This document shows positions 1 to 64,000 of a stretch of 64,000 nucleotides of DNA, piece after piece. The number at the start of each line of letters is the position of its first letter. Position 1 is the stretch's first letter. This DNA is from Gordonia otitidis NBRC 100426 (lineage in GTDB: Bacteria; Actinomycetota; Actinomycetes; Mycobacteriales; Mycobacteriaceae): assembly GCF_000248075.1 (NCBI RefSeq), contig NZ_BAFB01000132.1, forward strand, positions 1 through 64,000. Direction: 5' to 3'. The notes under the pieces are model-generated. The model made no database searches. It saw only the letters and a list, made by a program, of their open reading frames with translations, and was not told the DNA's origin. Position numbers and translations under genes: made by a program.

Positions 1-79
1 CGAAGGACTCGCAGCCCGCGTGCGCGCCGCCGGATTCGCCACCATCTCCGAGGCGATCGGCAGCGCGACGCGCAGCTGA
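1..79 (+). CDS. pyrD: 3' end of dihydroorotate dehydrogenase (partial)
   Basis: Only the last 25 codons are present, read in the frame that starts at base 2 and ends with TGA at 77-79. The tail (GLAARVRAAGFATISEAIG) resembles the C-terminus of class 2, quinone-linked dihydroorotate dehydrogenase, the pyrimidine-synthesis enzyme that oxidises dihydroorotate to orotate at the membrane. Support from context: in Mycobacterium tuberculosis pyrD (Rv2139) lies next to the PEBP gene Rv2140c, and a PEBP gene follows here on the opposite strand. With so short a fragment the identity rests largely on synteny. Confidence 0.6.
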   Translation, partial: EGLAARVRAAGFATISEAIGSATRS

Positions 80-88
80 CGAGGGTGC

Positions 89-634
89 TCAGACGTTCTC
101 GGCGGGCAGTTCGTAGGTTCCGATGATCCGCGCCCGCCCGATCGCGTGCGAGAACAGGTTGAACCCGAGGTAGGCCGGCGTCGCGTTCTCCGGGAGTTCG
201 AGGGAGTCGACGTCGACGGCGTGCACGACGATCATGTAGCGATGCGGGCCGTGCCCGGGAGGCGGGGCTGCCCCGACGAAACGCTTCAGGGACGCATCAT
301 TGGCCAGGGTGACCGCGCCTGCGGGCAGTCCGCTACCGTCCTCGTCGCCCGCACCCTCGGCCAGACTGGTCACGGATGCGGGGATGTCGGCGACAGCCCA
401 GTGCCAGAAACCAGCGGCAGTCGGAGCGTCGGGATCGTAGACGGTGACTGCGAAACTCTTGGTGTCCGAAGGGAATCCGGACCACGAGAGTTGTGGGGAG
501 GCGTCGTCGCCGCCCGCACCCATGATTCCGCTCACCTGCGGATTCGCCAACGGTGCGCCATCGGTGACATTCTCCGACGTCACCGTGAACGTCGGCAGGC
601 TGGGTAGGTCTGCATAAGGGTCGTACGAGGTCAT
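89..634 (-). CDS. PEBP / YbhB-YbcL family protein (Rv2140c-like)
   Basis: This 181-residue protein belongs to the phosphatidylethanolamine-binding protein family. It has the conserved core: [10 protein letters not shown] near residue 45, [16 protein letters not shown], and [13 protein letters not shown] further on, which together form the anion-binding pocket. No signal peptide is seen, so it is probably cytosolic. I chose the ATG at 634 because a purine-rich site (AGAAAGG) lies just upstream and because residues before it lack family similarity; an in-frame extension to 757 exists but reads like non-coding sequence. It is convergent with the end of pyrD, the same arrangement as Rv2139/Rv2140c. 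The cellular role of the actinobacterial members is not firmly known. Confidence 0.88.
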
Positions 635-849
635 CGAACACCTTTCTCTCGCGAGCGTGGCCCTGGATGGCCGAGCGTGCGTGCACTCGTTCGCGAGTCT
701 AAACCGCGTCGCCGCGATCGACGCCCACCACGGGCGAGCCGATCTCGGCTGCAGCACGGATGCACCCGCGCGCCGTCGGGTGAACTCGCAGAGTTCTCGG
801 CCTGATGCCCGCTTTCACATCTCGCGCCTCCCGCGTGTGTAGTACGGTC

Positions 850-869
850 AGTTGACCAAATGGTCAACT
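850..869. promoter_or_regulatory. 20-bp palindrome, candidate operator
   Basis: The sequence AGTTGACCAAATGGTCAACT is a perfect inverted repeat with 9-bp arms and a 2-bp centre. It lies about 50 bp upstream of the preferred start (920) of the PLP-enzyme gene, in the 285-bp divergent gap after the PEBP gene. Its shape fits a dimeric regulator such as the TetR or GntR type; the regulator is unknown. It overlaps an upstream in-frame ATG at 860, which argues against that ATG being the start. I see nothing else of note in the gap 635-919. Confidence 0.6.
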
Positions 870-919
870 TTGGGAACTGGCCCCGGTTTCCAGCCACGAC
901 ACCCCTGGGAGCAGCACTT

Positions 920-2194
920 ATGCGTCGTCTCGACGCCCCGCCCGGCCGAGCAGTCCCGCGCATGTGGGAGAAGGATTCGGCGGCCCACTACGCAGAGATC
1001 GACTCGGCCGTCCGCGACGCAGGACTCGACGCACCTGTCCTGGCGCTCGACCTGTCCGCGCTCGAACACAACGTCGCCGATCTCCTCGCGCGCGCAGGGG
1101 GCGTCCCGATCCGACTCGCGAGCAAATCACTGCGGGTCCGCAGGATCATCGACGACGTGGTCGCACGCGACGGCTTCGCCGGTGTCCTCGCGTTCGACGT
1201 CGCGGAGGCGAGGTGGCTGGCGACCGAATCGGGAATCTCCGACGTGCTCCTCGGCTATCCGACGGTCCGGCGCGCCGCCCTGGCCGATCTACTCGCCGAC
1301 CCGCTCGCCCTGACACGCGTGACGCTGCTCGTCGACGACATCGCCCAGTTGGACATCGTCGATTCCGTTGTGTCGCCCAACCTCCGCCCGACGGTCCGCG
1401 TCGCCATCGACCTCGACGCCTCGCTACGCCTGTTCGGTGGTCGCGTCCACCTCGGCGTCCGACGCTCCCCTGTCCACGACTCGACGGCTGCACTGACGCT
1501 CGCCCGAGCGATCGTCGCGCGCCCCGGATTCGCACTCGTCGGCGTCATGTCCTACGAGGCGCAGGTGGCCGGGGTCGCCGACGATGTCGACGGCAGATTC
1601 CTGATGAACAGGACCACGCGCGCCATGCAACGCATCTCCATGCTCGAATTGCGTCGTCGGCGCGGTGCGATCGTCACGTCGTTGCGCGAGATCGCCGACA
1701 TCGAGATCGTCAATGCAGGCGGAACAGGCTCACTCGAGGAGACCTCCCGTGATGACTCGGTCACCGACATCGCTGCCGGCAGTGGACTTTTCGGCGGCCA
1801 TCTCTTCGACGGATACCGCCGCTTCCAACCCGCCCCGGCATTGACCTTCGGACTCGACGTGACACGCAGGCCCGCACCGGGAATCGTCACGTGCGCGGGA
1901 GGCGGCTGGATTGCATCCGGGCCACCCGCCGCCGATCGTCTGCCGCGACCAGTCTGGCCCGAGGGCCTCTCGTACATCACGACCGAGGCGGCGGGCGAGG
2001 TGCAGACGCCGTTGACCGGCGCAGCGGCGTCGAATCTGGTACCTGGGGACCGGGTATGGTTCCGCCACACCAAATCAGGTGAGGTCTGCGAACGCGCGAG
2101 GACTGTTGCACTGATAGGTCGGGACGCGAACGGGCACGCCCGTGTCGACGATCTCGTTCCGACATACCGAGGGGAAGGGCGGTGCTACCTGTGA
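920..2194 (+). CDS. Fold-type III PLP enzyme (alanine racemase N-terminal domain; D-threonine aldolase/deaminase-like)
   Basis: This 424-residue protein matches the family annotated as amino acid deaminase/aldolase in Mycobacteriales. An N-terminal alanine racemase-type TIM barrel carries the probable PLP lysine in IRLASKSLRV (about residue 69). The C-terminal part contains GSGLFGGHLFDGY, TCAGGGWIASGP and GDRVWFRHTKSGE, typical of the D-serine/D-threonine dehydratase-like domain. The substrate is not known. The ATG at 920 has GGGAG eight bases upstream; an ATG at 860 falls inside a palindrome and is less likely. The stop overlaps the start of the lactone oxidase (GTGA), so the two are translationally coupled. 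As I recall, M. tuberculosis has a similar pair (Rv1769/Rv1771 region). Confidence 0.75.
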   Translation: MRRLDAPPGRAVPRMWEKDSAAHYAEIDSAVRDAGLDAPVLALDLSALEHNVADLLARAGGVPIRLASKSLRVRRIIDDVVARDGFAGVLAFDVAEARWLATESGISDVLLGYPTVRRAALADLLADPLALTRVTLLVDDIAQLDIVDSVVSPNLRPTVRVAIDLDASLRLFGGRVHLGVRRSPVHDSTAALTLARAIVARPGFALVGVMSYEAQVAGVADDVDGRFLMNRTTRAMQRISMLELRRRRGAIVTSLREIADIEIVNAGGTGSLEETSRDDSVTDIAAGSGLFGGHLFDGYRRFQPAPALTFGLDVTRRPAPGIVTCAGGGWIASGPPAADRLPRPVWPEGLSYITTEAAGEVQTPLTGAAASNLVPGDRVWFRHTKSGEVCERARTVALIGRDANGHARVDDLVPTYRGEGRCYL

Positions 2195-3510
2195 CCACAC
2201 AGCAGCAGATGACGGACAAGCAGTGGCACAACTGGAGCGGAAACCAGTCCGCCACAACCACAGTCGCCGCCCCCGACAGCATCGACGCTGTCGCCGAGCT
2301 GGTTCGCAAGGCGGCAGCCGACGGGACCAGGGTCAAGCCGATCGGTTCGGGTCACAGTTTCACCGGTATCGGTGTGCCTGAGGGCATTCAGCTCGATATG
2401 TCGGCACTGCGCGGGATCGTCGGCGTCGACGGCCGTCGCGTGCGGATGCGTGCGGGCACGCGGCTGCACGAGATCCCCGCGCTGCTCGCACCGTACGGAC
2501 TCGGGATGCGCAACCTCGGCGACATCGACCGCCAGACGATCACCGGAGCCACCTCGACCGGCACCCACGGAACAGGCCTGGCGTTCGGCGGCATCTCCAC
2601 CCAGATCGTCGGTGCGACGATCGTCACCGGTACCGGCGAAGTGGTCACCGTGACCGATGAGGACGACGAACTACGCGCTGTCGCATTGGGGTTGGGCGCA
2701 CTGGGAGTCATCGTCGATCTCACCATCGAGTGCGTCGATGCCTTCAGTCTTCGAGCCCACGACCAGCCCCTCGACCTCGACGACGCCGTCGGTGGATTCG
2801 TGGATCGTGTCGAGAGCTGTGATCACCACGAGTTCTACTGGTTTCCCCACACGCGGCGGGCACTGGCCAAGACCAACACCAGGCTTCCCGCCACGGCAAT
2901 GCGGAGTGGCCCGGGCAGGGTACGCAGGTACATCGACGACGAGGTGATCAGCAACAAGGTCTACGGCGTGGTCTGTGAGCTCGGACGGCGGCTGCCCTCG
3001 ACCGTGCCGACACTCAATCGTGTTGCGAGCCACGCACTGTCGGAGCGCACCTACACGGCACCATCCGCAGAGGTGTTCGCGTCGATCCGCGACGTACGTT
3101 TCCGCGAGATGGAGTACGCCGTGGAGTTGCCCGCCGTCGCCGAGGTGCTCACCGAGATCGACAGGCTCATCGAGCGGAAGGGGTACAAGGTCAGCTTCCC
3201 CGTGGAGGTGCGCGCGGCCGCCGCCGACGATCTGATGCTCTCGACCGCGTCGGGCCGCACCACCGGCTACATCGCCGTCCACCGCTACCATCGCGACGAT
3301 CCCGCCGACATCGCCGCGTTCTTCGCCGACGTCGAGGAGATCATGGTCGCCCATCACGGGCGGCCACACTGGGGCAAGCTGCACACCCGCGACGCGGAGT
3401 ACCTCCGGAGTGTCTACCCACGTTTCGACGAGTTCCTCGCCCTGCGTGACGAATTCGACCCCGAGCGCGTCTTCGGCAACGCGTACCTCAGACGCGTACT
3501 CGGAAGCTGA
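2191..3510 (+). CDS. FAD-linked sugar-1,4-lactone oxidase/dehydrogenase (Rv1771-like)
   Basis: This is a 439-residue vanillyl-alcohol-oxidase-family flavoprotein. The N-terminal PCMH-type FAD domain shows IGSGHSFTGIG (whose His is the covalent FAD site in some relatives), the GDIDRQTITGATSTGTHG segment and GLGALGVI. The C-terminal ALO domain ends with HWGKLHTRD, a motif typical of D-arabinono- and L-gulono-1,4-lactone oxidases. The M. tuberculosis relative Rv1771 is reported as an L-gulono-1,4-lactone dehydrogenase. The start at GTG 2191 overlaps the upstream stop by four bases and has a G-rich site about ten bases before it; a GTG at 2182 is a weaker alternative. The physiological substrate cannot be read from sequence. 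Confidence 0.85.
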   Translation: MTTQQQMTDKQWHNWSGNQSATTTVAAPDSIDAVAELVRKAAADGTRVKPIGSGHSFTGIGVPEGIQLDMSALRGIVGVDGRRVRMRAGTRLHEIPALLAPYGLGMRNLGDIDRQTITGATSTGTHGTGLAFGGISTQIVGATIVTGTGEVVTVTDEDDELRAVALGLGALGVIVDLTIECVDAFSLRAHDQPLDLDDAVGGFVDRVESCDHHEFYWFPHTRRALAKTNTRLPATAMRSGPGRVRRYIDDEVISNKVYGVVCELGRRLPSTVPTLNRVASHALSERTYTAPSAEVFASIRDVRFREMEYAVELPAVAEVLTEIDRLIERKGYKVSFPVEVRAAAADDLMLSTASGRTTGYIAVHRYHRDDPADIAAFFADVEEIMVAHHGRPHWGKLHTRDAEYLRSVYPRFDEFLALRDEFDPERVFGNAYLRRVLGS

Positions 3511-3555
3511 CCCAGCCGACCTGCGCCGCAGCTGAACAGTAGGTCGGGGGACCGC

Positions 3556-4914
3556 TCAGCTGTGGTGCAGGAAGTGCTCGAACACACGGGTGCCGAAGAG
3601 AACGGACTCCACGGGGACACGCTCGTCGACGCCGTGGAACAGCGCGGCGAAGTCGAGCTCCGGCGGCAGCCGCAGCGGCGCGAATCCGAAGCACCTGATG
3701 CCGAGCTTGGCGAATGCCTTGGCGTCTGTCCCGCCCGACATCATGTACGGCACGGTGCGCCCGTCGTCGTCGTAGGCGAGGATGGCGTCGTTCATCGCGT
3801 CGACGAGATGTCCGTCGAATGTCGTCTCGTAGGAGTCGAGGTGCGTGATCCATTCTCGTCGAACGTTGGGGCCGATTAACTCGTCGATCTCAGCCTCGAA
3901 TGCCTTCTGGCGTCCGGGCAGCACACGACAATCGACGACTGCCTCGGCCTTCTGCGGGATGACGTTGGCCTTGTAGCCGGCCTTGAGCATGGTCGGGTTC
4001 GCCGTGTCGCGCAGCGTCGCACCGAGGATCCGGGCGAGGCTGCCCAGCTTGAACAGCGCGGTCTCGAGGTCTGGTGTGTCTGGACCGAGATCCCAGCCGG
4101 TCTCCTCCGACACCGCCTCGAGGAACTCGGCCACCGACTCGCTGATGACGAGGGGGAACGTGTGGTTGCCGATCCGGGAGACCGCCGAGGCGATCTCGGT
4201 GACCGCGTTGTCGGAGTGCAGGAACGATCCGTGTCCGGCACTGGCTTCCGCGGTCAGGCGCATCCACGACAGGCCTTTCTCGGCTGTCTCCACCAGATAG
4301 AGGCGACGCTGTGTGCCGTCGGGACGGTCGACCGTCAGCGAATAGCCACCGACCTCGCCGACGGCCTCGGTGATGCCGTCGAACAGTTCTGGCCGATGCT
4401 CGACGAGCCAGTGCGAACCCCACGTGCCGCCGGCCTCCTCGTCGGCCAGGAACGCGAAGACCAGTTCGCGCGGCGGGACGGTGCCCTCACGCGCGAACTG
4501 TCGCGCAAGTGCCAGCGCCATGCCCGCCATGTCCTTCATGTCGACGGCGCCGCGGCCCCAGATGTAGCCGTCGGAGACCGATCCCGAGAAGGGATGGACG
4601 CTCCAGTCGGCGGGCTCTGCGGGCACGACGTCGAGGTGGGCGTGAATCAGGAGCGCCCCGCGATCGGAATCGGGCGGACCGGGCAGGCGGGCGAAGACGT
4701 TCCCGCGTCCCGCACGTCCGGACTCCACGTACTGGGTGGTGTAGCCCACCTCCTCGAGCATTCCCGCGACCCACTTGGCGCAGTCTTCCTCGCCTTTGGT
4801 CGTCTCGGGCTCGCCTGTGTTCGTGGTGTCGAAGCGAATCAGTTTGCTCACGATGTCGACGACTTCGTCGACGGCCTTGATGGTCTCGGTGGGGTTCTCG
4901 GGCTCCGAAGTCAC
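3556..4914 (-). CDS. M20 family metallopeptidase (Rv2141c-like, DapE/ArgE class)
   Basis: This 452-residue two-zinc amidohydrolase has all the expected metal and catalytic motifs: the HAHLDVVPAE segment, GRGAVDMKDM, the catalytic Glu pair in ADEEAGGTWGS, and the C-terminal SGGTDAKAF and FHGVDERVP. Members are often labelled DapE2, but the true substrate (N-acyl amino acid or dipeptide) is unproven, and a separate DapE normally serves lysine synthesis. The start is a GTG at 4914. It is convergent with the lactone oxidase and sits upstream of tRNA-Leu. With pyrD and the PEBP gene it reproduces the Rv2139-Rv2141c neighbourhood, with two genes inserted. Confidence 0.85.
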   Translation of the reverse strand: MTSEPENPTETIKAVDEVVDIVSKLIRFDTTNTGEPETTKGEEDCAKWVAGMLEEVGYTTQYVESGRAGRGNVFARLPGPPDSDRGALLIHAHLDVVPAEPADWSVHPFSGSVSDGYIWGRGAVDMKDMAGMALALARQFAREGTVPPRELVFAFLADEEAGGTWGSHWLVEHRPELFDGITEAVGEVGGYSLTVDRPDGTQRRLYLVETAEKGLSWMRLTAEASAGHGSFLHSDNAVTEIASAVSRIGNHTFPLVISESVAEFLEAVSEETGWDLGPDTPDLETALFKLGSLARILGATLRDTANPTMLKAGYKANVIPQKAEAVVDCRVLPGRQKAFEAEIDELIGPNVRREWITHLDSYETTFDGHLVDAMNDAILAYDDDGRTVPYMMSGGTDAKAFAKLGIRCFGFAPLRLPPELDFAALFHGVDERVPVESVLFGTRVFEHFLHHS

Positions 4915-5011
4915 CCCTCACTCCTACGGGATTTGGGATACGGGGGCAACCTCGGTTAGTGTTATCCGGCCCGGTGCGAAACGGAGAAAGCCGCGAGTAC
5001 CGAAGCACCGA

Positions 5012-5097
5012 GTCCGAGTGGCGGAATGGCAGACGCGCTAGCTTGAGGTGCTAGTGCCCTATTAACGGGCGTGGGGGTTCAAGTCCCCCCTCGGACA
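5012..5097 (+). tRNA. tRNA-Leu (anticodon GAG)
   Basis: An 86-nt class II tRNA. The acceptor stem GTCCGAG pairs with CTCGGAC (5090-5096), with A at 5097 as discriminator. The anticodon stem CTAGC/GCTAG encloses the loop TTGAGGT, giving GAG at 5045-5047. A long variable arm (TGCCCTATTAACGGGCG) and a T arm with GGTTCAAGTCC follow. The CCA end is not encoded (genomic CCG). It decodes CUC/CUU. Confidence 0.97.
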
Positions 5098-5101
5098 CCG
5101 C

Positions 5102-5150
5102 ACGAGCCCGCCGGAAGCAATTGCTCCCGGCGGGCTCGTTTCGTTTCGTG
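5102..5150 (+). terminator. Rho-independent terminator after tRNA-Leu
   Basis: A 13-bp perfect stem, ACGAGCCCGCCGG (5102-5114) with CCGGCGGGCTCGT (5127-5139), has an A/T-containing loop and is followed by a T-rich run (TTTCGTTTCG). It begins five bases after the tRNA end, so it very likely ends the tRNA transcript. Confidence 0.85.
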
Positions 5151-5262
5151 GGCACGAACACGCGGGTCCGCCACCGGCCGCACATGGTGGCACTCGCGCT
5201 TGTCGCAAGCACGTGTCCCGACCCCGAGCATCGGTCAAGGCGCGAGTGCCGACGATGGCAGC

Positions 5263-6186
5263 CTAGTTCGGCGAGGTGGTGATCAGCTGCCCGCGCGGAT
5301 AGGGCAGTTCGATGCCGTTCTCGTCGTAGGCACGCAGGATCTCGCGGCGCAGGGTGCGCTGGACCTTCCACTGTGAGTTCGGTCGTGTGGTGACCGTCAT
5401 CCGCAGCGTCAACTGGTCCGCGGAGAGCTCCTGGACGCCGAGCATCTCCGGTTCCCCGGTGACGTCGTCGCTCAGTGACGACGATTCGGCGGCCTCGTGC
5501 GCGGCGTCGAGCGCGACCTCCTGCGCTCTGTCGACGTCGGCGGTGAGTGCCACGGGAACCTCGACGCGTGCGACCGCGTACTCCTGGCTCATGTTGCCCA
5601 CTCGCGCGATCTCACCGTTCCGGACATACCAGAGCGTGCCGTCGAGGTCGCGCACCGTGGTGATGCGCAGTCCGACGGACTCGACCTCACCGACGGCCTC
5701 CCCCAGATCGACGACGTCGCCCACGCCGTACTGGTCCTCGAGGAGCATGAAGATCCCCGTGACGAAATCACGCACCAGGTTCTGTGCACCGAAGCCGATG
5801 GCGAGACCGATCACACCCGCCGACGCGATGAACGGCGCGATGTTCACGCCCAGTACAGACAGCACCGCCAGCACCACCCACGTGAGCAACACGATCGACA
5901 CGACCGACTTGAGCACCGACCCGATGGTGCGGGCGCGCTGTGCACGCCGCTCGTTGATCACGGCGCGACTGGCGCCCGACGGAGCGCGATCGCGTAGGTG
6001 GCGCAGCAACGGCGGCACAGAACCCTTCTGGCTCGGCTGACGCCGAGTGACGCGGTCGATGAGGCGATTGCAGAGGAACCGCACGACGAGCGCCACGACC
6101 ACGTATCCGACGATCCTGATCGGGTTCTCGATCAGCCATTCTCGATTTGTCTCCGTCCATTCGAAAGCCGTTGTGTACGTTGCCAT
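5263..6186 (-). CDS. Small-conductance mechanosensitive channel (MscS family)
   Basis: This 307-residue membrane protein has three predicted helices: IRIVGYVVVALVVRFL near residue 22, SIVLLTWVVLAVLSVLG, and the pore-lining IASAGVIGLAIGFGAQ. The last runs into the MscS signature NLVRDFVTGIFMLLEDQYGV and the beta domain with VVDLGEAVGEVESVGLR. It would open under membrane tension and release solutes in hypo-osmotic shock. The ATG at 6186 is preferred; the reading frame continues upstream but loses family similarity. It is divergent from the nucleoside hydrolase, with only 45 bp between starts. Confidence 0.9.
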   Translation of the reverse strand: MATYTTAFEWTETNREWLIENPIRIVGYVVVALVVRFLCNRLIDRVTRRQPSQKGSVPPLLRHLRDRAPSGASRAVINERRAQRARTIGSVLKSVVSIVLLTWVVLAVLSVLGVNIAPFIASAGVIGLAIGFGAQNLVRDFVTGIFMLLEDQYGVGDVVDLGEAVGEVESVGLRITTVRDLDGTLWYVRNGEIARVGNMSQEYAVARVEVPVALTADVDRAQEVALDAAHEAAESSSLSDDVTGEPEMLGVQELSADQLTLRMTVTTRPNSQWKVQRTLRREILRAYDENGIELPYPRGQLITTSPN

Positions 6187-6231
6187 GAACCCGACCGTAC
6201 GTACTCGACGCGAATCCATCAGAATCGACTC

Positions 6232-7266
6232 GTGACACAGCACCTGTTCTTCGACTGCGACACCGGCATCGACGATTCGGTCGCACTGCTGTATCTGCTG
6301 GCACGCACGGATGTCGACATCGTCGGAATCGCCAGCACCGCGGGCAACGTGCCGGTCGACGTCGTGGTGGCGAACAACCTCGCGTGGTTGTCGCTGTGCG
6401 GTCGTGGTGAGATCCCCGTACATCGGGGGCCCGATGGGCCTCTTGTCGCACCTCTCATGACCACCGAGGAGACGCACGGTCCGCTCGGCGTCGGCTATGC
6501 CGAACTGCCCACCTCCGATCTACCGGTTGCCGACACCGACGCCGTCGATGCCTGGCTCGACGCCGCGCACGCGCATGACGGCGAGCTCGTCGGGCTGGTC
6601 ACCGGGCCTCTCACGTCGTTGGCCTCCGCGGTGAGGCGCGACCCCGGTCTGCCGCGTCGACTGCGGCGACTGGTGATCATGGGCGGCGCATTCCACGTCC
6701 ACGGGAACACCACGCCTGTCGCCGAATGGAACGTCGCCGTCGATCCGGAGGCGGCCGCCGAGGTCTTCGCGGCATTCGGAGTCGACGGAGCGCCAGCACC
6801 CATCATCTGTCCGCTCGACCTCACCGAAACCGTCGCGCTCCTGCCCGACCACCTGGTCAGGCTCGCCGCCGCGGCGGGCAGCCATCCTGTCGAATACCTC
6901 GATCCGACCGACGAGCGAGGTATCCGGTCTGTCGCCGACAACCCGCTCGTACGTCACCTCGTCGACGCCATGCGCTTCTACCTGGAATTCCACGACGCGC
7001 ACGACGAGGGCTACCTGGCACACCTGCACGACCCGTTCGCTGCGATCGTTGCGCTCGATCCCGCGGTGGCCCGAACGATGCCGGCCCAGGTGGGTGTCGA
7101 ATTGTCCGGTGCACTCACTCGCGGCATGACCGTCGCCGACGAACGCGGCATGTGGGGCGGTGCACCGAATGCCGCTATCGCCACCGCGACCGACGTCGAC
7201 GCGGTGTTCGACCACCTCATCGAGACGATAGCCACACTCGCACGGCAGCTCAGCGCAGCTCCGTAG
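6232..7266 (+). CDS. Inosine-uridine-preferring nucleoside hydrolase
   Basis: This 344-residue enzyme hydrolyses the N-glycosidic bond of ribonucleosides. The calcium-binding N-terminal motif appears as FDCDTGIDDSVALLYLL immediately after the start, the best argument for the GTG at 6232. Later motifs include VTGPLTSLA, IMGGAFHVHGNTTPVAEWN (substrate binding) and HLHDPFAAI (the conserved His-Asp). Purine/pyrimidine preference cannot be told. The open frame runs upstream to 5998, but that part overlaps the divergent channel gene and has no family similarity. Confidence 0.9.
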   Translation: MTQHLFFDCDTGIDDSVALLYLLARTDVDIVGIASTAGNVPVDVVVANNLAWLSLCGRGEIPVHRGPDGPLVAPLMTTEETHGPLGVGYAELPTSDLPVADTDAVDAWLDAAHAHDGELVGLVTGPLTSLASAVRRDPGLPRRLRRLVIMGGAFHVHGNTTPVAEWNVAVDPEAAAEVFAAFGVDGAPAPIICPLDLTETVALLPDHLVRLAAAAGSHPVEYLDPTDERGIRSVADNPLVRHLVDAMRFYLEFHDAHDEGYLAHLHDPFAAIVALDPAVARTMPAQVGVELSGALTRGMTVADERGMWGGAPNAAIATATDVDAVFDHLIETIATLARQLSAAP

Positions 7267-7320
7267 CCTCGCCGAATCCCCACCTCGCCGAATCCCAACC
7301 TCGCCGAATCCCAGCCTCGC
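7267..7320. repeat. 16-bp tandem repeat, about 3.4 copies
   Basis: Units CCTCGCCGAATCCCNA at 7267-7282, 7283-7298 and 7299-7314 differ only at the second-last or last base, and a partial copy (CCTCGC) follows. They fill most of the 77-bp gap between the nucleoside hydrolase stop and the next start. No function is evident. Confidence 0.9.
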
Positions 7321-7343
7321 GCGATCGCGGTAACGTCGGCGAG

Positions 7344-8294
7344 GTGACGACACTCGGCTACCAGATCCCGAACTTCACCTACCCCGACACCGCTCCCGAC
7401 CGACTCTTCCCGACCATCGCCGCTCAGGCTGTCGAGGCGGAGAACTCCGGCTTCGACACCGTCCTGGTGATGGACCACTTCTATCAACTACCCATGCTCG
7501 GCGCGCCTGACGAGCCGATGATCGAGTGCTACACGCTGCTGTCGGCGCTCGCCCAACACACATCGCGGGTCCGACTCTCCGCTCTCGTCACCGGAAACAC
7601 CTATCGCAACCCGACGCTGCTCGCCAAGACCGTCACCGCCCTCGACGTCGTGTCCGGCGGCAGAGCCCAATTGGGTATCGGCGCAGGGTGGTTCGAGTTC
7701 GAGCACGAGTCCCTCGGCTTCGACTTCGGTACCTTCACCGATCGATTCGAGAAGCTCGAGGAAGCCCTCCAGATCATCCTGCCGATGCTGCGCGACGAGC
7801 GGCCCTCGCTCGACGGTCGGTGGTACCGGGTCCACGACGCCATGAATTCACCAGCACCGCTCAGCCGTATCCCCGTCATGATCGGCGGCGGCGGTGAGAA
7901 GAAGACGCTACGGATGGTCGCGCAGTACGCAGACGAATCGAATCTGCTCGCCGCCCCCGCGGATATCCCCCGCAAACTCGACGTCCTGGCGGCGCACTGC
8001 GAACGTCTGGGACGCGACCGATCGGAGATCACGGTGACCGCGCAGACCTCGGCCTGTGTCGCTCCCACCGAGGACGAGGCGAGAGCGGAGTTCGAGTCCT
8101 ACGTGGCACGCAATCCGGCAGCCGAGGGGCGTCGTGCCTCGACCGTCATCGGTTCGCCTGAGCAAGTGGCTGCTCAATACTCCGAACTGCTCGCCACGGG
8201 TATCGACGGAGTGACGGTCAACGCGCCGGCCAACGGTCACATACCGGGTCGGGTGACCCTCCTCGGTCAGACCCTCTCCCCGCTCATCGGCTGA
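7344..8294 (+). CDS. Luciferase-like (LLM) F420-dependent oxidoreductase
   Basis: This 316-residue bacterial-luciferase-fold protein shows the family pattern: GYQIPNFTYP at the start, FDTVLVMDHFYQLP, the S/T-rich LSALVTGNTYRNPTLLAKT, and SGGRAQLGIGAGWFEFEHESLGFDF. The closest described type in Mycobacteriales is the F420-dependent LLM oxidoreductase group, which uses reduced cofactor F420; the substrate is unknown. The GTG at 7344 follows a GGCGAG run and begins the region of family similarity. It lies just outside the siderophore cluster, and nothing ties it to siderophore synthesis. Confidence 0.85.
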   Translation: MTTLGYQIPNFTYPDTAPDRLFPTIAAQAVEAENSGFDTVLVMDHFYQLPMLGAPDEPMIECYTLLSALAQHTSRVRLSALVTGNTYRNPTLLAKTVTALDVVSGGRAQLGIGAGWFEFEHESLGFDFGTFTDRFEKLEEALQIILPMLRDERPSLDGRWYRVHDAMNSPAPLSRIPVMIGGGGEKKTLRMVAQYADESNLLAAPADIPRKLDVLAAHCERLGRDRSEITVTAQTSACVAPTEDEARAEFESYVARNPAAEGRRASTVIGSPEQVAAQYSELLATGIDGVTVNAPANGHIPGRVTLLGQTLSPLIG

Positions 8295-8328
8295 ATTCGA
8301 CCGTCGGCGCACCGAACGTGCGTGCCGA

Positions 8329-9207
8329 TCAGTGCTCGGAGTCGTCGTCTGCGACGTGGTGGTCGAGGTTGACCGTTCCGGTGCGCCAGTAACCGTCGAC
8401 CTTGACGCAGTCCTTCGGTCTGCCCAACTCGCGTCGCAGATGGCGCCGAATCGGTTTGAGGGACAGGGCTTCTCCAGCGAACCAACTGTAGAAATCGCCG
8501 TCGGGGAGCTCTAGTTCCTCCAGAGCGCGCAGCATGTTGACACCACGCCCGACGTGATCGGCTCCGCGGTGCACGAAATGCACGCGGGCATTCGGACGTT
8601 CGGGAAGCTCGATCTCGGTCTCGGGCCCGGTGACCTCGGCGAAGGCGATCACAGGCTTGTCGGCGGGGAGTTCCTCCAGCCATCTCGCCAGCGCGGGCAG
8701 GGCGGTGTCGTCTGCGCCGAGGAGATACCAGTCGTAGCCGGTGGGATAGATGTGGGAGCCACGCGGACCGAGCATGCCGAGTCGGTCGCCTGCGACTGCA
8801 TTGCCTGCCCACTTGCCCGCAACTCCGTGGTCATGGAGCACGAAGTCGATGTCGAGTACACCGCGTGCGCGGTCGAATGCGCGGATCGTGTAGTCACGGT
8901 AGATCGGAAATCTGCCCTCGGTCGGCAGACGCATCCCCTCGGCCCCGACCCCGGGCATGAGGATCTCGCCGGTATCCGGGTCAGGGAAGAACAACTTGAT
9001 GTGGTCGTCGGGTGCCATGTGCACCACGACGAAACTCTCGGGCGAGCTGATGGAGAAGCGCACCCGACGCATGTCCGCGCTCAGGTCGATGGTCTCGACC
9101 ACCTCGACCGTGCGGGGCAGCAGGTCGTACATGGTCATCTTGACCTCGGTCGGGTGGGGTGTGGTGTCCTGCCCCTCCACGGTTTCCAGCCCGGTCACAC
9201 TACTCAC
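8329..9207 (-). CDS. Siderophore-interacting protein (ViuB/SIP FAD-dependent ferric reductase)
   Basis: This 292-residue flavoprotein probably reduces ferric siderophore after uptake and so frees Fe(II) in the cytosol. The FAD-binding domain has RDYTIRAFD and DFVLHDHGVAGKWA. The C-terminal nucleotide/siderophore domain has YLLGADDTALPALARWLEELP, DFYSWFAGEAL and the GYWRTG near the end typical of the SIP family. The GTG at 9207 overlaps the stop of the ornithine hydroxylase by four bases (GTGA); a GTG three codons on and an ATG near residue 24 are alternatives. Coupling to the hydroxylase places siderophore synthesis and iron release in one transcript. Confidence 0.92.
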   Translation of the reverse strand: MSSVTGLETVEGQDTTPHPTEVKMTMYDLLPRTVEVVETIDLSADMRRVRFSISSPESFVVVHMAPDDHIKLFFPDPDTGEILMPGVGAEGMRLPTEGRFPIYRDYTIRAFDRARGVLDIDFVLHDHGVAGKWAGNAVAGDRLGMLGPRGSHIYPTGYDWYLLGADDTALPALARWLEELPADKPVIAFAEVTGPETEIELPERPNARVHFVHRGADHVGRGVNMLRALEELELPDGDFYSWFAGEALSLKPIRRHLRRELGRPKDCVKVDGYWRTGTVNLDHHVADDDSEH

Positions 9208-10544
9208 CTCTCGAGAATCGACGCGCCGCGCGCGCTGTGGCCAACAGGGACGGCCGTCGTGATCGGTTCGTCCGCACCATGTCGCACGATGGCGTCGAGG
9301 ATCTCGCCCGATCGGATGGCCACATTCGACAGTAGCGTCGACGTCAGTCCGTGTGTGTGTTCCGAGTTTCCCTGGACGAAGATCTGCCCGGTGATCTCGG
9401 AGGCGGTCTGCAACCTGTAGGCGCGGTCGAGCACGGGACGACCGTGTTGATCGGCCGCGCAATGCGCAGCGAGTTCGCCCAGCATGGCCGCGACCGGCGT
9501 CGGCTCGAATCCTGTCGCGAACACGACGGCATCACAGTCGAGGTCGAGTTCTTCGCCGGTGGTGCGATGTGCGACGCGCAACCGTGCGGTGTCGTCGGTC
9601 TCATCGAGATCGATGACCTCGGTGGCGCCGTGTACGAACAGTCGCCGATCCCCCGACACCCGCTCGGTGTACTCGCGCCGATACAGGTCCTCGATCAGAA
9701 CGGGGTCGACGGCCGAGTAGTTCGTACTGCGGTGGTACTGGAGCAGCCGATCACGCCATGCGGGCTCGGCTGAGAAGTATTCGTCGACGGCCTCCGCGTC
9801 GAAGATTCGGTTCGCGTACGGGCTGTCGTCCGCCGGCGTGTAGCCGTACTTGGAGAAGACGGCGTGCACTTCGGCATCGGTGGTCTCGTGCAGGAAGGCT
9901 GCGACCTCTGCTGCGCTCTGTCCGGCACCCACGACGGCAAACCTCCGGTGGGTCAACGGCGGTAGCCGGGTCAGATTGGGCAGGACGTGGTGGTTGTGGA
10001 AGACACGGCTACCCGCGACGACACCTGCGGGCAACTTTGCCCGAAGGCCGCCTCCAAGAACGAGATTGCGCGTTCGAACGTTTTCACCCGCCGCCGAGGT
10101 GAGCTCGAAGGCGCCGTCGGAGAAGCCGACGGAGGTGATCTCCGCGCCGTACTCGACGGGAACGCCCACGCGGTCGGCAGCCCAGCGGAGATAGTCGTGG
10201 AACTCGGCGCGCAGCGGGAAGAAGTCCTGGCGGTTGATGAAGTGGCCCAGCCGGTCATGCTCGGCGAGGTAATTGAGAAATGAGTAGGAACTCGACGTGT
10301 TGCGTTGCGTCACCAGATCTTTGAGGAAAGACACCTGCATGGTGGCACCGGGGAGAAGCATGCCGGGGTGCCATCCGAACTGTGCCTTCTTCTCGAAGAA
10401 TCGGGCCTCGAGCGCCCGCCTGCGCGCCGTGTCGTCACGTCGTATCGCGTCGTTGTGCTCCTCGACCGCGATGGCCAGAGCCAGGTTCGACGGTCCGAAT
10501 CCGATGCCGACGACATCGAGTTCGGAGTTCCGCTCACTACACAC
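9204..10544 (-). CDS. L-ornithine N5-monooxygenase (siderophore hydroxamate biosynthesis)
   Basis: This 446-residue FAD- and NADPH-dependent hydroxylase is of the SidA/PvdA/IucD family. Visible motifs are the FAD site GIGFGPSN (13-20), the substrate-side LKDLVTQRNTSSSYSFLNYL (74-93), the NADPH site GAGQSAAEVA (206-215) and the FATGFEPTP box. Ornithine is favoured over lysine because the last NRPS contains an adenylation domain with an exact N5-hydroxyornithine code. The enzyme would make N5-hydroxy-L-ornithine, the precursor of the hydroxamate ligand. It starts at a GTG and is divergent from isochorismate synthase across a 221-bp region with an iron box (10685-10703). It is coupled to the downstream siderophore reductase. 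Confidence 0.93.
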   Translation of the reverse strand: MCSERNSELDVVGIGFGPSNLALAIAVEEHNDAIRRDDTARRRALEARFFEKKAQFGWHPGMLLPGATMQVSFLKDLVTQRNTSSSYSFLNYLAEHDRLGHFINRQDFFPLRAEFHDYLRWAADRVGVPVEYGAEITSVGFSDGAFELTSAAGENVRTRNLVLGGGLRAKLPAGVVAGSRVFHNHHVLPNLTRLPPLTHRRFAVVGAGQSAAEVAAFLHETTDAEVHAVFSKYGYTPADDSPYANRIFDAEAVDEYFSAEPAWRDRLLQYHRSTNYSAVDPVLIEDLYRREYTERVSGDRRLFVHGATEVIDLDETDDTARLRVAHRTTGEELDLDCDAVVFATGFEPTPVAAMLGELAAHCAADQHGRPVLDRAYRLQTASEITGQIFVQGNSEHTHGLTSTLLSNVAIRSGEILDAIVRHGADEPITTAVPVGHSARGASILER

Positions 10545-10684
10545 GCGCCGCTCCTAGATCGTCGTGATACCCGCGCGGTGCGGGTTGTCGTGCTGGTGTC
10601 CCCGACGCCGTCCGGGACAGTTGTCTACGGCAGTGCACTCTGTGCCGCGTGTTGCATCGGCATGGGTCTCCGCCACCTGAAGTG

Positions 10685-10703
10685 CTAGGTAAGTCTAACC
10701 TAA
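10685..10703. promoter_or_regulatory. Iron box (IdeR/DmdR operator)
   Basis: CTAGGTAAGTCTAACCTAA matches the mycobacterial IdeR consensus TTAGGTTAGGCTAACCTAA at 16 of 19 positions. It lies between the divergent ornithine hydroxylase and isochorismate synthase genes, so iron-loaded IdeR would repress both. I see nothing else of note in 10545-10765. Confidence 0.85.
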
Positions 10704-10765
10704 TCATCAGCTGGCGTTCACATACCCCCGCGAGACGCGGCATCACCCGAGGAGGAACCGGCACG

Positions 10766-12019
10766 ATGAGCCTCTCGACCCCGTCGGTCACACGCGGCCA
10801 CGCCGACAACGGCGACACTCGACGCGTCGACAAGGCGTCCACCACTCACTTCGACCTGGCCGGGACCAGCCACCACGTCATCGCGAGCGGCACGCTGGCC
10901 TCGTTCGACGACCCCGCGCGTGCCGCCGAAGCGCTGGCGCGGGGTACCTACACAGCGGTCGTGGGCGCTCTCGCGTTCGACACCGACTCGCCCAGCGCGC
11001 TGACCGCACCCGTGTGTCTCCGCATCGATGCGCCCGGGGTGTCGCAGGCGCTCGAGTCGCCGGCACCGCGGCAAGTGGTCCGCACACGAATCCGCGGGGC
11101 CGATCCGTCAGCGGCTGGCCATCGCGGACGGGTCGCGGCCGCGGTCGCGGTGCTCGCAGACCCGGCAACACCACTCGCCAAGGTGGTGTTGGCGCGAAAA
11201 CTGCTGTTACACAGCACCCCTGCCCTGACCCCCGAGCTCCTCGCGTCGATCCTCGCCGCACAGAACCCGCACTCGCCGATCTTCCGCACCGACCTCACCC
11301 CTGCGGGCGGAAACCACCGCGACAGGCATCTGGTCGGCGCGAGCCCCGAGGTTCTCGTCCGTCGACGCGGGAACCAGGTGAGCGCGCACCCCCTCGCCGG
11401 ATCGGCGCCGCGCCACCCCGACCCCGCCGTCGACGCCGAACGTGCCAGGGCACTGGGCGCGTCGATCAAGGATCTCGGCGAGCATCACTACGTCGTCGAC
11501 GCGCTTCGGAATGCACTCGCGCCGCTGTGCAACCACCTCGAGGTACCCGAAAGGCCGAGCGTCGTGAGCACCGCGTCGATGTGGCACCTGGGCACACCGA
11601 TCATCGGTCGGCTGGCCGATGAGTCAACCACCGCACTCGACCTCGCGCTCGCCGTGCATCCCACTCCGGCGGTGTGTGGCACACCGACGAAGGCAGCGCG
11701 CGACTACATACTCACCACGGAGGGCGACCGGGGGTTCTACGGGGGCGCGGTCGGCTGGTGCGTCGGTGATGTGTCCGCGGGCGTGCGCAGCGGAGCGCTG
11801 AGCGGCCCGGCCGACGGCACCGCGCCGGTCGGTGTCACCGCAGGCGACGGAGAATGGCTCGTCGCGATCCGATGTGCCGAAATCGATTCGAGGACAGGCG
11901 ATGCGACGACCTGGGCCGGAGGCGGGATCGTCGCCGGTTCCGACCCGGACGACGAACTGGCCGAGACCACGGCCAAATTCCGCACCGTGCTCCGTGCTCT
12001 CGGAGTCGAGGACGCCTGA
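10766..12019 (+). CDS. Isochorismate synthase (DhbC/EntC type)
   Basis: This 417-residue member of the chorismate-utilising enzyme family converts chorismate to isochorismate, the first committed step to 2,3-dihydroxybenzoate. Diagnostic segments are ASPEVLVRRRGNQVSAHPLAGSA-like sequence in the middle, HHYVVDALRNAL, and the C-terminal LAVHPTPAVCGTPTKAAR followed by EGDRGFYGGAVGW. The start at ATG 10766 is set by a strong ribosome site, GAGGAGGAA at 10749-10757, eight bases upstream. The presence of isochorismatase and a DHB dehydrogenase elsewhere in the cluster argues for an EntC/DhbC role rather than a salicylate synthase. Expression is probably iron-repressed through the box at 10685. Confidence 0.93.
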   Translation: MSLSTPSVTRGHADNGDTRRVDKASTTHFDLAGTSHHVIASGTLASFDDPARAAEALARGTYTAVVGALAFDTDSPSALTAPVCLRIDAPGVSQALESPAPRQVVRTRIRGADPSAAGHRGRVAAAVAVLADPATPLAKVVLARKLLLHSTPALTPELLASILAAQNPHSPIFRTDLTPAGGNHRDRHLVGASPEVLVRRRGNQVSAHPLAGSAPRHPDPAVDAERARALGASIKDLGEHHYVVDALRNALAPLCNHLEVPERPSVVSTASMWHLGTPIIGRLADESTTALDLALAVHPTPAVCGTPTKAARDYILTTEGDRGFYGGAVGWCVGDVSAGVRSGALSGPADGTAPVGVTAGDGEWLVAIRCAEIDSRTGDATTWAGGGIVAGSDPDDELAETTAKFRTVLRALGVEDA

Positions 12020-12073
12020 CCGATCGGCTACCACCGAGTGTGTGGCAGCAAGCGCGCTCGGGGGGCAGCGGTC

Positions 12074-13303
12074 TCAGTCGCCGACGAGGAGCGAACGGCG
12101 AGCCGTCGGCCGCGCTCGTCTGGCCGCCGCAGCAACCATCGGGCCGGCCATCACCGAAGTCACCACGGCCATCACGACGATGATCATGTAGGTCTCCTCG
12201 CTGAAGACAGCCAGAGTCAATCCCGTTGTCGCGATGATGATCTCGACCACGCCTCGCGCATTCAGACCACTGCCGACCGCCAGCGAATCCCATCTCGACA
12301 GCTGGGCGAGCCGTGCTCCGAGGTATCCACCGAGGAGCTTTGCCGACACGGCCACCGCGATCACACCGACCGCGACACCCGCCACCGCCGGACTGCCGAG
12401 GGTTCGGAGATCGACGTGCAGTCCGGCAGAGGCGAGGAACACCGGCGCCAGTACGGATGTGGTGACGATACGCAGCGGTGCGACCACCCTCTCGGGACGT
12501 CGGCCACAGGCGATTCCCGCGAGCAGTGCGCCGAGCACCGCCTCGAGATGCATGGCGTCGGTCGCGGCGGCGCCAGCGACCATCGCGATCACCATGACCG
12601 CCGCCGACTGTGCGTCGTGCCCGGCCGTCTCCAGACGTGTCAGGACCCGGCCGATCACCGGTCGCAGAATCAAGGCAACGGCGATCGAACCGGCCGTGGC
12701 AAGCAGCGTCAGCGGGAGGTGCCACCCGCGGAGCCCGACGGTGACGACGGCCGACACGGCCGCGAGCATGACCCAGGCAGCCAGGTCGGTCAGCGTGCCG
12801 ACGGACAGGATGAGCCGGCCCAGAGTGCTTCGTAACAGGTCGAGATCCCCCAGAATCCGCGCGATCACCGGGATCGCACTCACCGACATCGCCACGCCGA
12901 GCAGCACCGCGAATGCGGTTGTGCTCGCGGCCTGTCCGATGTAGCGCGCGGGTAGGACGAACCCGAGAGCAACCCCTGCGGCAAGTGGCACAACGAAGGA
13001 GACCGCACCCACGACACCGATGGTGCGTGCATGTCCACGGAGGAACTGGGCGTCGAGCTCGGTCGCTGCCAGGCCGACGAGCAACACCACGGCGAGGGTG
13101 GCGACGGCCGCGACCGCCGTCGTCGGGGTGCCGTCGGAATCGACCACGAGCCCCGTCACCGTAGGAGCCACTAGCCCGAGCACCGAGGGGCCGAGCAGCA
13201 CTCCCGCAACCAATTCTCCTGCCATCGCGGGGAATCCGAGCCGGCGCGCCAGTGCGCCGCACACGAGGGCTGCGCCGAGAATCAGAGCCAGTGCCGTCAG
13301 CAT
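12074..13303 (-). CDS. CPA2-type cation:proton antiporter
   Basis: This 409-residue integral membrane protein has about twelve hydrophobic segments from its first residue (LTALALILGAALVCGALARRLG) to near the end. GELVAGVLLGPSVLG and the SVSAIPVIARIL region are typical of the Kef/NapA sodium-proton exchanger family; the regulatory TrkA-N domain of KefB/C is absent. It starts 16 bases after the halogenase stop on the same strand, so it is the third gene of a carrier protein-halogenase-antiporter operon. Antiporters of this class occur in other halogenase-containing natural-product clusters (glycopeptides, for example), where their job is unclear. Export, ion balance or self-protection are all possible here. 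Confidence 0.85.
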   Translation of the reverse strand: MLTALALILGAALVCGALARRLGFPAMAGELVAGVLLGPSVLGLVAPTVTGLVVDSDGTPTTAVAAVATLAVVLLVGLAATELDAQFLRGHARTIGVVGAVSFVVPLAAGVALGFVLPARYIGQAASTTAFAVLLGVAMSVSAIPVIARILGDLDLLRSTLGRLILSVGTLTDLAAWVMLAAVSAVVTVGLRGWHLPLTLLATAGSIAVALILRPVIGRVLTRLETAGHDAQSAAVMVIAMVAGAAATDAMHLEAVLGALLAGIACGRRPERVVAPLRIVTTSVLAPVFLASAGLHVDLRTLGSPAVAGVAVGVIAVAVSAKLLGGYLGARLAQLSRWDSLAVGSGLNARGVVEIIIATTGLTLAVFSEETYMIIVVMAVVTSVMAGPMVAAAARRARPTARRSLLVGD

Positions 13304-13319
13304 GGCCTGTGCCGGTGGG

Positions 13320-14846
13320 TCAGACCGCAGCCGGAGAGGGCTCCGCCCAGCTCAGGCCGTCCGCCGAGGGTACGAGACCACCGTCGAGCAGCGGGGGTTC
13401 ACTGCCGTCGGCACCCGTCGCGCCGCGGGCCTGCAGCGCGTTCATCTCTTCCATCACGTCGCGGACGACCTGCGTACCGAAGAGATGGCCCATCCGTTGG
13501 CCGGAGTCCGTATCCATGCCGCCGGTACGCGTCGAGGCCTCGGTGAGCGCCGCCGTCGACGCGGAGAACCGCTTCACGATCTGGTCGGGATCGGTCAATG
13601 CTTGTTCACCCGAGTAGGCACCTGCGACCAACGACACGAACGCCGTCATGTCGTTGCGGTCGAAGTTGGTCACCTTGCGGGCCTTCCAGAAGTACGAATC
13701 CTCCGACTGCTCCATGTCGTAGAAAGCGGAGAGGAATTCGTAGAACACGGCGTATTCGCGGCGGTAGCGGCCCTCGAACTCGGTGAACGCACGTTCCTCG
13801 GTCAGCGCACCTGTCAGCACACTGTTGATCGACCGTGCCGCAAGGACTCCGGAGTAGGTCGCGAGGTGCACACCGGTGGAGAACACGGGGTCGATGAAGC
13901 ATGCGGCGTCGCCGACGAGGACCATGCCGTTGCCCCAGAAACGAGTGTTGGCATAGGAGTAGTCCTTGCGGATACGGATCTCGCCGTACGTGCCCTCGGT
14001 GACACGTGTGGCGTCGGCGAGCATGTCCTTCACGATCTCGCAGCGATCGATGTAGTGCAGCAGTGTCTCCTCCTGCGCATTGAGCGCGTGCTCGGCCTTC
14101 TCGCGCGAGATGACCGCGCCGACACTGGTCAGGCTGTCCGACAACGGGATGTACCAGATCCACCCCTCGTCGAAAGCGGCGCACAGGATGTTGCCGCTAT
14201 CGGGTGCGGGGAAGCGCTTACCGTTCTCGAAGTATCCGAACACCGCGACATTCTGGAAGAAGTCGGAGTAGATACGTTCTCCGCCTGCGTGTTTCGACAG
14301 CCGCGTCGTGTTCCCCGACGCGTCGACGACGAACCGCGCGTCGATCTGGTGCTCGACCCGGTCTGCGTCCAGGTAACGGACACCTGTGACCCGACCCGTC
14401 TCGTCGGTGATGGTCTGGTTCACGCGGCACCGTTGACGCACGTCGACGCCCTTGTGCGCGGCGTTCTCGAGCAATATCTGGTCGAACTTCATGCGTTCGA
14501 CCTGATAGGCGTACGACCCCTCACCCGCGAACTCGGGCGAGATGGCGAACAGGAAGTTCCACGGCACGGGATTCTTGCCCCACCGGAAGCTCCCGCCGCG
14601 CTTGTGCATGAACCCGGCGTTCTTGATCTCCTCGTCGACGCCGAGGAGCTTGCACACGCCGTGAATCGTTGACGGGAGCAGGGATTCACCGATCTGGTAC
14701 CTGGGGAACGTCTCCTTCTCCAGAAGCACCACACGATGCCCGCTGCGCGCCAGCAACGTCGCGACGGTCGAACCGCCCGGGCCACCACCGACAACCACCA
14801 CGTCCGCGGATTCGGAGGCGCGCGCGTTCGATCGGGCGTCGCTCAC
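13320..14846 (-). CDS. FADH2-dependent halogenase (phenolic / carrier-bound substrate type)
   Basis: This 508-residue flavoprotein has the dinucleotide site GGGPGG (20-25), the conserved Lys in HKRGGSFRWG (Lys82, matching the hypohalous-acid lysine of PrnA-type enzymes), the halogenase signature WIWYIP (229-234, WxWxIP) and FIDPVFSTG (317-325), an exact match to the FxxPxxSxG motif. The adjoining GVHLATYSGVLAARSIN places it with CndH/PltA-like enzymes that halogenate phenols or pyrroles bound to carrier proteins. Its ATG overlaps the stop of the aryl carrier protein (ATGA), so the likely substrate is 2,3-dihydroxybenzoyl bound to that carrier. A flavin reductase is needed and is not seen nearby. 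Halide choice and ring position cannot be read; chlorine is the usual halide. Confidence 0.88.
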   Translation of the reverse strand: MSDARSNARASESADVVVVGGGPGGSTVATLLARSGHRVVLLEKETFPRYQIGESLLPSTIHGVCKLLGVDEEIKNAGFMHKRGGSFRWGKNPVPWNFLFAISPEFAGEGSYAYQVERMKFDQILLENAAHKGVDVRQRCRVNQTITDETGRVTGVRYLDADRVEHQIDARFVVDASGNTTRLSKHAGGERIYSDFFQNVAVFGYFENGKRFPAPDSGNILCAAFDEGWIWYIPLSDSLTSVGAVISREKAEHALNAQEETLLHYIDRCEIVKDMLADATRVTEGTYGEIRIRKDYSYANTRFWGNGMVLVGDAACFIDPVFSTGVHLATYSGVLAARSINSVLTGALTEERAFTEFEGRYRREYAVFYEFLSAFYDMEQSEDSYFWKARKVTNFDRNDMTAFVSLVAGAYSGEQALTDPDQIVKRFSASTAALTEASTRTGGMDTDSGQRMGHLFGTQVVRDVMEEMNALQARGATGADGSEPPLLDGGLVPSADGLSWAEPSPAAV

Positions 14847-15109
14847 CGGTTCTCTCCTTCGTGACCGGACTCGTCGGTCAGTTCACGAATCCACGACCCG
14901 ACGACCGGGTCGGCGGCCATGCTGACCAGGTCGGCCCTGTGTGCGCCTGCGGCACGCCAGCGTTCGATCAGCGACATGAGACGGACCGAATCCAAGCCGA
15001 CATCGAGAACGTTTGTCTCGTCGGTGATTTCGCTCTCCTGCACGCCGAGGATGCCCGCGATGTCCGCGATGATCCGTTCTCGGGTGAGTACCGTGTTCGT
15101 GGTGGCCAT
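14843..15109 (-). CDS. Free-standing aryl carrier protein (ArCP)
   Basis: This is an 88-residue phosphopantetheine carrier. VLDVGLDSVRLMSLIERW contains the attachment Ser41 in GLDSVR, the form seen in the ArCP domain of EntB and VibB rather than in peptidyl carriers (GGxS). The isochorismatase of this cluster lacks such a domain, so this protein should receive 2,3-dihydroxybenzoate from the aryl-AMP ligase and hand it to the NRPS condensation domains. The ATG at 15109 follows GAGAGAGGA. It is the first gene of an operon with the halogenase (4-base overlap) and antiporter, and divergent from the NRPS operon over a region with iron-box-like repeats. Confidence 0.92.
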   Translation of the reverse strand: MATTNTVLTRERIIADIAGILGVQESEITDETNVLDVGLDSVRLMSLIERWRAAGAHRADLVSMAADPVVGSWIRELTDESGHEGENR

Positions 15110-15161
15110 GCCGTCCTCTCTCGTGACATGCTGCGAATGGCGAGCAGCGGAGCCCGTCTTC

Positions 15162-15181
15162 TGGTAAGCATAGGCTTACCA
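15162..15181. promoter_or_regulatory. Inverted repeat, iron-box-like
   Basis: TGGTAAGCATAGGCTTACCA is an inverted repeat with 8-bp arms around ATAG. Its half-sites (GGTAAG/CTTACC) resemble the IdeR half-site GGTTAG/CTAACC, but the spacing is wider than in a classical 19-bp box; read as overlapping boxes, the right half fits best. It lies about 53 bp upstream of the carrier-protein start. Confidence 0.55.
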
Positions 15182-15219
15182 AATTCACACACGGGGGCCA
15201 CCCCTGCGCTTCGTTAAGG

Positions 15220-15238
15220 CTAGGGTAAGCTAACTTTT
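15220..15238. promoter_or_regulatory. Second iron-box-like site upstream of NRPS operon
   Basis: CTAGGGTAAGCTAACTTTT matches the IdeR consensus at 13 of 19 positions, with a well-kept core (GGTAAGCTAAC is one base shorter than GGTTAGGCTAACC). It is 57 bp upstream of the first NRPS start and could control the NRPS transcript. Confidence 0.5.
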
Positions 15239-15295
15239 CATGGTTGGCTGCAGTCGAGTGCCCGAGAGCGCGGCCTCACGGTTTCCCGGGGCGGG

Positions 15296-18200
15296 ATGTT
15301 GATGCGCGCCACGTCTGCGCAGCAGGGATTGTGGTTCGCTCACCGGGTTGCGCCGAGCCCCGACGTCTTCACCATCGGTCAGCTCATCGACTTCGACGGG
15401 CAGCCCGATCTCGTCCGTCTCACCGCTGCCGTGCACGCCGCCCTCGACGAAGCCGACGGCCTGCGGTCGCGGTTCACCGAACGGAACGGGTCGGTCATCG
15501 TGAGCCTCGGCGACGCCATCGACGTCCCCGTCCGCGAGCTCGGGGGCGATCCGGACGCGATCGACGCCTACGCCCATTCCGCCGTGCGGGTGCCGATCGA
15601 TCCCGCAGCCGGTCCGTGCGCGGCAATCGAGATCCTCGTCGCCGGTGACCGCATCGCCCTGCTCGTGGTGGCACACCACATCGTGCTCGACGCCTACGGA
15701 CTAGGGCTTCTCGTTCGACGCGTCGGCAGGCTGTACTCAGATCCACGCGATGATAAGCGACTCGGGAGCGTCGCCGATCTTCCGCGCGAGCCCGACGTCG
15801 GGACAGACGCGATCTTCTGGGAGCGCGAACTCGACGGAGTCCATGGAGCACTCACTCTCGGCAGCGTGCCGCGCAGCCACCGCGTTGCGGCCGACACACA
15901 CTCGGTCAGCATTGCCGTCCCCGGCGCCGGTGCGCTGGCGATGTCACCCGAGCGTCTCGTCGCGGCAGTCGCTGCATTCTGTGCGCGCACGACAGGGACC
16001 GATGATGTGGTGATCGGATTCCCGATGATGAACCGATTCGGCTCCCCCACAGCCAATGTCGCGTGCACGACGGTCAACGTGGTTCCGTTGCGGGTCGCTG
16101 TTTCCCCCGCGGCCACCGCGGACGACCTCGCCGCTGACGCCGCAGACGGCATACGTCGAATCGCACCACACGCGCGTTATCGTGGCGAGGACATCGTGCG
16201 AGACGCACGCCGTCGTGGAGTCGACGGAGTCGTGGGACCCACGGTGAACGTCAAACCCTTCGGCTCCACGATCTCATTCGGATCGCTCGACGCAACCGTG
16301 CGCTCGCTGCGTCGCGGACCGGTCGTCGACCTGTCGATCACGGCGCTCGACCTCGGATCGGGATCGCGCGACCACACCGATCTCGAACTGACGCTCGACG
16401 CCGACACCGCGCTCTACAGTCGGGCCGACGTCACGCGCATCGCGAAGTCCCTCGCCTCGTTCGTCGCCGCGCTCCTCGACGAGCCGACGCGCCCGGTCGG
16501 CGCCCTGCGACTCGACGACGACGTCCAGAACACGCCTCCGTCGGGCACGTCCGCACCGATCGACCCGACCCCCCTCGACGTCCGTATCGCGGCCGCCCCA
16601 TCCGATGCCGTAGCAGTGCGTCACGGCGACGACGTCGTGGACTACCGCGAACTCAATCGTCGGGCCGACGAACTCGCCGGCCGCCTCGGGTCCATCGGAA
16701 CCGAGGCCATCGTCGCCATCGCCCTCCCCCGTGGTGTCGACTTGATCGTCGCGCTCCTCGCTGTGATGCGCAGTGGCGCAGCCTTTCTCCCGCTGGACCC
16801 AGGTTTTCCCGCCGATCGCAACGCGGCCGCCATCGCCGATGCGTCGCCGGTCGCGGTACTCGAACAAGGCGACGACGGGATCTCACTGCGTCGACTCGAC
16901 GGCCGGAGCGACACCGCGGTGTCGGGCACCGACAACCGCGACGGCGCTGCCTACCTGATCTACACGTCGGGGTCGACTGGAACACCCAAGGGTGTCGTGA
17001 TCCCGCGCCGCGCGCTGGCGAACTTCACCGACCACATGATCGGCGACCTCGGTCTCGGGCCCGGCCGTGCCGTACTCGCGGTGACCACCATCTCGTTCGA
17101 CATCGCGATACTCGAGACGCTGGTTCCCCTTGCGGCCGGCGCCTGCGTGGTTCTCGCGAGCAACGACGACGTCCACGATCCGGCACGACTCGCTGCACTC
17201 GTCACCCGACATCGACCGGATGTCATCCAGGCGACGCCGTCCCTGTGGTCGGCGTTTCTCGAAGCGGGCCACGGCCCCTCACTTGCCGCTGTCGACGTGC
17301 TCGTCGGCGGTGAGCAGTTGCCGACCGACGTCGCGCGGGGACTCGCGTCCCACGCGCGGTCGGTGCGCAACATGTACGGCCCGACAGAGACGACCATCTG
17401 GTCCACGACGGCATGGGTCGACGACGCCGACGACATCACGGTGGGTACACCGATCGCCAACACCGGCGTGCGTGTGCTCGATGCGACACTGCACCAGGTC
17501 GGCCATGGGCACGTCGGAGAGATGTATCTGAGCGGCGCCGGAGTGGCACGCGGATATCGGAACCGTCCGGATCTGACCGCCACCCGTTTCGTCGCCGATC
17601 CGTTCTCCGACGGCGCGCGCATGTACCGGACCGGTGACCTGGCACGCGTCCGCCCCGACGGACGCGTCGAATGTCTCGGACGCACCGATCATCAGGTCAA
17701 GGTGCGGGGCTTCAGGGTCGAACTCGGCGACATCGAAACGGCACTCACGGCGCTTTCCGGGGTGTCCGGCGCCGTCGTCAGCTCGGTGGACGGCCGGCTG
17801 GTCGCGTATGTGACCGCTGACTCCTCCTGCACGGAAGTCGATCTCGCGCAGTCGACCTGGCGACGCGATCTCGCTGCGGTCCTGCCCGACTACATGGTTC
17901 CCTCGGCATTGGTCGTCCTCGACGCCTTTCCCCTCACGCCCAACGGCAAGATCGATCGACGGGCACTGCCCGCGCCTGACTACGCGGCATACGCCGCTCG
18001 GTCGCGTCCTCCGTCGAGCCCGGCCGAGCGCGATCTCGCCGGGGCCTTCGCCGCTGTTCTCGGCCTTCCCGCGGTCGGCGCCGAGGACGACTTCTTCGCC
18101 CTCGGCGGTGACAGCATCGTCGCCGTCCGGGTGGTGAGCGCTGCGGCCCAGGCCGGGTGGGAGATCACGCCACTGCAGGTCTTCGACCATCCGACGGTCG

Positions 18201-18349
18201 CCGCACTCGCCACCGTCGCACGACGTCGCGCGTCTTCCGACCCGCTCGACCGGTCGCGGGCACCGCGCAATGCCGTCGAGAGCGCAACCACCGCTATGGG
18301 GATCGACGAGGACGAACTCTCTGAACTGATGCAGGAGGATCTGCTGTGA
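15296..18349 (+). CDS. NRPS 1: C(aryl)-A(Gly)-T
   Basis: A 1017-residue single-module synthetase. The C domain (about 1-420) resembles EntF's, which takes an aryl group from an ArCP: TSAQQGLWFAHR at the start, HHIVLDA (127-133, last Gly of HHxxxDG replaced by Ala), and HARYRGEDIVRDARR before GPTVNVKPFG. The A domain (about 435-900; [18 protein letters not shown] from 601) gives the code D-I-L-Q-L-G-M-I-W-K, nine of ten with the known glycine code DILQLGLIWK. The T domain has GGDSI with Ser940. So it should join dihydroxybenzoyl (or its halogenated form) to glycine. ATG 15296 and ATG 15302 are both possible starts. The stop overlaps NRPS 2 (GTGA) after AGGAGG, so the two are co-translated. Confidence 0.93.
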   Translation: MLMRATSAQQGLWFAHRVAPSPDVFTIGQLIDFDGQPDLVRLTAAVHAALDEADGLRSRFTERNGSVIVSLGDAIDVPVRELGGDPDAIDAYAHSAVRVPIDPAAGPCAAIEILVAGDRIALLVVAHHIVLDAYGLGLLVRRVGRLYSDPRDDKRLGSVADLPREPDVGTDAIFWERELDGVHGALTLGSVPRSHRVAADTHSVSIAVPGAGALAMSPERLVAAVAAFCARTTGTDDVVIGFPMMNRFGSPTANVACTTVNVVPLRVAVSPAATADDLAADAADGIRRIAPHARYRGEDIVRDARRRGVDGVVGPTVNVKPFGSTISFGSLDATVRSLRRGPVVDLSITALDLGSGSRDHTDLELTLDADTALYSRADVTRIAKSLASFVAALLDEPTRPVGALRLDDDVQNTPPSGTSAPIDPTPLDVRIAAAPSDAVAVRHGDDVVDYRELNRRADELAGRLGSIGTEAIVAIALPRGVDLIVALLAVMRSGAAFLPLDPGFPADRNAAAIADASPVAVLEQGDDGISLRRLDGRSDTAVSGTDNRDGAAYLIYTSGSTGTPKGVVIPRRALANFTDHMIGDLGLGPGRAVLAVTTISFDIAILETLVPLAAGACVVLASNDDVHDPARLAALVTRHRPDVIQATPSLWSAFLEAGHGPSLAAVDVLVGGEQLPTDVARGLASHARSVRNMYGPTETTIWSTTAWVDDADDITVGTPIANTGVRVLDATLHQVGHGHVGEMYLSGAGVARGYRNRPDLTATRFVADPFSDGARMYRTGDLARVRPDGRVECLGRTDHQVKVRGFRVELGDIETALTALSGVSGAVVSSVDGRLVAYVTADSSCTEVDLAQSTWRRDLAAVLPDYMVPSALVVLDAFPLTPNGKIDRRALPAPDYAAYAARSRPPSSPAERDLAGAFAAVLGLPAVGAEDDFFALGGDSIVAVRVVSAAAQAGWEITPLQVFDHPTVAALATVARRRASSDPLDRSRAPRNAVESATTAMGIDEDELSELMQEDLL

Positions 18350-21300
18350 CCGCGGCGCTCGAGGATGTTCTGCCCCTCACCGGTCTGCAGGAAGCGATCG
18401 TCTACCGGTCGACGTCGCCGCGAGTGCAGGGCGACGTCGACCCCTACCTGATCCTCGCCGATCTCGCGCTCGACATGACACCCGGCGACACGGTCGACGT
18501 CGAGCGACTGCGCCAGGCGATTTCCGCGGTCGTCGCGCGACATGCCATGCTGCGGACCTCCTTCACCAGGCGTCGGAGCGGCGAACCCGTCGCACGGGTA
18601 CACACGGACGTGGAGATCGAGCTCCCAGTGGTCGACATCGCCACCGTCGACGGCGGGCTCGTCGGATTCCGCGACCGTGCCCGAGCCGACGGCATCGCGT
18701 TGAATACGCCTCCCCCGCTACGGTTCACACTCCTCACGGAAGACGACGGTCCGCACCGGCTCTTCGTCGTCGCGCATCATGTCGCGCTCGACGGCTGGTC
18801 GCTGCATCTGATGCTCAGCGAGATCGTGCGGACCTATCGCGGAGACGCACTGCCGCCGGTGCGCGCGATCAGCGAGTACTCACGCTGGCTTGCCGACCGC
18901 GGGCGCGAGGTCGCACCGTGGGTCGAGGCTCTCGACGGTGTCGAAGCATCGACGACCGTCGACATCGTCGGACCGCCCATCCCCGCGACCCCGTTGCGCA
19001 GACGTCTCGACGCCGAGCTGTCCACATCGCTCCGGTCATTGGCCGCAGGCTGCACCGCAACGCTCAACACCGTGGTCCAGCTGGCATGGGCGCTCGTCCT
19101 CGCCGACTCGAACGACTCCGACGACGTCGTGTTCGGAACGGTGGTGTCCGGTCGTGACCCGTCGGTGCCCGGTGTGGACGAGATGATCGGCATGCTCGTC
19201 AACACCATCCCGGTCCGCGTACGCATCGACCCGACGGAGACCGTCGGCCGCGCTCTGACCCGGCTGCAGCGCGAGCAACTCGCCCTGCTGGCCGGCCACC
19301 ACGTCCCGCTCGCCGACATCACCTCCGCGGTCGGCATCGACGGGCTGATCACCTCACTGGTCGTGTTCGAGAGCTTCCCGCGCGGCGAGGTACGTCCCCG
19401 CATCGAGGACGACAACGACTTCGCCGCAACACTTCTCGTCGAGGACGATCCCGAGATCGGACTCGTTCTCGAACGTCGCGGCGCCGATGCACGACTGCTC
19501 GACGACGCCGTCGCGTGGCTCGAGGTGCTCGCGTCGTCCCGCGACATCCCACTCGGACGGTTATCCGTCTCGTCGTGGTCTGAGCCGCTACCGGCGCCGC
19601 AGTCCGTGCCCTACGTCCCGGTGGGCGAGCAGATCTCGGCGGCGGCACGCCGATCGCCACGGCGTACGGCCCTGATCGCGGGCGAGCGCAGCGTCGGCTA
19701 CCGCGAACTCGATGCCATGGCGGGCCGGTTGGCCCACGTGCTCTCCGCGCGCGGTGTCGGCACCGAATCCGTTGTCGCCGTCGCACTGCCACGCGGCGTC
19801 GACATGGTCGTCGCGCTTCTCGCCGGTGTGCGACTCGGCGCGGTCGTCATGCCGATCGATCCCTCCTATCCCGAGCGTCGTATCCGATTCATGCTCGACG
19901 ACGCCGCACCCGACATCGTGCTCGACGACGAGGAATACGCCCGGCTCCGCACGGCAGCGCTCGACGCGCCGATCTCCGAACCCGCAGCACCGCATCCTGA
20001 GTCAGCCGCGTACCTCATCTACACGTCGGGGTCGACCGGCGTCCCGAAGGGCGTCGTAGGGACCGCAGCGGCACTGGCGAACCGCATCGCGTGGGCCGCC
20101 CGACGCTGGGACGGTTCGGTCGTGCTCGCCAAGAGCGCCATCGCCTTCATCGACGGCACCACCGAGATCCTCGGCGCGCTGGCGGCGGGCGCGACCGTCG
20201 TCGTCGCCGACGACGATGCCGCCCGCGATGCATCCGCGCTCATCGATCTCGCCGCCCGCCACAGCGTCGACCAGATCACGGCGGTGCCCTCTCTCGCGCG
20301 GGCGATGGTCGACGTCGCCGCCGCGGGCGAGGCATGCTCGATCGGCCGCTGGATCGTCTCCGGTGAGCCACTGCCCGCCACCACCGCAACCCGACTCGTC
20401 TCGACCGCTGACACCGTGATCAATTCTTACGGCTCCTCGGAGGTCGCCGGGGACGTCACGACCGAGACGATCACGAAGAGCGCCGGCCCCATCACCGTGG
20501 GCGCGCCAGTACCCGGCGCTGATGTCGTGGTGCTCGACCGTCACCTGCACCCCGTGTCGGCCGGTCGCCCCGGCGAGGTCTACGTGACCGGCGTTCAACT
20601 CGCACGCGGTTACCACGGGCACTCCGATTGGACGGCGACCAGATTCGTCGCCAACCCCGATGGCACCGGCGGTCGCATGTACCGCACCGGTGATCGCGGG
20701 ATCATCGGCGCCGACGGAGCGCTGCGCCTCCTCGGGCGGTCCGACTCACAGGTCAAGATCCGCGGCGTACGGGTCGAGCTGGGTGAGGTCGAACAGGCAC
20801 TTCTCGCCCTCGACGGCGTCGACGACGCCGCCGTGACGGTCGGTCACGACCACGACGGCACAACCCGGCTCGATGCGTACGTCACGGGAGACCTGGCACC
20901 CGACACGCTGTCCACCGAGTTGTTCGAGTCGGTATCTGCGGCGATGGTCCCGGCTACCTGGACCCGACTCGCCGCCCTCCCACGCACACCCGGCGGAAAG
21001 ATCGACCGCACGGCGTTGCCCGAACCACGGGTGTCGCGGACGGCTTCGCGGCGCGAGCCGACCACCGATCTCGAGAAGCTCGTCGTCGACACCGTGGCAG
21101 ATGTGCTCGGGATCGACACCCCCGGCCTGGACGACAGCTTCTTCGAGGTGGGCGGCAACTCGCTGTCGGCAACCCGCGTTCTCACACGGCTGCGGGTGGC
21201 CACGGGCCGTGTCGTTCCCGTCGCGGACGTCTTCGCGCACCCCGTACTGGCAGAGCTTGCGGCGTTGTTCGCCGACACGGGAGCCTCGATCGAGAACGAC

Positions 21301-24300
21301 ATGACCGACCGCACCCCCTCGGTGCCGCGTCCGGAACGCGTACCCCTGTCGCCCGCGCAGCGTCGACTCGCGTTCCAGAACGGTGTCGGCGACGCCGCCT
21401 ACACGATCCCCTTCGCGGTCAGATTCGACGGCGCACTCGATCTCGCACGACTGAGCTGCGCACTCGATGGCATCGTGGCACGTCACGAGGTACTGCGCAC
21501 GCGGATCGTCGACGACACGCAACACGTCGATCCGGTGGAGGATGCGAGAATTCAGATCACCGAACACGCCATCGCGCCGACGCAACTGGATGTGACGATC
21601 GCCGATCTGATCGGCCGCCCGTTCCACCTGGCGGACGACCTTCCACTGCGCGCCGACCTCCTGCGCACCGCCGCGGATTGCGCCGTCCTGCTGCTCACGG
21701 TGCACCACATCGCCGCGGACGAATGGTCGGCGGGCACACTCTTCGACGAACTCGCCGCCGGATACAACGGCGTCGACGTGCAGGCACCCGACGTCCAGTA
21801 CGCCGACCACACGGTGGCCGAACTCGCCCGCCTCGGCAGCACCGACGATCCGGACTCCCTGTCGTCACGTCAGCTCGACTACTGGCGCCGACAACTCTCT
21901 GGCGCTCCGGCCGAACTCGGGCTGCCCTACGACCGGCCGAGGCCGCTCGACCCGGATCCGTGCGGCGGTCAGGTCGAGATCGTCGTCGGCGCAGAGATTC
22001 TCGACGGACTACGTGCTGCGGTCCGTGCGCTCGACGCCACCGTGTTCATGGGCGCACATGCCGCCGTCGCGCTCGCACTCAACGCCTCGGGAGCGGGCAG
22101 GGACATCGTGGTCGGAACCCCGGCCGCCGGGCGCTCGTCGGCAGCGGCCCACTCGCTCATCGGCATGTTCGTCAACACACTCGCGCTACGGACGGACCTC
22201 TCCGGGAATCCGACGCTCGTCGAAGTGCTCGGCCGCGTGCGCGAGACGGATGTCGCCGCACTGGCACACCAGGACGTGCCGTTCGACGAGATCGTCACCG
22301 CTCTCTCGCCTGAGCGCTCGCTCACCCGGCACCCGGTCTTCCAGACGATGGTGCAGTATCGAGATCCCATCGTGGCGCCCACTTTCGACGGCCTGGACGC
22401 CGAACCGGTCTTCCCACGGTCGGCGACCGCGAAATTCGACCTGACCTTCGAGTTCGTCGAACTCCCCGAGTCGGCCGGGATCCGGCTGCGCGTCGAATAC
22501 GCTGCCGCACTCTTCGACGAGCAGACCGTGATGGACCTCGCCGAGCGGGTCCACGACGTCCTGCGTGCGATGGTGCAAGCCCCCACACGACACCTCGCGC
22601 AGCTACGACTCGGCCCGACGGCCGCGCTGCCCGTCCTCGACGCTCCCACTCACTCCACCGATCCGGAATCCGGCAGGAGCACCCTGGTCGACGTGTTCGC
22701 CGCCACGGCGGACAGGTTCGCCGACCGTGCGGCGGTCACCGCGGGTTCGACCACACTCTCCTACCGCGAGTTGGACGCACGGAGCGCGGCCATCGCGTCA
22801 CAGCTGCACCGTGACGGTGTCCGACGGGGCGACCTCGTCGCGCTTGTCCTCGACCGGTCAGCCGACCTCGTGGCCGCGATCATCGGCGTGTTGCGTGCAG
22901 GGGCTGCCTACGTTCCGATCGACCCCGCCTACCCGCAGGAGCGGATCGCGACCACCCTCGCCGACGCCGATCCCGCGATCGTGGTCGACGCCGATTATCT
23001 CGACGGTGTCGCTCCATCCGACAGGAATGTCCCGGCCCGCGACAGCGAGATCGTCACCCCGGCGATCGGGACGGCCGATCCCGCATACGTGATCTTCACC
23101 TCCGGCTCCACCGGCAGGCCCAAGGGTGTCACCGTCACACACGGCAACGTCCTCGCGCTCCTCGACGCCACCGCCGACCTGTTCGACGTCGACGAGCGGG
23201 ACGTGTGGACGCTGTTCCACTCGTACGCATTCGATTTCTCCGTCTGGGAGCTGTGGGGTCCACTGTCCACCGGAGCTCGCATCGTCGTACCCGACCGCGC
23301 CACGACGCGTTCGCCTGCCGACTTCGCGGCCCTCATCGAGTCCGAGGCAGTCTCGGTGCTCAACCAGACGCCGTCGGCGTTCTTCGCGCTCGATGCCACC
23401 GACACGGAGAAGGCTGATCGCGATCTCCGCTCGGTGCGCTACGTGATCTTCGGCGGAGAGTCGCTCGACCTTCCGCGACTGGCCGGGTTCGCCCACCGCT
23501 ATCCGGACACGCGGTTGGTGAACATGTACGGGATCACCGAAATCACAGTTCACGCAACCTATCTCGCTATCAGCGAGGAAACCGTCACCGGGACGGTGGG
23601 CAGCGACGTCGGAGCCCTGTTGCCCGGGTTCACCGGTGATCTGCTCGACGACCACCTGCGCCCCGTGCCGGTGGGCGCGGTCGGCGAACTCTACCTCGCG
23701 GGCCCCCAGGTTGCGGCGGGCTATTCCGGCCGACCCGCGCTGCACACGACTCGTTTCGTCGCCGACCCGGCTGGCGACGGCTCGGTGCTCTACCGCACCG
23801 GCGACCTGTTCCGCCGGACCAGGCAGGGCGCATTGATCTATCTCGGCCGCGCCGACACCCAGATCAAGATCCGCGGTTTCCGTATCGAACTCGGCGAGAT
23901 CCGGGCTGCGCTCACGGCGCTGCCGGGTGTCCGCGACGCAGCCGTCATCACGCGGCCCGGGCCCACGGGCGCCGACCGGATTCTGGGTTATGCGGTCACG
24001 ACGGAACTCGATGGCCAGGCGCTCCGCTCGCAACTGAGCGACGTGCTTCCCGAACACGAAGTGCCCTCGGTGGTCACCGTGCTCGACTCGATTCCGCTGA
24101 CGGTCAACGGAAAGGTGGACAGCCGTTCATTACCGGAGCCCGAGGTGGTCTCCGGCGCCAGTCGGACACCCGAGTCGCCCCTCGAGGTGGCACTTGCCGA
24201 CATCTTCGCCGACACGTTGGGGCTATCAGATCCGCCCGGCGTCGACGACGACTTCTTCGCGCTCGGTGGCGACAGTATCGTCTCGACGACTTTGGTCAAC

Positions 24301-25824
24301 CGCGCACGGCGAGAGGGCATCCGGTTCACGCCACGCGACGTGTTCGGTCACCGCACCGTCGCCGGACTCGCCACGGTCGCCGAGTGGATCGTCGATACCC
24401 CGCCGGTCGCCGCAGCAGAGCACTCAGCGGGGGCACTGAACTCGACGAACACCCGGCCGACCCCGATACCACTCCTGCCCGTCGTGCACCGGCTCCGCGA
24501 GATCGGGGGAACGATCGACCGATTCAACCAGGCACTCGTCGTCGACACCCCACCGGAGCTCGACGTCGACACCCTCCGTGTCATCCTCACGGCCCTCGTG
24601 GATTCCCATGAGGCACTGCGCAGTTCGTTGCAGGTCGTCGCGGGCGTGCTCTGGAGTATGCAGAGCACGCCGCCCGGCTCCGTCGACGTGGACGATGTCG
24701 TGCAGGTCGTCCCCGTCGACCGGCCGGTCTTCGACGATGACGATGCGCTCTCGGCCGTCGTCACAGCCGAATCGTCCGCGGCCACACGCCGATTGGCACC
24801 CACGTCCGGCAGGATGATCGCCGCGACGTGGTTGACGCCCAGTTCACCGGAGGATTCGGTGGCTGGACGACTCATCCTCGTCATCCACCACCTCGCGGTC
24901 GACGGTGTTTCGCGGCGAATCTTGCTCGACGACCTGCATGCACTGTGGGACGCCACGCGCAACGGAGGCGACACGCTTCGGCTCGCGACGCCGACGCCCC
25001 TGCATCGATTCACGACGGCGGTCACCGAGCGAGCAGCCGATCCGGCGCTTCTCGACGAGGCGACGCACTGGGCGCAGGTGTTGGCGCCCGGCGGCGAGCT
25101 CGTACCGGGCCGACCGCCCGTAACCGGCACAGTCGCCGGCCAGCGTCGCCACGTCGTCACCCTGTCCGCGAGCACCTCCGCGGCACTGGTGTCGGACCTG
25201 CCCGCGCGACGCGGGGTGGGGATCACATCGCTGCTCATCGGAGCCCTACGCGTCGCCGCGACCCGCGTCCTCGGCACCGCAGATCTCATCATCGACACCG
25301 AACGTCACGGTCGTGACGCGCACGAATTCGGTATCGACGCCGACCTGTCCCACACCGTCGGGTGGTTCACCACCATCGCACCGATCCGTCTGGACCCAAC
25401 CGACGACATCGACACCGCCATCCACGCCGCAGAGGAGGCGTGGACGACGATGCCGTCCGCGGGCGCAGGATTCGGCATGCTCCGCTACCTCAATCCGCAG
25501 TTGTCCGCAGCACTCGCCGCCATGTCCCGACCGTCGGTGCTGCTGAACTACCTGGGCCGCTTCACCGTCGGCGGAGGCTCGCCATGGCAACCGTCCGCAG
25601 AATCGACAGCTCTCGCCGCAGACCCTGATCCGGGCCTCGGCGTCGCATATCCACTCGAGATCGACATCGTCTGTCGTGACGAGACGACGGGCCCCGTCGT
25701 CGCCGCGACACTGCGCTACCTCCCCGACCACCTCGACGACGCCGCCGTGCGCGCACTCGCCGACGAACTGTGCGCGACGCTCGACTCGCTCTCGGCGTCG
25801 GCAGAATCCGGAGCCGATCAGTGA
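18346..25824 (+). CDS. NRPS 2: C-A(beta-Ala-like)-T-C-A(Thr)-T-E
   Basis: A 2492-residue two-module synthetase. Module 1: C with HHVALDG (144-150); A with FIDGTTE (601-607), in which the usual Asp235 is shifted by one; code I-D-T-T-I-S-S-G-D-K, resembling the published beta-alanine pattern VDxVISxGDK; T with GGNSL (Ser939). Module 2: C with HHIAADE (1120-1126); A with FDFSVWE (from 1629), code D-F-W-N-I-G-M-V-H-K, an exact threonine code; T with GGDSI (Ser1977). A C-terminal epimerisation domain (about 2015-2480) has intact HHLAVDG (2181-2187), ERHGRD and NYLGRF, so D-Thr or D-allo-Thr is expected. The GTG start overlaps the NRPS 1 stop, and the stop overlaps NRPS 3. No methylation, cyclisation or thioesterase domain is present. 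Confidence 0.92.
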
Positions 25825-28800
25825 CCTCGACCCCGCCGGACACATCCGCCGACGACGCGGGATACGCGACCGCCGACACCGACGGTCCGCACGCCACGCT
25901 GCCGACGCTCGCCGGACAGCGCGACATCTACCTGTCGATGCAGGCGTCGCCGGATCCGACCCTGTACATCACGGGCCTCTACGTCGAGGTCGATGCCGGC
26001 ATCGACGTCGAGCGTCTCCGGACGTCGCTGCTGGCGGTCCTCGACTCCGCGGAGGCCATGCGTGCGGTGTTCGTCGAGGAGGCGGGCCAGGTACGCCAGA
26101 GAATACTGCCGACAGCGGATTTCGACGTCCCGTTCCGCGACATCCCCGCTGCCGAGGTGGACCAGTGGATGACCGCCGAGTTGTCGCGGCCGATGGACGT
26201 CACGGTTGGCCCGCTCACCGAGTGCACGATCATCAGGAGCCTGGCACCGGACGGTCGTGTCGAGGCCGTCCTGGCACTCCTCAAGGTCCACCACCTCGTG
26301 TGCGACGGAATGGGTCTCGGATTCTTCACCCAGGCGGTGCAAGAGCACTACGACAGCACACGCATCCCCGCTGACGGAACCGACCCGGCCGACCGGTCGG
26401 GTGCCGAGACATCGACGGGCACCAGGGACTGGAGGTTGCGGCCGGTCCTCGACGCCGAAGCACAGTACCGCGAGGGACCCGATTTCGCCGCTGACGCCGA
26501 CTACTGGCTCGAGCGAATGGGTGACCGACCGCAACCCGTGCGTCTGCTCGACGACGATCTCGCTCCCGGCCGCGGAGTCGTGGCCGCGCGCTTCGACATC
26601 CCACTCGACGATCTCGAAGCACTACGCGCCGTGGCGCGGGGTGCGGGGGTGCGACCCACCGTGCTGTTGATCGCAGCCGTCGCAGCGTTCGCACACGTGC
26701 GGACCGGGCAGACCGACCTTGTCCTCGCACTTCCGGTGACCGGACGCCTCGACCGCAGCGCTCGCACGACCCCGTCGATGGTGACGAGTGTGCTACCGCT
26801 GCGCGTCGACGCCGGTCCGCGCGACAACCTCGCCGACCTCGCCGCGCGAACCGAACGTGCGGTGTTCGCGGTGGTCGCCCACAGTCGTTTCCGCGGCGAG
26901 GATCTCGGTCGCGCACTCGCCGCGCAGGAGAGTCGGGCCGGCGGGCCGGCTGCGTCCGTTCAGCCTTACCGCATGTTCGGTCTCGGCGTGAACGTCATGG
27001 CCAACACCTCCCGGCAGACCATCGGCGGACAACCGCTCGCCCTGCACGCGCTCGCCTCGGGACCCGTGTCCGACATCGAGATCCAGATCCAGGTGCGGCG
27101 GCGAGAACGCCCGGCCGAGGTGGTCATCCGCACGGTCGACGACGCACGCGACGAGGCCCGACTCGTCGGTGCGGAGTTCGCCGTGTTCCTGCACTCACTC
27201 GCCATGAATCCGGGCGCACGGCTGCGCGCCTTCTCGCCCGACGGTCGAATCGACGCTCCCGCGCCGTCCGCGGGCCCGGTGGTGGCCGACGACGGTGTCG
27301 GCGCGGTACCACTCACACCGGCTGTAGCACGGTTGCGCGAACGGCAGATCGACCCGGAGTCGCTACCGCCGCGCGTCGTGCGAGCACGAGCCGCCTCGTC
27401 GGTGTCCGTCGATGATGTCCGTGAGATCGCCGCAGCACTGGTCGCCAAGCACCCGGCGCTGCGCACGACACTGAACCGCCCGGCACCCATCCTGTGGACG
27501 ATGACGACAGGCGCCGTCGGCGACGTGGTGCTTCCCGTCACCGAGGCCGACGTCGAGCCGACCGACCCGTCGGCACCCGGAGTGACACTTGTGCCCGCGA
27601 CCGGCGACGTGATCGCCGCATTCGACCCCGTGCTCGTCGACCCGACGTCCGCGGAGATCCTGCGCGCGGATCTACAGACCGCACTCGACGACGCGGCTGG
27701 GGCACGGCACATCGAGTTCGACGTTCCGAGCGCTGGACTCCGCACGCTGGCAACGGCATTGGCCGCTCAGGCAGCCGATGTCGCCGGACTGCCGCACTAT
27801 CTCGAGACCCTGGCGCCAGGCGCTACCCTCCCGAGGGTCGGGGATGAATCCGCATCATCGCCATGCGATCGCGCGACAGTCACCTCACGTATCGACGTCG
27901 ACGATCCGAGTATCCCGGCCCCGACGCGACAGGCCCTGGTACTCGCCGTCGCGCGTGCCACCGCTGATGTGTACGGATCCGATGCACCCACCCACCTGCT
28001 CATCGACGTCGCGCTCGACCTACGCAACGCAGAGGGGGCGGGTACGGTCGGCCCCCTGCAGGCACTCGAACCGCTACGTGTCGATCTGGCGAACCCGTCG
28101 GTCCCCGACACGCGCGCGAACACCACCGGTCCGTGCCTCGACGTCGTGCGCTACCTGTCACCGCAGGTGAGTGCTGCGCTGACGGCCGCCGCCACCGCGG
28201 GTCAGATCGTCGAGCCCGACGTGCTCGTCGGGGATCACGGGTTGCCGACCGCACATCCCGTGACGATCCGTCTGTCCCGCAACGCTTCCCGGGGCTGGTC
28301 GGTGATCGCCGAGGCCGATCCCCGTGTGGTCGCGCACGCCGAGGTTCTCACACGCGCACTCGCGGACGCGGTGGTTGCCGACGCCGATCGACGCCTCGTC
28401 ACCGTCGATGAGTCGACGCTGGAGCGACTCACCGGTGTCCACGGGGTGATCGACGACATCTGGCCGCTGACCCCGCTGCAGGAGGGACTGTTCTTCCAGT
28501 CGCAGGTCGATGCGGGTGACGACATCTACACCGCCCAGTTCTGGCTCGATTTCGGCCACCGTATCGACAAGGACTCGCTACGGGCGGCCGCTCGGTCGTT
28601 GCTGCATGAGAATCCCGAGCTACGTGCCGTGTTCGTCGAGATCGACGGCGCCCCGGTGCAACTCATCATCCGCGACGTCGAGCCCGTGGTCGACGTCGTC
28701 GATCTCATCGACACCCCCGCCGACCTCGTCGACTTCGAACTCGACGCCGTGCTCGATGCCGACCGCACCGCGGACATACCGATCGACACGGCCCCGCTGT

Positions 28801-31800
28801 GGCGCATGACGTTGATCCACCTGCCGGGCGACCGCGACCGAATCGTCGTCAATCGTCGATTCCTGTTGTGGGACGGCTGGTCTGGTGGACTTGTCGTATC
28901 GCGCCTACTCGCCCACCTCGAAGGCGTCGCCGCCACGACACCCGAAGCGTCACTCCGCGACTATCTGGCCTGGATTGCAGCAACCTCCGACGCCGAGGCG
29001 CTCGACGCGTGGCGGGCACATCTCGACGGCTACACCGAACCGGCACTCGTCGCGCCGCGGGCCGTCAATGTGGCGCCACGAGCACCGCGTCGGATCGAGG
29101 TCGACCTGGGCGTCGACGTGTCGGATGCGCTGCGGGCAGACGCGCGGGCCGCCGGCGTCACGCTAAACACGGTCGTCTCCGGCGCGCTCACGCTGACCCT
29201 GTCACGCGTTCTCGGTGTCACCGATGTCGCGTTCGGCTCCACGGTGGCGGGCAGGCCGACCGAGGTCGCGGGCCTCGACACGGTGATCGGGCTGTTCCTC
29301 AACACCGTGCCCGTACGAACCGCGCTCCGACCCGACGAGACGGTACGAGAATTCTTGCGCCGCAGTCAGGACGCGCGCGTCGCGTTGATGGCCTACGACC
29401 ACATCGGGCTGGCCAGACTGCAACAGGAAACCGGCCATCCGGTGCTGTTCGATGTGCTCTACGTGTTGCAGAACTTCCGCACCGAGGACGAGGAGCGCGA
29501 ACAGTCGCGCCTGCACGACGTCATCGGGGAGGGCAGCCTCGATCACACCCATTACCCGCTCGCGCTGGTCGTGACGCCCGGCCGGTCGATCCGATTCCGT
29601 CTCGAATACCGTGACGATCTCATCGATCATCGGCACGCGAACGGCTTCGTCACGAGGTTCAGAAACGCGCTCGAATCGATCGGACGCGGCCTCGACGACT
29701 CGGTGGCCGCCCTCGATCTGACCCTCGACTCGGACGCGCCGTTGATCGGCCCGAGCCACCCACTGCCCGACACCACCGTCTCAGGACTACTCGCCGAACG
29801 CGCGGCCACCATCCCCGACGCAGTCGCCCTGGTCTTCGACGACCGTCGACTCACCTACGCGCAACTCGACGCCGAGGTCGACCGCGTCGCCCATATTATC
29901 GCCGACCACGGAGTTGGCGCGGAAACCATTGTCGCACTGGCTATTCCCCGATCCATCGAGACCGTGGTCGCGTTGTTCGCGATTCTGCGGACCGGCGGCG
30001 CCTACCTGCCACTGGAACTCGACCACCCCGACGCCCGGCTCCATCAGATCATTGCCGACGCCTCTCCCGTGTTGATCCTCACCCACAGCCGGGTGTCTAC
30101 GCGGTTCGCCACTCTCGCCCTACCGACACTGCACATCGACGCACTTCCCCACCCCGACTCCCCGACCTGGGTCGCCCCGTCGGTCGATCCCGCGCAGCCC
30201 GCCTACGTGATCTACACATCGGGCTCCACCGGCAAGCCGAAGGGCGTCATCACGCCCTACCGCGGCTTGACGAACATGCAGCTCAACCACCGCGAGAAGG
30301 TGTTCGAGCCCGCGATCGCCCTCGCCCGAGAAGCAGGGGTGCGAGGCCGGCTCCGGATCGCGCACACCGTGTCCTTCGCGTTCGACATGTCCTGGGAAGA
30401 ACTGCTGTGGCTCGTCGAGGGCCACGAGGTCCACATCGCCGACGAGCAACTGCGAGCCGACTCCGCCGCGCTCGTCGACTACTGCGCGACGCACCGCATC
30501 GACGTCATCAACGTCACGCCGACCTACGCGGCGCAACTGGTCGCCGACGGACTGCTCGACGGCGCGCACGTCCCCCCGCTCGTCCTGCTCGGTGGTGAGG
30601 CGGTGCCCGAACCGGTGTGGACGAGACTGCGCCAACATCCGCACACGCTGGGCTACAACCTGTACGGGCCGACCGAGTACACGATCAACACCCTCGGCGT
30701 CGGCACCGACGAGACACGGACATCGTCCGTCGGCACGCCGATCTGGAACACCACAGCACATCTCCTCGACCCCTGGCTGCGTCCGGTGCCCGCGGGAGTG
30801 CAGGGCGAGCTGTACATCAGCGGCGCGGGACTCGCCCGCGGTTACCTCGGACGTCCCGATCTGACGGCCGAGCGGTTCGTCGCCGATCCGTTCTCCTACG
30901 GCGGCCGGCTGTACCGCACCGGCGACGCGATGAGGATCAGACCCGACGGCAATCTCGACTTCCTCGGGCGCACCGACGACCAGGTCAAGGTGCGGGGCCA
31001 TCGTGTCGAACTCGCCGAGATCGACGCAGCACTCACCTCTCTCGACGAGATCGCGGCGTCGGCCGTCGTCGCCGGCTCCGACCCAGCGACACCCGACGTC
31101 AAACGTCTTGTCGCCTATGTCATCCCGGCCGATCCGGCGCGTGAGCTCGACTACCAGGAGGTGCGCAGGCAGCTCGGCGCATCGCTGCCCGACTACATGG
31201 TCCCGACGCTGTTCGCCACCGTGCAGGGATTCCCGATGACCGTCAACGGCAAGCTCGACGTCAAGGCGCTGCCCGCGCCAGAGGTCGGCGGTACGCGTCG
31301 CGCGCCCCGCACCGAGCTCGAGCGACGCCTGTGCGAGATCTTCGCCGACGTGCTCGGACTACCCGACACCGACGACGGATGTCCCGTGGGCATCGACGAC
31401 GACTTCTTCGCTCTCGGTGGCCACTCCATGGCGGCCATGCGGCTGGTCTCCACCCTGCGCGCCGACCTGGGCGCCGAGCTGGCCATCCGTGATCTGTTCG
31501 AGGCCAGGACTCCCGCCGACATCGCACTGCGCGCAGAGCTGACCGGTTCGAGCAGCGACATCCCGACCGGCGAGCGACCCGAGCACATTCCGCTCTCACC
31601 GGCGCAGGAGCGGCTCTGGGTGCTCTACGAGCTCGACCCCGACGACATCTCCTACCACTACGGCCACGTGGTGCGGCTGCACGACGAGATCGACGCCGCC
31701 GCACTGTCCGGGGCGGTCCGCGACGTGCTGATGCGTCACGAGAGTCTGCGCACCGTGTTCGACACCAGCCGCGACGGGGAGGTGTACCAACGCGTACTCG

Positions 31801-34800
31801 GTCCGGCCGACGTGCCCGACGTCGTCGAGATCCACACCCTCGACACAGCGACCGTCGCTGACACCGGACCGCAAGCGAGCGAGCTCGCCCGCGAATTCCT
31901 CACCCGCCCTTTCGATCTGCGATCCGCTCCGCCCATCCGGGTGCAACTCGTGCGGTTGCCCGCCGACAACGAGGCGTCGGACACCGGGGCACCGGATACG
32001 GCCCTGCTGACCATCGCGATGCACCACATCGCCACCGACGAGTGGTCGGACCGGCCGCTGCTCACCGATCTCACCGCGGCGTACGCGGCCAGGGTAGCCG
32101 GCGCCACCCCCGACTTCGCCGCACTACCCGTCCAGTACCCGGACTACGCGCTGTGGCAACGTGACCGCGTCGCCACGCGTCGCGTGGACCAGCTCCAGTT
32201 CTGGGCCGAGGCACTAGCCGACCTGCCCGACGAGTTGGCCCTCCCCCGGGATCGGCCACGACGACCGTCGGGTCTCGGTCCGGCGGCCACCGAGACGGCC
32301 GTCGTCGACGCGGACACCCGCGCCGCGCTGGCACAACTCGCCACGGCGCACGCCGCGAGCATGTTCATGGTCACCCAGGCCGCCGTGGCGCTACTGCTCC
32401 ACCGCTCGGGTGCAGGCGACGACATCCCGCTCGGGTCACCGGTCTCGGGACGCAACGACCCCGCGCTCGACGACCTCGTCGGCTTCTTCGTCGACACCCA
32501 GGTGCTGCGGACCGACGTCAGTGGCCACCCCACCTTCGGTGAGCTCGTCGATCGCGTGCGCGCCGTCGACCTGGCCGCATTCGACAACCAGGACATCCCG
32601 TTCCAGCAGATCGTCGAACACTGCGCGCCGCCGCGTGTTCCCGGACGTAACCCGCTCTTCCAGGTCAGTGTCGGATACCTGCCACTCGGTGCGGTGCCCG
32701 ACCGATTCCTCGGCATACCGGCGACTTTCGAGCACTTGACGTCGGCGTCGGCGAAGTTCGATCTCGCGTTCACCGTTGTCGACAACACCGAATCCGGTGA
32801 GTTGACCGTCGCGCTCGAGTACGCCACCGAGATGTTCGACGCGACGACGGCCCACGACCTGCTCGCCCGCCTCGTGCGCATTCTGCGGACCGTCGCCACC
32901 ACACCAGACGTCGTCGTCGATGCCGTCGAGCTCGTCGGCCCCGACGATGTCGAGTCGATCCGTGCCGGAGAGCACGGCGGGCATGCACTGTCTGACGACG
33001 AGACGACGGTGGCCGACCTCTTCGCCGCGACCACACGTGCCCATTCCACTCAGATCGCGTTGCGCGACACCGACGGTCACGCCGTCACCTACGCGCAACT
33101 CGACGCTGCAACCGGGCAACTGGCCGCGTGGCTCGTCGACTCCGGGGTGCAACCCGGGGACGTCGTGGCCGTCGTGATGTCGCGCAGTATGGCTCAGCTC
33201 GCCGCCCTGCACGCGGTCCTTCGTGCCGGAGCGGCATATCTGCCGATCGACACGGATGTTCCCACCGAGCGCGTCGCAACGATCCTCGACGACGCCCGCC
33301 ACGCGGCCGTCGTCTGCGACCCCACAGCGGTCGACGCCTTCGCCGACGGCGCCATGCCCGTGGTCGGCGTCGACGACACCCTCTTCGACAGGGCCCTCGT
33401 CGGTGCCGCCGGGCGGCGCCCGCTCGAGGACACCACGGCCGTCGGCGGACGGGTGCACCCCGATCAGCCGGCGTACGTCGTCTACACCTCGGGGTCCACC
33501 GGCAGGCCCAAGGGTGTTGTGGTCACGCATCGCAGTGTGGTCAACGTCCTGCGTTGGCGCCTGCAGACCATGCCGGCGGGCGGCCTCGGCCCCGGTGACA
33601 CGGTACTGGCCAAGACCCCCGTCGGATTCGACGGCGCGGTCTGGGAACTGTTGCTGCCCTTCGCAGCGGGCGCAGCCGTGCTGGTCGCCGAGCCGGGTGC
33701 GCAGCGCGATCCCCGGCGGCTCGCCGAGCTCATCTCCGAGCACGAGGTGACCACGACGGTGTTCGTGCCGTCACTTCTCGAGCACTTCGTCACCTACCTG
33801 GATGTCGCGAACTCGTTGCGCCACATGATCGTCGGTGGTGAGGCGTTGCGTTCCGACCTGGTCGACGCGGTACTCGATGCCGCGCCGACGCTCGCGGTGA
33901 TCAATGCCTACGGCCCGACCGAGACCACCGTCGTCGTCACCGACCACGTCGCCACGCGTGGCTGTGACGCCACCACCTCGCCGATCGGCCGACCCATCGC
34001 CGGTGCCGACCTGCTCGTGCTCGACACCTCGCTACGCCGGGTACCCGACGGCGGGGTCGGCGAACTGTACGTGCGCGGAACACCGCTCGCACGCGGCTAT
34101 CACGCCAGGCCGGGACGCACCGCCGGTGCGTTCGTCGCCGACCCGACGGGTGAGTTCCCCGGCGGACGGGTGTACCGGACAGGCGATCTGGTCCGCCGCC
34201 GAGGCGACGACCTCGAGTACGTCGGCCGGACCGACAGTCAGGTGAAAGTGCGGGGTAATCGTGTCGAACTCGGTGAGATCGAGTCGGCTATGCGCTCCCT
34301 TCCCCAGGTCGCGGACGCGGCTGCGGCGGTCGACGCCGACCGGGTGGTCGGCTGGATCGTCGCCGCGCGCGACGAGATGACGGGTGACCCGGCGACACTG
34401 GTGGCGTCGGTGACCGAGCAGTTGTCCGCACTCCTGCCGGAGTACATGATCCCCGCGCCGCTCGCGGTGCTGGAATCCTTTCCGCTCAATCACACCGGCA
34501 AGCTGGACCGGCGTGCGCTGCCGACGCCCGGCGGCGCCGCCACGTCGGGAACCCCGCCGCGCACACGGCTCGAGACCGACCTCGCGGAGATCTTCTCGTC
34601 GGTGCTCGGCACCGACGTCGACGACGTCCACGCGAACTTCTTCGCCATCGGCGGACACTCGCTGGCGGCGATCAAACTCGTCAACCTGATCCGCGGTTCG
34701 CTCGGCTACGACGTCGGTGTGCGCACGGTGTTCGACGAACCGACGATCGCGCGACTCGCCACATCGCTCGTCGCCGACGGTGCGGGCGGCGCGGAGAGAC

Positions 34801-37800
34801 CGGACGCCACCCCGTCGCAGGTACCGCCGTTGCGGCGGCGTCCCGGTGCCGCACCCGTGCTGTCGTACGGCCAGGAGCAGATGCTCACCCTTGCCGGCGT
34901 CTCCGGACCGACGAGCACCTACAACGTGCCGCTGCTCTGGCGGCCGGGCGGACCCGCCGGCACGACGCCCATCGATCCCGAGACCATGCGCGCGGCGATC
35001 CACGACGTCGTCGCCCGCCACGAGATCCTGCGTACCCGATACCCGGACGATCGCCCGGACGTCGTCGACGATCCGGCGGTTCCGTTGCTCGTGGCCGCGA
35101 CTGCGGACGAACTGTTCGCCGACTCCGCGCACGCCTTCGATCTGGCGACCGAGATACCGATCCGGGTTGCAATGACGTCGCAGGTTGCAGTGGTGACGAT
35201 CCATCACATCGCCACCGACGAGTGGTCGGCGGCGCCGCTGCGCGCCGACCTCGACACCGCCTACCGCGCACGCAGCGCAGGGCATGCACCGAAGTGGGAC
35301 GCGCTCGAGCTCCAGTACTCCGATTTCGCTGCGTGGCAACGGGACCTACTCGCCGACGAGCGCGGCACGCGGCAGGTGCGGTTCTGGCGTGCGGCGCTCG
35401 ACGGATCGCCGGAGGAGCTCTCGCTTCCCTACGACCGACCTCGCCCCCCGCGTCCGTCCGGGCGCGGCGACGGAGTGCTCGTCGCTCTCGCCCCCGACAC
35501 CGTGCAGGCGCTCAAGACGTTGGCCGCATCGACCGGCACGTCGATGTTCATGGTGCTGCAGACCGCCGTCGCGGTGCTGCTCTCCCGCCTCGGCGCGGGC
35601 ACCGACATCCCGCTCGGCTCACCGGTCACCGTCCGCGACGATGCGCGGCTCGATCGTCTGGTCGGCTTCTTCCTCAACACGCTCGTGCTGCGCACCGACG
35701 TGTCGGGGAATCCGACGGTGAGCGAACTGCTCGCCCGCGTACGCGCAGGCAACTTGTCGGCGCTCGAGAACAAGGACGTCCCGTTCGAGCAGGTCGTCGA
35801 AGCCGTCGCGCCATCCCGGTCGGCGGCCCTCAACCCGCTGTTCCAGACGATGGTGGTCTACGTCGAGGGACGACTGCCGGACGCGTCGCCTGCCGAAGGC
35901 AGCCCAGCCGCGCCCCCGCTCCCGACGACCGCGAAGTTCGACCTCTCCTTCGACTTCACCGAGGATCCGTCCGGCGACACTCCGCGCGTGGGCGGTGTCA
36001 TCGAGTACAGCACCGACCTCTTCGATCGTGTGACCGTGGAAGCCATGGGACAGCGCCTCGTCACGGTCCTGGAATTCATGGCCGCACAACCGGATCGGGC
36101 ACTGCGCGACCTCGACATCCGCATCCCCGCCGAACACCGCGATCTGCATCGCGCAGCCGCTCCCGCGGCGACCTTCCCCGAACTGTTCGACGCCGTCGTC
36201 GCACGCGACCCCAACGCGCCTGCGCTGCGCGGTCCAGACGGCACTCGCACGTTCGGTGAACTCGACACCCGGGTGACGGCGATCGCGACGCGACTCGTGG
36301 CCGAGGGCATCGGTCCAGAAGACGTGGTGGTCGTCGCACTGCCGCGCGGGGTGCTGGCCCTCGAGGCGATCTTCTCTGTCCTCGTCGCAGGCGCCGCCTA
36401 CCTGCCGATCGAACCCGACACACCTGCCGAACGCGTGGCCGCCATGACCGCGGTCGCCCGACCGCGCCGGGTGATCGACGACGTCGCCGACCCCGTGCTC
36501 GCCGACCCCGATCCAGCCGATCCGATGCCGATCGGCGACCTGAGTTCTGCTGCAGTGCAGACGGATTCGCGACACACCGGCTCTGTGCGCTCGGTCGTCC
36601 CGAGAACCCCGTTGCGTCCGGACCATCCCGCGTATGTCATCTTCACCTCCGGCTCTACCGGCACCCCCAAGGGCGTGGTCGTACCTCATCGCGGACTCAC
36701 CAATCTGTTCGCGAGTCACCGGCGAATGCTGTACGAGCCTGCGCGTCGACGCGCCGGGCGCGAGCGCCTGCGCGTCGGGCACGCCTGGTCGCTGGCCTTC
36801 GACGCCTCGTGGCAACCCCAGTTGTGGATGCTCGACGGCCACGAGGTCTCCATCGTCGACGCCGAGACCCAGCACGACGCCCAGTCGCTCGCCGAGCAAC
36901 TACGCGCCGAGCACTGGGACTTCCTCGAGCTCACGCCGTCCCATCTGCGCCACCTCGACGGTGCCGAGGAGACGTTGAGCGCCGTCGGCTTCGGCGGGGA
37001 GGCGATCCCCGACGCCCAGTGGCAGCGTTACCGAGCCCTGCCCCGCACCGACGCCTACAACCTGTACGGGCCCACCGAGGCGACCGTCGATGCTCTCGTA
37101 GCCCGTGCGGCAGACGCCGAGCATCCCGTCGTGGGGCGCCCGGTGGACGGGGCACGGGCCTACGTACTCGACGCCGCGTTGCGTCCGGTCCCCGATGGCG
37201 TCGACGGCGAGTTGTATCTCGCGGGTGCAGGATTGGCGCGCGGCTACCTCGGTCGCGGCGACCTCACCGCCGAGCGTTTCGTCGCGGATCCGTTCACGGC
37301 CGACGGTGCCCGCATGTATCGCACGGGTGACACCGTGCGGTGGACCCGCGACGGTCAGCTCGACTACCGAGGTCGGCGCGACGACCAGGTGAAGATCCGC
37401 GGCTTCCGTGTCGAACTCGGCGAGGTCGAGGCGGCGCTCGCGGCGATCCCCGGCGTCACCTCGGCTCTCGTCGTCGCGCGGGCCGGGAGACTCGTCGGCT
37501 ACGTAGTCGTCGCTGATCTACGCAGCGAAAGCGGCGCGGGGCAGGTCGAGCCCGCAACTCTCCGCGCCAGAGTGCGGTCGCTACTGCCCGACTACATGGT
37601 TCCCGCGGTCGTCGTCATCCTCGACGCGCTGCCCACACTTCCCAACGGCAAGATCGACCGCCGCGCGCTCCCGGAGCCGGACTTCGAGCACGAGGTCAGA
37701 GCGCCGGAGACGCCGGTGCAGCGCAGTGTCTGCCGCGCGGTCGCCGATGTTCTCGCCGTGGGGATCGACCGTGTCGGTCTCGACGAGGACTTCGCCGAAC

Positions 37801-39290
37801 TCGGTGGTGACAGCATCGTCGCCATGCAGCTCGTCGCGCGACTGCGCGCCGAGGGATTCACCGTGAGCCCACGTGTCGTGATGACCACGAGGTCCCTCGC
37901 GGCGCTGGCCGATGCGCTGGAGAGCACCACTGGTACGCCGACCCTGGCGCAGGTCAGCACCGGTGAGGTCCCGGCGACACCGATCGTGCGGTGGCTTGAA
38001 GAGCTCACCGACGGCAGTGCTGAGCACATCGGCGGGTTCCATCAGTCCGTACTGCTGACGGTGCCGTCCGGTCTCGACGTCGACGCTCTCGCAGCGGCGA
38101 CAACGACGCTTGTCGCACGGCATCACATGCTGCGCGCGCGACTCGTGACCCGGTCACGCCCGTGGCGCTTCGAGATCCCCGAGTCGGCGTCGGCCGTCGA
38201 GGTGGTCCGTGAGACCGACCGCGACGTGACCGCCGTGGCACATCGCACCCGTGACCGTCTCGATCCCCGTGCGGGCCAGATGCTCGCGGCCACCTGGATC
38301 GACCACGGAGACGAATCGGGGCGCCTGTTGCTCGCGATCCATCACCTCGTCGTCGACGGGGTGTCGTGGCGAGTGCTCGTACCGGAGTTACTGGCCGCCT
38401 ACTCGCAGCTGACGAATGGCGTTGCCGCCGAGAACATCTCACTGGCGGACGTCTCGACCGACTTCGGCGCGTGGGCACGTGCGCTGGTGACGACCGACCG
38501 CAGTGCAGAACTCGACCTGTGGCGCGGTGCCGGCGCCGGTGCGGACCCGACCGCGATCTTTGTGCGTCCGCTCGACACGACGTGCGATACCCAGGGCTCC
38601 GCCGCACGTCACCGCGTCGAGGTGGACGCCGAGACCGCGCGGGCCGTTCTCGGTCCGGTGGGTGCCCGTCTCGGCGTCGGCGTCGACGACGTACTGCTCG
38701 GCGCCTTCGGAGCCGCGGTCGGCACACCGACCATCGTCGACTCCGAGGGGCACGGTCGTGTCGAGCACCTGGTAACCGGGGCCGATCTCACCGGCACTGT
38801 CGGATGGTTCACCGCGGTGCACCCGATCCGGATCGGAGACACCGACGACCCGCTCGAGCAGGCACGTCGCCTCGCTGCGCAGCGGGCTGCGATACCCGAC
38901 GAGGGCGTGGGGTACGGTCTGCTCCGGTACGGATCCGATCTCGGCGACGGTGCCGTCCGTCGTGCACAGACTGACCTACCCACTGCGGCGATCGAGTTCA
39001 ATTACGTCGGCCGGTACCGCGAATTCGCGTTCGACGGGTGGGCGATGGCGCCGGAATCGGTCGACATCGGCCCAGACGACGCGATGCCGGCCGGTTACGG
39101 GCTCATCGTCGACGTCGCCACCGTCGACGGAACGGACGGGCCGAGACTCTCGGCGACGTGGACCTATCAGCCGGGCATGATCGACGCTCACGCGGTGACA
39201 GCCCTGGCGGATCGGTGGCTGGCCGCACTCGTGAACCTGGCAGAGGTCACGACCGACAAGACGAACGGTACGACGGAAGGTGGTCGATGA
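25821..39290 (+). CDS. NRPS 3: C(aryl)-E(dead)-C(dead)-A(N5-OH-Orn)-T-C-A-T-C-A-T-E
   Basis: A 4489-residue synthetase starting at GTG 25821 (GTGA overlap). Residues about 28-465 form an EntF-like C domain with intact HHLVCDG (157-163). Residues 493-865 are an epimerisation-type domain whose HHxxxDG reads DPVLVDP (602-608). Residues 875-1310 are a C domain whose motif reads RFLLWDG (1013-1019), so both catalytic His are lost. Three modules follow. A (FDMSWEE) code D-M-E-N-L-G-L-I-N-K is an exact N5-hydroxyornithine code, T Ser1869. C (HHIATDE, 2068), A code D-G-W-V-I-G-A-V-V-K, unassigned, T Ser2947. C (HHIATDE, 3128), A code D-A-Q-E-G-G-L-V-D-K, perhaps a basic residue, T Ser3998. A final epimerisation domain has HHLVVDG (4174) and EGHGR. 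No thioesterase follows; the stop overlaps the exporter start. Confidence 0.9.
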
Positions 39291-40594
39291 GCGGGCGGAT
39301 GCGCGGGGTTCTGATCGACATCAGTCCCCTGCGAGAGAGCGCCGCCTTCCGACGCATCTTCTGCGCACGACTGATCTCGATCATTGGAATCGGCCTGCTG
39401 ATGGTGTCGGTGCCGATCCAGATGTACGACCTCACGCGATCGTCGGCACAGGTCGGCGCGGCAACCGCCGTCACGGGCATCACAACCTTCGTCGGGATGT
39501 TGATCGGTGGTGTGCTCGCCGACCGGTTCGATCGCAAGCGGCTGATCCTGCTGGGTCGCACCGGTGCTGCACTGAGCTTCGCGGGCCTCGCACTCAACGC
39601 GTTCGGCGTCTTCGGGACAACCTCGGTCGTGGCCCTCTACGTGCTGGCGGGGATCGACGGACTGATCGGGTCACTGTCGACGTCGGCACTGATGGCGGCC
39701 GTTCCGACGCTGATCCCGCGCGACAAACTCGTCGCCGTCGGTGCGCTCAGTTCGCTCACGGTTCGCGTGGGCACGGCGATCTCCCCCGCCATCGCGGGCT
39801 TCATCATCGCCGCGGCAGGCGTCGAGTGGGCCTACACGGTCGCGGCTGTGTTGGCGACGGCGACGGTGCTCATCCTGCTCGGACTCCCGTCGATGCCACC
39901 GTCGGCACCGACACTCGACGCACGACCCGAGCCGGGAGCCTCTGACGAGAACGCCGCCGACGCCGCACACCGTGACGCGCCCCAGTCGCTCATGGGATTT
40001 CTGACCTCGCAGCGAGTGGTCCTCGGCGTGATGATCGTCGGCGTGCTCGCGATGCTCGGGGCCGGATTGGTCGCTCTGCTTCCCGCACTGGTCGCCGAGC
40101 GGTTCGGGGGCGACGCCAGAGCCACCGGCCTGCTCTACGCCGCGGTCGCGTGCGGCGCCATGCTCGGTGCCCTCACGAGCGGCTGGCTCGCGGGCGTCGC
40201 GCGTCCGGGGATCGTGCTGCTCGGTGCGCTCACTGCCGCGGCTGTGGTCCAGATCGGGTTCGGATTCGCCCCCGTGGCGTGGCTTGCGATCGTGCTCCTG
40301 TGCGTCGTCGGCTATCTGGAAGCCACGCAGGAGGTCCTGAGGTACTCGCTCATCCAGCACCACACGCCCGGGCCGCTGCTCGGCCGGGTGAACGGGATCT
40401 GGATGGCACAGGAGGTCGGTGGCGTGACCATCGGCGCACTCGTCGCCGGCGCGTTCGGCACGATCTGGACGGCATCGGACGCGATCGTCTACTACGGTCT
40501 CGCGCTACTCGTGCTGTCGATCATCGCCGCCTGCGTACTCAGAGCCGTCGTGAAAGTCCGCTCCGAGCGTCCAGTCGAGAGCAGCATTTCCTGA
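39287..40594 (+). CDS. MFS exporter, EntS-like (siderophore efflux)
   Basis: A 435-residue major facilitator with about twelve membrane helices. The N-terminal [30 protein letters not shown] and the [15 protein letters not shown] loop between helices 2 and 3 are like EntS, the enterobactin exporter, and its actinobacterial relatives. The C-terminal half has [22 protein letters not shown]. It should export the finished siderophore across the cytoplasmic membrane. The ATG at 39287 overlaps the NRPS 3 stop (ATGA), with GGAAGGTGG upstream, so it is the last gene of the NRPS operon. The open frame runs upstream inside NRPS 3 but that part is not exporter sequence. Confidence 0.92.
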
Positions 40595-40595
40595 G

Positions 40596-40695
40596 CCGCT
40601 CAGCTGGCGAGCGACTCCCGCAACTCCTTGCGGCTCACCTCGCGTTTTTCCCGCTCAGCCAGCGAGCAACTCCCGCAACTTCTTGCGGCTCACCT
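40596..40695. repeat. 45-bp direct repeat: duplicated 3' end of the aryl-AMP ligase gene
   Basis: Bases 40596-40640 and 40651-40695 are 41/45 identical and are separated by ten bases (CGCGTTTTTC). The second copy is the true 3' end of the ligase gene (minus strand; VSRKKLRELLAG then stop). The first copy, read on the same strand, encodes VSRKELRESLAS and a stop but has no gene attached. It fills the gap between the exporter and the ligase and is most simply a remnant of a paralogous ligase or of a local duplication. Confidence 0.9.
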
Positions 40696-42232
40696 TGCCG
40701 ACGCCGGTTTCGGGGAATGATTCGACGATCTTGACGGCGTCGGGGAGCTTCCACTCGGCGAGACCGTTCTCACGTACGAACCGTCGGATGCCGGCGAGAT
40801 CCGGCGGATCGTCGACATCGTCGGGGATCAGGTAGGCGCACGTCCGCTCGCCCAGATACTCGTCGGCGACGGCAACGACGATCGCATCGCGCACCGCGGG
40901 ATGGGTCAGCAGCTGTTCCTCGAGCTGTTCGGCCGACACCTTCTCACCCCCACGGTTGACCCGATCACCACCACGCCCGCGAACGACGACGTTCCCGTCG
41001 GCGGTGAGTTCGACGATGTCCCCGGTGCGATACCAACCGTCGGGTGCGAACGATGCCGGACTCGCCCCCTGCCAGTACGCCCGGATCGTGTACGGCCCCT
41101 GGGTCTCGAGGAAGCCGGGCCCCGAGCCGGCGTCGTCGCCGTTCTCGTCGACGAGTCGGATCTGGTCGGCACCCGACATCGGACGCCCCTGCGTCGTGGT
41201 GATCGCCTCGATCGGATCGTCGAGCCTCGTGTAACAGACGAGCCCTTCGGCCATCCCGAACACCTGCTGCAACCGCACTCCGAGCGCAGGCCCGATCCGG
41301 CGCGCGAGTTCGTCGGGACAGCGGGCCCCACCGACCTGAATGGTCTCCAGCGACGAGATGTCGAAGTCCGTTCCCGCTTCCGCGGTCTCGGTCCACAGTC
41401 GCGCCAGCGGGGGCACCAGTCCGGTCATGGTGACCCGCTCGCGCTCCACCATCTGCCAGGCCACCGAGGGTGCCGGTGACGCGGTGAGAGCGATGGTTCC
41501 GCCCGCGCACATCGCGCCGAGGATGCCGGGCGAACTCATCGGGAAATTGTGTGCGACCGGAAGTGTCGCAAGATAGACCGTCTCGGCGTCGACCCCGCAC
41601 AGTTCGTTGCTCCGCCGGACGCTGTAGAGGTAATCGTCGTGGGTGCGCGGGATGAGTTTCGGGATCCCCGTGCTCCCGCCTGAGAGCTGTAGAAAGGCCA
41701 GAGCTGCGGGATCGGCACGTGGATGCTCGACGGGGTCGGCACAGATCGCGTCGAGGTCGTCGGCGTCGACCCAGTGCCGCACCGAATCAACCTGCGCTGC
41801 AATGGTGTCCGCCAGACTCGCATAGTCGAAACCGGCGTCGTGACGTGGCGAGATGACGGCGACCGCCCCGGCGGCACGGGCGATACCGACGAGTTCACCC
41901 GCACGATGGGCCGGCAGCGTGAACACCGGGATGGCACCCACGCGGAACAGTGCGAAGACCGCTTCGACATAGCAGGCGCGGTTGGGGATCTGCACGATCA
42001 CCCGATCGGTGGGTGCGATGCCGAGAGCGACGAGTCCCGCCGCGATCCGACCCACCCGCGCGTCGAGGTCTGCGTACGTCAGTCGACGGTCGATGTCGAC
42101 CACGGCTGTCCGGTGTGCGGTGTCGGGTGCAGCGGCGCGCGCGTGCAGCACGTCGTCGAACGTCTCCCCGGCCCACAGGCCGTTCGCCCGATATTCTGCG
42201 TCGAGTTCCGGGGGCCATGCAGACACGAACAT
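40655..42232 (-). CDS. 2,3-dihydroxybenzoate-AMP ligase (EntE/DhbE type)
   Basis: A 525-residue stand-alone aryl-acid adenylating enzyme. It has LQLSGGSTGIPKLIPRTH (ATP loop), PVAHNFPMSSPG with the Asn that marks aryl-acid activators in place of the Asp of amino-acid domains, FGMAEGLVCYTRLDD, DGWYRTGD and the C-terminal GKVSRKKLRELL with the catalytic Lys. It activates the aryl acid as the adenylate and loads it on the free-standing carrier protein; DHB is favoured over salicylate because a complete DHB pathway is encoded nearby. The ATG at 42232 abuts an iron box at 42233-42251, leaving no room for a usual ribosome site, so a leaderless transcript is likely. It is divergent from isochorismatase. 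Confidence 0.93.
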   Translation of the reverse strand: MFVSAWPPELDAEYRANGLWAGETFDDVLHARAAAPDTAHRTAVVDIDRRLTYADLDARVGRIAAGLVALGIAPTDRVIVQIPNRACYVEAVFALFRVGAIPVFTLPAHRAGELVGIARAAGAVAVISPRHDAGFDYASLADTIAAQVDSVRHWVDADDLDAICADPVEHPRADPAALAFLQLSGGSTGIPKLIPRTHDDYLYSVRRSNELCGVDAETVYLATLPVAHNFPMSSPGILGAMCAGGTIALTASPAPSVAWQMVERERVTMTGLVPPLARLWTETAEAGTDFDISSLETIQVGGARCPDELARRIGPALGVRLQQVFGMAEGLVCYTRLDDPIEAITTTQGRPMSGADQIRLVDENGDDAGSGPGFLETQGPYTIRAYWQGASPASFAPDGWYRTGDIVELTADGNVVVRGRGGDRVNRGGEKVSAEQLEEQLLTHPAVRDAIVVAVADEYLGERTCAYLIPDDVDDPPDLAGIRRFVRENGLAEWKLPDAVKIVESFPETGVGKVSRKKLRELLAG

Positions 42233-42251
42233 AAAGGTGAGGCTACCCTAA
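42233..42251. promoter_or_regulatory. Iron box between two divergent start codons
   Basis: AAAGGTGAGGCTACCCTAA matches the IdeR consensus TTAGGTTAGGCTAACCTAA at 15 of 19 positions. It occupies 19 of the 23 bases between the ATG of the ligase and the GTG of isochorismatase. Candidate -10 elements lie within it for both directions: TACCCT six bases before the GTG, and on the other strand TAGCCT seven bases before the ATG. One bound repressor would block both genes. Confidence 0.82.
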
Positions 42252-42255
42252 CGGG

Positions 42256-42960
42256 GTGGCTATCCCGACGATCACCCCGTATCAGATCCCCGAGGGGCCG
42301 TTCCCTGCCCGAGTTGACTGGCAGCTGAATCCCGCACGCGCCGCGCTGCTGATCCACGACATGCAGAACTACTTCATCGACGCCTACGACACGCAGGCCG
42401 AGCCGATGGCGACCGTGCTGCCGAACATGGTCGCGATCCGCGAGGCGTGTGCGTCGGCTGGCGTGCCGGTCGTCTACACGGCACAACCCGGCGACCAGCA
42501 TCCGTCGCGGCGCGGCATTCTCGCCGACTTCTGGGGCAGAGGCCTCGATTCCGGGCGCGACGAGAACATCATCGACGAGTTGGCGCCGCGACCCGGCGAC
42601 ATCACGGTCACCAAGTGGCGATACTCCGGATTCCAGCGCACCGATCTGCGACACCTGCTGGCTCACCACGGGCGCGACCAGCTGATCGTCATCGGCGTCT
42701 ACGCCCACATGGGCTGCATGATCAGCGCCACCGAGGCCTTCATGATGGATGTCCAGCCGTTCTTCGTCGCCGACGCCGTTGCCGACTTCACACGGGAAGA
42801 ACACGAGATGGCGTGCAGCTACGTGGGCAAGCGTGCCGGACGAATCCTGAACTCCCGCAACGTCGTCGACGCACTGCGTCAGCGTTCGGACACCGACGCA
42901 CTGCGCCAGCGTTCGGACACCGACGTGAGGCCGTCGCACGCGAGCCATACGCATGTCTGA
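42256..42960 (+). CDS. Isochorismatase without carrier domain (EntB/DhbB-like)
   Basis: A 234-residue isochorismate lyase domain that yields 2,3-dihydro-2,3-dihydroxybenzoate and pyruvate. The N-terminus (VAIPTITPYQIPEG) aligns with EntB from its first residue, which fixes the GTG start. Catalytic segments are LLIHDMQNYF (Asp), VTKWRYSGF (Lys) and YAHMGCMISATEAFMMD (Cys). Unlike EntB and VibB it has no C-terminal aryl carrier domain; a separate carrier is encoded at 14843-15109. The C-terminal tail holds a 27-bp tandem repeat giving DALRQRSDT twice. Its stop overlaps the dehydrogenase start by eight bases. Confidence 0.93.
   Translation: MAIPTITPYQIPEGPFPARVDWQLNPARAALLIHDMQNYFIDAYDTQAEPMATVLPNMVAIREACASAGVPVVYTAQPGDQHPSRRGILADFWGRGLDSGRDENIIDELAPRPGDITVTKWRYSGFQRTDLRHLLAHHGRDQLIVIGVYAHMGCMISATEAFMMDVQPFFVADAVADFTREEHEMACSYVGKRAGRILNSRNVVDALRQRSDTDALRQRSDTDVRPSHASHTHV
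42868..42921. repeat. 27-bp in-frame tandem repeat at the end of isochorismatase
   Basis: Two copies of a 27-bp unit (42868-42894 and 42895-42921) differ at a single base. They encode DALRQRSDT twice in the C-terminal tail, outside the catalytic domain. The unit is a multiple of three, so the frame is kept. Confidence 0.92.
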
Positions 42961-43666
42961 CCCCGGAACTCTCTCGGGGTTGCGTGCCGTCGTGACCGGC
43001 GCCGCGGGAGGTATCGGTGCCGCCGTCACCGCCGCACTGCGCAGCGACGGAGCGCTGGTCGATGCGTGGGACATTCTGGCGCGCAACGATCTTCGTACCG
43101 TAGATGTCACCGACCGAGCGGCGGTGATCGACGCGTGGCACGCAGCAAGCTCGAGCGGTCCCATCGACATCGTCGTCTCGGCGGCGGGCGTGATGTCCGA
43201 CGACTGGGACACATGCATGGCCGTCAACGCCGACGGGGTACGCAACCTGCTCGACGTCGCGATCGACGACCTGACCGGCCGAAAAAGCGGTGCCGTCGTG
43301 GTGATCTCGAGCAATGCCGGTGCCATCCCACGATCAGGATTGGCCGCGTACGCCGCATCGAAAGCCGCCGCGACGTCGTATACGCGGAGCCTTGGGTTGC
43401 GCGCCGCGCCCGACGGAGTGCGGGTCAACATCGTGTCCCCCGGCTCGACGGACACACCGATGCTTCGCGGCATGTGGTCCGACGACACAGCCCACGACCG
43501 GGTACTCGCCGGGGAACCCGAGGCCTTCCGTCTCGGAATCCCGCTGGGGCGCATCGCAACTCCCGAGGACATAGCCGCCGCCGTCGTGTTCCTGGCGTCC
43601 GACGCCGCGCGTCATATCACCATGCACGACCTGCGCGTTGACGGAGGTGCAACGTTGGACATGTGA
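42953..43666 (+). CDS. 2,3-dihydro-2,3-dihydroxybenzoate dehydrogenase (EntA/DhbA type)
   Basis: A 237-residue short-chain dehydrogenase that oxidises 2,3-dihydro-DHB to 2,3-dihydroxybenzoate with NAD+. It shows VTGAAGGIGAAV (cofactor loop), the catalytic SSNAGAIPRSGLAAYAASKAA with Tyr and Lys, and NIVSPGSTDTPM. An early DILARNDLRTVDVTD matches the family's NAD-specific segment in position. The ATG overlaps the end of the isochorismatase gene (ATGTCTGA), so the last two DHB enzymes are made together. A 57-base gap leads to the siderophore-binding lipoprotein on the same strand. Confidence 0.93.
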   Translation: MSDPGTLSGLRAVVTGAAGGIGAAVTAALRSDGALVDAWDILARNDLRTVDVTDRAAVIDAWHAASSSGPIDIVVSAAGVMSDDWDTCMAVNADGVRNLLDVAIDDLTGRKSGAVVVISSNAGAIPRSGLAAYAASKAAATSYTRSLGLRAAPDGVRVNIVSPGSTDTPMLRGMWSDDTAHDRVLAGEPEAFRLGIPLGRIATPEDIAAAVVFLASDAARHITMHDLRVDGGATLDM

Positions 43667-43723
43667 TGTGCGATATACACCTCTGTGGAACCAGACAAAA
43701 CCGTCATCGACGATTGGATTGAA

Positions 43724-44701
43724 GTGAAACACACGCGCCGCACCACGCGGGCACTCGCAGTCCTGCTCACCGCAGGATTGATCGGCTTCCTGGCAGCATG
43801 CTCTTCCTCGGACGACGACAACGCGTCGTCCTCGTCATCGGAATCGTTCACCCCGGTGACGATCGATCACGAGTTCGGCAGCACGAAGATCGACAAGAAG
43901 CCCACCAAGGTGGTCTCGCTGATCACCGACTGGACCGATACCCTCGCCGCTCTGAACGTGCCGATCACCGCGGAATTCGTGCCCCAGGGCAGCAAATCGT
44001 TCGAGTGGACACCCAAGCACGACAGCGAAGTGGTGCAGGTTGCTGACCCCTCGCAGGTGAGTGTCGGCGAACTCGCCAAGTACCAGCCGGATCTGATCCT
44101 TGCCGGCTACCTCGGCGACAAGAGCCGCTACGACAAGCTCGCCGAGATCGCGCCGACCATCCCGGTCCTGGTGAAGGGCGCGACGGCCGACACGTGGGAG
44201 AAGATCACCACCACCGCGGGTGAGATCTTCGGCAAGCAGCAGCAGGCGACCGAACTCGTCGACTCGACCAACAAGAAGATCGCCGATTTCAAGTCCCAGC
44301 ATCCGGCCGCAATGGGCAAGACCTTCACCTTTGCGCAGGTCGGTCCGACCGGTCAGGTCGGCGCGATCAACACGACCGAGGATGCGGCCGCAGGCCTGAT
44401 CGCACAACTCGGGTTCACCCTGAATCCGAAGGTCGCCGAGCAGCACAAGGAGGGCTCGACCCGCTCGTTGATCTCTGCCGAGCGCATCGACCTTCTCGAT
44501 TCGGATCTGCTCGTGGTCTACGTCCCGGGTGGCGATCCCGCAGTCGCCGAGCGCGTTCCGGGATGGTCGTCGCTGCCCGCGGTCAAGAACGGCACCGTGA
44601 TCTTCCTCGATGACAACACACAGCCGGCCTTCAGTGTGCCCAGCGCGCCGTCGGTCGGATTCGTCATCGACAAGCTCGACCCCGTGGCCGCCAAGCTGTG
44701 A
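43724..44701 (+). CDS. Ferric-siderophore ABC transporter substrate-binding lipoprotein
   Basis: A 325-residue class III binding protein (FepB/FhuD fold). From the GTG at 43724 the signal peptide KHTRRTTRALAVLL ends in a lipobox LAAC, so the mature protein is anchored by a lipidated Cys. The two lobes start with DHEFGSTKIDKKPTKVVSL and YQPDLILAG, followed by the long linking helix. An earlier GTG at 43685 would add 13 mostly acidic residues before the signal and is unlikely. It should capture the ferric siderophore outside the membrane; its permease and ATPase are not in this window. It probably belongs to the isochorismatase operon and so is iron-regulated. Confidence 0.9.
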   Translation: MKHTRRTTRALAVLLTAGLIGFLAACSSSDDDNASSSSSESFTPVTIDHEFGSTKIDKKPTKVVSLITDWTDTLAALNVPITAEFVPQGSKSFEWTPKHDSEVVQVADPSQVSVGELAKYQPDLILAGYLGDKSRYDKLAEIAPTIPVLVKGATADTWEKITTTAGEIFGKQQQATELVDSTNKKIADFKSQHPAAMGKTFTFAQVGPTGQVGAINTTEDAAAGLIAQLGFTLNPKVAEQHKEGSTRSLISAERIDLLDSDLLVVYVPGGDPAVAERVPGWSSLPAVKNGTVIFLDDNTQPAFSVPSAPSVGFVIDKLDPVAAKL

Positions 44702-44723
44702 GATAGACCCCGGGCTCATACGA

Positions 44724-44763
44724 CGAGGAGCGCTCGGCTGGACGTCCAGCCGAGCGCTCCTCG
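44724..44763. terminator. Perfect 40-bp palindrome, bidirectional terminator
   Basis: A perfect inverted repeat from CGAGGAGCGCTCGGCTGG to its complement around ACGT lies 22 bases after the lipoprotein stop. It is between two convergent genes and would form a very stable hairpin from either strand. There is no T run, as often in high-GC actinobacteria. It separates the siderophore cluster from the flanking hydrolase. Confidence 0.8.
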
Positions 44764-44803
44764 CATCTGTACCGCTCGGTGCGTGTGACCTCGCGTGGTC
44801 TCG

Positions 44804-45997
44804 CTAGCCCTTCGGCCAGTTCAGTCCCTGCGACCACGCGAGGGCATTGGTCTCCGCGTACACCCCGACACCGTGACCGGCCTGATAGGTCCGCAGATCG
44901 ACGGTGACACCGTTGCCGCGTGCGCGGTCGACCCACTGTTGGGTCAGCGGAGCGAACGCGACCGGGTCCAGGGTGCCCTGCTGCACCAGGATCGGCGCCG
45001 GGTAGCCCTTCTCCGGAACCGAGGTCACCGACCGGAGCGCGGGGATCAGCGGACCCTCGTTGAACGGCCTGGCCACCAGTTGACCGACGCTCATACCCTT
45101 CGTGGCGCGTCCCTGGTTCGGGTAGCACAGCGTCTGCGCGTCCTCGACCACCTTGCGTCCCTGCGGGGTCAGATAGGAGTCGACGTCGACGTCGGGGCGG
45201 GCAACCTTCAGCCCGGCGAGCACGTAGGAGAAGTAGGTCACGTAATCGGGGACCTCGACGGGCGGCACGCCCGGTCGGATGACGGAGAAGTAGTCGGCGA
45301 TGTCGACCGGCGGGGAGGTCGCTGCCACACCGACGTTGGTGAGTTCGGGAGCGTAGGACGGCGCGAGGTGACCTGCCCACAACGAGGCATGTGCGCCCTG
45401 CGAGCCTCCCGACGACAAGAAGCCCCGGGACACCGCGGAGTTCGTGTACCGAGGCGTCACCACGCGGGCCGCGCGCACCGAATCGATGATGTTCTTACCC
45501 GCAACGTCGCCGTCGAGGTAGGCATGGACGCCCGGTCCGCCGATACCTGCGTACTCGGTCGCCGCGATCACATAGCCCTTCTTCAACCACGGTCCGAGCC
45601 AATCGTCGTACCGACCCTGATGTCCCATGCGATCGGTGACAGTGCAGTCGTCGCCGAGACCTGCGGTGCCGTGTCCGTACGCGAGTACGCGATAACCACC
45701 TGCCGGCGCCGTGACAGCCGGAATCATGATCGTGGCGCGCACCGGGACGAGCCGGCCGTCCGACTGCGCCGAGAGATAGGTCACCGCAATGACTTTGCCC
45801 GCACCGGCGACCTTCGCGTCTGGTCGGTCGGTGATGTCCTCGGCAGTGAGTACGGTGCCCGCAGTCGACGGCGCGGCGTCGGCCGGTGCCGACGTCACGG
45901 TGAGTGCGAGCCCCACGACGAGGGCCAACAGCATCGACACACCCGCTCCGAGTGTCGCGGCGACACGGCGTCGCGGGATCCGGGCCTGAGAACTCAT
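44804..45997 (-). CDS. Secreted lipase/esterase (alpha/beta hydrolase, secretory lipase family)
   Basis: A 397-residue exported hydrolase. A signal peptide with a twin-Arg-like RIPRRRVAATLGAG start and a long hydrophobic core ends near APADAAP. The nucleophile elbow is SSGGSQGAHAS (GxSxG), the acid is likely Asp in QQGTLDPVAF and the base His in YQAGHGVGVY. The fold resembles LIP-family secretory lipases, with YGHGTAGLGDDC near the oxyanion hole. The ATG at 45997 has GGAAGGCGG upstream; an ATG five codons earlier is inside that site. It lies next to the siderophore cluster and has an iron-box-like site upstream (46032-46050), but its substrate is unknown. Confidence 0.85.
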   Translation of the reverse strand: MSSQARIPRRRVAATLGAGVSMLLALVVGLALTVTSAPADAAPSTAGTVLTAEDITDRPDAKVAGAGKVIAVTYLSAQSDGRLVPVRATIMIPAVTAPAGGYRVLAYGHGTAGLGDDCTVTDRMGHQGRYDDWLGPWLKKGYVIAATEYAGIGGPGVHAYLDGDVAGKNIIDSVRAARVVTPRYTNSAVSRGFLSSGGSQGAHASLWAGHLAPSYAPELTNVGVAATSPPVDIADYFSVIRPGVPPVEVPDYVTYFSYVLAGLKVARPDVDVDSYLTPQGRKVVEDAQTLCYPNQGRATKGMSVGQLVARPFNEGPLIPALRSVTSVPEKGYPAPILVQQGTLDPVAFAPLTQQWVDRARGNGVTVDLRTYQAGHGVGVYAETNALAWSQGLNWPKG

Positions 45998-46031
45998 GAG
46001 ACCGCCTTCCATACGCAGAGACCGCCCGAGA

Positions 46032-46050
46032 TTAGGCGACCCTAAGCAAC
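46032..46050. promoter_or_regulatory. Weak iron-box-like site
   Basis: On the minus strand, GTTGCTTAGGGTCGCCTAA matches the IdeR consensus at 13 of 19 positions. It is about 35 bp upstream of the secreted hydrolase start. The left half is poor, so this may be chance. Confidence 0.35.
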
Positions 46051-46090
46051 CTAGCAGGCCTAACTGTCCGATCGGTGCGCGCCCCGGATG

Positions 46091-47083
46091 TCACGCGCGG
46101 TCGAAAGCCGTGAGGATCTCCTGCGCCGCAAGAGCGGGTGTGACGTCTCCGGACGCAATACGCCTCTCGACATCTGTTCTGACCGCAGCGACGTCGGGGC
46201 TTGCCGCGAGGCGATTGAGTACCTCGTCGCGCACCATCGTCCAGGTCCAATCGATCTGTTGACGACTGCGTCGGGCGTCGAACTCCCCCGCTTCGACCAA
46301 TGCGGAGTGGTGACGTTCGACCGTCGACCAGAACTCGTCGATGCCGGTCTTCTCGAGTGCACTCATCGTCAGCACCGGGGGCACCCAGAGCGCGTCGTGG
46401 GGGTAGATCAGCTTCAGTGCGTTCTTCAGTTCGCGCGCAGCACCTTTGGCCTCGGTGAGATGCGAGCCATCCGCCTTGTTGACCACGATCACGTCGGCGA
46501 GTTCGAGGACACCCTTCTTGATGCCCTGCAGCGAGTCGCCGGTGCGCGCAAGTGTGAGGAACGTGAAGGTGTCCACCATGTTGGCCACGGTCACCTCCGA
46601 CTGGCCGACTCCCACCGTCTCGACCAGCGCGACGTCGAATCCGGCGGCCTCCACGAGCACGATGGTCTCGCGCGTCGCCTTGGCGACACCGCCGAGCGTC
46701 CCGGAGGTGGGTGACGGACGGATGTAGGCGTCGGGGTGCACGGCGAGCGTGCCCATCCGGGTTTTGTCGCCGAGGATCGATCCCCCGGTGCGCGTGGACG
46801 ACGGATCGACAGCGAGGACCGCCACCCGATGCCCCTGCTCGATCAGATGCATGCCGAGGGCTTCGATCGTCGTCGACTTGCCCACTCCGGGTACCCCGGT
46901 GATGCCGACCCGGAACGACTTCCCCGCGTGGGGCGTCACCCGCAACAGAAGCTCTTGCGCCGCCCGCCGGTGATCGGCCCGGGTGGACTCGACGAGCGTG
47001 ATCGCGCGAGCGAGGTCGGCGCGACGATCACCGAGGACGCCGTCGGCCAACGCATCGACGTCGACCCGGCGCTGCACACCCAT
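46091..47083 (-). CDS. meaB: Methylmalonyl-CoA mutase-associated GTPase MeaB
   Basis: A 330-residue G3E-family P-loop GTPase that protects methylmalonyl-CoA mutase and gates delivery of its adenosylcobalamin. It has the Walker A loop GVPGVGKST, AVDPSSTRTGGSILGDKTRM, the DVALVETVGVGQSE switch region and the guanine-specific VVNKADG. The C-terminal helices form the dimer arm (RRSRQQIDWTWTM). The ATG at 47083 lies 16 bases from the mutB stop in a 17-bp duplicated stretch. It is the third gene of mutA-mutB-meaB, the order known from mycobacteria (Rv1492, Rv1493, Rv1496). Confidence 0.95.
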   Translation of the reverse strand: MGVQRRVDVDALADGVLGDRRADLARAITLVESTRADHRRAAQELLLRVTPHAGKSFRVGITGVPGVGKSTTIEALGMHLIEQGHRVAVLAVDPSSTRTGGSILGDKTRMGTLAVHPDAYIRPSPTSGTLGGVAKATRETIVLVEAAGFDVALVETVGVGQSEVTVANMVDTFTFLTLARTGDSLQGIKKGVLELADVIVVNKADGSHLTEAKGAARELKNALKLIYPHDALWVPPVLTMSALEKTGIDEFWSTVERHHSALVEAGEFDARRSRQQIDWTWTMVRDEVLNRLAASPDVAAVRTDVERRIASGDVTPALAAQEILTAFDRA

Positions 47084-47103
47084 CAGATCTGCACACCCAT
47101 CAG
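47072..47103. repeat. 17-bp tandem duplication at the mutB-meaB junction
   Basis: CTGCACACCCATCAGAT at 47072-47088 is followed by a copy at 47089-47103 that is identical over 15 bases. On the coding (minus) strand one copy contains the mutB stop as TGATG, and the other contains the meaB ATG, also as TGATG. Between them lies a five-codon open frame (MGVQI, stop). Confidence 0.9.
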
Positions 47104-49391
47104 CCGGCAGCCACCTCCGGTAGCTCGAGTTCGAGGTTGTCGGCGAGTTTGGAGATCAACTCGACGGCGGAGTCGGCGATCACGCTGCCCGGCGGGAAGA
47201 TCGCCGCAGCGCCTGCCTCGTAGAGCTCGTCGAAATCTCCCGGTGGGATGACCCCGCCGACGACGATCATGATGTCGTCGCGACCGACCTCGGCCAGCGC
47301 CTTGCGCAGTGCGGGCACGAGCGTGAGATGGCCTGCGGCGAGCGACGAGACCCCGACGACGTGCACGTCGTTGTCGGCTGCCTGCGCTGCGACCTCCTCC
47401 GGTGTGGCGAACAGCGGGCCGACGTCGACGTCGAATCCGAGGTCGGCGAATGCCGTGGCGATCACCTTCTGGCCACGGTCGTGGCCGTCCTGGCCCATCT
47501 TCGCGACGAGGACACGGGGGCGTCGACCCTCGGCTTCGGCGAAGCGTCGGACGATGTCGGTCGCCGCATCGATGTTGCTCACGTCGCCTGCCTCATGCCG
47601 GTATACCCCGCTGATGGTCTTGATCTGCGCTTGATGGCGACCATAGACCTTTTCCAACGCCGCGGAGATCTCGCCGACCGTCGCCTGGTGGCGCGCCGCC
47701 TCGATCGCGAGGGCCATCAGGTTGTCGTCGAGGCCGTCGGAGCTGCCGGTCGACGCCGCCGCGCGGGTCAGATCGGCGAGTGCCTTGTCGACAGCGACCG
47801 GATCGCGTTGCGCGCGAAGCCGCTCGAGCTTCTCGAGTTGTTCGGCCCGAACCTTGGAGTTCTCGACCTTGAGGACCTCGATCTCCTCGTCGTCGTCGAC
47901 CCGATACTTGTTGACGCCGATGAGCGGTTGCTGCCCGGAATCGATCCGAGCCTGTGTGCGGGCTGCGGCTTCTTCGATGCGCAGCTTGGGTAGGCCCTCG
48001 TTGATGGCCTGGGTCATGCCGCCGGTCTCCTCGACCTCGGCGATGTGGCGGCGTGCCTTCTCGGCAAGCTGTGCGGTGAGCCATTCGACGTAGTTCGAGC
48101 CTGCCCAGGGATCGATCGCGCGGGTCGTCCCTGACTCCTGCTGCAGGAGTAGCTGTGTGTTGCGGGCGATGCGCGCCGAGAAGTCGGTCGGTAGCGCGAT
48201 GGCCTCGTCAAGGGCGTTGGTGTGCAACGACTGCGTGTGCCCCTGAGTCGCTGCCATGGCCTCGACGCACGTTCGTGCCACGTTGTTGAAGACGTCCTGT
48301 GCGGTCAACGACCAGCCGGAGGTCTGCGAATGTGTGCGCAGTGACAGCGATTTCGGGTTCTTCGGCTCGAACTGTGCGACCAGTTCACTCCACAGCAGGC
48401 GTGCCGCGCGCAGCTTGGCGACTTCCATGAAGAAGTTCATGCCGATACCCCAGAAGAAGGATAGGCGCGGCGCGAACTTGTCGATGTCGAGTCCCGCCTC
48501 GATACCCGCACGGATGTACTCGACGCCGTCGGCGAGGGTGTACGCGAGCTCGAGATCGGCTGTGGCCCCGGCCTCCTGGATGTGATAGCCGGAGATGGAG
48601 ATCGAGTTGAACCTCGGCATCCTGGCGCTGGTGTAGGAGAAGATGTCGGAGATGATCCGCATCGACGGCTTCGGCGGATAGATGTAGGTGTTGCGGACCA
48701 TGAACTCTTTGAGAATGTCGTTCTGGATGGTCCCCGCCAGCTTCTCCGGTGGCACGCCCTGTTCTTCTGCGGCAACGACATACAGCGCCAGAATAGGCAG
48801 CACGGCCCCGTTCATCGTCATCGACACCGAGACCGAACCGAGGTCGATACCGTCGAACAACTGACGCATGTCGAGGATCGAGTCGATCGCGACGCCCGCC
48901 ATACCGACATCACCCGCGACGCGCGGGTGATCGGAATCGTAGCCGCGGTGGGTCGCGAGGTCGAAGGCCACCGACAGACCCTTCTGGCCCGCCGCGAGAT
49001 TCCTGCGGTAGAAGGCATTTGACTCCGCTGCCGTGGAGAACCCCGCGTACTGGCGGATCGTCCACGGCTGGTTCACATACATCGTCGGGTACGGACCGCG
49101 GATGAAGGGCGCGGTGCCCGGGATCGAGTCCAGCGGATAGGGGTGCTCGCCGTCACGGGTGACGGCGTCGCGGTCGGCGCGGGTATAGATCGGTTTGACG
49201 TCGATGTGCTCGGGCGTGCTCCAGACCACCTGCTCTGTCGAGTACCCGTTCGCCGCTGCCAGCGAGTCGATCGCCTCGTCGACGTCTGCGAAGTGGACCT
49301 TCGCCACCGGGTCGTCGGAACCGTCGAGCGCGACGTCGGCGAAGCTGCCGATCGTCGAGGCGTGTTCGGTGGTGTGCTGTGTGTCGGTCAT
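47100..49391 (-). CDS. mutB: Methylmalonyl-CoA mutase, large (alpha) subunit
   Basis: A 763-residue adenosylcobalamin enzyme that interconverts (R)-methylmalonyl-CoA and succinyl-CoA. The N-terminal TIM barrel shows [20 protein letters not shown] and the [17 protein letters not shown] substrate region. The C-terminal B12 domain has [16 protein letters not shown], carrying the DxHxxG cobalt-ligand motif, and [13 protein letters not shown]. Length matches the family. The start overlaps the mutA stop by four bases (ATGA). The enzyme links propionate, odd-chain and branched-chain breakdown to the citric acid cycle and supplies methylmalonyl-CoA for methyl-branched lipids. Confidence 0.97.
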
Positions 49392-51322
49392 GCCGAGACT
49401 CCCGAGGTGGTCGACCCCGCAGGAGTCGATGCTGTCAGCGTGTCGAAGAGATCGCGCAGTGTGGCGACGGCGTCGATGCCGACGCGCAGTGAACCGTCAG
49501 GGCTGTCGGATTCCGTTGACGGCCATTCCTTGTCGGCACCGGCGAGCAGCACGGTGGAGACCCCGGCAGCCCGAGCGGCGGCCAACACAGCGGGTCCGTC
49601 GTCGGCATAGCGGCGCGTGGTGCCGCAGATCACCGCGACGGGACTGTCGGCGCCCGCGACGAGATCCGCGACGTCGTCCGCGGTGACCGGTCCCGGATTG
49701 ATCACCGCGATACCGCCCGCGGCGAGGAGGTTCGCCACGAAGGTGGTACGGGCGTTGTGTTCTGCGACGCTGCCGAGCGGGAGCAGCAGCACCGTCGGAC
49801 GTCTGCCGGTGTCGGCGAGCACGGCATCCGATCGGTCACGCAGTTCCTCGAACGCCCGACCGACGCGTGCGAGGCGCGGAGTGCCGGTGACGAGGTCGGT
49901 TGCATCGGCGACGTCGGAGCCGAGAGGTCTCTCGTCGAGGTTCGGGAACTCGCTCACCCCGGTGACCGGTTTACGGCGGTGGGCGACCTCGACGTCGCGT
50001 CTGGCCAGCGATTCGCCGACGCGATCGGTGATCCAGCCTGATTCGAGCGCCGCGCGGTAACCTCCACCCGCTTCGATGTCGGTGAACACGGCCCAGGCGT
50101 TCGACGCGAGGTCGTCGGTGAGGCTCTCCACGAACCACGAACCACCGGCGGGGTCGAGGACTCGCCCGATGTTGGATTCCTCGAGGAGCAGCAGCTGCGT
50201 GTTGCGGGCGATGCGTCGGGTGAACGTCGGACCTGACGTCCGCTGCGCCGCAGGCAGTGCCGCGTCATAGCCGAGCACCGTCACCTGATCAGCGCCTCCG
50301 ACACCGGCACCGAAGGCGGCGACCGTGCTGCGCAGCATGTTGACCCAGGGATCGCGCTGCGAATACATCGACAACGCGGTGACCGCATGTGTCAGTGCGC
50401 CACCGGCATCCCTGGCGTCGACGACCTGCGCGACACGGGCCCAGATCTTGCGCAGGGCACGCAACTTGGCGGTGGAGGCGAACTGGTCGTCGTCGACCGA
50501 CACACCGAACGTGATCTGTGTCAAGGCCTGCGCCGCGGTCAGTCCCGCGTCGGTGAGGTCACGCAGATGGGTGACCGCCGCGGCGACGACGAGCGCGATC
50601 TCGAGCCCGTTGTCGGCTCCTGCGGTCGCGAAGTCGGTGCCGTCGACGCGAAAGGCTCGGACGGCCGGATCGGGGTCGGCGGCCGCGAACGCCGTGGCGC
50701 GCTCCGCCTCGACGCTCGGGCGGCCGCTGAACGCCGCGGTCAGCGGCGACAGGCCGAGCGAATGTGTCGTACTCGCGGTGGGCGTGGTGGCGACCGGCGG
50801 TTGCGGTGCCCCAGCGCGGATCGCGGCGAACGCCTCGGCGGCGGCGATCCCGTCGGCACCTGCGTCGAACGTCACCGGTACCAGGTCGAGGATGACGTCG
50901 GCGAGCACTGCGGGTAGGTCGTCGGGCGTGAGCGTCCCTCCCAGAGCGATCCACAGTCCGCTCGTGCCGTTGTTCATCGCTTCGAGAATCTCGGTGTTGA
51001 CCGCAGCGGGAGAGTCGGTGGAGTCGCCGAACCGCTCGGTCACCCGCCAGCCCATCGTCACGTCGCGGGCCGGGTCGGCGCCGCGGATGTAGGGAAACGC
51101 CCCCGGCAGGCCAGCCTCGGTTGTTTCGTCCTTACGGGTGTAGAGCGGGCGAATGGTGAGACCGTCGGCGGTCGTCGTCGACAGGAGTGCTTCGGGGGTA
51201 TCGGGAAGGTCGTCGACGTCGACGCGACGCGATTTCGCGAGCACCGCCGCTGCAGACTCCGACCACGTGCGGTAAGTGGCGTCGAGGTCGGCGGCTTCGG
51301 ACTGCACAGGCTGATCGTTCAT
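49388..51322 (-). CDS. mutA: Methylmalonyl-CoA mutase, small (beta) subunit
   Basis: A 644-residue non-catalytic partner of MutB with the same two-domain plan. The barrel part has [33 protein letters not shown] and [16 protein letters not shown]. The C-terminal domain keeps the fold but lacks the DxHxxG cobalamin ligand ([18 protein letters not shown]-like region instead), as expected for the small subunit. The ATG at 51322 begins similarity to relatives. It is the first gene of the mutA-mutB-meaB operon and divergent from the TVP38 gene, as Rv1491c and Rv1492 are. Confidence 0.95.
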
Positions 51323-51466
51323 GTGGTCTGACTAACCTCCGTGAGGCTCCTGTCGGGTGCGTAACCGAACCTTAGCCGATCGCTCGCTCGGTCTGGCATC
51401 GGCTCCCGCGGAAAACCCGGGCGCTGCGCACCGGGAACACGCGTCACGACCGAGTACAGTGGCCCG

Positions 51467-52177
51467 GTGCCTGCTGAGACCGTGTCGCCGTCGCCCCCGC
51501 GGGGTGTCGGGGAGAGGACAGCACGGCGTCGAGTGGTCCGTAACGCGGTGATCGCGTTCGGAGCAGTGTGCGTGCTGCTGGCCGTGTCGTATCTGGTGCC
51601 CATACCCACGGTCGCACATGTACGTAGCTGGGGCGAGAACCTCGGCCCCGTCTTCGTCTGGGTCTTTTTCACCGCCTATGCGCTACTCACCGTGTTCCCC
51701 ATCCCACGCACCGTCTTCACCGTGTCCGCCGGTGCACTGTTCGGGCCGGTGGTCGGCCTCGTCGGCGCACTTATCGCAACCGCGATTGCCGCGACGCTCG
51801 GGTTTCTTCTCGCGCGGTGGGCCGGACGCGACCGCGTCACCCCGTTCCTTCATCGCCCGGTCGTGATCACCATCGACAACCGCCTCGCAGCACGCGGGTG
51901 GTTGGCGATCGGCTCACTTCGGCTGATCCCGGTCTGTCCGTTCTGGCTGTTGAACTGGTGTGCCGGACTCTCGTCGGTGCGTCTGCTCCCCTACCTGGTC
52001 GCATCGGTGGTCGCCTCCGCGCCGGGCACTGTCGCCGTGGTCCTGCTCGGCGATGCACTGACCGGCCAGCGCAATCCCCTGCTGATCCTGCTCAGCGGGA
52101 CCTTCTTCGCCGTCGGTGTCGTCGGGTTGATCCTCGACGTCCGACTCCCCGTTCGACGACAGGCGGACGCCGACTGA
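51467..52177 (+). CDS. TVP38/TMEM64 (SNARE-associated, VTT domain) membrane protein, Rv1491c-like
   Basis: A 236-residue protein with about five or six membrane helices. The VTT core is visible: LTVFPIPRTVFTVSAGALFGPVVGLVGALIATAIAATLGF, then RLIPVCPFWLLNWCAGLSSV, which contains the conserved re-entrant loops of the DedA-like superfamily. Relatives are thought to move or flip lipids, though the function in actinobacteria is unknown. The GTG at 51467 begins a short basic cytoplasmic tail. It is divergent from mutA with 144 bp between starts, which matches mycobacterial order. Confidence 0.85.
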   Translation: MPAETVSPSPPRGVGERTARRRVVRNAVIAFGAVCVLLAVSYLVPIPTVAHVRSWGENLGPVFVWVFFTAYALLTVFPIPRTVFTVSAGALFGPVVGLVGALIATAIAATLGFLLARWAGRDRVTPFLHRPVVITIDNRLAARGWLAIGSLRLIPVCPFWLLNWCAGLSSVRLLPYLVASVVASAPGTVAVVLLGDALTGQRNPLLILLSGTFFAVGVVGLILDVRLPVRRQADAD

Positions 52178-52202
52178 GTGACCCCCCGCAGGGCTCAGGC
52201 CG

Positions 52203-53432
52203 TCACTGGCTGCCGGATGCCGGTTCTTCGGACTGGGCCTTCGCCCCGGGTTCGGTCGACGCGGGGTCGGTCGACGCGGGTTCGGCACCCGTGTAGGGCA
52301 ACGACGATCGGGCGGGGCGGGTGGTCACCTCCGGCGCGACAGGCTTGCGCGCCACGGCTTCGGCTTCCGCGACCGCCTGCGCCACCTTGGGATCTGAGGC
52401 CAGGGAGAACCAGTCGTCGGTCTCGGCGTCGTCGACGGTCGGCGGCGACTCGTCGTGGTTGGGCTCGTAACGGAACACACCGTCGTCGCCCTGATTCGCA
52501 AACGACCTGGCAAAGCCCTGCAGTGCCGACCCGAAGTCGGTCGGCAGCACCCAGACCTTGTTGGCCTCACCCTTGGCCATCTCAGGAATCTGCTGGAGAT
52601 ACTGATAGGCGAGGACTTCCGGGGTCGGCTTACTGGTCTTCACCGCGGCGAACGTCTTCTCGATCGCCTTCGCTTCACCCTGCGCCTTGAGGTACACTGC
52701 GGCCCGATCACCCTGCGCGCGCAGAATCCGGGACTGCCGGTCGGCCTCCGCAGCGAGGATCGCGGCTTGCTTCGCGCCTTCGGCCGCGAGGATCTGGCTC
52801 TGCTTGTTTCCTTCTGCGGTCTTGATCGCAGACTCACGCTGACCCTCGGCTGCGAGGATCGTCGCACGCTTCTCTCGATCGGCCTTCATCTGCTTCTCCA
52901 TCGACTCCTGAATCGATGGCGGGGGCATGATCGACTTCAATTCGACGCGGGCGACCCGCAGACCCCAGCGTCCCGTCGCCTCGTCGAGAACACCACGCAG
53001 CTGCCCGTTGATGGAGTCACGGGAGGTCAGCGTCTCCTCCAGCGTCATGCCACCGACGACGTTGCGCAGGGTCGTGATGGTGAGTTGCTCGACACCCGCG
53101 ATGTAGTCGTCGATCTCGTACACCGCTGAGCGGGGGTTGGTCACCTGGAAGTAGACGACGGTGTCGATGGACAGTGTCAGGTTGTCCTCGGTGATCACCG
53201 GCTGCGGGGGAAACGACACGACGCGCTCACGGATGTCGACGCGCGCACGGATGCGATCGATGAACGGCAACAGGAGCGTCAGCTGGCCCGAGACGGTCCG
53301 CGTGTACCGACCGAGTCGCTCGATCACCGCTGCCTCGGCCTGCGGGATCAGTGCGACCGATTTCGCCAGCACCACCACGACGAGCAGTACCAGCAGGATC
53401 ACCACGGCCAAGCCAACGTATTCCATTGCCAT
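52203..53432 (-). CDS. SPFH/stomatin-like membrane-anchored protein (Rv1488-like)
   Basis: A 409-residue protein. One N-terminal membrane helix (LAVVILLVLLVVVVLA) is followed by an SPFH/Band 7 domain with IPQAEAAVIERLGRY and VVYFQVTNPRSAVYEI. A long charged, Ala/Glu/Gln-rich coiled coil (about 190-280, AEGQRESAIKTAEGNKQSQI) comes next, and then a low-complexity acidic tail. Such proteins form oligomeric membrane rings and work with NfeD partners. The nfeD gene ends at the base before this ATG (TGAATG), so the two are made together. Role in membrane microdomains or protein quality control is inference. Confidence 0.92.
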   Translation of the reverse strand: MAMEYVGLAVVILLVLLVVVVLAKSVALIPQAEAAVIERLGRYTRTVSGQLTLLLPFIDRIRARVDIRERVVSFPPQPVITEDNLTLSIDTVVYFQVTNPRSAVYEIDDYIAGVEQLTITTLRNVVGGMTLEETLTSRDSINGQLRGVLDEATGRWGLRVARVELKSIMPPPSIQESMEKQMKADREKRATILAAEGQRESAIKTAEGNKQSQILAAEGAKQAAILAAEADRQSRILRAQGDRAAVYLKAQGEAKAIEKTFAAVKTSKPTPEVLAYQYLQQIPEMAKGEANKVWVLPTDFGSALQGFARSFANQGDDGVFRYEPNHDESPPTVDDAETDDWFSLASDPKVAQAVAEAEAVARKPVAPEVTTRPARSSLPYTGAEPASTDPASTEPGAKAQSEEPASGSQ

Positions 53433-53861
53433 TCATCCCTTCCAGACGACGGCGGTGGCGCCGTCGATCTGCACGATCGTCACGTGCTCTCCCGGCTCGA
53501 TGGTTTCTTCGGGATCCATCGACCGTGCCGACCAGATCTCACCGCCGATCTTGACCCGTCCATCGCGGCCGTCGACCAGCTCGGTCACCACCGCCTGCTT
53601 GCCTTCCAAGGCCTCGGTGTTCGTCAGTACCCGCGGACGACTGAGCATGTGGCGCTTGGCGACAGGACGTACGACGGCGACGAGCAGGATCGACACGACG
53701 GCGAAGACCACGCCGTCGACCCAGATGGGCGGGTCGAACGCGACGTCGACTCCAGCCGCGGCGAGCGCGCCACCTCCGAGCATGAGAAGGACGAGATCGC
53801 CACTGAAGATCTCTCCGATCAGCAGCACGATCGCGGCGGCAAGCCAGATCAGTGCGCTCAT
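53433..53861 (-). CDS. NfeD-like membrane protein (Rv1487-like)
   Basis: A 142-residue protein with two or three membrane helices (ALIWLAAAIVLLIGEIF, LVLLMLGGGALAAAG, VVFAVVSILLVAVV) and a C-terminal OB-fold domain (KQAVVTELVDGRDGRVKIGGEIWSAR, GEHVTIVQIDGATAVV). This is the short, protease-less NfeD form that pairs with SPFH proteins. The ATG at 53861 is chosen because the ten residues before it in frame are not conserved and the membrane helix begins here. It directly precedes the SPFH gene. Confidence 0.9.
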   Translation of the reverse strand: MSALIWLAAAIVLLIGEIFSGDLVLLMLGGGALAAAGVDVAFDPPIWVDGVVFAVVSILLVAVVRPVAKRHMLSRPRVLTNTEALEGKQAVVTELVDGRDGRVKIGGEIWSARSMDPEETIEPGEHVTIVQIDGATAVVWKG

Positions 53862-53921
53862 GTATTCATTGTGCCAGAGCGTATCCGGCAAATCGGACGT
53901 CGGCGTGGTCCGATTGCGGGG

Positions 53922-54776
53922 TCAGTCGTCGCCGGGGGTCAGCGTGACGAAGTCGATCAACTCCTCGACCGAGCGCAACAGCGGGACCTCGAGGTCGCGG
54001 AAGTCCTTGACCCCCGCCAGGACTCGGCGCCACCCGTCTTGCGGTGTACCCCAGCGCAACCGCGCGCATATCCCCGTTTTCCAGTCTTCGCCACGCGGAA
54101 CATCCGGCCACGCGGTGATCCGCACCGACGCAGGTTTCACAGCCTGCCAGACGTCGATGTAGGGATGCCCGCACACCAGCACGTTCTCACCGACCTCGGC
54201 GGTCAATCGCTCCTCTTTCGAGCCGGCGACGAGATGGTCGACGAGGACACCGGCACGACGGTGCGGCGCGGGACCGAACTGTCCCAGCGCCGCCTCCAGA
54301 TTGTCGAGGCCGTCGAGACTTTCGACGACGACGCCCTCCGCCCGCAGGTCGGCACCCCATACGCGTTCGATGAGCGTGGCGTCGTGTACGCCCTCCACGA
54401 AGATGCGGCTCGCACGCGCCTGCCGCGCGCGTTGGTGGGGCACGACGCGTGAACCCGAGGCGGTCCGCGTCGCGGCCTGCGGTCCCCTGGTGCGCGGACG
54501 CACCAGGGTCACCGGCTTGCCGTCGATGAGGAAGGCGGCAGGCATCATCAGGAACACCCGCGATTGTCCGTGACGGTCCTCGAGCCGCACCAGATCGCCG
54601 GAGTAGCTCTTCTCCAGTCCGATGACCGCGCCGCAGAATCCCGTGGCCGCATCCTCGACCACCAGATCGCGTTCGGCCGCGACCTCGGGCGCGCGGGGCT
54701 TGGCCCGCCGCGGGGTCGCGAGTACGTCTCGTACGTATCGGTCGTCGCTCACCAGCGATACGGTAGGTCGCCGCAC
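53922..54776 (-). CDS. DUF3097-like conserved protein
   Basis: A 284-residue soluble protein that resembles the DUF3097 family of actinobacteria. Recognisable stretches are GAVIGLEKSYSGDLVRLEDRHG, VRPRTRGP, a Toprim-like FVEGVHDATLIERVWG with VVVESLDGLDNLEAAL, and VLVCGHPYIDVWQAVKP. The FVEG(x)HD pattern suggests a Toprim-type metal site, but no activity is known to me. The GTG at 54776 has GAGGAG nine bases upstream; a GTG eight codons on is an alternative. It is 60 bp upstream of nfeD on the same strand and divergent from the next gene. Confidence 0.75.
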   Translation of the reverse strand: MRRPTVSLVSDDRYVRDVLATPRRAKPRAPEVAAERDLVVEDAATGFCGAVIGLEKSYSGDLVRLEDRHGQSRVFLMMPAAFLIDGKPVTLVRPRTRGPQAATRTASGSRVVPHQRARQARASRIFVEGVHDATLIERVWGADLRAEGVVVESLDGLDNLEAALGQFGPAPHRRAGVLVDHLVAGSKEERLTAEVGENVLVCGHPYIDVWQAVKPASVRITAWPDVPRGEDWKTGICARLRWGTPQDGWRRVLAGVKDFRDLEVPLLRSVEELIDFVTLTPGDD

Positions 54777-54860
54777 GGTCGGAGTCTCCTCGCCACGCCG
54801 GTCGATCGGGACGCGAACGCGCGCAGCGTGACATCGCCGCTCTCGGTATCGTGGTTCCTC

Positions 54861-55655
54861 GTGACCAGTACCGACCACACCGTCGCGCGCGCGTGGCCCG
54901 CGTGTGCCCTCGGCGGCTGGTCGGCGGCGTGGCTCGCCGGCCGATGCTCCCCCGACGACGTCGCCGACACGCTCGCGACGTTCGCCGGTCGCCACATCGT
55001 CGATGACCGCACCGACCACCCCCGCGCCGACGGTGACGGTGTGCTGGGAATTCTCGGGATTCTGCGCGGCGCAACGGCGATGTCGGTTCGCCTGCCGTCT
55101 GCGGGCGATCCGCACGGCCTGCCTCCCGGACGGGCCACGTCGGCCGCCTTCGCAGCGGGCGAAGTGCTGTTGGTCGACGACGGTGTGGGCTCCGGCCCGC
55201 TGGCCCTCGTCCCCGCACTCGACGGTGACGCGTGCCGGTGGACCGTCGACCGGTACGCGTCGGCGCTGCCCGCAGACCCGTCGGCACCTGTCGGTGAAGT
55301 CGAATATCAACTGCGACAGTCGGTATCGGAGGCAGCATCCCTGGCGACCCGGGTCGGGTCGCGCGCGGGCAACCCTCCGGCCGATCTGCGCGGTTCCGTC
55401 CGCGCGCTCACCTTGCGGAATCAGGTCGATCTTCCACCCCACGACGACACTCGCGCGAGCAGAGTGATCGACACCGCCGCGCAGATCGAGGCCATCGTCA
55501 CCGTCGCCGGTGCCGGCGACGTCACCTTCGGCTCCACGTCGAACGAATTGCATTCCGGCGACAGCGAATTGCGCCGACTCGTCGCACTTGCACGCGCCGC
55601 GCGCGGCGCCGCGGTCAACCGGGTCATCTCCGAGTACCTGCCGATCATCCCCTGA
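54861..55655 (+). CDS. Conserved hypothetical protein (Rv1486c-like by position)
   Basis: A 264-residue protein whose family I recognise only by place: it is the one reversed gene between hemH and nfeD, the position of Rv1486c in M. tuberculosis. It is Ala/Asp-rich with no membrane helix or signal. The pattern includes RAWPACALGGWSAAWLAGRCSPDDV, GVLGILGILRGA, GPLALVPALDGDACRW and SELRRLVALARAARGAAVNRV near the end. The GTG at 54861 starts the conserved-looking part. It is divergent from the DUF3097-like gene, with 84 bp between. Confidence 0.7.
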   Translation: MTSTDHTVARAWPACALGGWSAAWLAGRCSPDDVADTLATFAGRHIVDDRTDHPRADGDGVLGILGILRGATAMSVRLPSAGDPHGLPPGRATSAAFAAGEVLLVDDGVGSGPLALVPALDGDACRWTVDRYASALPADPSAPVGEVEYQLRQSVSEAASLATRVGSRAGNPPADLRGSVRALTLRNQVDLPPHDDTRASRVIDTAAQIEAIVTVAGAGDVTFGSTSNELHSGDSELRRLVALARAARGAAVNRVISEYLPIIP

Positions 55656-55697
55656 GCCACATCGGATGTGGAGCACTCGGTCCGACGAGGCCGAGGT

Positions 55698-56194
55698 TCA
55701 GCGTCGACGTGCCTCGATGAGATGGCGCGTCGAGTGTGCGACGAACGGTCCCTTGTCGTCGATCTGATCCTGCAGAGCGCGCAAGCGGTCACGATAGCTG
55801 TCGACAGTGAACCCTGGCACCCACCACACGAGCCTGCGGAGCAGGTAGACGACCGCCGCGACGTCGTGGATCTCGATGCGGAGTCGAGCGGTGCGAAGGT
55901 CGACGATCTCGAGTCCCGCCGCTTCCGCTGCCCGCACCTCGTCCGCGGGATGCCTGTCTCGACGCGCGTCCGGTTGTGGTCCGAGGAAGAATTCGATCAG
56001 TTCGAAGCCGCTGACCGGTCCGACGTGCTGAGCGAAGTACGTTCCGCCGGGAACGAGCACCCGAGCGATCTCCACGGCGGACGCTCCTCGGTGGCCTGTC
56101 CGTCGAGCCAGGAGAAATCCCACCCGGATACGTCGGCCCGGGCACCGACGTCGAGTAATGCATCGAACGATTCGGTACCCCGCTCGTCTGGCAT
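55698..56194 (-). pseudogene. SAM-dependent methyltransferase, internal deletion with frameshift
   Basis: The start (MPDERGTESFDALLDVG) and VSGWDFSWLDGQATEERPPW match the N-terminus of a class I methyltransferase common in actinobacteria. The match then breaks and resumes in another frame with VEIARVLVPGGTYFAQHVGP and continues to VAHSTRHLIEARRR at the usual C-terminus. The missing middle, roughly 90 codons, holds the SAM-binding Rossmann core. The junction is near 56080-56090. The two parts are in different frames, so no functional enzyme can be made. It lies between the conserved hypothetical and hemH. Confidence 0.8.
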
Positions 56195-56207
56195 GTCGAC
56201 GGGCCGC

Positions 56208-57371
56208 TCAGTGACGCTGCGGACGACGCGCTGGAACGCAACAGTTCGGGCGGCACGTCGCACCGTTGTCGGCGCAGCCGAGTGCGCGGAGGTCGCCCCC
56301 GCCGTCGGCGTAGCGGTCGATGAGATCGGCGATCATGCTGATGAACCGCGGATCGGTGCCGACTGTGTCGGCACGCGCGTAGTCCATTCCGAGTTCTTCG
56401 GCCTGTTCAGCGGCTTCGTTGTCGAGGTCCCACACCACTTCGAGGTGATCGGAGATGAATCCGATGGGACTCACCACGACCCGACGTACGCCCGCGGCCG
56501 ACAGCGATTGCAGGTGATCGCAGATGTCGGGTTCGAGCCACGGGATCTGCGGCGGCCCCGATCTCGACTGCCAGACCTGATCAACCGCCGTATCGCTGCC
56601 CTTGTGGTCGAGATCGTCGTCGAACCCACCCTCGCGGAGCGCCTCGACGACCGCGTCGGACGCGGCACGGACCTGACGCGAGTAGAGATGCCCTCCGCCC
56701 GCGGGAATGCCGTTTCCGGTGTGTTCGTCGGTGGCGTCGACCGGCCCCGACGCCGCGTCGGCCGACGTCGGCACCGAGTGCGCGGTGTAGACGAGGTGCG
56801 CGGGCATTTCCGACTGCGGCAGCGCCGCCACCGCGCGCCGGACGGCATCTCTGCCTGCCTCGACGAACGCCGGCTCGGCCCAGTACTGCGGGAGTTTGCG
56901 GAGCAGCAGCGGATCGTCGGCGACGCCGGGCATCCGCTCGACCAGTGCAGCGAGGGCGCGTCCGATGTCCTCGTGGTACTGGCGGCACCCGGAGTAACCG
57001 CCCCATGCCGACGTCGGGAACACGAGGACGCGCCGGTGACCGTCGGCGTACATCTGCGCAACGGTGTCCTCGACCATCGGCTCCCAGTTGCGGTTGCCGA
57101 AGTAGACCGGCAGGTCGCGGCCCCTGCGTGCGAGTTCGGCGCGTAACGAGTCGATCATGTCCAGGTTGAGCCGGTTGATCGGCGACACCCCACCGAAGTG
57201 GTGGTAGTGCTCGGCGACGGCCTCGAGGCGTTCGCGCGGTATGCCGCGACCCCGGGTGACGTTCTCGAGAAACGGCATCACCTCGTCGGGCCCGTTGGGT
57301 CCGCCGAACGAGAGGAACAGCACGGCGTCGAACGCCGCGCTGTTTTGCGTGGTCGATTCCCGGGAGATCAC
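56208..57371 (-). CDS. hemH: Ferrochelatase (coproporphyrin type, CpfC/HemH)
   Basis: A 387-residue enzyme that inserts Fe(II) into coproporphyrin III (the actinobacterial route) late in haem synthesis. It has [39 protein letters not shown], the metal-site His in [10 protein letters not shown], and [17 protein letters not shown] with the catalytic Glu region. The C-terminus carries Cys residues in [14 protein letters not shown], consistent with the [2Fe-2S] cluster of actinobacterial ferrochelatases. The GTG at 57371 overlaps the inhA stop (GTGA). The fabG-inhA-hemH order is that of mycobacteria. Confidence 0.96.
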
Positions 57372-58204
57372 TCGCTGAGGAAGTTCTCCGGGAACCACGT
57401 GTTGTGGCTGGCCCCACCGTCGACGTAGACGATCGAGCCGGTGGTGCCCGGCAGCCAATCGCTCAGCAGGGTGCAGACGCTCTTGCCGACCACCGTCGGG
57501 TCGTTGACGTCCCATCCGATGGGCGACGCACCGTCCCAGTAGGTGTTGAGCATGGTGAGTTTCTTGGCGTCGTCGGTTGCCGTCCCCGAGATCGCCTTGG
57601 CTGCAAGGGTTTTGATGGGCCCGGCAGCGACGAGATTGGATCGGATCTTCTTCGCGTAGCCGACCTCGCGAGCGACATAGCGGTTCACCGACTCCAGTGC
57701 GGCCTTCGACACGCCCATCCAGTTGTAGTCCGGCAGCGCGGTGCGGGGATCGAAGTCCATGCCGACGATCGAGCCGCCCTCGTTCATCACGGGCAGCGCG
57801 GCGCGGGCCAGCGAGGCATAGCTCCATGCCGAGATCTCGAACGACTTCGCGACGTCGGGGCCCGGACCGTCGAGGAACGGCACGGCGTCGGGGCCCATAA
57901 GGGTCTTCGGGGCGAATGCGATCGAATGCACCACGCCGTCGACGCCCTCGGGAGCGAGTTCGCGGACCTTGTCGGCGAGCGCACCGAGGCTCTCCTCGTC
58001 GGTGACGTCGAGCGGTATCGCAGGAGGCACCTCTTTCGGAAGGCGCTTGGCGATACGGTCGATCAGCCGGAGACGCTCGGGGATGCCGGTGATGATCACC
58101 TTGGCGCCCTGCTCCTGTGCGACGCTGGCGGTGCTGAACGCGATCGATGCGTCGGTGATGATGCCGGTGATGAGGACGGTCTTTCCGTCCAGGATTCCGC
58201 TCAC
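57368..58204 (-). CDS. inhA: NADH-dependent enoyl-ACP reductase InhA
   Basis: A 278-residue FAS-II reductase that saturates the 2,3-double bond of long acyl-ACP chains on the way to mycolic acids. It has the [13 protein letters not shown] cofactor loop, Ser94 in VVHSIAF (the residue whose change gives isoniazid resistance in M. tuberculosis is unchanged), the catalytic Tyr160/Lys167 in [15 protein letters not shown], and [14 protein letters not shown]. About nine residues longer than the tuberculosis enzyme, with a short insertion near [13 protein letters not shown]. It is 83 bp from fabG and coupled to hemH. Its presence fits a mycolate-making genus. Confidence 0.96.
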
Positions 58205-58287
58205 AGTGTTGGGCTCCTCTGCGGGTGTGCGTTGCTCGTGGTCGGCTGACGGGTGGTGGGAGACGGCGGGATCGGACGGTGAACGGC

Positions 58288-60072
<1,785 letters not shown>

Positions 60073-60076
<4 letters not shown>

Positions 60077-61011
60077 CCCACCCCGGCGGCGAGTCCGCGG
60101 CGACGGCGTCCGACGAACTTCACCATGTCGTTGATCCAGTCGCGGTCGGTGCGCAACGAGAGCACGGGGCCACCACAACTGCGGATGGTGCGGTGCACCT
60201 GCTGCTGATGTGCGCGTGCGGCGTCGGCGAAGTCGCGGCGCAGCTTGTCGGTGATCGTCACCTGTCGGATCTCACCCGACTCGGCGTCGGCGAGAGTGAC
60301 GTCGCCGATGGGCGGGAGGTCGAGGTCGCGGGGATCGAGGACTTCGATGGCCAACAGCTCGTGATGGGCGCCGATCGCGCGCAGCGAACGCTCCCAGTCG
60401 ATCGGTCCGAGGAAGTCGCTGATCACGACGGCCAATCCGCGTCGGCGCTGCGGTCGACGCAACGCTTCGAGTCCGGCCTTGAGGTCGCCGCGGACTCCCG
60501 GCGCCGCGCGGCGTGTGGTCGCGATCGCCTTGAGCAGGCTCAGGTCGTGGGCGCGCCCCGCGTGCGCCGGCACCCGGACGATCTTGTCTCCCGTGCACAC
60601 GATGGCGCCGTGGCGGTTTCCGCCGCCCGAGGTCAGGTGCACGATGGCCGACGACGCCGCGACGGCGAGTTCGCGCTTGGTGTGATCCACGGTCCCGAAG
60701 TCGAGGCTGGCGGAGGCGTCGACGACGAGCCACGTCTCGAGCTCGCGGTCGGCGATCATCTGACGTACGTGCGGCTGCGTCGTACGGGCGGTGACCGACC
60801 ACTCCATCCGACGGATGTCGTCGCCGGGTTGGTATGGGCGAGCCTCCCCCGGCTCGGAACCGGGCCCGGGGATCAGACCCTGGTGTTCGCCCTGCAGGAC
60901 ACCGTCGAGCTTGCGACGAACGGTCAACTCCAATGACTTGAGCGCAGCAGAGAGCTGCGGTTCGTCGAGGAGTCCCGAATCAAGCGATGGCAGAGAGCTG
61001 TTAGCCGCCAT
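60073..61011 (-). CDS. DUF58 protein (MoxR-associated, Rv1480-like)
   Basis: A 312-residue protein. The DUF58 signature GEARPYQPGDDIRRMEWSVTAR is near residue 55, followed by a VWA-like fold with VVDASASLDFG. The ATG at 61011 lies inside the last codons of moxR (11-base overlap), so the two are coupled. The set moxR-DUF58-VWA is conserved in mycobacteria next to ripA; the joint function is unproven but is linked to cell-envelope quality control in relatives. Confidence 0.92.
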
Positions 61012-62263
61012 ACCGCGCTGACGTCTGGTTGGCCTGGCCCGGGTAACGACCCTGCTGGGCACCGTTCACCTGCTGGTTCTGTCCCGGTGCCGGGGTGCCG
61101 TTGGGGCCGGCGGTGTGCGGTCCGGACGCTTGGGGACCGGGCGCTTGGGGACCGGCTCCGAGCGGCCCCGGCGCCTGCTGGCCCGGCATTGTCTGAACCG
61201 GCGGACCCGCAGCCGGTTGCACGGGCTGTGTCCCGACCTGAGGCAGGCCGATGGTCTGCAGGATGCGGTTGATGATCTGGTCGGCGGTCACTTCGTCAGC
61301 CAGGGCGTCGTAGCTGAGCACGAGTCGGTGGCGGAGCACGTCGGGGATGAGTTCGACGATGTCGGCCGGGATGACGTAGTCGCGGCCGCGGACGAGCGCG
61401 AGCGCCCGAGCGGCGGCGACGATACCCAGGGTCGCACGCGGAGACGCGCCGTACGACAGCCAGGAGTCGACGTCGTGCAGCCCGAGCTCAGCTGGGCGTC
61501 GGGTGGCGTTGATGACACGGACGACGTAGTCGACCAGCGCGTGGTGCACGAAGACGTTGGCTGCGGTCTCCTGAAGCCGGATAGTCGTCTCCGGGTCGAG
61601 AATCTGTGCAGCACTCGGCGGCACGTTACCCATCCGGTAAACGATCTCTCGCTCCTCCTCGACCGAGGGATAGTCGACGAGGATCTTGAACAGGAAGCGG
61701 TCGCGCTGCGCTTCGGGCAGCGGATAGACGCCTTCGTTCTCGATGGGGTTCTGGGTCGCCATGACCAGGAACGGATCCGGCATGGGGTAGGTGGTGCCGC
61801 CGATCGACACGTGCCTTTCGGCCATGACCTCCAGCAGGGCCGACTGCACCTTCGCGGGCGCGCGGTTGATCTCGTCGGCGAGCAGGAAATTGGCGACGAC
61901 GGGCCCGAGTTCGGTGTCGAACTCCTCGCGCCCCTGACGATAGATGCGCGTGCCCAACAGATCCGTTGGCACGAGGTCGGGCGTGAACTGCACGCGGGAG
62001 AACGTGCCGCCGATGACCTTCGCGAAGGTCTCGACCGCGAGGGTCTTTGCGACACCCGGCACGCCCTCGAGGAGAATGTGTCCGCGTGCGAGGAGTCCGA
62101 CGAGAATGCGTTCGACGAGCTGATCCTGGCCGACGATGACACGCTTGACCTCATAGATCGCCCGTTCCACGAGCTTCACGTCGTCGTCGCTGAGCGTCAC
62201 CGCTCCCCCGCCCGCGTTCGACGCGTCCTGCGCCGGCTCGGTGTTCGGATGCGAAGAGGTCAA
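61001..62263 (-). CDS. moxR: MoxR-family AAA+ ATPase
   Basis: A 420-residue AAA+ protein. Walker A is GVPGVAKT (67-74), Walker B LLADEINRAPAK, sensor 1 MATQNPIENEGVYPLPEAQRDRF, and a C-terminal helical lid with SYGASPRATLG. After about residue 335 there is a tail rich in Pro, Gly and Gln with short repeats (QAPGP), not part of the AAA+ fold. MoxR ATPases act as chaperones with VWA partners, here the next two genes. It follows the RipA-like gene with a 181-bp gap. Confidence 0.94.
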   Translation of the reverse strand: MTSSHPNTEPAQDASNAGGGAVTLSDDDVKLVERAIYEVKRVIVGQDQLVERILVGLLARGHILLEGVPGVAKTLAVETFAKVIGGTFSRVQFTPDLVPTDLLGTRIYRQGREEFDTELGPVVANFLLADEINRAPAKVQSALLEVMAERHVSIGGTTYPMPDPFLVMATQNPIENEGVYPLPEAQRDRFLFKILVDYPSVEEEREIVYRMGNVPPSAAQILDPETTIRLQETAANVFVHHALVDYVVRVINATRRPAELGLHDVDSWLSYGASPRATLGIVAAARALALVRGRDYVIPADIVELIPDVLRHRLVLSYDALADEVTADQIINRILQTIGLPQVGTQPVQPAAGPPVQTMPGQQAPGPLGAGPQAPGPQASGPHTAGPNGTPAPGQNQQVNGAQQGRYPGQANQTSARYGG

Positions 62264-62444
62264 CCCCTACTCCTAAAGTTCGTCCGTTCCCGGCGCAGCC
62301 GGGCTTGCACGGTGCACGTTCGTCGACACTGTCCGCGCGCGAGGGCTCGATCGAGTGCCGGCATGGTTGGCTGCCAGCCTAGCCGTGCGTCCTGAAAACG
62401 CGCCAAGAAGGTCGTGCCGACGTCGTCGCATCAGCGACTGGAGG

Positions 62445-63998
62445 CTAGAGAAGCCTCACCACGTTGGGCATCGCGCCCGCGGTCCGCAGTGGAGACACCT
62501 TCACCACGTCACCCGACTGCGGTGCCTCGACCATCTTGTTGTCACCGAGGTACAGCGCGACGTGCTCACTCGCGTTGGGGCCGTAGAAGATCATGTCGCC
62601 GCGCTGCATCTGCGCGAGCGGCACCTGCGGACCCGACGTGTACTGATAGCCGGTGTAGTGCGGAAGCTGGATGCCGACGCCCGCGAAGGCGTACATCATC
62701 AGGCCGGAGCAGTCATAGCCGATCTTGTTGTAGTCGCCGAAGGAGTCGGCGACACCGCCGTCGCGAATACCCTGCGTCGGGCCGTTGGCGTCGCCGCCTC
62801 CCCATGCGTAGGGCACGTTGAGCTGGGACAGCGCACGGTTCACGACTATCTCGACCGCCTGGGGGCCACGCAGGCCCGGCCGGACCGGACCCCCGCCACC
62901 ACCCGAGGAGCTGCCGAACAGCGTGCCGAGGCTGCCCGAGCCGAGTCGGCTGGTGATGCTGTCCGCGCCGGACGATCCGAGCGACGCACCTCCGAGACCG
63001 AGTTCGTCGAGCAACTCCGAGTGCGGGATCTGTGCTTGCCCCACCAACGCCGCCAACGCCTTCTGCCCAAGATCTCCCGCGAGGCGCGCGGCCGCCTCTG
63101 CGGCGACCTGGAGGGCCTGGTTGTCGCTGGTGGCGTCGACCTCCGTCGCGCCCGGCGCTGCCGGTCGCGGTCCGGGGAGTCCCGGGATGCCCGGGAACAA
63201 GCCCGACAGCAGGTCGGTCGGCGCAGGAGCGTCGACCTTCTTGGGCGTGGTGACGGTGCCCCGCAGTTGGTCGAGCTTCTGCTGCACGGCGTTGCGCTGG
63301 GCGACCAGCGAGTTGCGACGCTGCTGCTCGCCCGCCATCGCCGACTGCGCTTCGCGGACCGCGGCGAGTGCGTCGTTCTTGCGCTGCTCGGCACCCGACG
63401 TGGCCAGCGCCGCCTGGCGTTTGAGCGCCTGCAGTGCCGACACACGGTTGGCCTCTTGATTGCGGGCAACCTGCAGGCGACGGATGGTGTCCTGCTGGTT
63501 GCGGGCAACCCGATCGAGCGTGGACATCCGCTCCAGCACCCTGTCGGGGTTGTCCGACGAGACGTATTTCGTCATCGAACTCGTCGTACTGCCGTTCCGG
63601 TAGACATCGCGGATCAGCGCGTCGAAGGACCTCTGCGCGTCCTTGGTGGCGCGGGTGGCTTTGCCGAGGGAGTTCTCGGCGCCCTCGGCAGCCTGCGTGG
63701 CGAGTTGTTGGGCTGCGACCGAATTCTGGTAATCGGCCAGCGACCGGTTGGCGTTCTCCTGGCGCACGGCAACTGCGCCGTCGAGATCCTTGATGTTCTG
63801 GTTTGCCGTCGCGATCTGATTGATCAGTGTCGACACCGCACTCGGCTTCTTCGGTGCTGTCGCACCTGGTGCGGCCATGGCCTGGCCCGCGCCCATGCCA
63901 CTGAGCAACGCGACCGCAAGCGCGGCCCCGAAACGTGCGAACCGCGGTCCACCCCGCCTGGGGGCACCACGGGCCACACCGGTGGTCACTCGCCTCAC
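62445..63998 (-). CDS. RipA-like peptidoglycan endopeptidase (NlpC/P60), 5' end at window edge
   Basis: A 517-residue secreted hydrolase cutting D-Glu-mDAP bonds of peptidoglycan stem peptides at cell separation. It has a signal peptide (ARFGAALAVALLSGMGAG, cut near AMAAP), a long coiled coil (about 50-250), a Pro/Gly-rich linker and a C-terminal NlpC/P60 domain. The catalytic Cys is in YDCSGLMMYAFAG and the His in SEHVALYLGD. The first possible start is a GTG two bases from the window end; a later GTG (63989) is possible and the gene might extend beyond the window. Position beside moxR matches ripA (Rv1477) in M. tuberculosis. Confidence 0.9.
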   Translation of the reverse strand: MRRVTTGVARGAPRRGGPRFARFGAALAVALLSGMGAGQAMAAPGATAPKKPSAVSTLINQIATANQNIKDLDGAVAVRQENANRSLADYQNSVAAQQLATQAAEGAENSLGKATRATKDAQRSFDALIRDVYRNGSTTSSMTKYVSSDNPDRVLERMSTLDRVARNQQDTIRRLQVARNQEANRVSALQALKRQAALATSGAEQRKNDALAAVREAQSAMAGEQQRRNSLVAQRNAVQQKLDQLRGTVTTPKKVDAPAPTDLLSGLFPGIPGLPGPRPAAPGATEVDATSDNQALQVAAEAAARLAGDLGQKALAALVGQAQIPHSELLDELGLGGASLGSSGADSITSRLGSGSLGTLFGSSSGGGGGPVRPGLRGPQAVEIVVNRALSQLNVPYAWGGGDANGPTQGIRDGGVADSFGDYNKIGYDCSGLMMYAFAGVGIQLPHYTGYQYTSGPQVPLAQMQRGDMIFYGPNASEHVALYLGDNKMVEAPQSGDVVKVSPLRTAGAMPNVVRLL

Positions 63999-64000
63999 GT

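Follow-up and report, generated by a model that had tools for sequence, protein, structure and literature searches.

The third non-ribosomal peptide synthetase (NRPS 3) in the 64,000-nucleotide stretch of Gordonia DNA analysed here (the window) opens with an intact condensation (C) domain, which is followed by an epimerisation (E) domain and a second C domain whose motifs are both altered, and this raises the question of which domain acylates hydroxyornithine (hOrn) and what the others may do. NRPS 3 (4489 aa, 25821..39290, plus strand, as are all its domains) reads C1-E*-C2*-A4-T4-C-A5-T-C-A6-T-E; it begins with a GTG that overlaps the NRPS 2 stop codon, and no thioesterase domain was found in the 4489 aa. 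C1 (25896..27254), a starter-type C domain, carries an intact HHLVCDG (26289-26309, residues 157-163). The dead epimerisation domain E* (27273..28406) has DPVLVDP instead (27624-27644, residues 602-608), and its ERHGR and VGWFT motifs are also degraded. C2* (28422..29756), a D-C-L-type C domain of the hydroxyornithine class, reads RFLLWDG (28857-28877, residues 1013-1019), with Phe in place of the second His. The adenylation domain A4 (29757..31220) bears the FDMSWEE...YGPTEYTIN signature of N5-hydroxyornithine modules, and T4 (31323..31526) is the carrier domain of the same module. With the start at 25821, the motif residues given in the initial annotation were exact, and, as it had said, the stretch from the first C to the second showed neither an A nor a T domain.

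The NRPSs of the cluster form a siderophore (iron-scavenger) assembly line. NRPS 1 (15296..18349, plus strand; starter C-A-T) and NRPS 2 (18346..25824, plus strand; C-A-T-C-A-T-E) precede NRPS 3, and the E domain that ends NRPS 2 (24451-25800) retains HHLAVDG. An ornithine/lysine N-monooxygenase (9204..10544, minus strand) is the likely source of hydroxyornithine. Catechol-pathway genes were also present, namely an isochorismate synthase (10649..12019, plus strand) and, presumably, the pair of isochorismatase (42256-42960) and short-chain dehydrogenase (42953-43666) on the plus strand at 42256..43666; a 2,3-dihydroxybenzoate-AMP ligase-like gene (40655..42232, minus strand) scored below the curated cut-off of its family. 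A free-standing aryl-carrier-like protein with VGLDSVRLMS is encoded at 14843..15109 (minus strand), and its gene is overlapped by that of a flavin-dependent halogenase with a WIWYIP motif (13320..14846, minus strand). Among the annotated genes of the cluster no acyl- or formyltransferase and no P450 was found, nor was a TauD-type hydroxylase, the partner of interface domains, among the annotated genes, which cover part of the genes of the window.

The C-E-C-A-T order had been called unusual, and we agree. Fifteen proteins, belonging to Gordonia, Williamsia and one genome of another genus, share the layout C1-E*-C2*-A-T, a count made without L016, where the long open frame carrying C2* begins after C1, and L120, whose contig starts inside the E* region. 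HHxxxDG of C1 was intact in 15/15 proteins, and in E* both this motif and the glutamate of ERHGR were lost in 15/15. Two ways in which the altered motifs could have been misread were considered. An intact His hidden near the dead motifs was ruled out, as HHxxxD occurred between the C1 and C2* motifs in 0/15 proteins, and misalignment was not seen, RFLLWDG standing in register without a gap among 60 aligned domain rows, several of which are duplicates. The altered states of E* and C2* proved to be common to the 14 other proteins, so the motif loss is not a matter of chance or sequencing error.

The second C domain had been taken for dead, and this was not supported. C2* matched PF00668 over the full length (positions 3-450 of 456, 182.2 bits), and its best PDB match was PvdL, in the second of two C stretches. 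Two profile searches gave 59 loci, the query included, and in each the open frame containing WDGWS was used, with about 500 residues visible upstream; all 59 carried F, V or L at the position of the second His, in register among the aligned members. An A domain was visible in 57 of them, and 56 of these read DMEN..LIN and one DSDN..LIN; DMENLGLINK is the code name that we take to denote the hOrn-type A domain, and Thr, beta-alanine and formyl-hydroxyornithine have codes that are likewise taken as background. Codes read by script at positions 299 and 301 were left out, since such regular-expression reading was unreliable.

Among the synthetases fetched, the second His was missing in 25 of 28 hOrn modules against 0 of 75 other modules (L045, with DREFILWDG, was scored His-less by eye, HYAGDE outside the motif being a chance match), in line with the suggestion that the hydroxyornithine step matters; the HHIAWDD of non-hOrn modules in L117, L118 and L127 keeps the second His. 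The converse test started from 43 A4-type A domains (44 matches at E <= 1e-150 in the A-domain search, less a second copy in G571), and the preceding C was His-less in 40 and a canonical HHIVMDG in three; for L105 and L165 the C counted lies in another open frame than the A match. The class loci are interrelated, and none of these counts represents independent events. Loss of the His is not obligatory, as the hOrn modules of L162-L164 keep the canonical HHxxxDG, and hOrn may be alpha-amine-linked there.

That the class motif might be HHxxxxDG, longer by one residue, was ruled out by the gap-free alignment and by the distance from P-L-x-R to DG, which is 25-27 in most domains of both kinds. In many members a His does remain at the position just before (THHLVLWDG), and some His chemistry may therefore persist there. 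A link between the His loss and the C1-E* layout was also rejected, the same R[Q/E] motif being found in other genera and families after an intact E. Judged by its sequence, C2* is not a decayed domain but a member of a His-less class linked to hOrn modules; no earlier description of this class was found in the open-access literature. The His-less motif is the rule at hOrn modules in the sampled actinobacterial families. As a C2*-type domain is the sole C of its module, right after T or T-E, in L052, L113-L118, L121, L123, L124, L126 and L127, the class is very probably catalytically competent. The initial annotation had also raised a newly acquired function at the step that adds hydroxyornithine; this comes near the best explanation for C2*, except that it concerns the whole class, also where the present layout is missing. 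The predicted structure of C2*, a seven-sequence model, had a mean pLDDT of 68.2, with values below 50 for residues 149-156, which lie in the motif, and because of this low confidence it was not used for the active site.

Known systems gave a similar picture. L121 contains two hOrn-type modules, both with a His-less C (TYHFLLFDG and SYHFLLLDG), the second behind an E domain; from its module order and A signatures we take it to resemble the exochelin-type synthetase FxbC, and the stretch seen contains no C1-E* layout. In synthetases of the coelichelin (CchH) type, the third C domain stands, like C2*, directly before an hOrn-type A and after T-E, and in its motif, SYHLLLWDGWSR, the in-register position of the second His is occupied by another residue. 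Unlike NRPS 3, these synthetases have neither a C1 nor a dead E in front, their preceding E keeps HHLAVD, and Tyr-His takes the place of the Arg-Arg that precedes the replaced His in C2*. L158-L161, called coelichelin-like from architecture only, are 3651-3698 aa long with the order A-T-E-C-A-T-E-C-A-T, and a C with YHLLLWDG is the only one before hOrn. The same order and 3644-3666 aa are given for coelichelin synthetases in a portion of PMC5932044, and in passages of PMC9854754 deletion of the cch cluster prevents coelichelin formation and coelichelin is described with two threonines, which differs from the coelichelin structure assumed here.

These comparisons bear on a rival picture, in line with the initial annotation, in which C1 bonds the NRPS 2 peptide to hydroxyornithine while E* and C2* act only as inert spacers or platforms. 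Its appeal lies in the N-terminal position of C1, the end at which the E closing NRPS 2 would dock, and in a C1 motif that is kept in all 15 proteins while that of E* is lost. However, what precedes the class C in the 59 loci is an intact E in 32, a T in 15, a dead E in seven and a Gordonia-type or G445 arrangement in four, with one truncated (regrouped by eye from script classes of 32 intact E, 15 T, nine E-like without HH and three unscored, intact meaning that an upstream HHxxxD[G/A/S] is present), so that in 47 of the 59 an intact E or T, and not another C, lies directly in front. Nor did a second C serve the module in any of the long stretches, and C1 groups with N-terminal starters rather than D-C-L domains.

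Rates of evolution pointed the same way. In four close pairs dN/dS was 0.08-0.14 for C2* and 0.09-0.12 for A4, compared with 0.12-0.18 for C1, 0.19-0.26 for E*, and 0.13-0.15 and 0.15-0.19 for the intact domains E3 and E6; the C2* class is under purifying selection, and only A4 was as slow among the six domains for which the ratio was computed. C2* had a lower ratio than C1 in three pairs and the same ratio in the fourth, L012-L014. We consider it unlikely, on this evidence, that C1 forms the bond to the NRPS 2 peptide.

With C2* as the working domain, NRPS 3 would open with a remodelled hydroxyornithine module. C2*, whose activity in NRPS 3 is presumed, would link the D-residue peptide, delivered by the terminal T-E of NRPS 2, to hOrn on T4. 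By analogy, we infer that the nucleophile would be the side-chain N5-hydroxylamine and not the alpha-amine, an idea based on the hOrn linkages in exochelin MS, erythrochelin and coelichelin. A hydroxylamine is unprotonated at neutral pH and strongly nucleophilic, and so, we propose, would need no His, and with the side chain as nucleophile the bond formed would be the iron-binding hydroxamate. Loss of the His need not mean a new nucleophile, since according to passages of a review (PMC11546977) not all ordinary C domains depend on the second His, and its role is still described as debated in parts of that review and of PMC8097023. A natural class without this His at one defined substrate would offer a direct test of its role, and it predicts sites where the side-chain hydroxylamine, not the alpha-amine, gets acylated. 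In genome mining, a His-less C before a hydroxyornithine A could predict an in-chain hydroxamate, and a canonical C at this place a lactam or formyl-type hydroxamate. Judging C domains by HHxxxDG alone would mislabel working hydroxyornithine C domains as inactive.

E* was indeed found to be a dead E domain, as first annotated. Its alignment to the E of NRPS 2 was borne out by hhalign (99.7% probability, against 0.5% with C2*), by which a misread C domain was ruled out, and an 11-residue motif shared by the two lies at residues 777-787 of NRPS 3. Its best PDB profile match was bacitracin synthase 3, with tyrocidine synthases 1 and 2 as further hits, and it nests among E domains in the tree (support 100). 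Of the 10 E domains that scored best with the E* profile, eight are immediately followed by a C of the hydroxyornithine class. In the 59 loci, an E or dead E directly preceded the class C in 39, Gordonia-type loci excluded, and a dead E ahead of such a C recurs in seven loci of another family, of which the full-length L125 has no C1-like domain beside it. With the intact E ending NRPS 2, E* would be redundant in Gordonia; this explanation fails for G445, where the equivalent E is degraded too (HEFAADD) and no intact E precedes C2*. E* may have been retained as a folded spacer or interface ahead of C2*, and the proposal of a structural spacer remains the best guess for E* while it does not apply to C2*. 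In dN/dS, E* lies only slightly above the intact E6.

To place C1, its relatives were compared. The C1 rows formed one tree group (support 87), which joined the N-terminal starters of L052, L125 and L126 (93), and the best PDB matches were the starter C domains of CDA synthetase I, 7c1k, ObiF1 and EntF, which keep HHxxxDG as C1 does; the chain 7c1k is presumably RzmA. Unlike these, C1 is followed by E*-C2* and not by its own A-T. Orthology of C1 with the N-terminal starter C of related synthetases is supported. The ancestral line would have been C(start)-A-T-(E)-C-A-T-E-C2-A(hOrn)-T with C1 as its former starter, and a deletion or fusion would have joined C1 to E* with A-T-(E)-C-A-T missing. 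That C1 and E* resemble the flanks left on either side of this lost stretch, and that C2-type domains stand elsewhere without an adjacent C1, would also suit a reading in which both are functionless leftovers and C2* alone does the whole job, but a C1 motif intact in every protein, with low dN/dS in all four pairs while E* has lost its motifs, makes this quite improbable. Since its active site is intact, C1 has probably retained acyl transfer, perhaps adding a second catechol; in the simplest case the free carrier protein would supply a second dihydroxybenzoyl group, which C1 would place on the alpha-amine still free in hOrn. Against an acylating C1 is that T4 can be reached only across two domains.

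We favour the combined reading, which appears reasonably probable, that C2* is a working domain of the hOrn class, E* a dead spacer and C1 a former starter that still acylates. In Gordonia and its kin a His-less C would thereby be coupled to a His-containing starter C across a dead E spacer. A more tentative extension, which we put forward as a possibility somewhat on the doubtful side, is that actinobacterial siderophore NRPSs contain an undescribed hydroxamate-forming C class and that the Gordonia hOrn is acylated on both nitrogens, giving a branched bis-catecholate/hydroxamate siderophore.

Finally, E* and/or C2* could be a platform that recruits a tailoring enzyme acting in trans. Such altered-motif platforms of the C/E family are the interface domains known from siderophore synthetases and the X domains. 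The X domain of glycopeptide synthetases has the C/E fold, an altered motif (HRxxxDD) and no textbook catalysis, as described in passages of PMC11546977; neither the RFLLWDG of C2* nor the DPVLVDP of E* matches HRxxxDD, and C2* lies in a normal C-A-T module. Of 12 Gordonia genomes in which E* was strongly matched, 11 had the halogenase, as against 1 of 47 others. Yet E* is present without a halogenase in G051, and two of the 47, G048 and G019, likewise lack it although their C1-E*-C2* layout is present in a more diverged form; the C2-type motif also tracks the hydroxyornithine A domain in families outside the halogenase survey. A halogenase platform is disfavoured by E* in G051, and a platform role in general seems very improbable. 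The substrate carrier of the halogenase is probably the free carrier protein, because the two genes overlap.

NRPS 3 (25821-39290, plus strand), whose GTG start overlaps the stop of NRPS 2, was found to run in the order C1-E*-C2*-A4-T4 and then C-A-T-C-A-T-E, and no thioesterase domain was found. The initial annotation had described its opening as C-E(dead)-C(dead)-A-T, and when the translation was checked all three motifs lay at the residues claimed: HHLVCDG in the first condensation domain, C1 (25896-27254, plus strand), DPVLVDP in the epimerisation-type domain, E* (27273-28406, plus strand), and RFLLWDG in the second condensation domain, C2* (28422-29756, plus strand), which precedes the hydroxyornithine (hOrn) module A4-T4. 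The odd layout is genuine and specific to its lineage, and in part it is a relic. When named genomes were scanned with residues 1-1316, nine relatives came up, eight from Gordonia and one from a record titled Williamsia faeni; a strong E* match was present in 12 of 59 genomes of a Gordonia sample, and more diverged copies of the layout were seen in the Gordonia genomes G019, G048 and G014 and in G445, from another genus that may be Williamsia. The layout recurs complete in 15 proteins, with 805-891 residues between the C1 and C2* motifs; the C1 motif was intact in all 15, and the substitutions, which it had been proposed to look for in homologous N-termini, proved conserved, HHxxxDG of E* being lost (15/15) and C2* reading [N/D/S]R[R/Q/E]-F-x-x-WDGWS (15/15). 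At one locus (L016, Gordonia polyisoprenivorans NBRC 16320) the long C2*-bearing frame begins behind C1 and the protein match spans residues 2-1316, so that close to C1 either the frame is broken or the assembly is wrong.

In a profile comparison E* matched the E domain of NRPS 2 at 99.7% and had no tie to C2*; its PDB profile matches were bacitracin synthase 3 and tyrocidine synthases 1 and 2. Across the 15 proteins HHxxxDG had changed to forms such as DPVLVDP, two more distant proteins having HPLIVDP and HPLLVDG; ERHGR had changed to forms such as ALDLR, the glutamate being gone in every case, and VGWFT to forms such as VGPLQ. In four close pairs dN/dS of E* was 0.19-0.26, while the intact E of NRPS 2 gave 0.13-0.15 and the E that ends NRPS 3 gave 0.15-0.19; E* is thus still under purifying selection, though a looser one, and lies only a little above the terminal E. 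Judged by its motifs, E* is dead yet retained. A dead E, reading HPVLLDA and similar with the ERHGR glutamate lost, also stands ahead of a hydroxyornithine-class C in seven loci of another family (L061, L063, L064, L066, L068, L069 and L073), so such a body in this position is no single accident; in L125, the only one of that family seen at length, the E follows a T with no C1-like domain adjoining. In 14 of 15 cases a neighbouring synthetase has a terminal E domain carrying HHxxxD, which would make E* redundant. One result runs counter to this simple account: in G445 (locus L045) this E, equivalent to that of NRPS 2, is degraded as well (HEFAADD), leaving no intact E ahead of C1-E*-C2*, and redundancy therefore does not explain the loss of E* there.

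The suggestion that both domains are dead was borne out for E* but not for C2*, which is a member of a class that very probably works. Searches with a C2* profile covered two samples that share genomes, one of 397 from the order and one of 394 from the class, and 59 loci were kept (L054-L112, query included). All 59 carried WDGWS and had the second His replaced by F, V or L, and the next A domain, visible in 57, read DMEN..LIN in 56 and DSDN..LIN in one. To avoid circularity, the converse search was made with the A domain (E <= 1e-150, 345 genomes); among the 43 of 44 matches examined, a His-less C preceded the hOrn-type A in 40 (including L158-L161, L165, L074, L078, L080, L095 and L105) and a canonical HHIVMDG in three (L162-L164). 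In the fetched synthetases taken together, 25 of 28 hydroxyornithine modules (the L045 motif read by eye) lacked the second His, against 0 of 75 other modules; the rows are related, and the figures describe a class and not independent events. The motif aligns with HHxxxDG domains without gaps, F, V or L replacing the second His; the residue just ahead of it is R, Q, E or H, and W mostly precedes the D. As regrouped by eye from the roughly 500 upstream residues that the 59 loci show, the domain directly ahead was an intact E in 32, T in 15, a dead E in seven, the Gordonia/G445 type in four and truncated in one. In long stretches (L052, L113-L118, L121, L123, L124, L126 and L127) the class member comes after T or A-T-E and is the only C of its module, and in the coelichelin-synthetase-like proteins L158-L161, assigned by architecture, two C domains serve three modules and the C before hydroxyornithine reads SYHLLLWDGWSR. 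Coelichelin synthetases have this domain order and 3644-3666 aa according to PMC5932044, and coelichelin is no longer formed once the cch cluster is deleted (PMC9854754). Being the sole C before hOrn there, this member of the class very probably catalyses bond formation in the known coelichelin pathway. On the usual reasoning, then, C2* cannot be called dead, and domains of its class very probably work as condensation domains. A seven-sequence AlphaFold model of C2* (mean pLDDT 68.2) was too weak at the motif for use. The His-less class, of which we found no description in open-access papers, is a larger point than the odd layout. In L122 (genome G351) a carrier without an A domain seems to lie between two C domains (C-T-C) just ahead of the hOrn module.

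PMC4786211 associates Glu239 of the A domain with hydroxylated ornithine and gives exochelin synthetase as an example. The three exceptions, L162-L164, are C-A-T units at protein ends, with an hOrn-type A and a canonical FHHIVMDGWSG; they are predicted to use the alpha-amine, the hydroxamate arising by lactam closure. In exochelin MS, erythrochelin and coelichelin, unacylated hOrn is reportedly joined through its side-chain N-hydroxyl nitrogen to give a hydroxamate. In the class this nitrogen would be the nucleophile that forms the hydroxamate bond, and the base would not be needed and the His would be dispensable because a hydroxylamine is unprotonated and nucleophilic at neutral pH.

C1 is probably active, since its motif is intact in 15/15 proteins, where that of E* is lost, and its dN/dS is 0.12-0.18. 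Its best PDB matches were starter or aryl-accepting C domains (CDA synthetase I, 7c1k, which we take to be RzmA, ObiF1 and EntF), and NRPS 1 opens with another starter-type C, 29% identical to C1 over 398 columns. In a FastTree domain tree, with local supports only, the C1 rows formed one group (support 87); with support 93 this group joined the starter domains at the N-termini of L052, L125 and L126. E* nested among E domains (support 100). The best match of the E* profile was the E directly ahead of the hOrn-class C in L052; eight of its ten best E domains hold that position and two are the terminal domains of NRPS 2-type proteins, one of these, from the window itself, ranking second. Among the synthetases of related genera, L052, L125 and L126 read C(start)-A-T-(E)-C-A-T-(E)-C2-A-T, and L113-L116 read C1-A-T-E-C-A-T-E-C2-A(hOrn)-T, C1 of L113 and L114 being cut by the stretch end. 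From the tree and these matches, C1 and E* look like two ends left after loss of A-T-(E)-C-A-T, although fusion instead of loss would give the same picture; on the reading as loss, NRPS 1 and NRPS 2 now supply the missing steps.

The cluster combines catechol-pathway genes and an aryl-AMP ligase-like gene with genes for an ornithine N-monooxygenase, a halogenase, a free carrier protein, an EntS-like exporter and a siderophore-interacting protein, and its product is therefore probably a mixed catechol-hydroxamate siderophore; among those of its genes that were annotated, no acyl- or formyltransferase was found. Since the cluster encodes a single free carrier protein, the simplest reading, which is a guess, would have C1 attach a second aryl group to hydroxyornithine. 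The free-standing aryl-carrier-like gene (14843-15109, minus strand) overlaps that of a flavin-dependent halogenase (13320-14846, minus strand; WIWYIP), a pairing that suggests halogenation of carrier-bound dihydroxybenzoate, that is, a chlorinated catechol siderophore as chlorocatechelin is. Among the 59 Gordonia genomes the halogenase, 82-93% identical to the copy in the window, was present in 11 of 12 with a strong E* match and in one of the 47 others, which places it in this pathway; G014, G019 and G048, among the 47, have the more diverged layout without it.

The last A domain, A6, carries the signature FDASWQP...LVD (36798-36818), found also in the last visible A domain of L045 and L122, and the last one seen in L125 shares FDASWQP; the A6 substrate decides the hydroxamate number in the product. 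Both C domains behind the hOrn module read HHIATDE, with DE for DG (32022-32042 and 35202-35222), and HHxxxDE recurs there in most relatives; this variant has been studied in fuscachelin C3 (PMC8097023). Further frames rich in condensation and carrier domains, representing other NRPS-like loci, lie on contigs C198, C268 and C248 of the same genome, the longest being 4793 aa on C198 and 2682 aa on C268.
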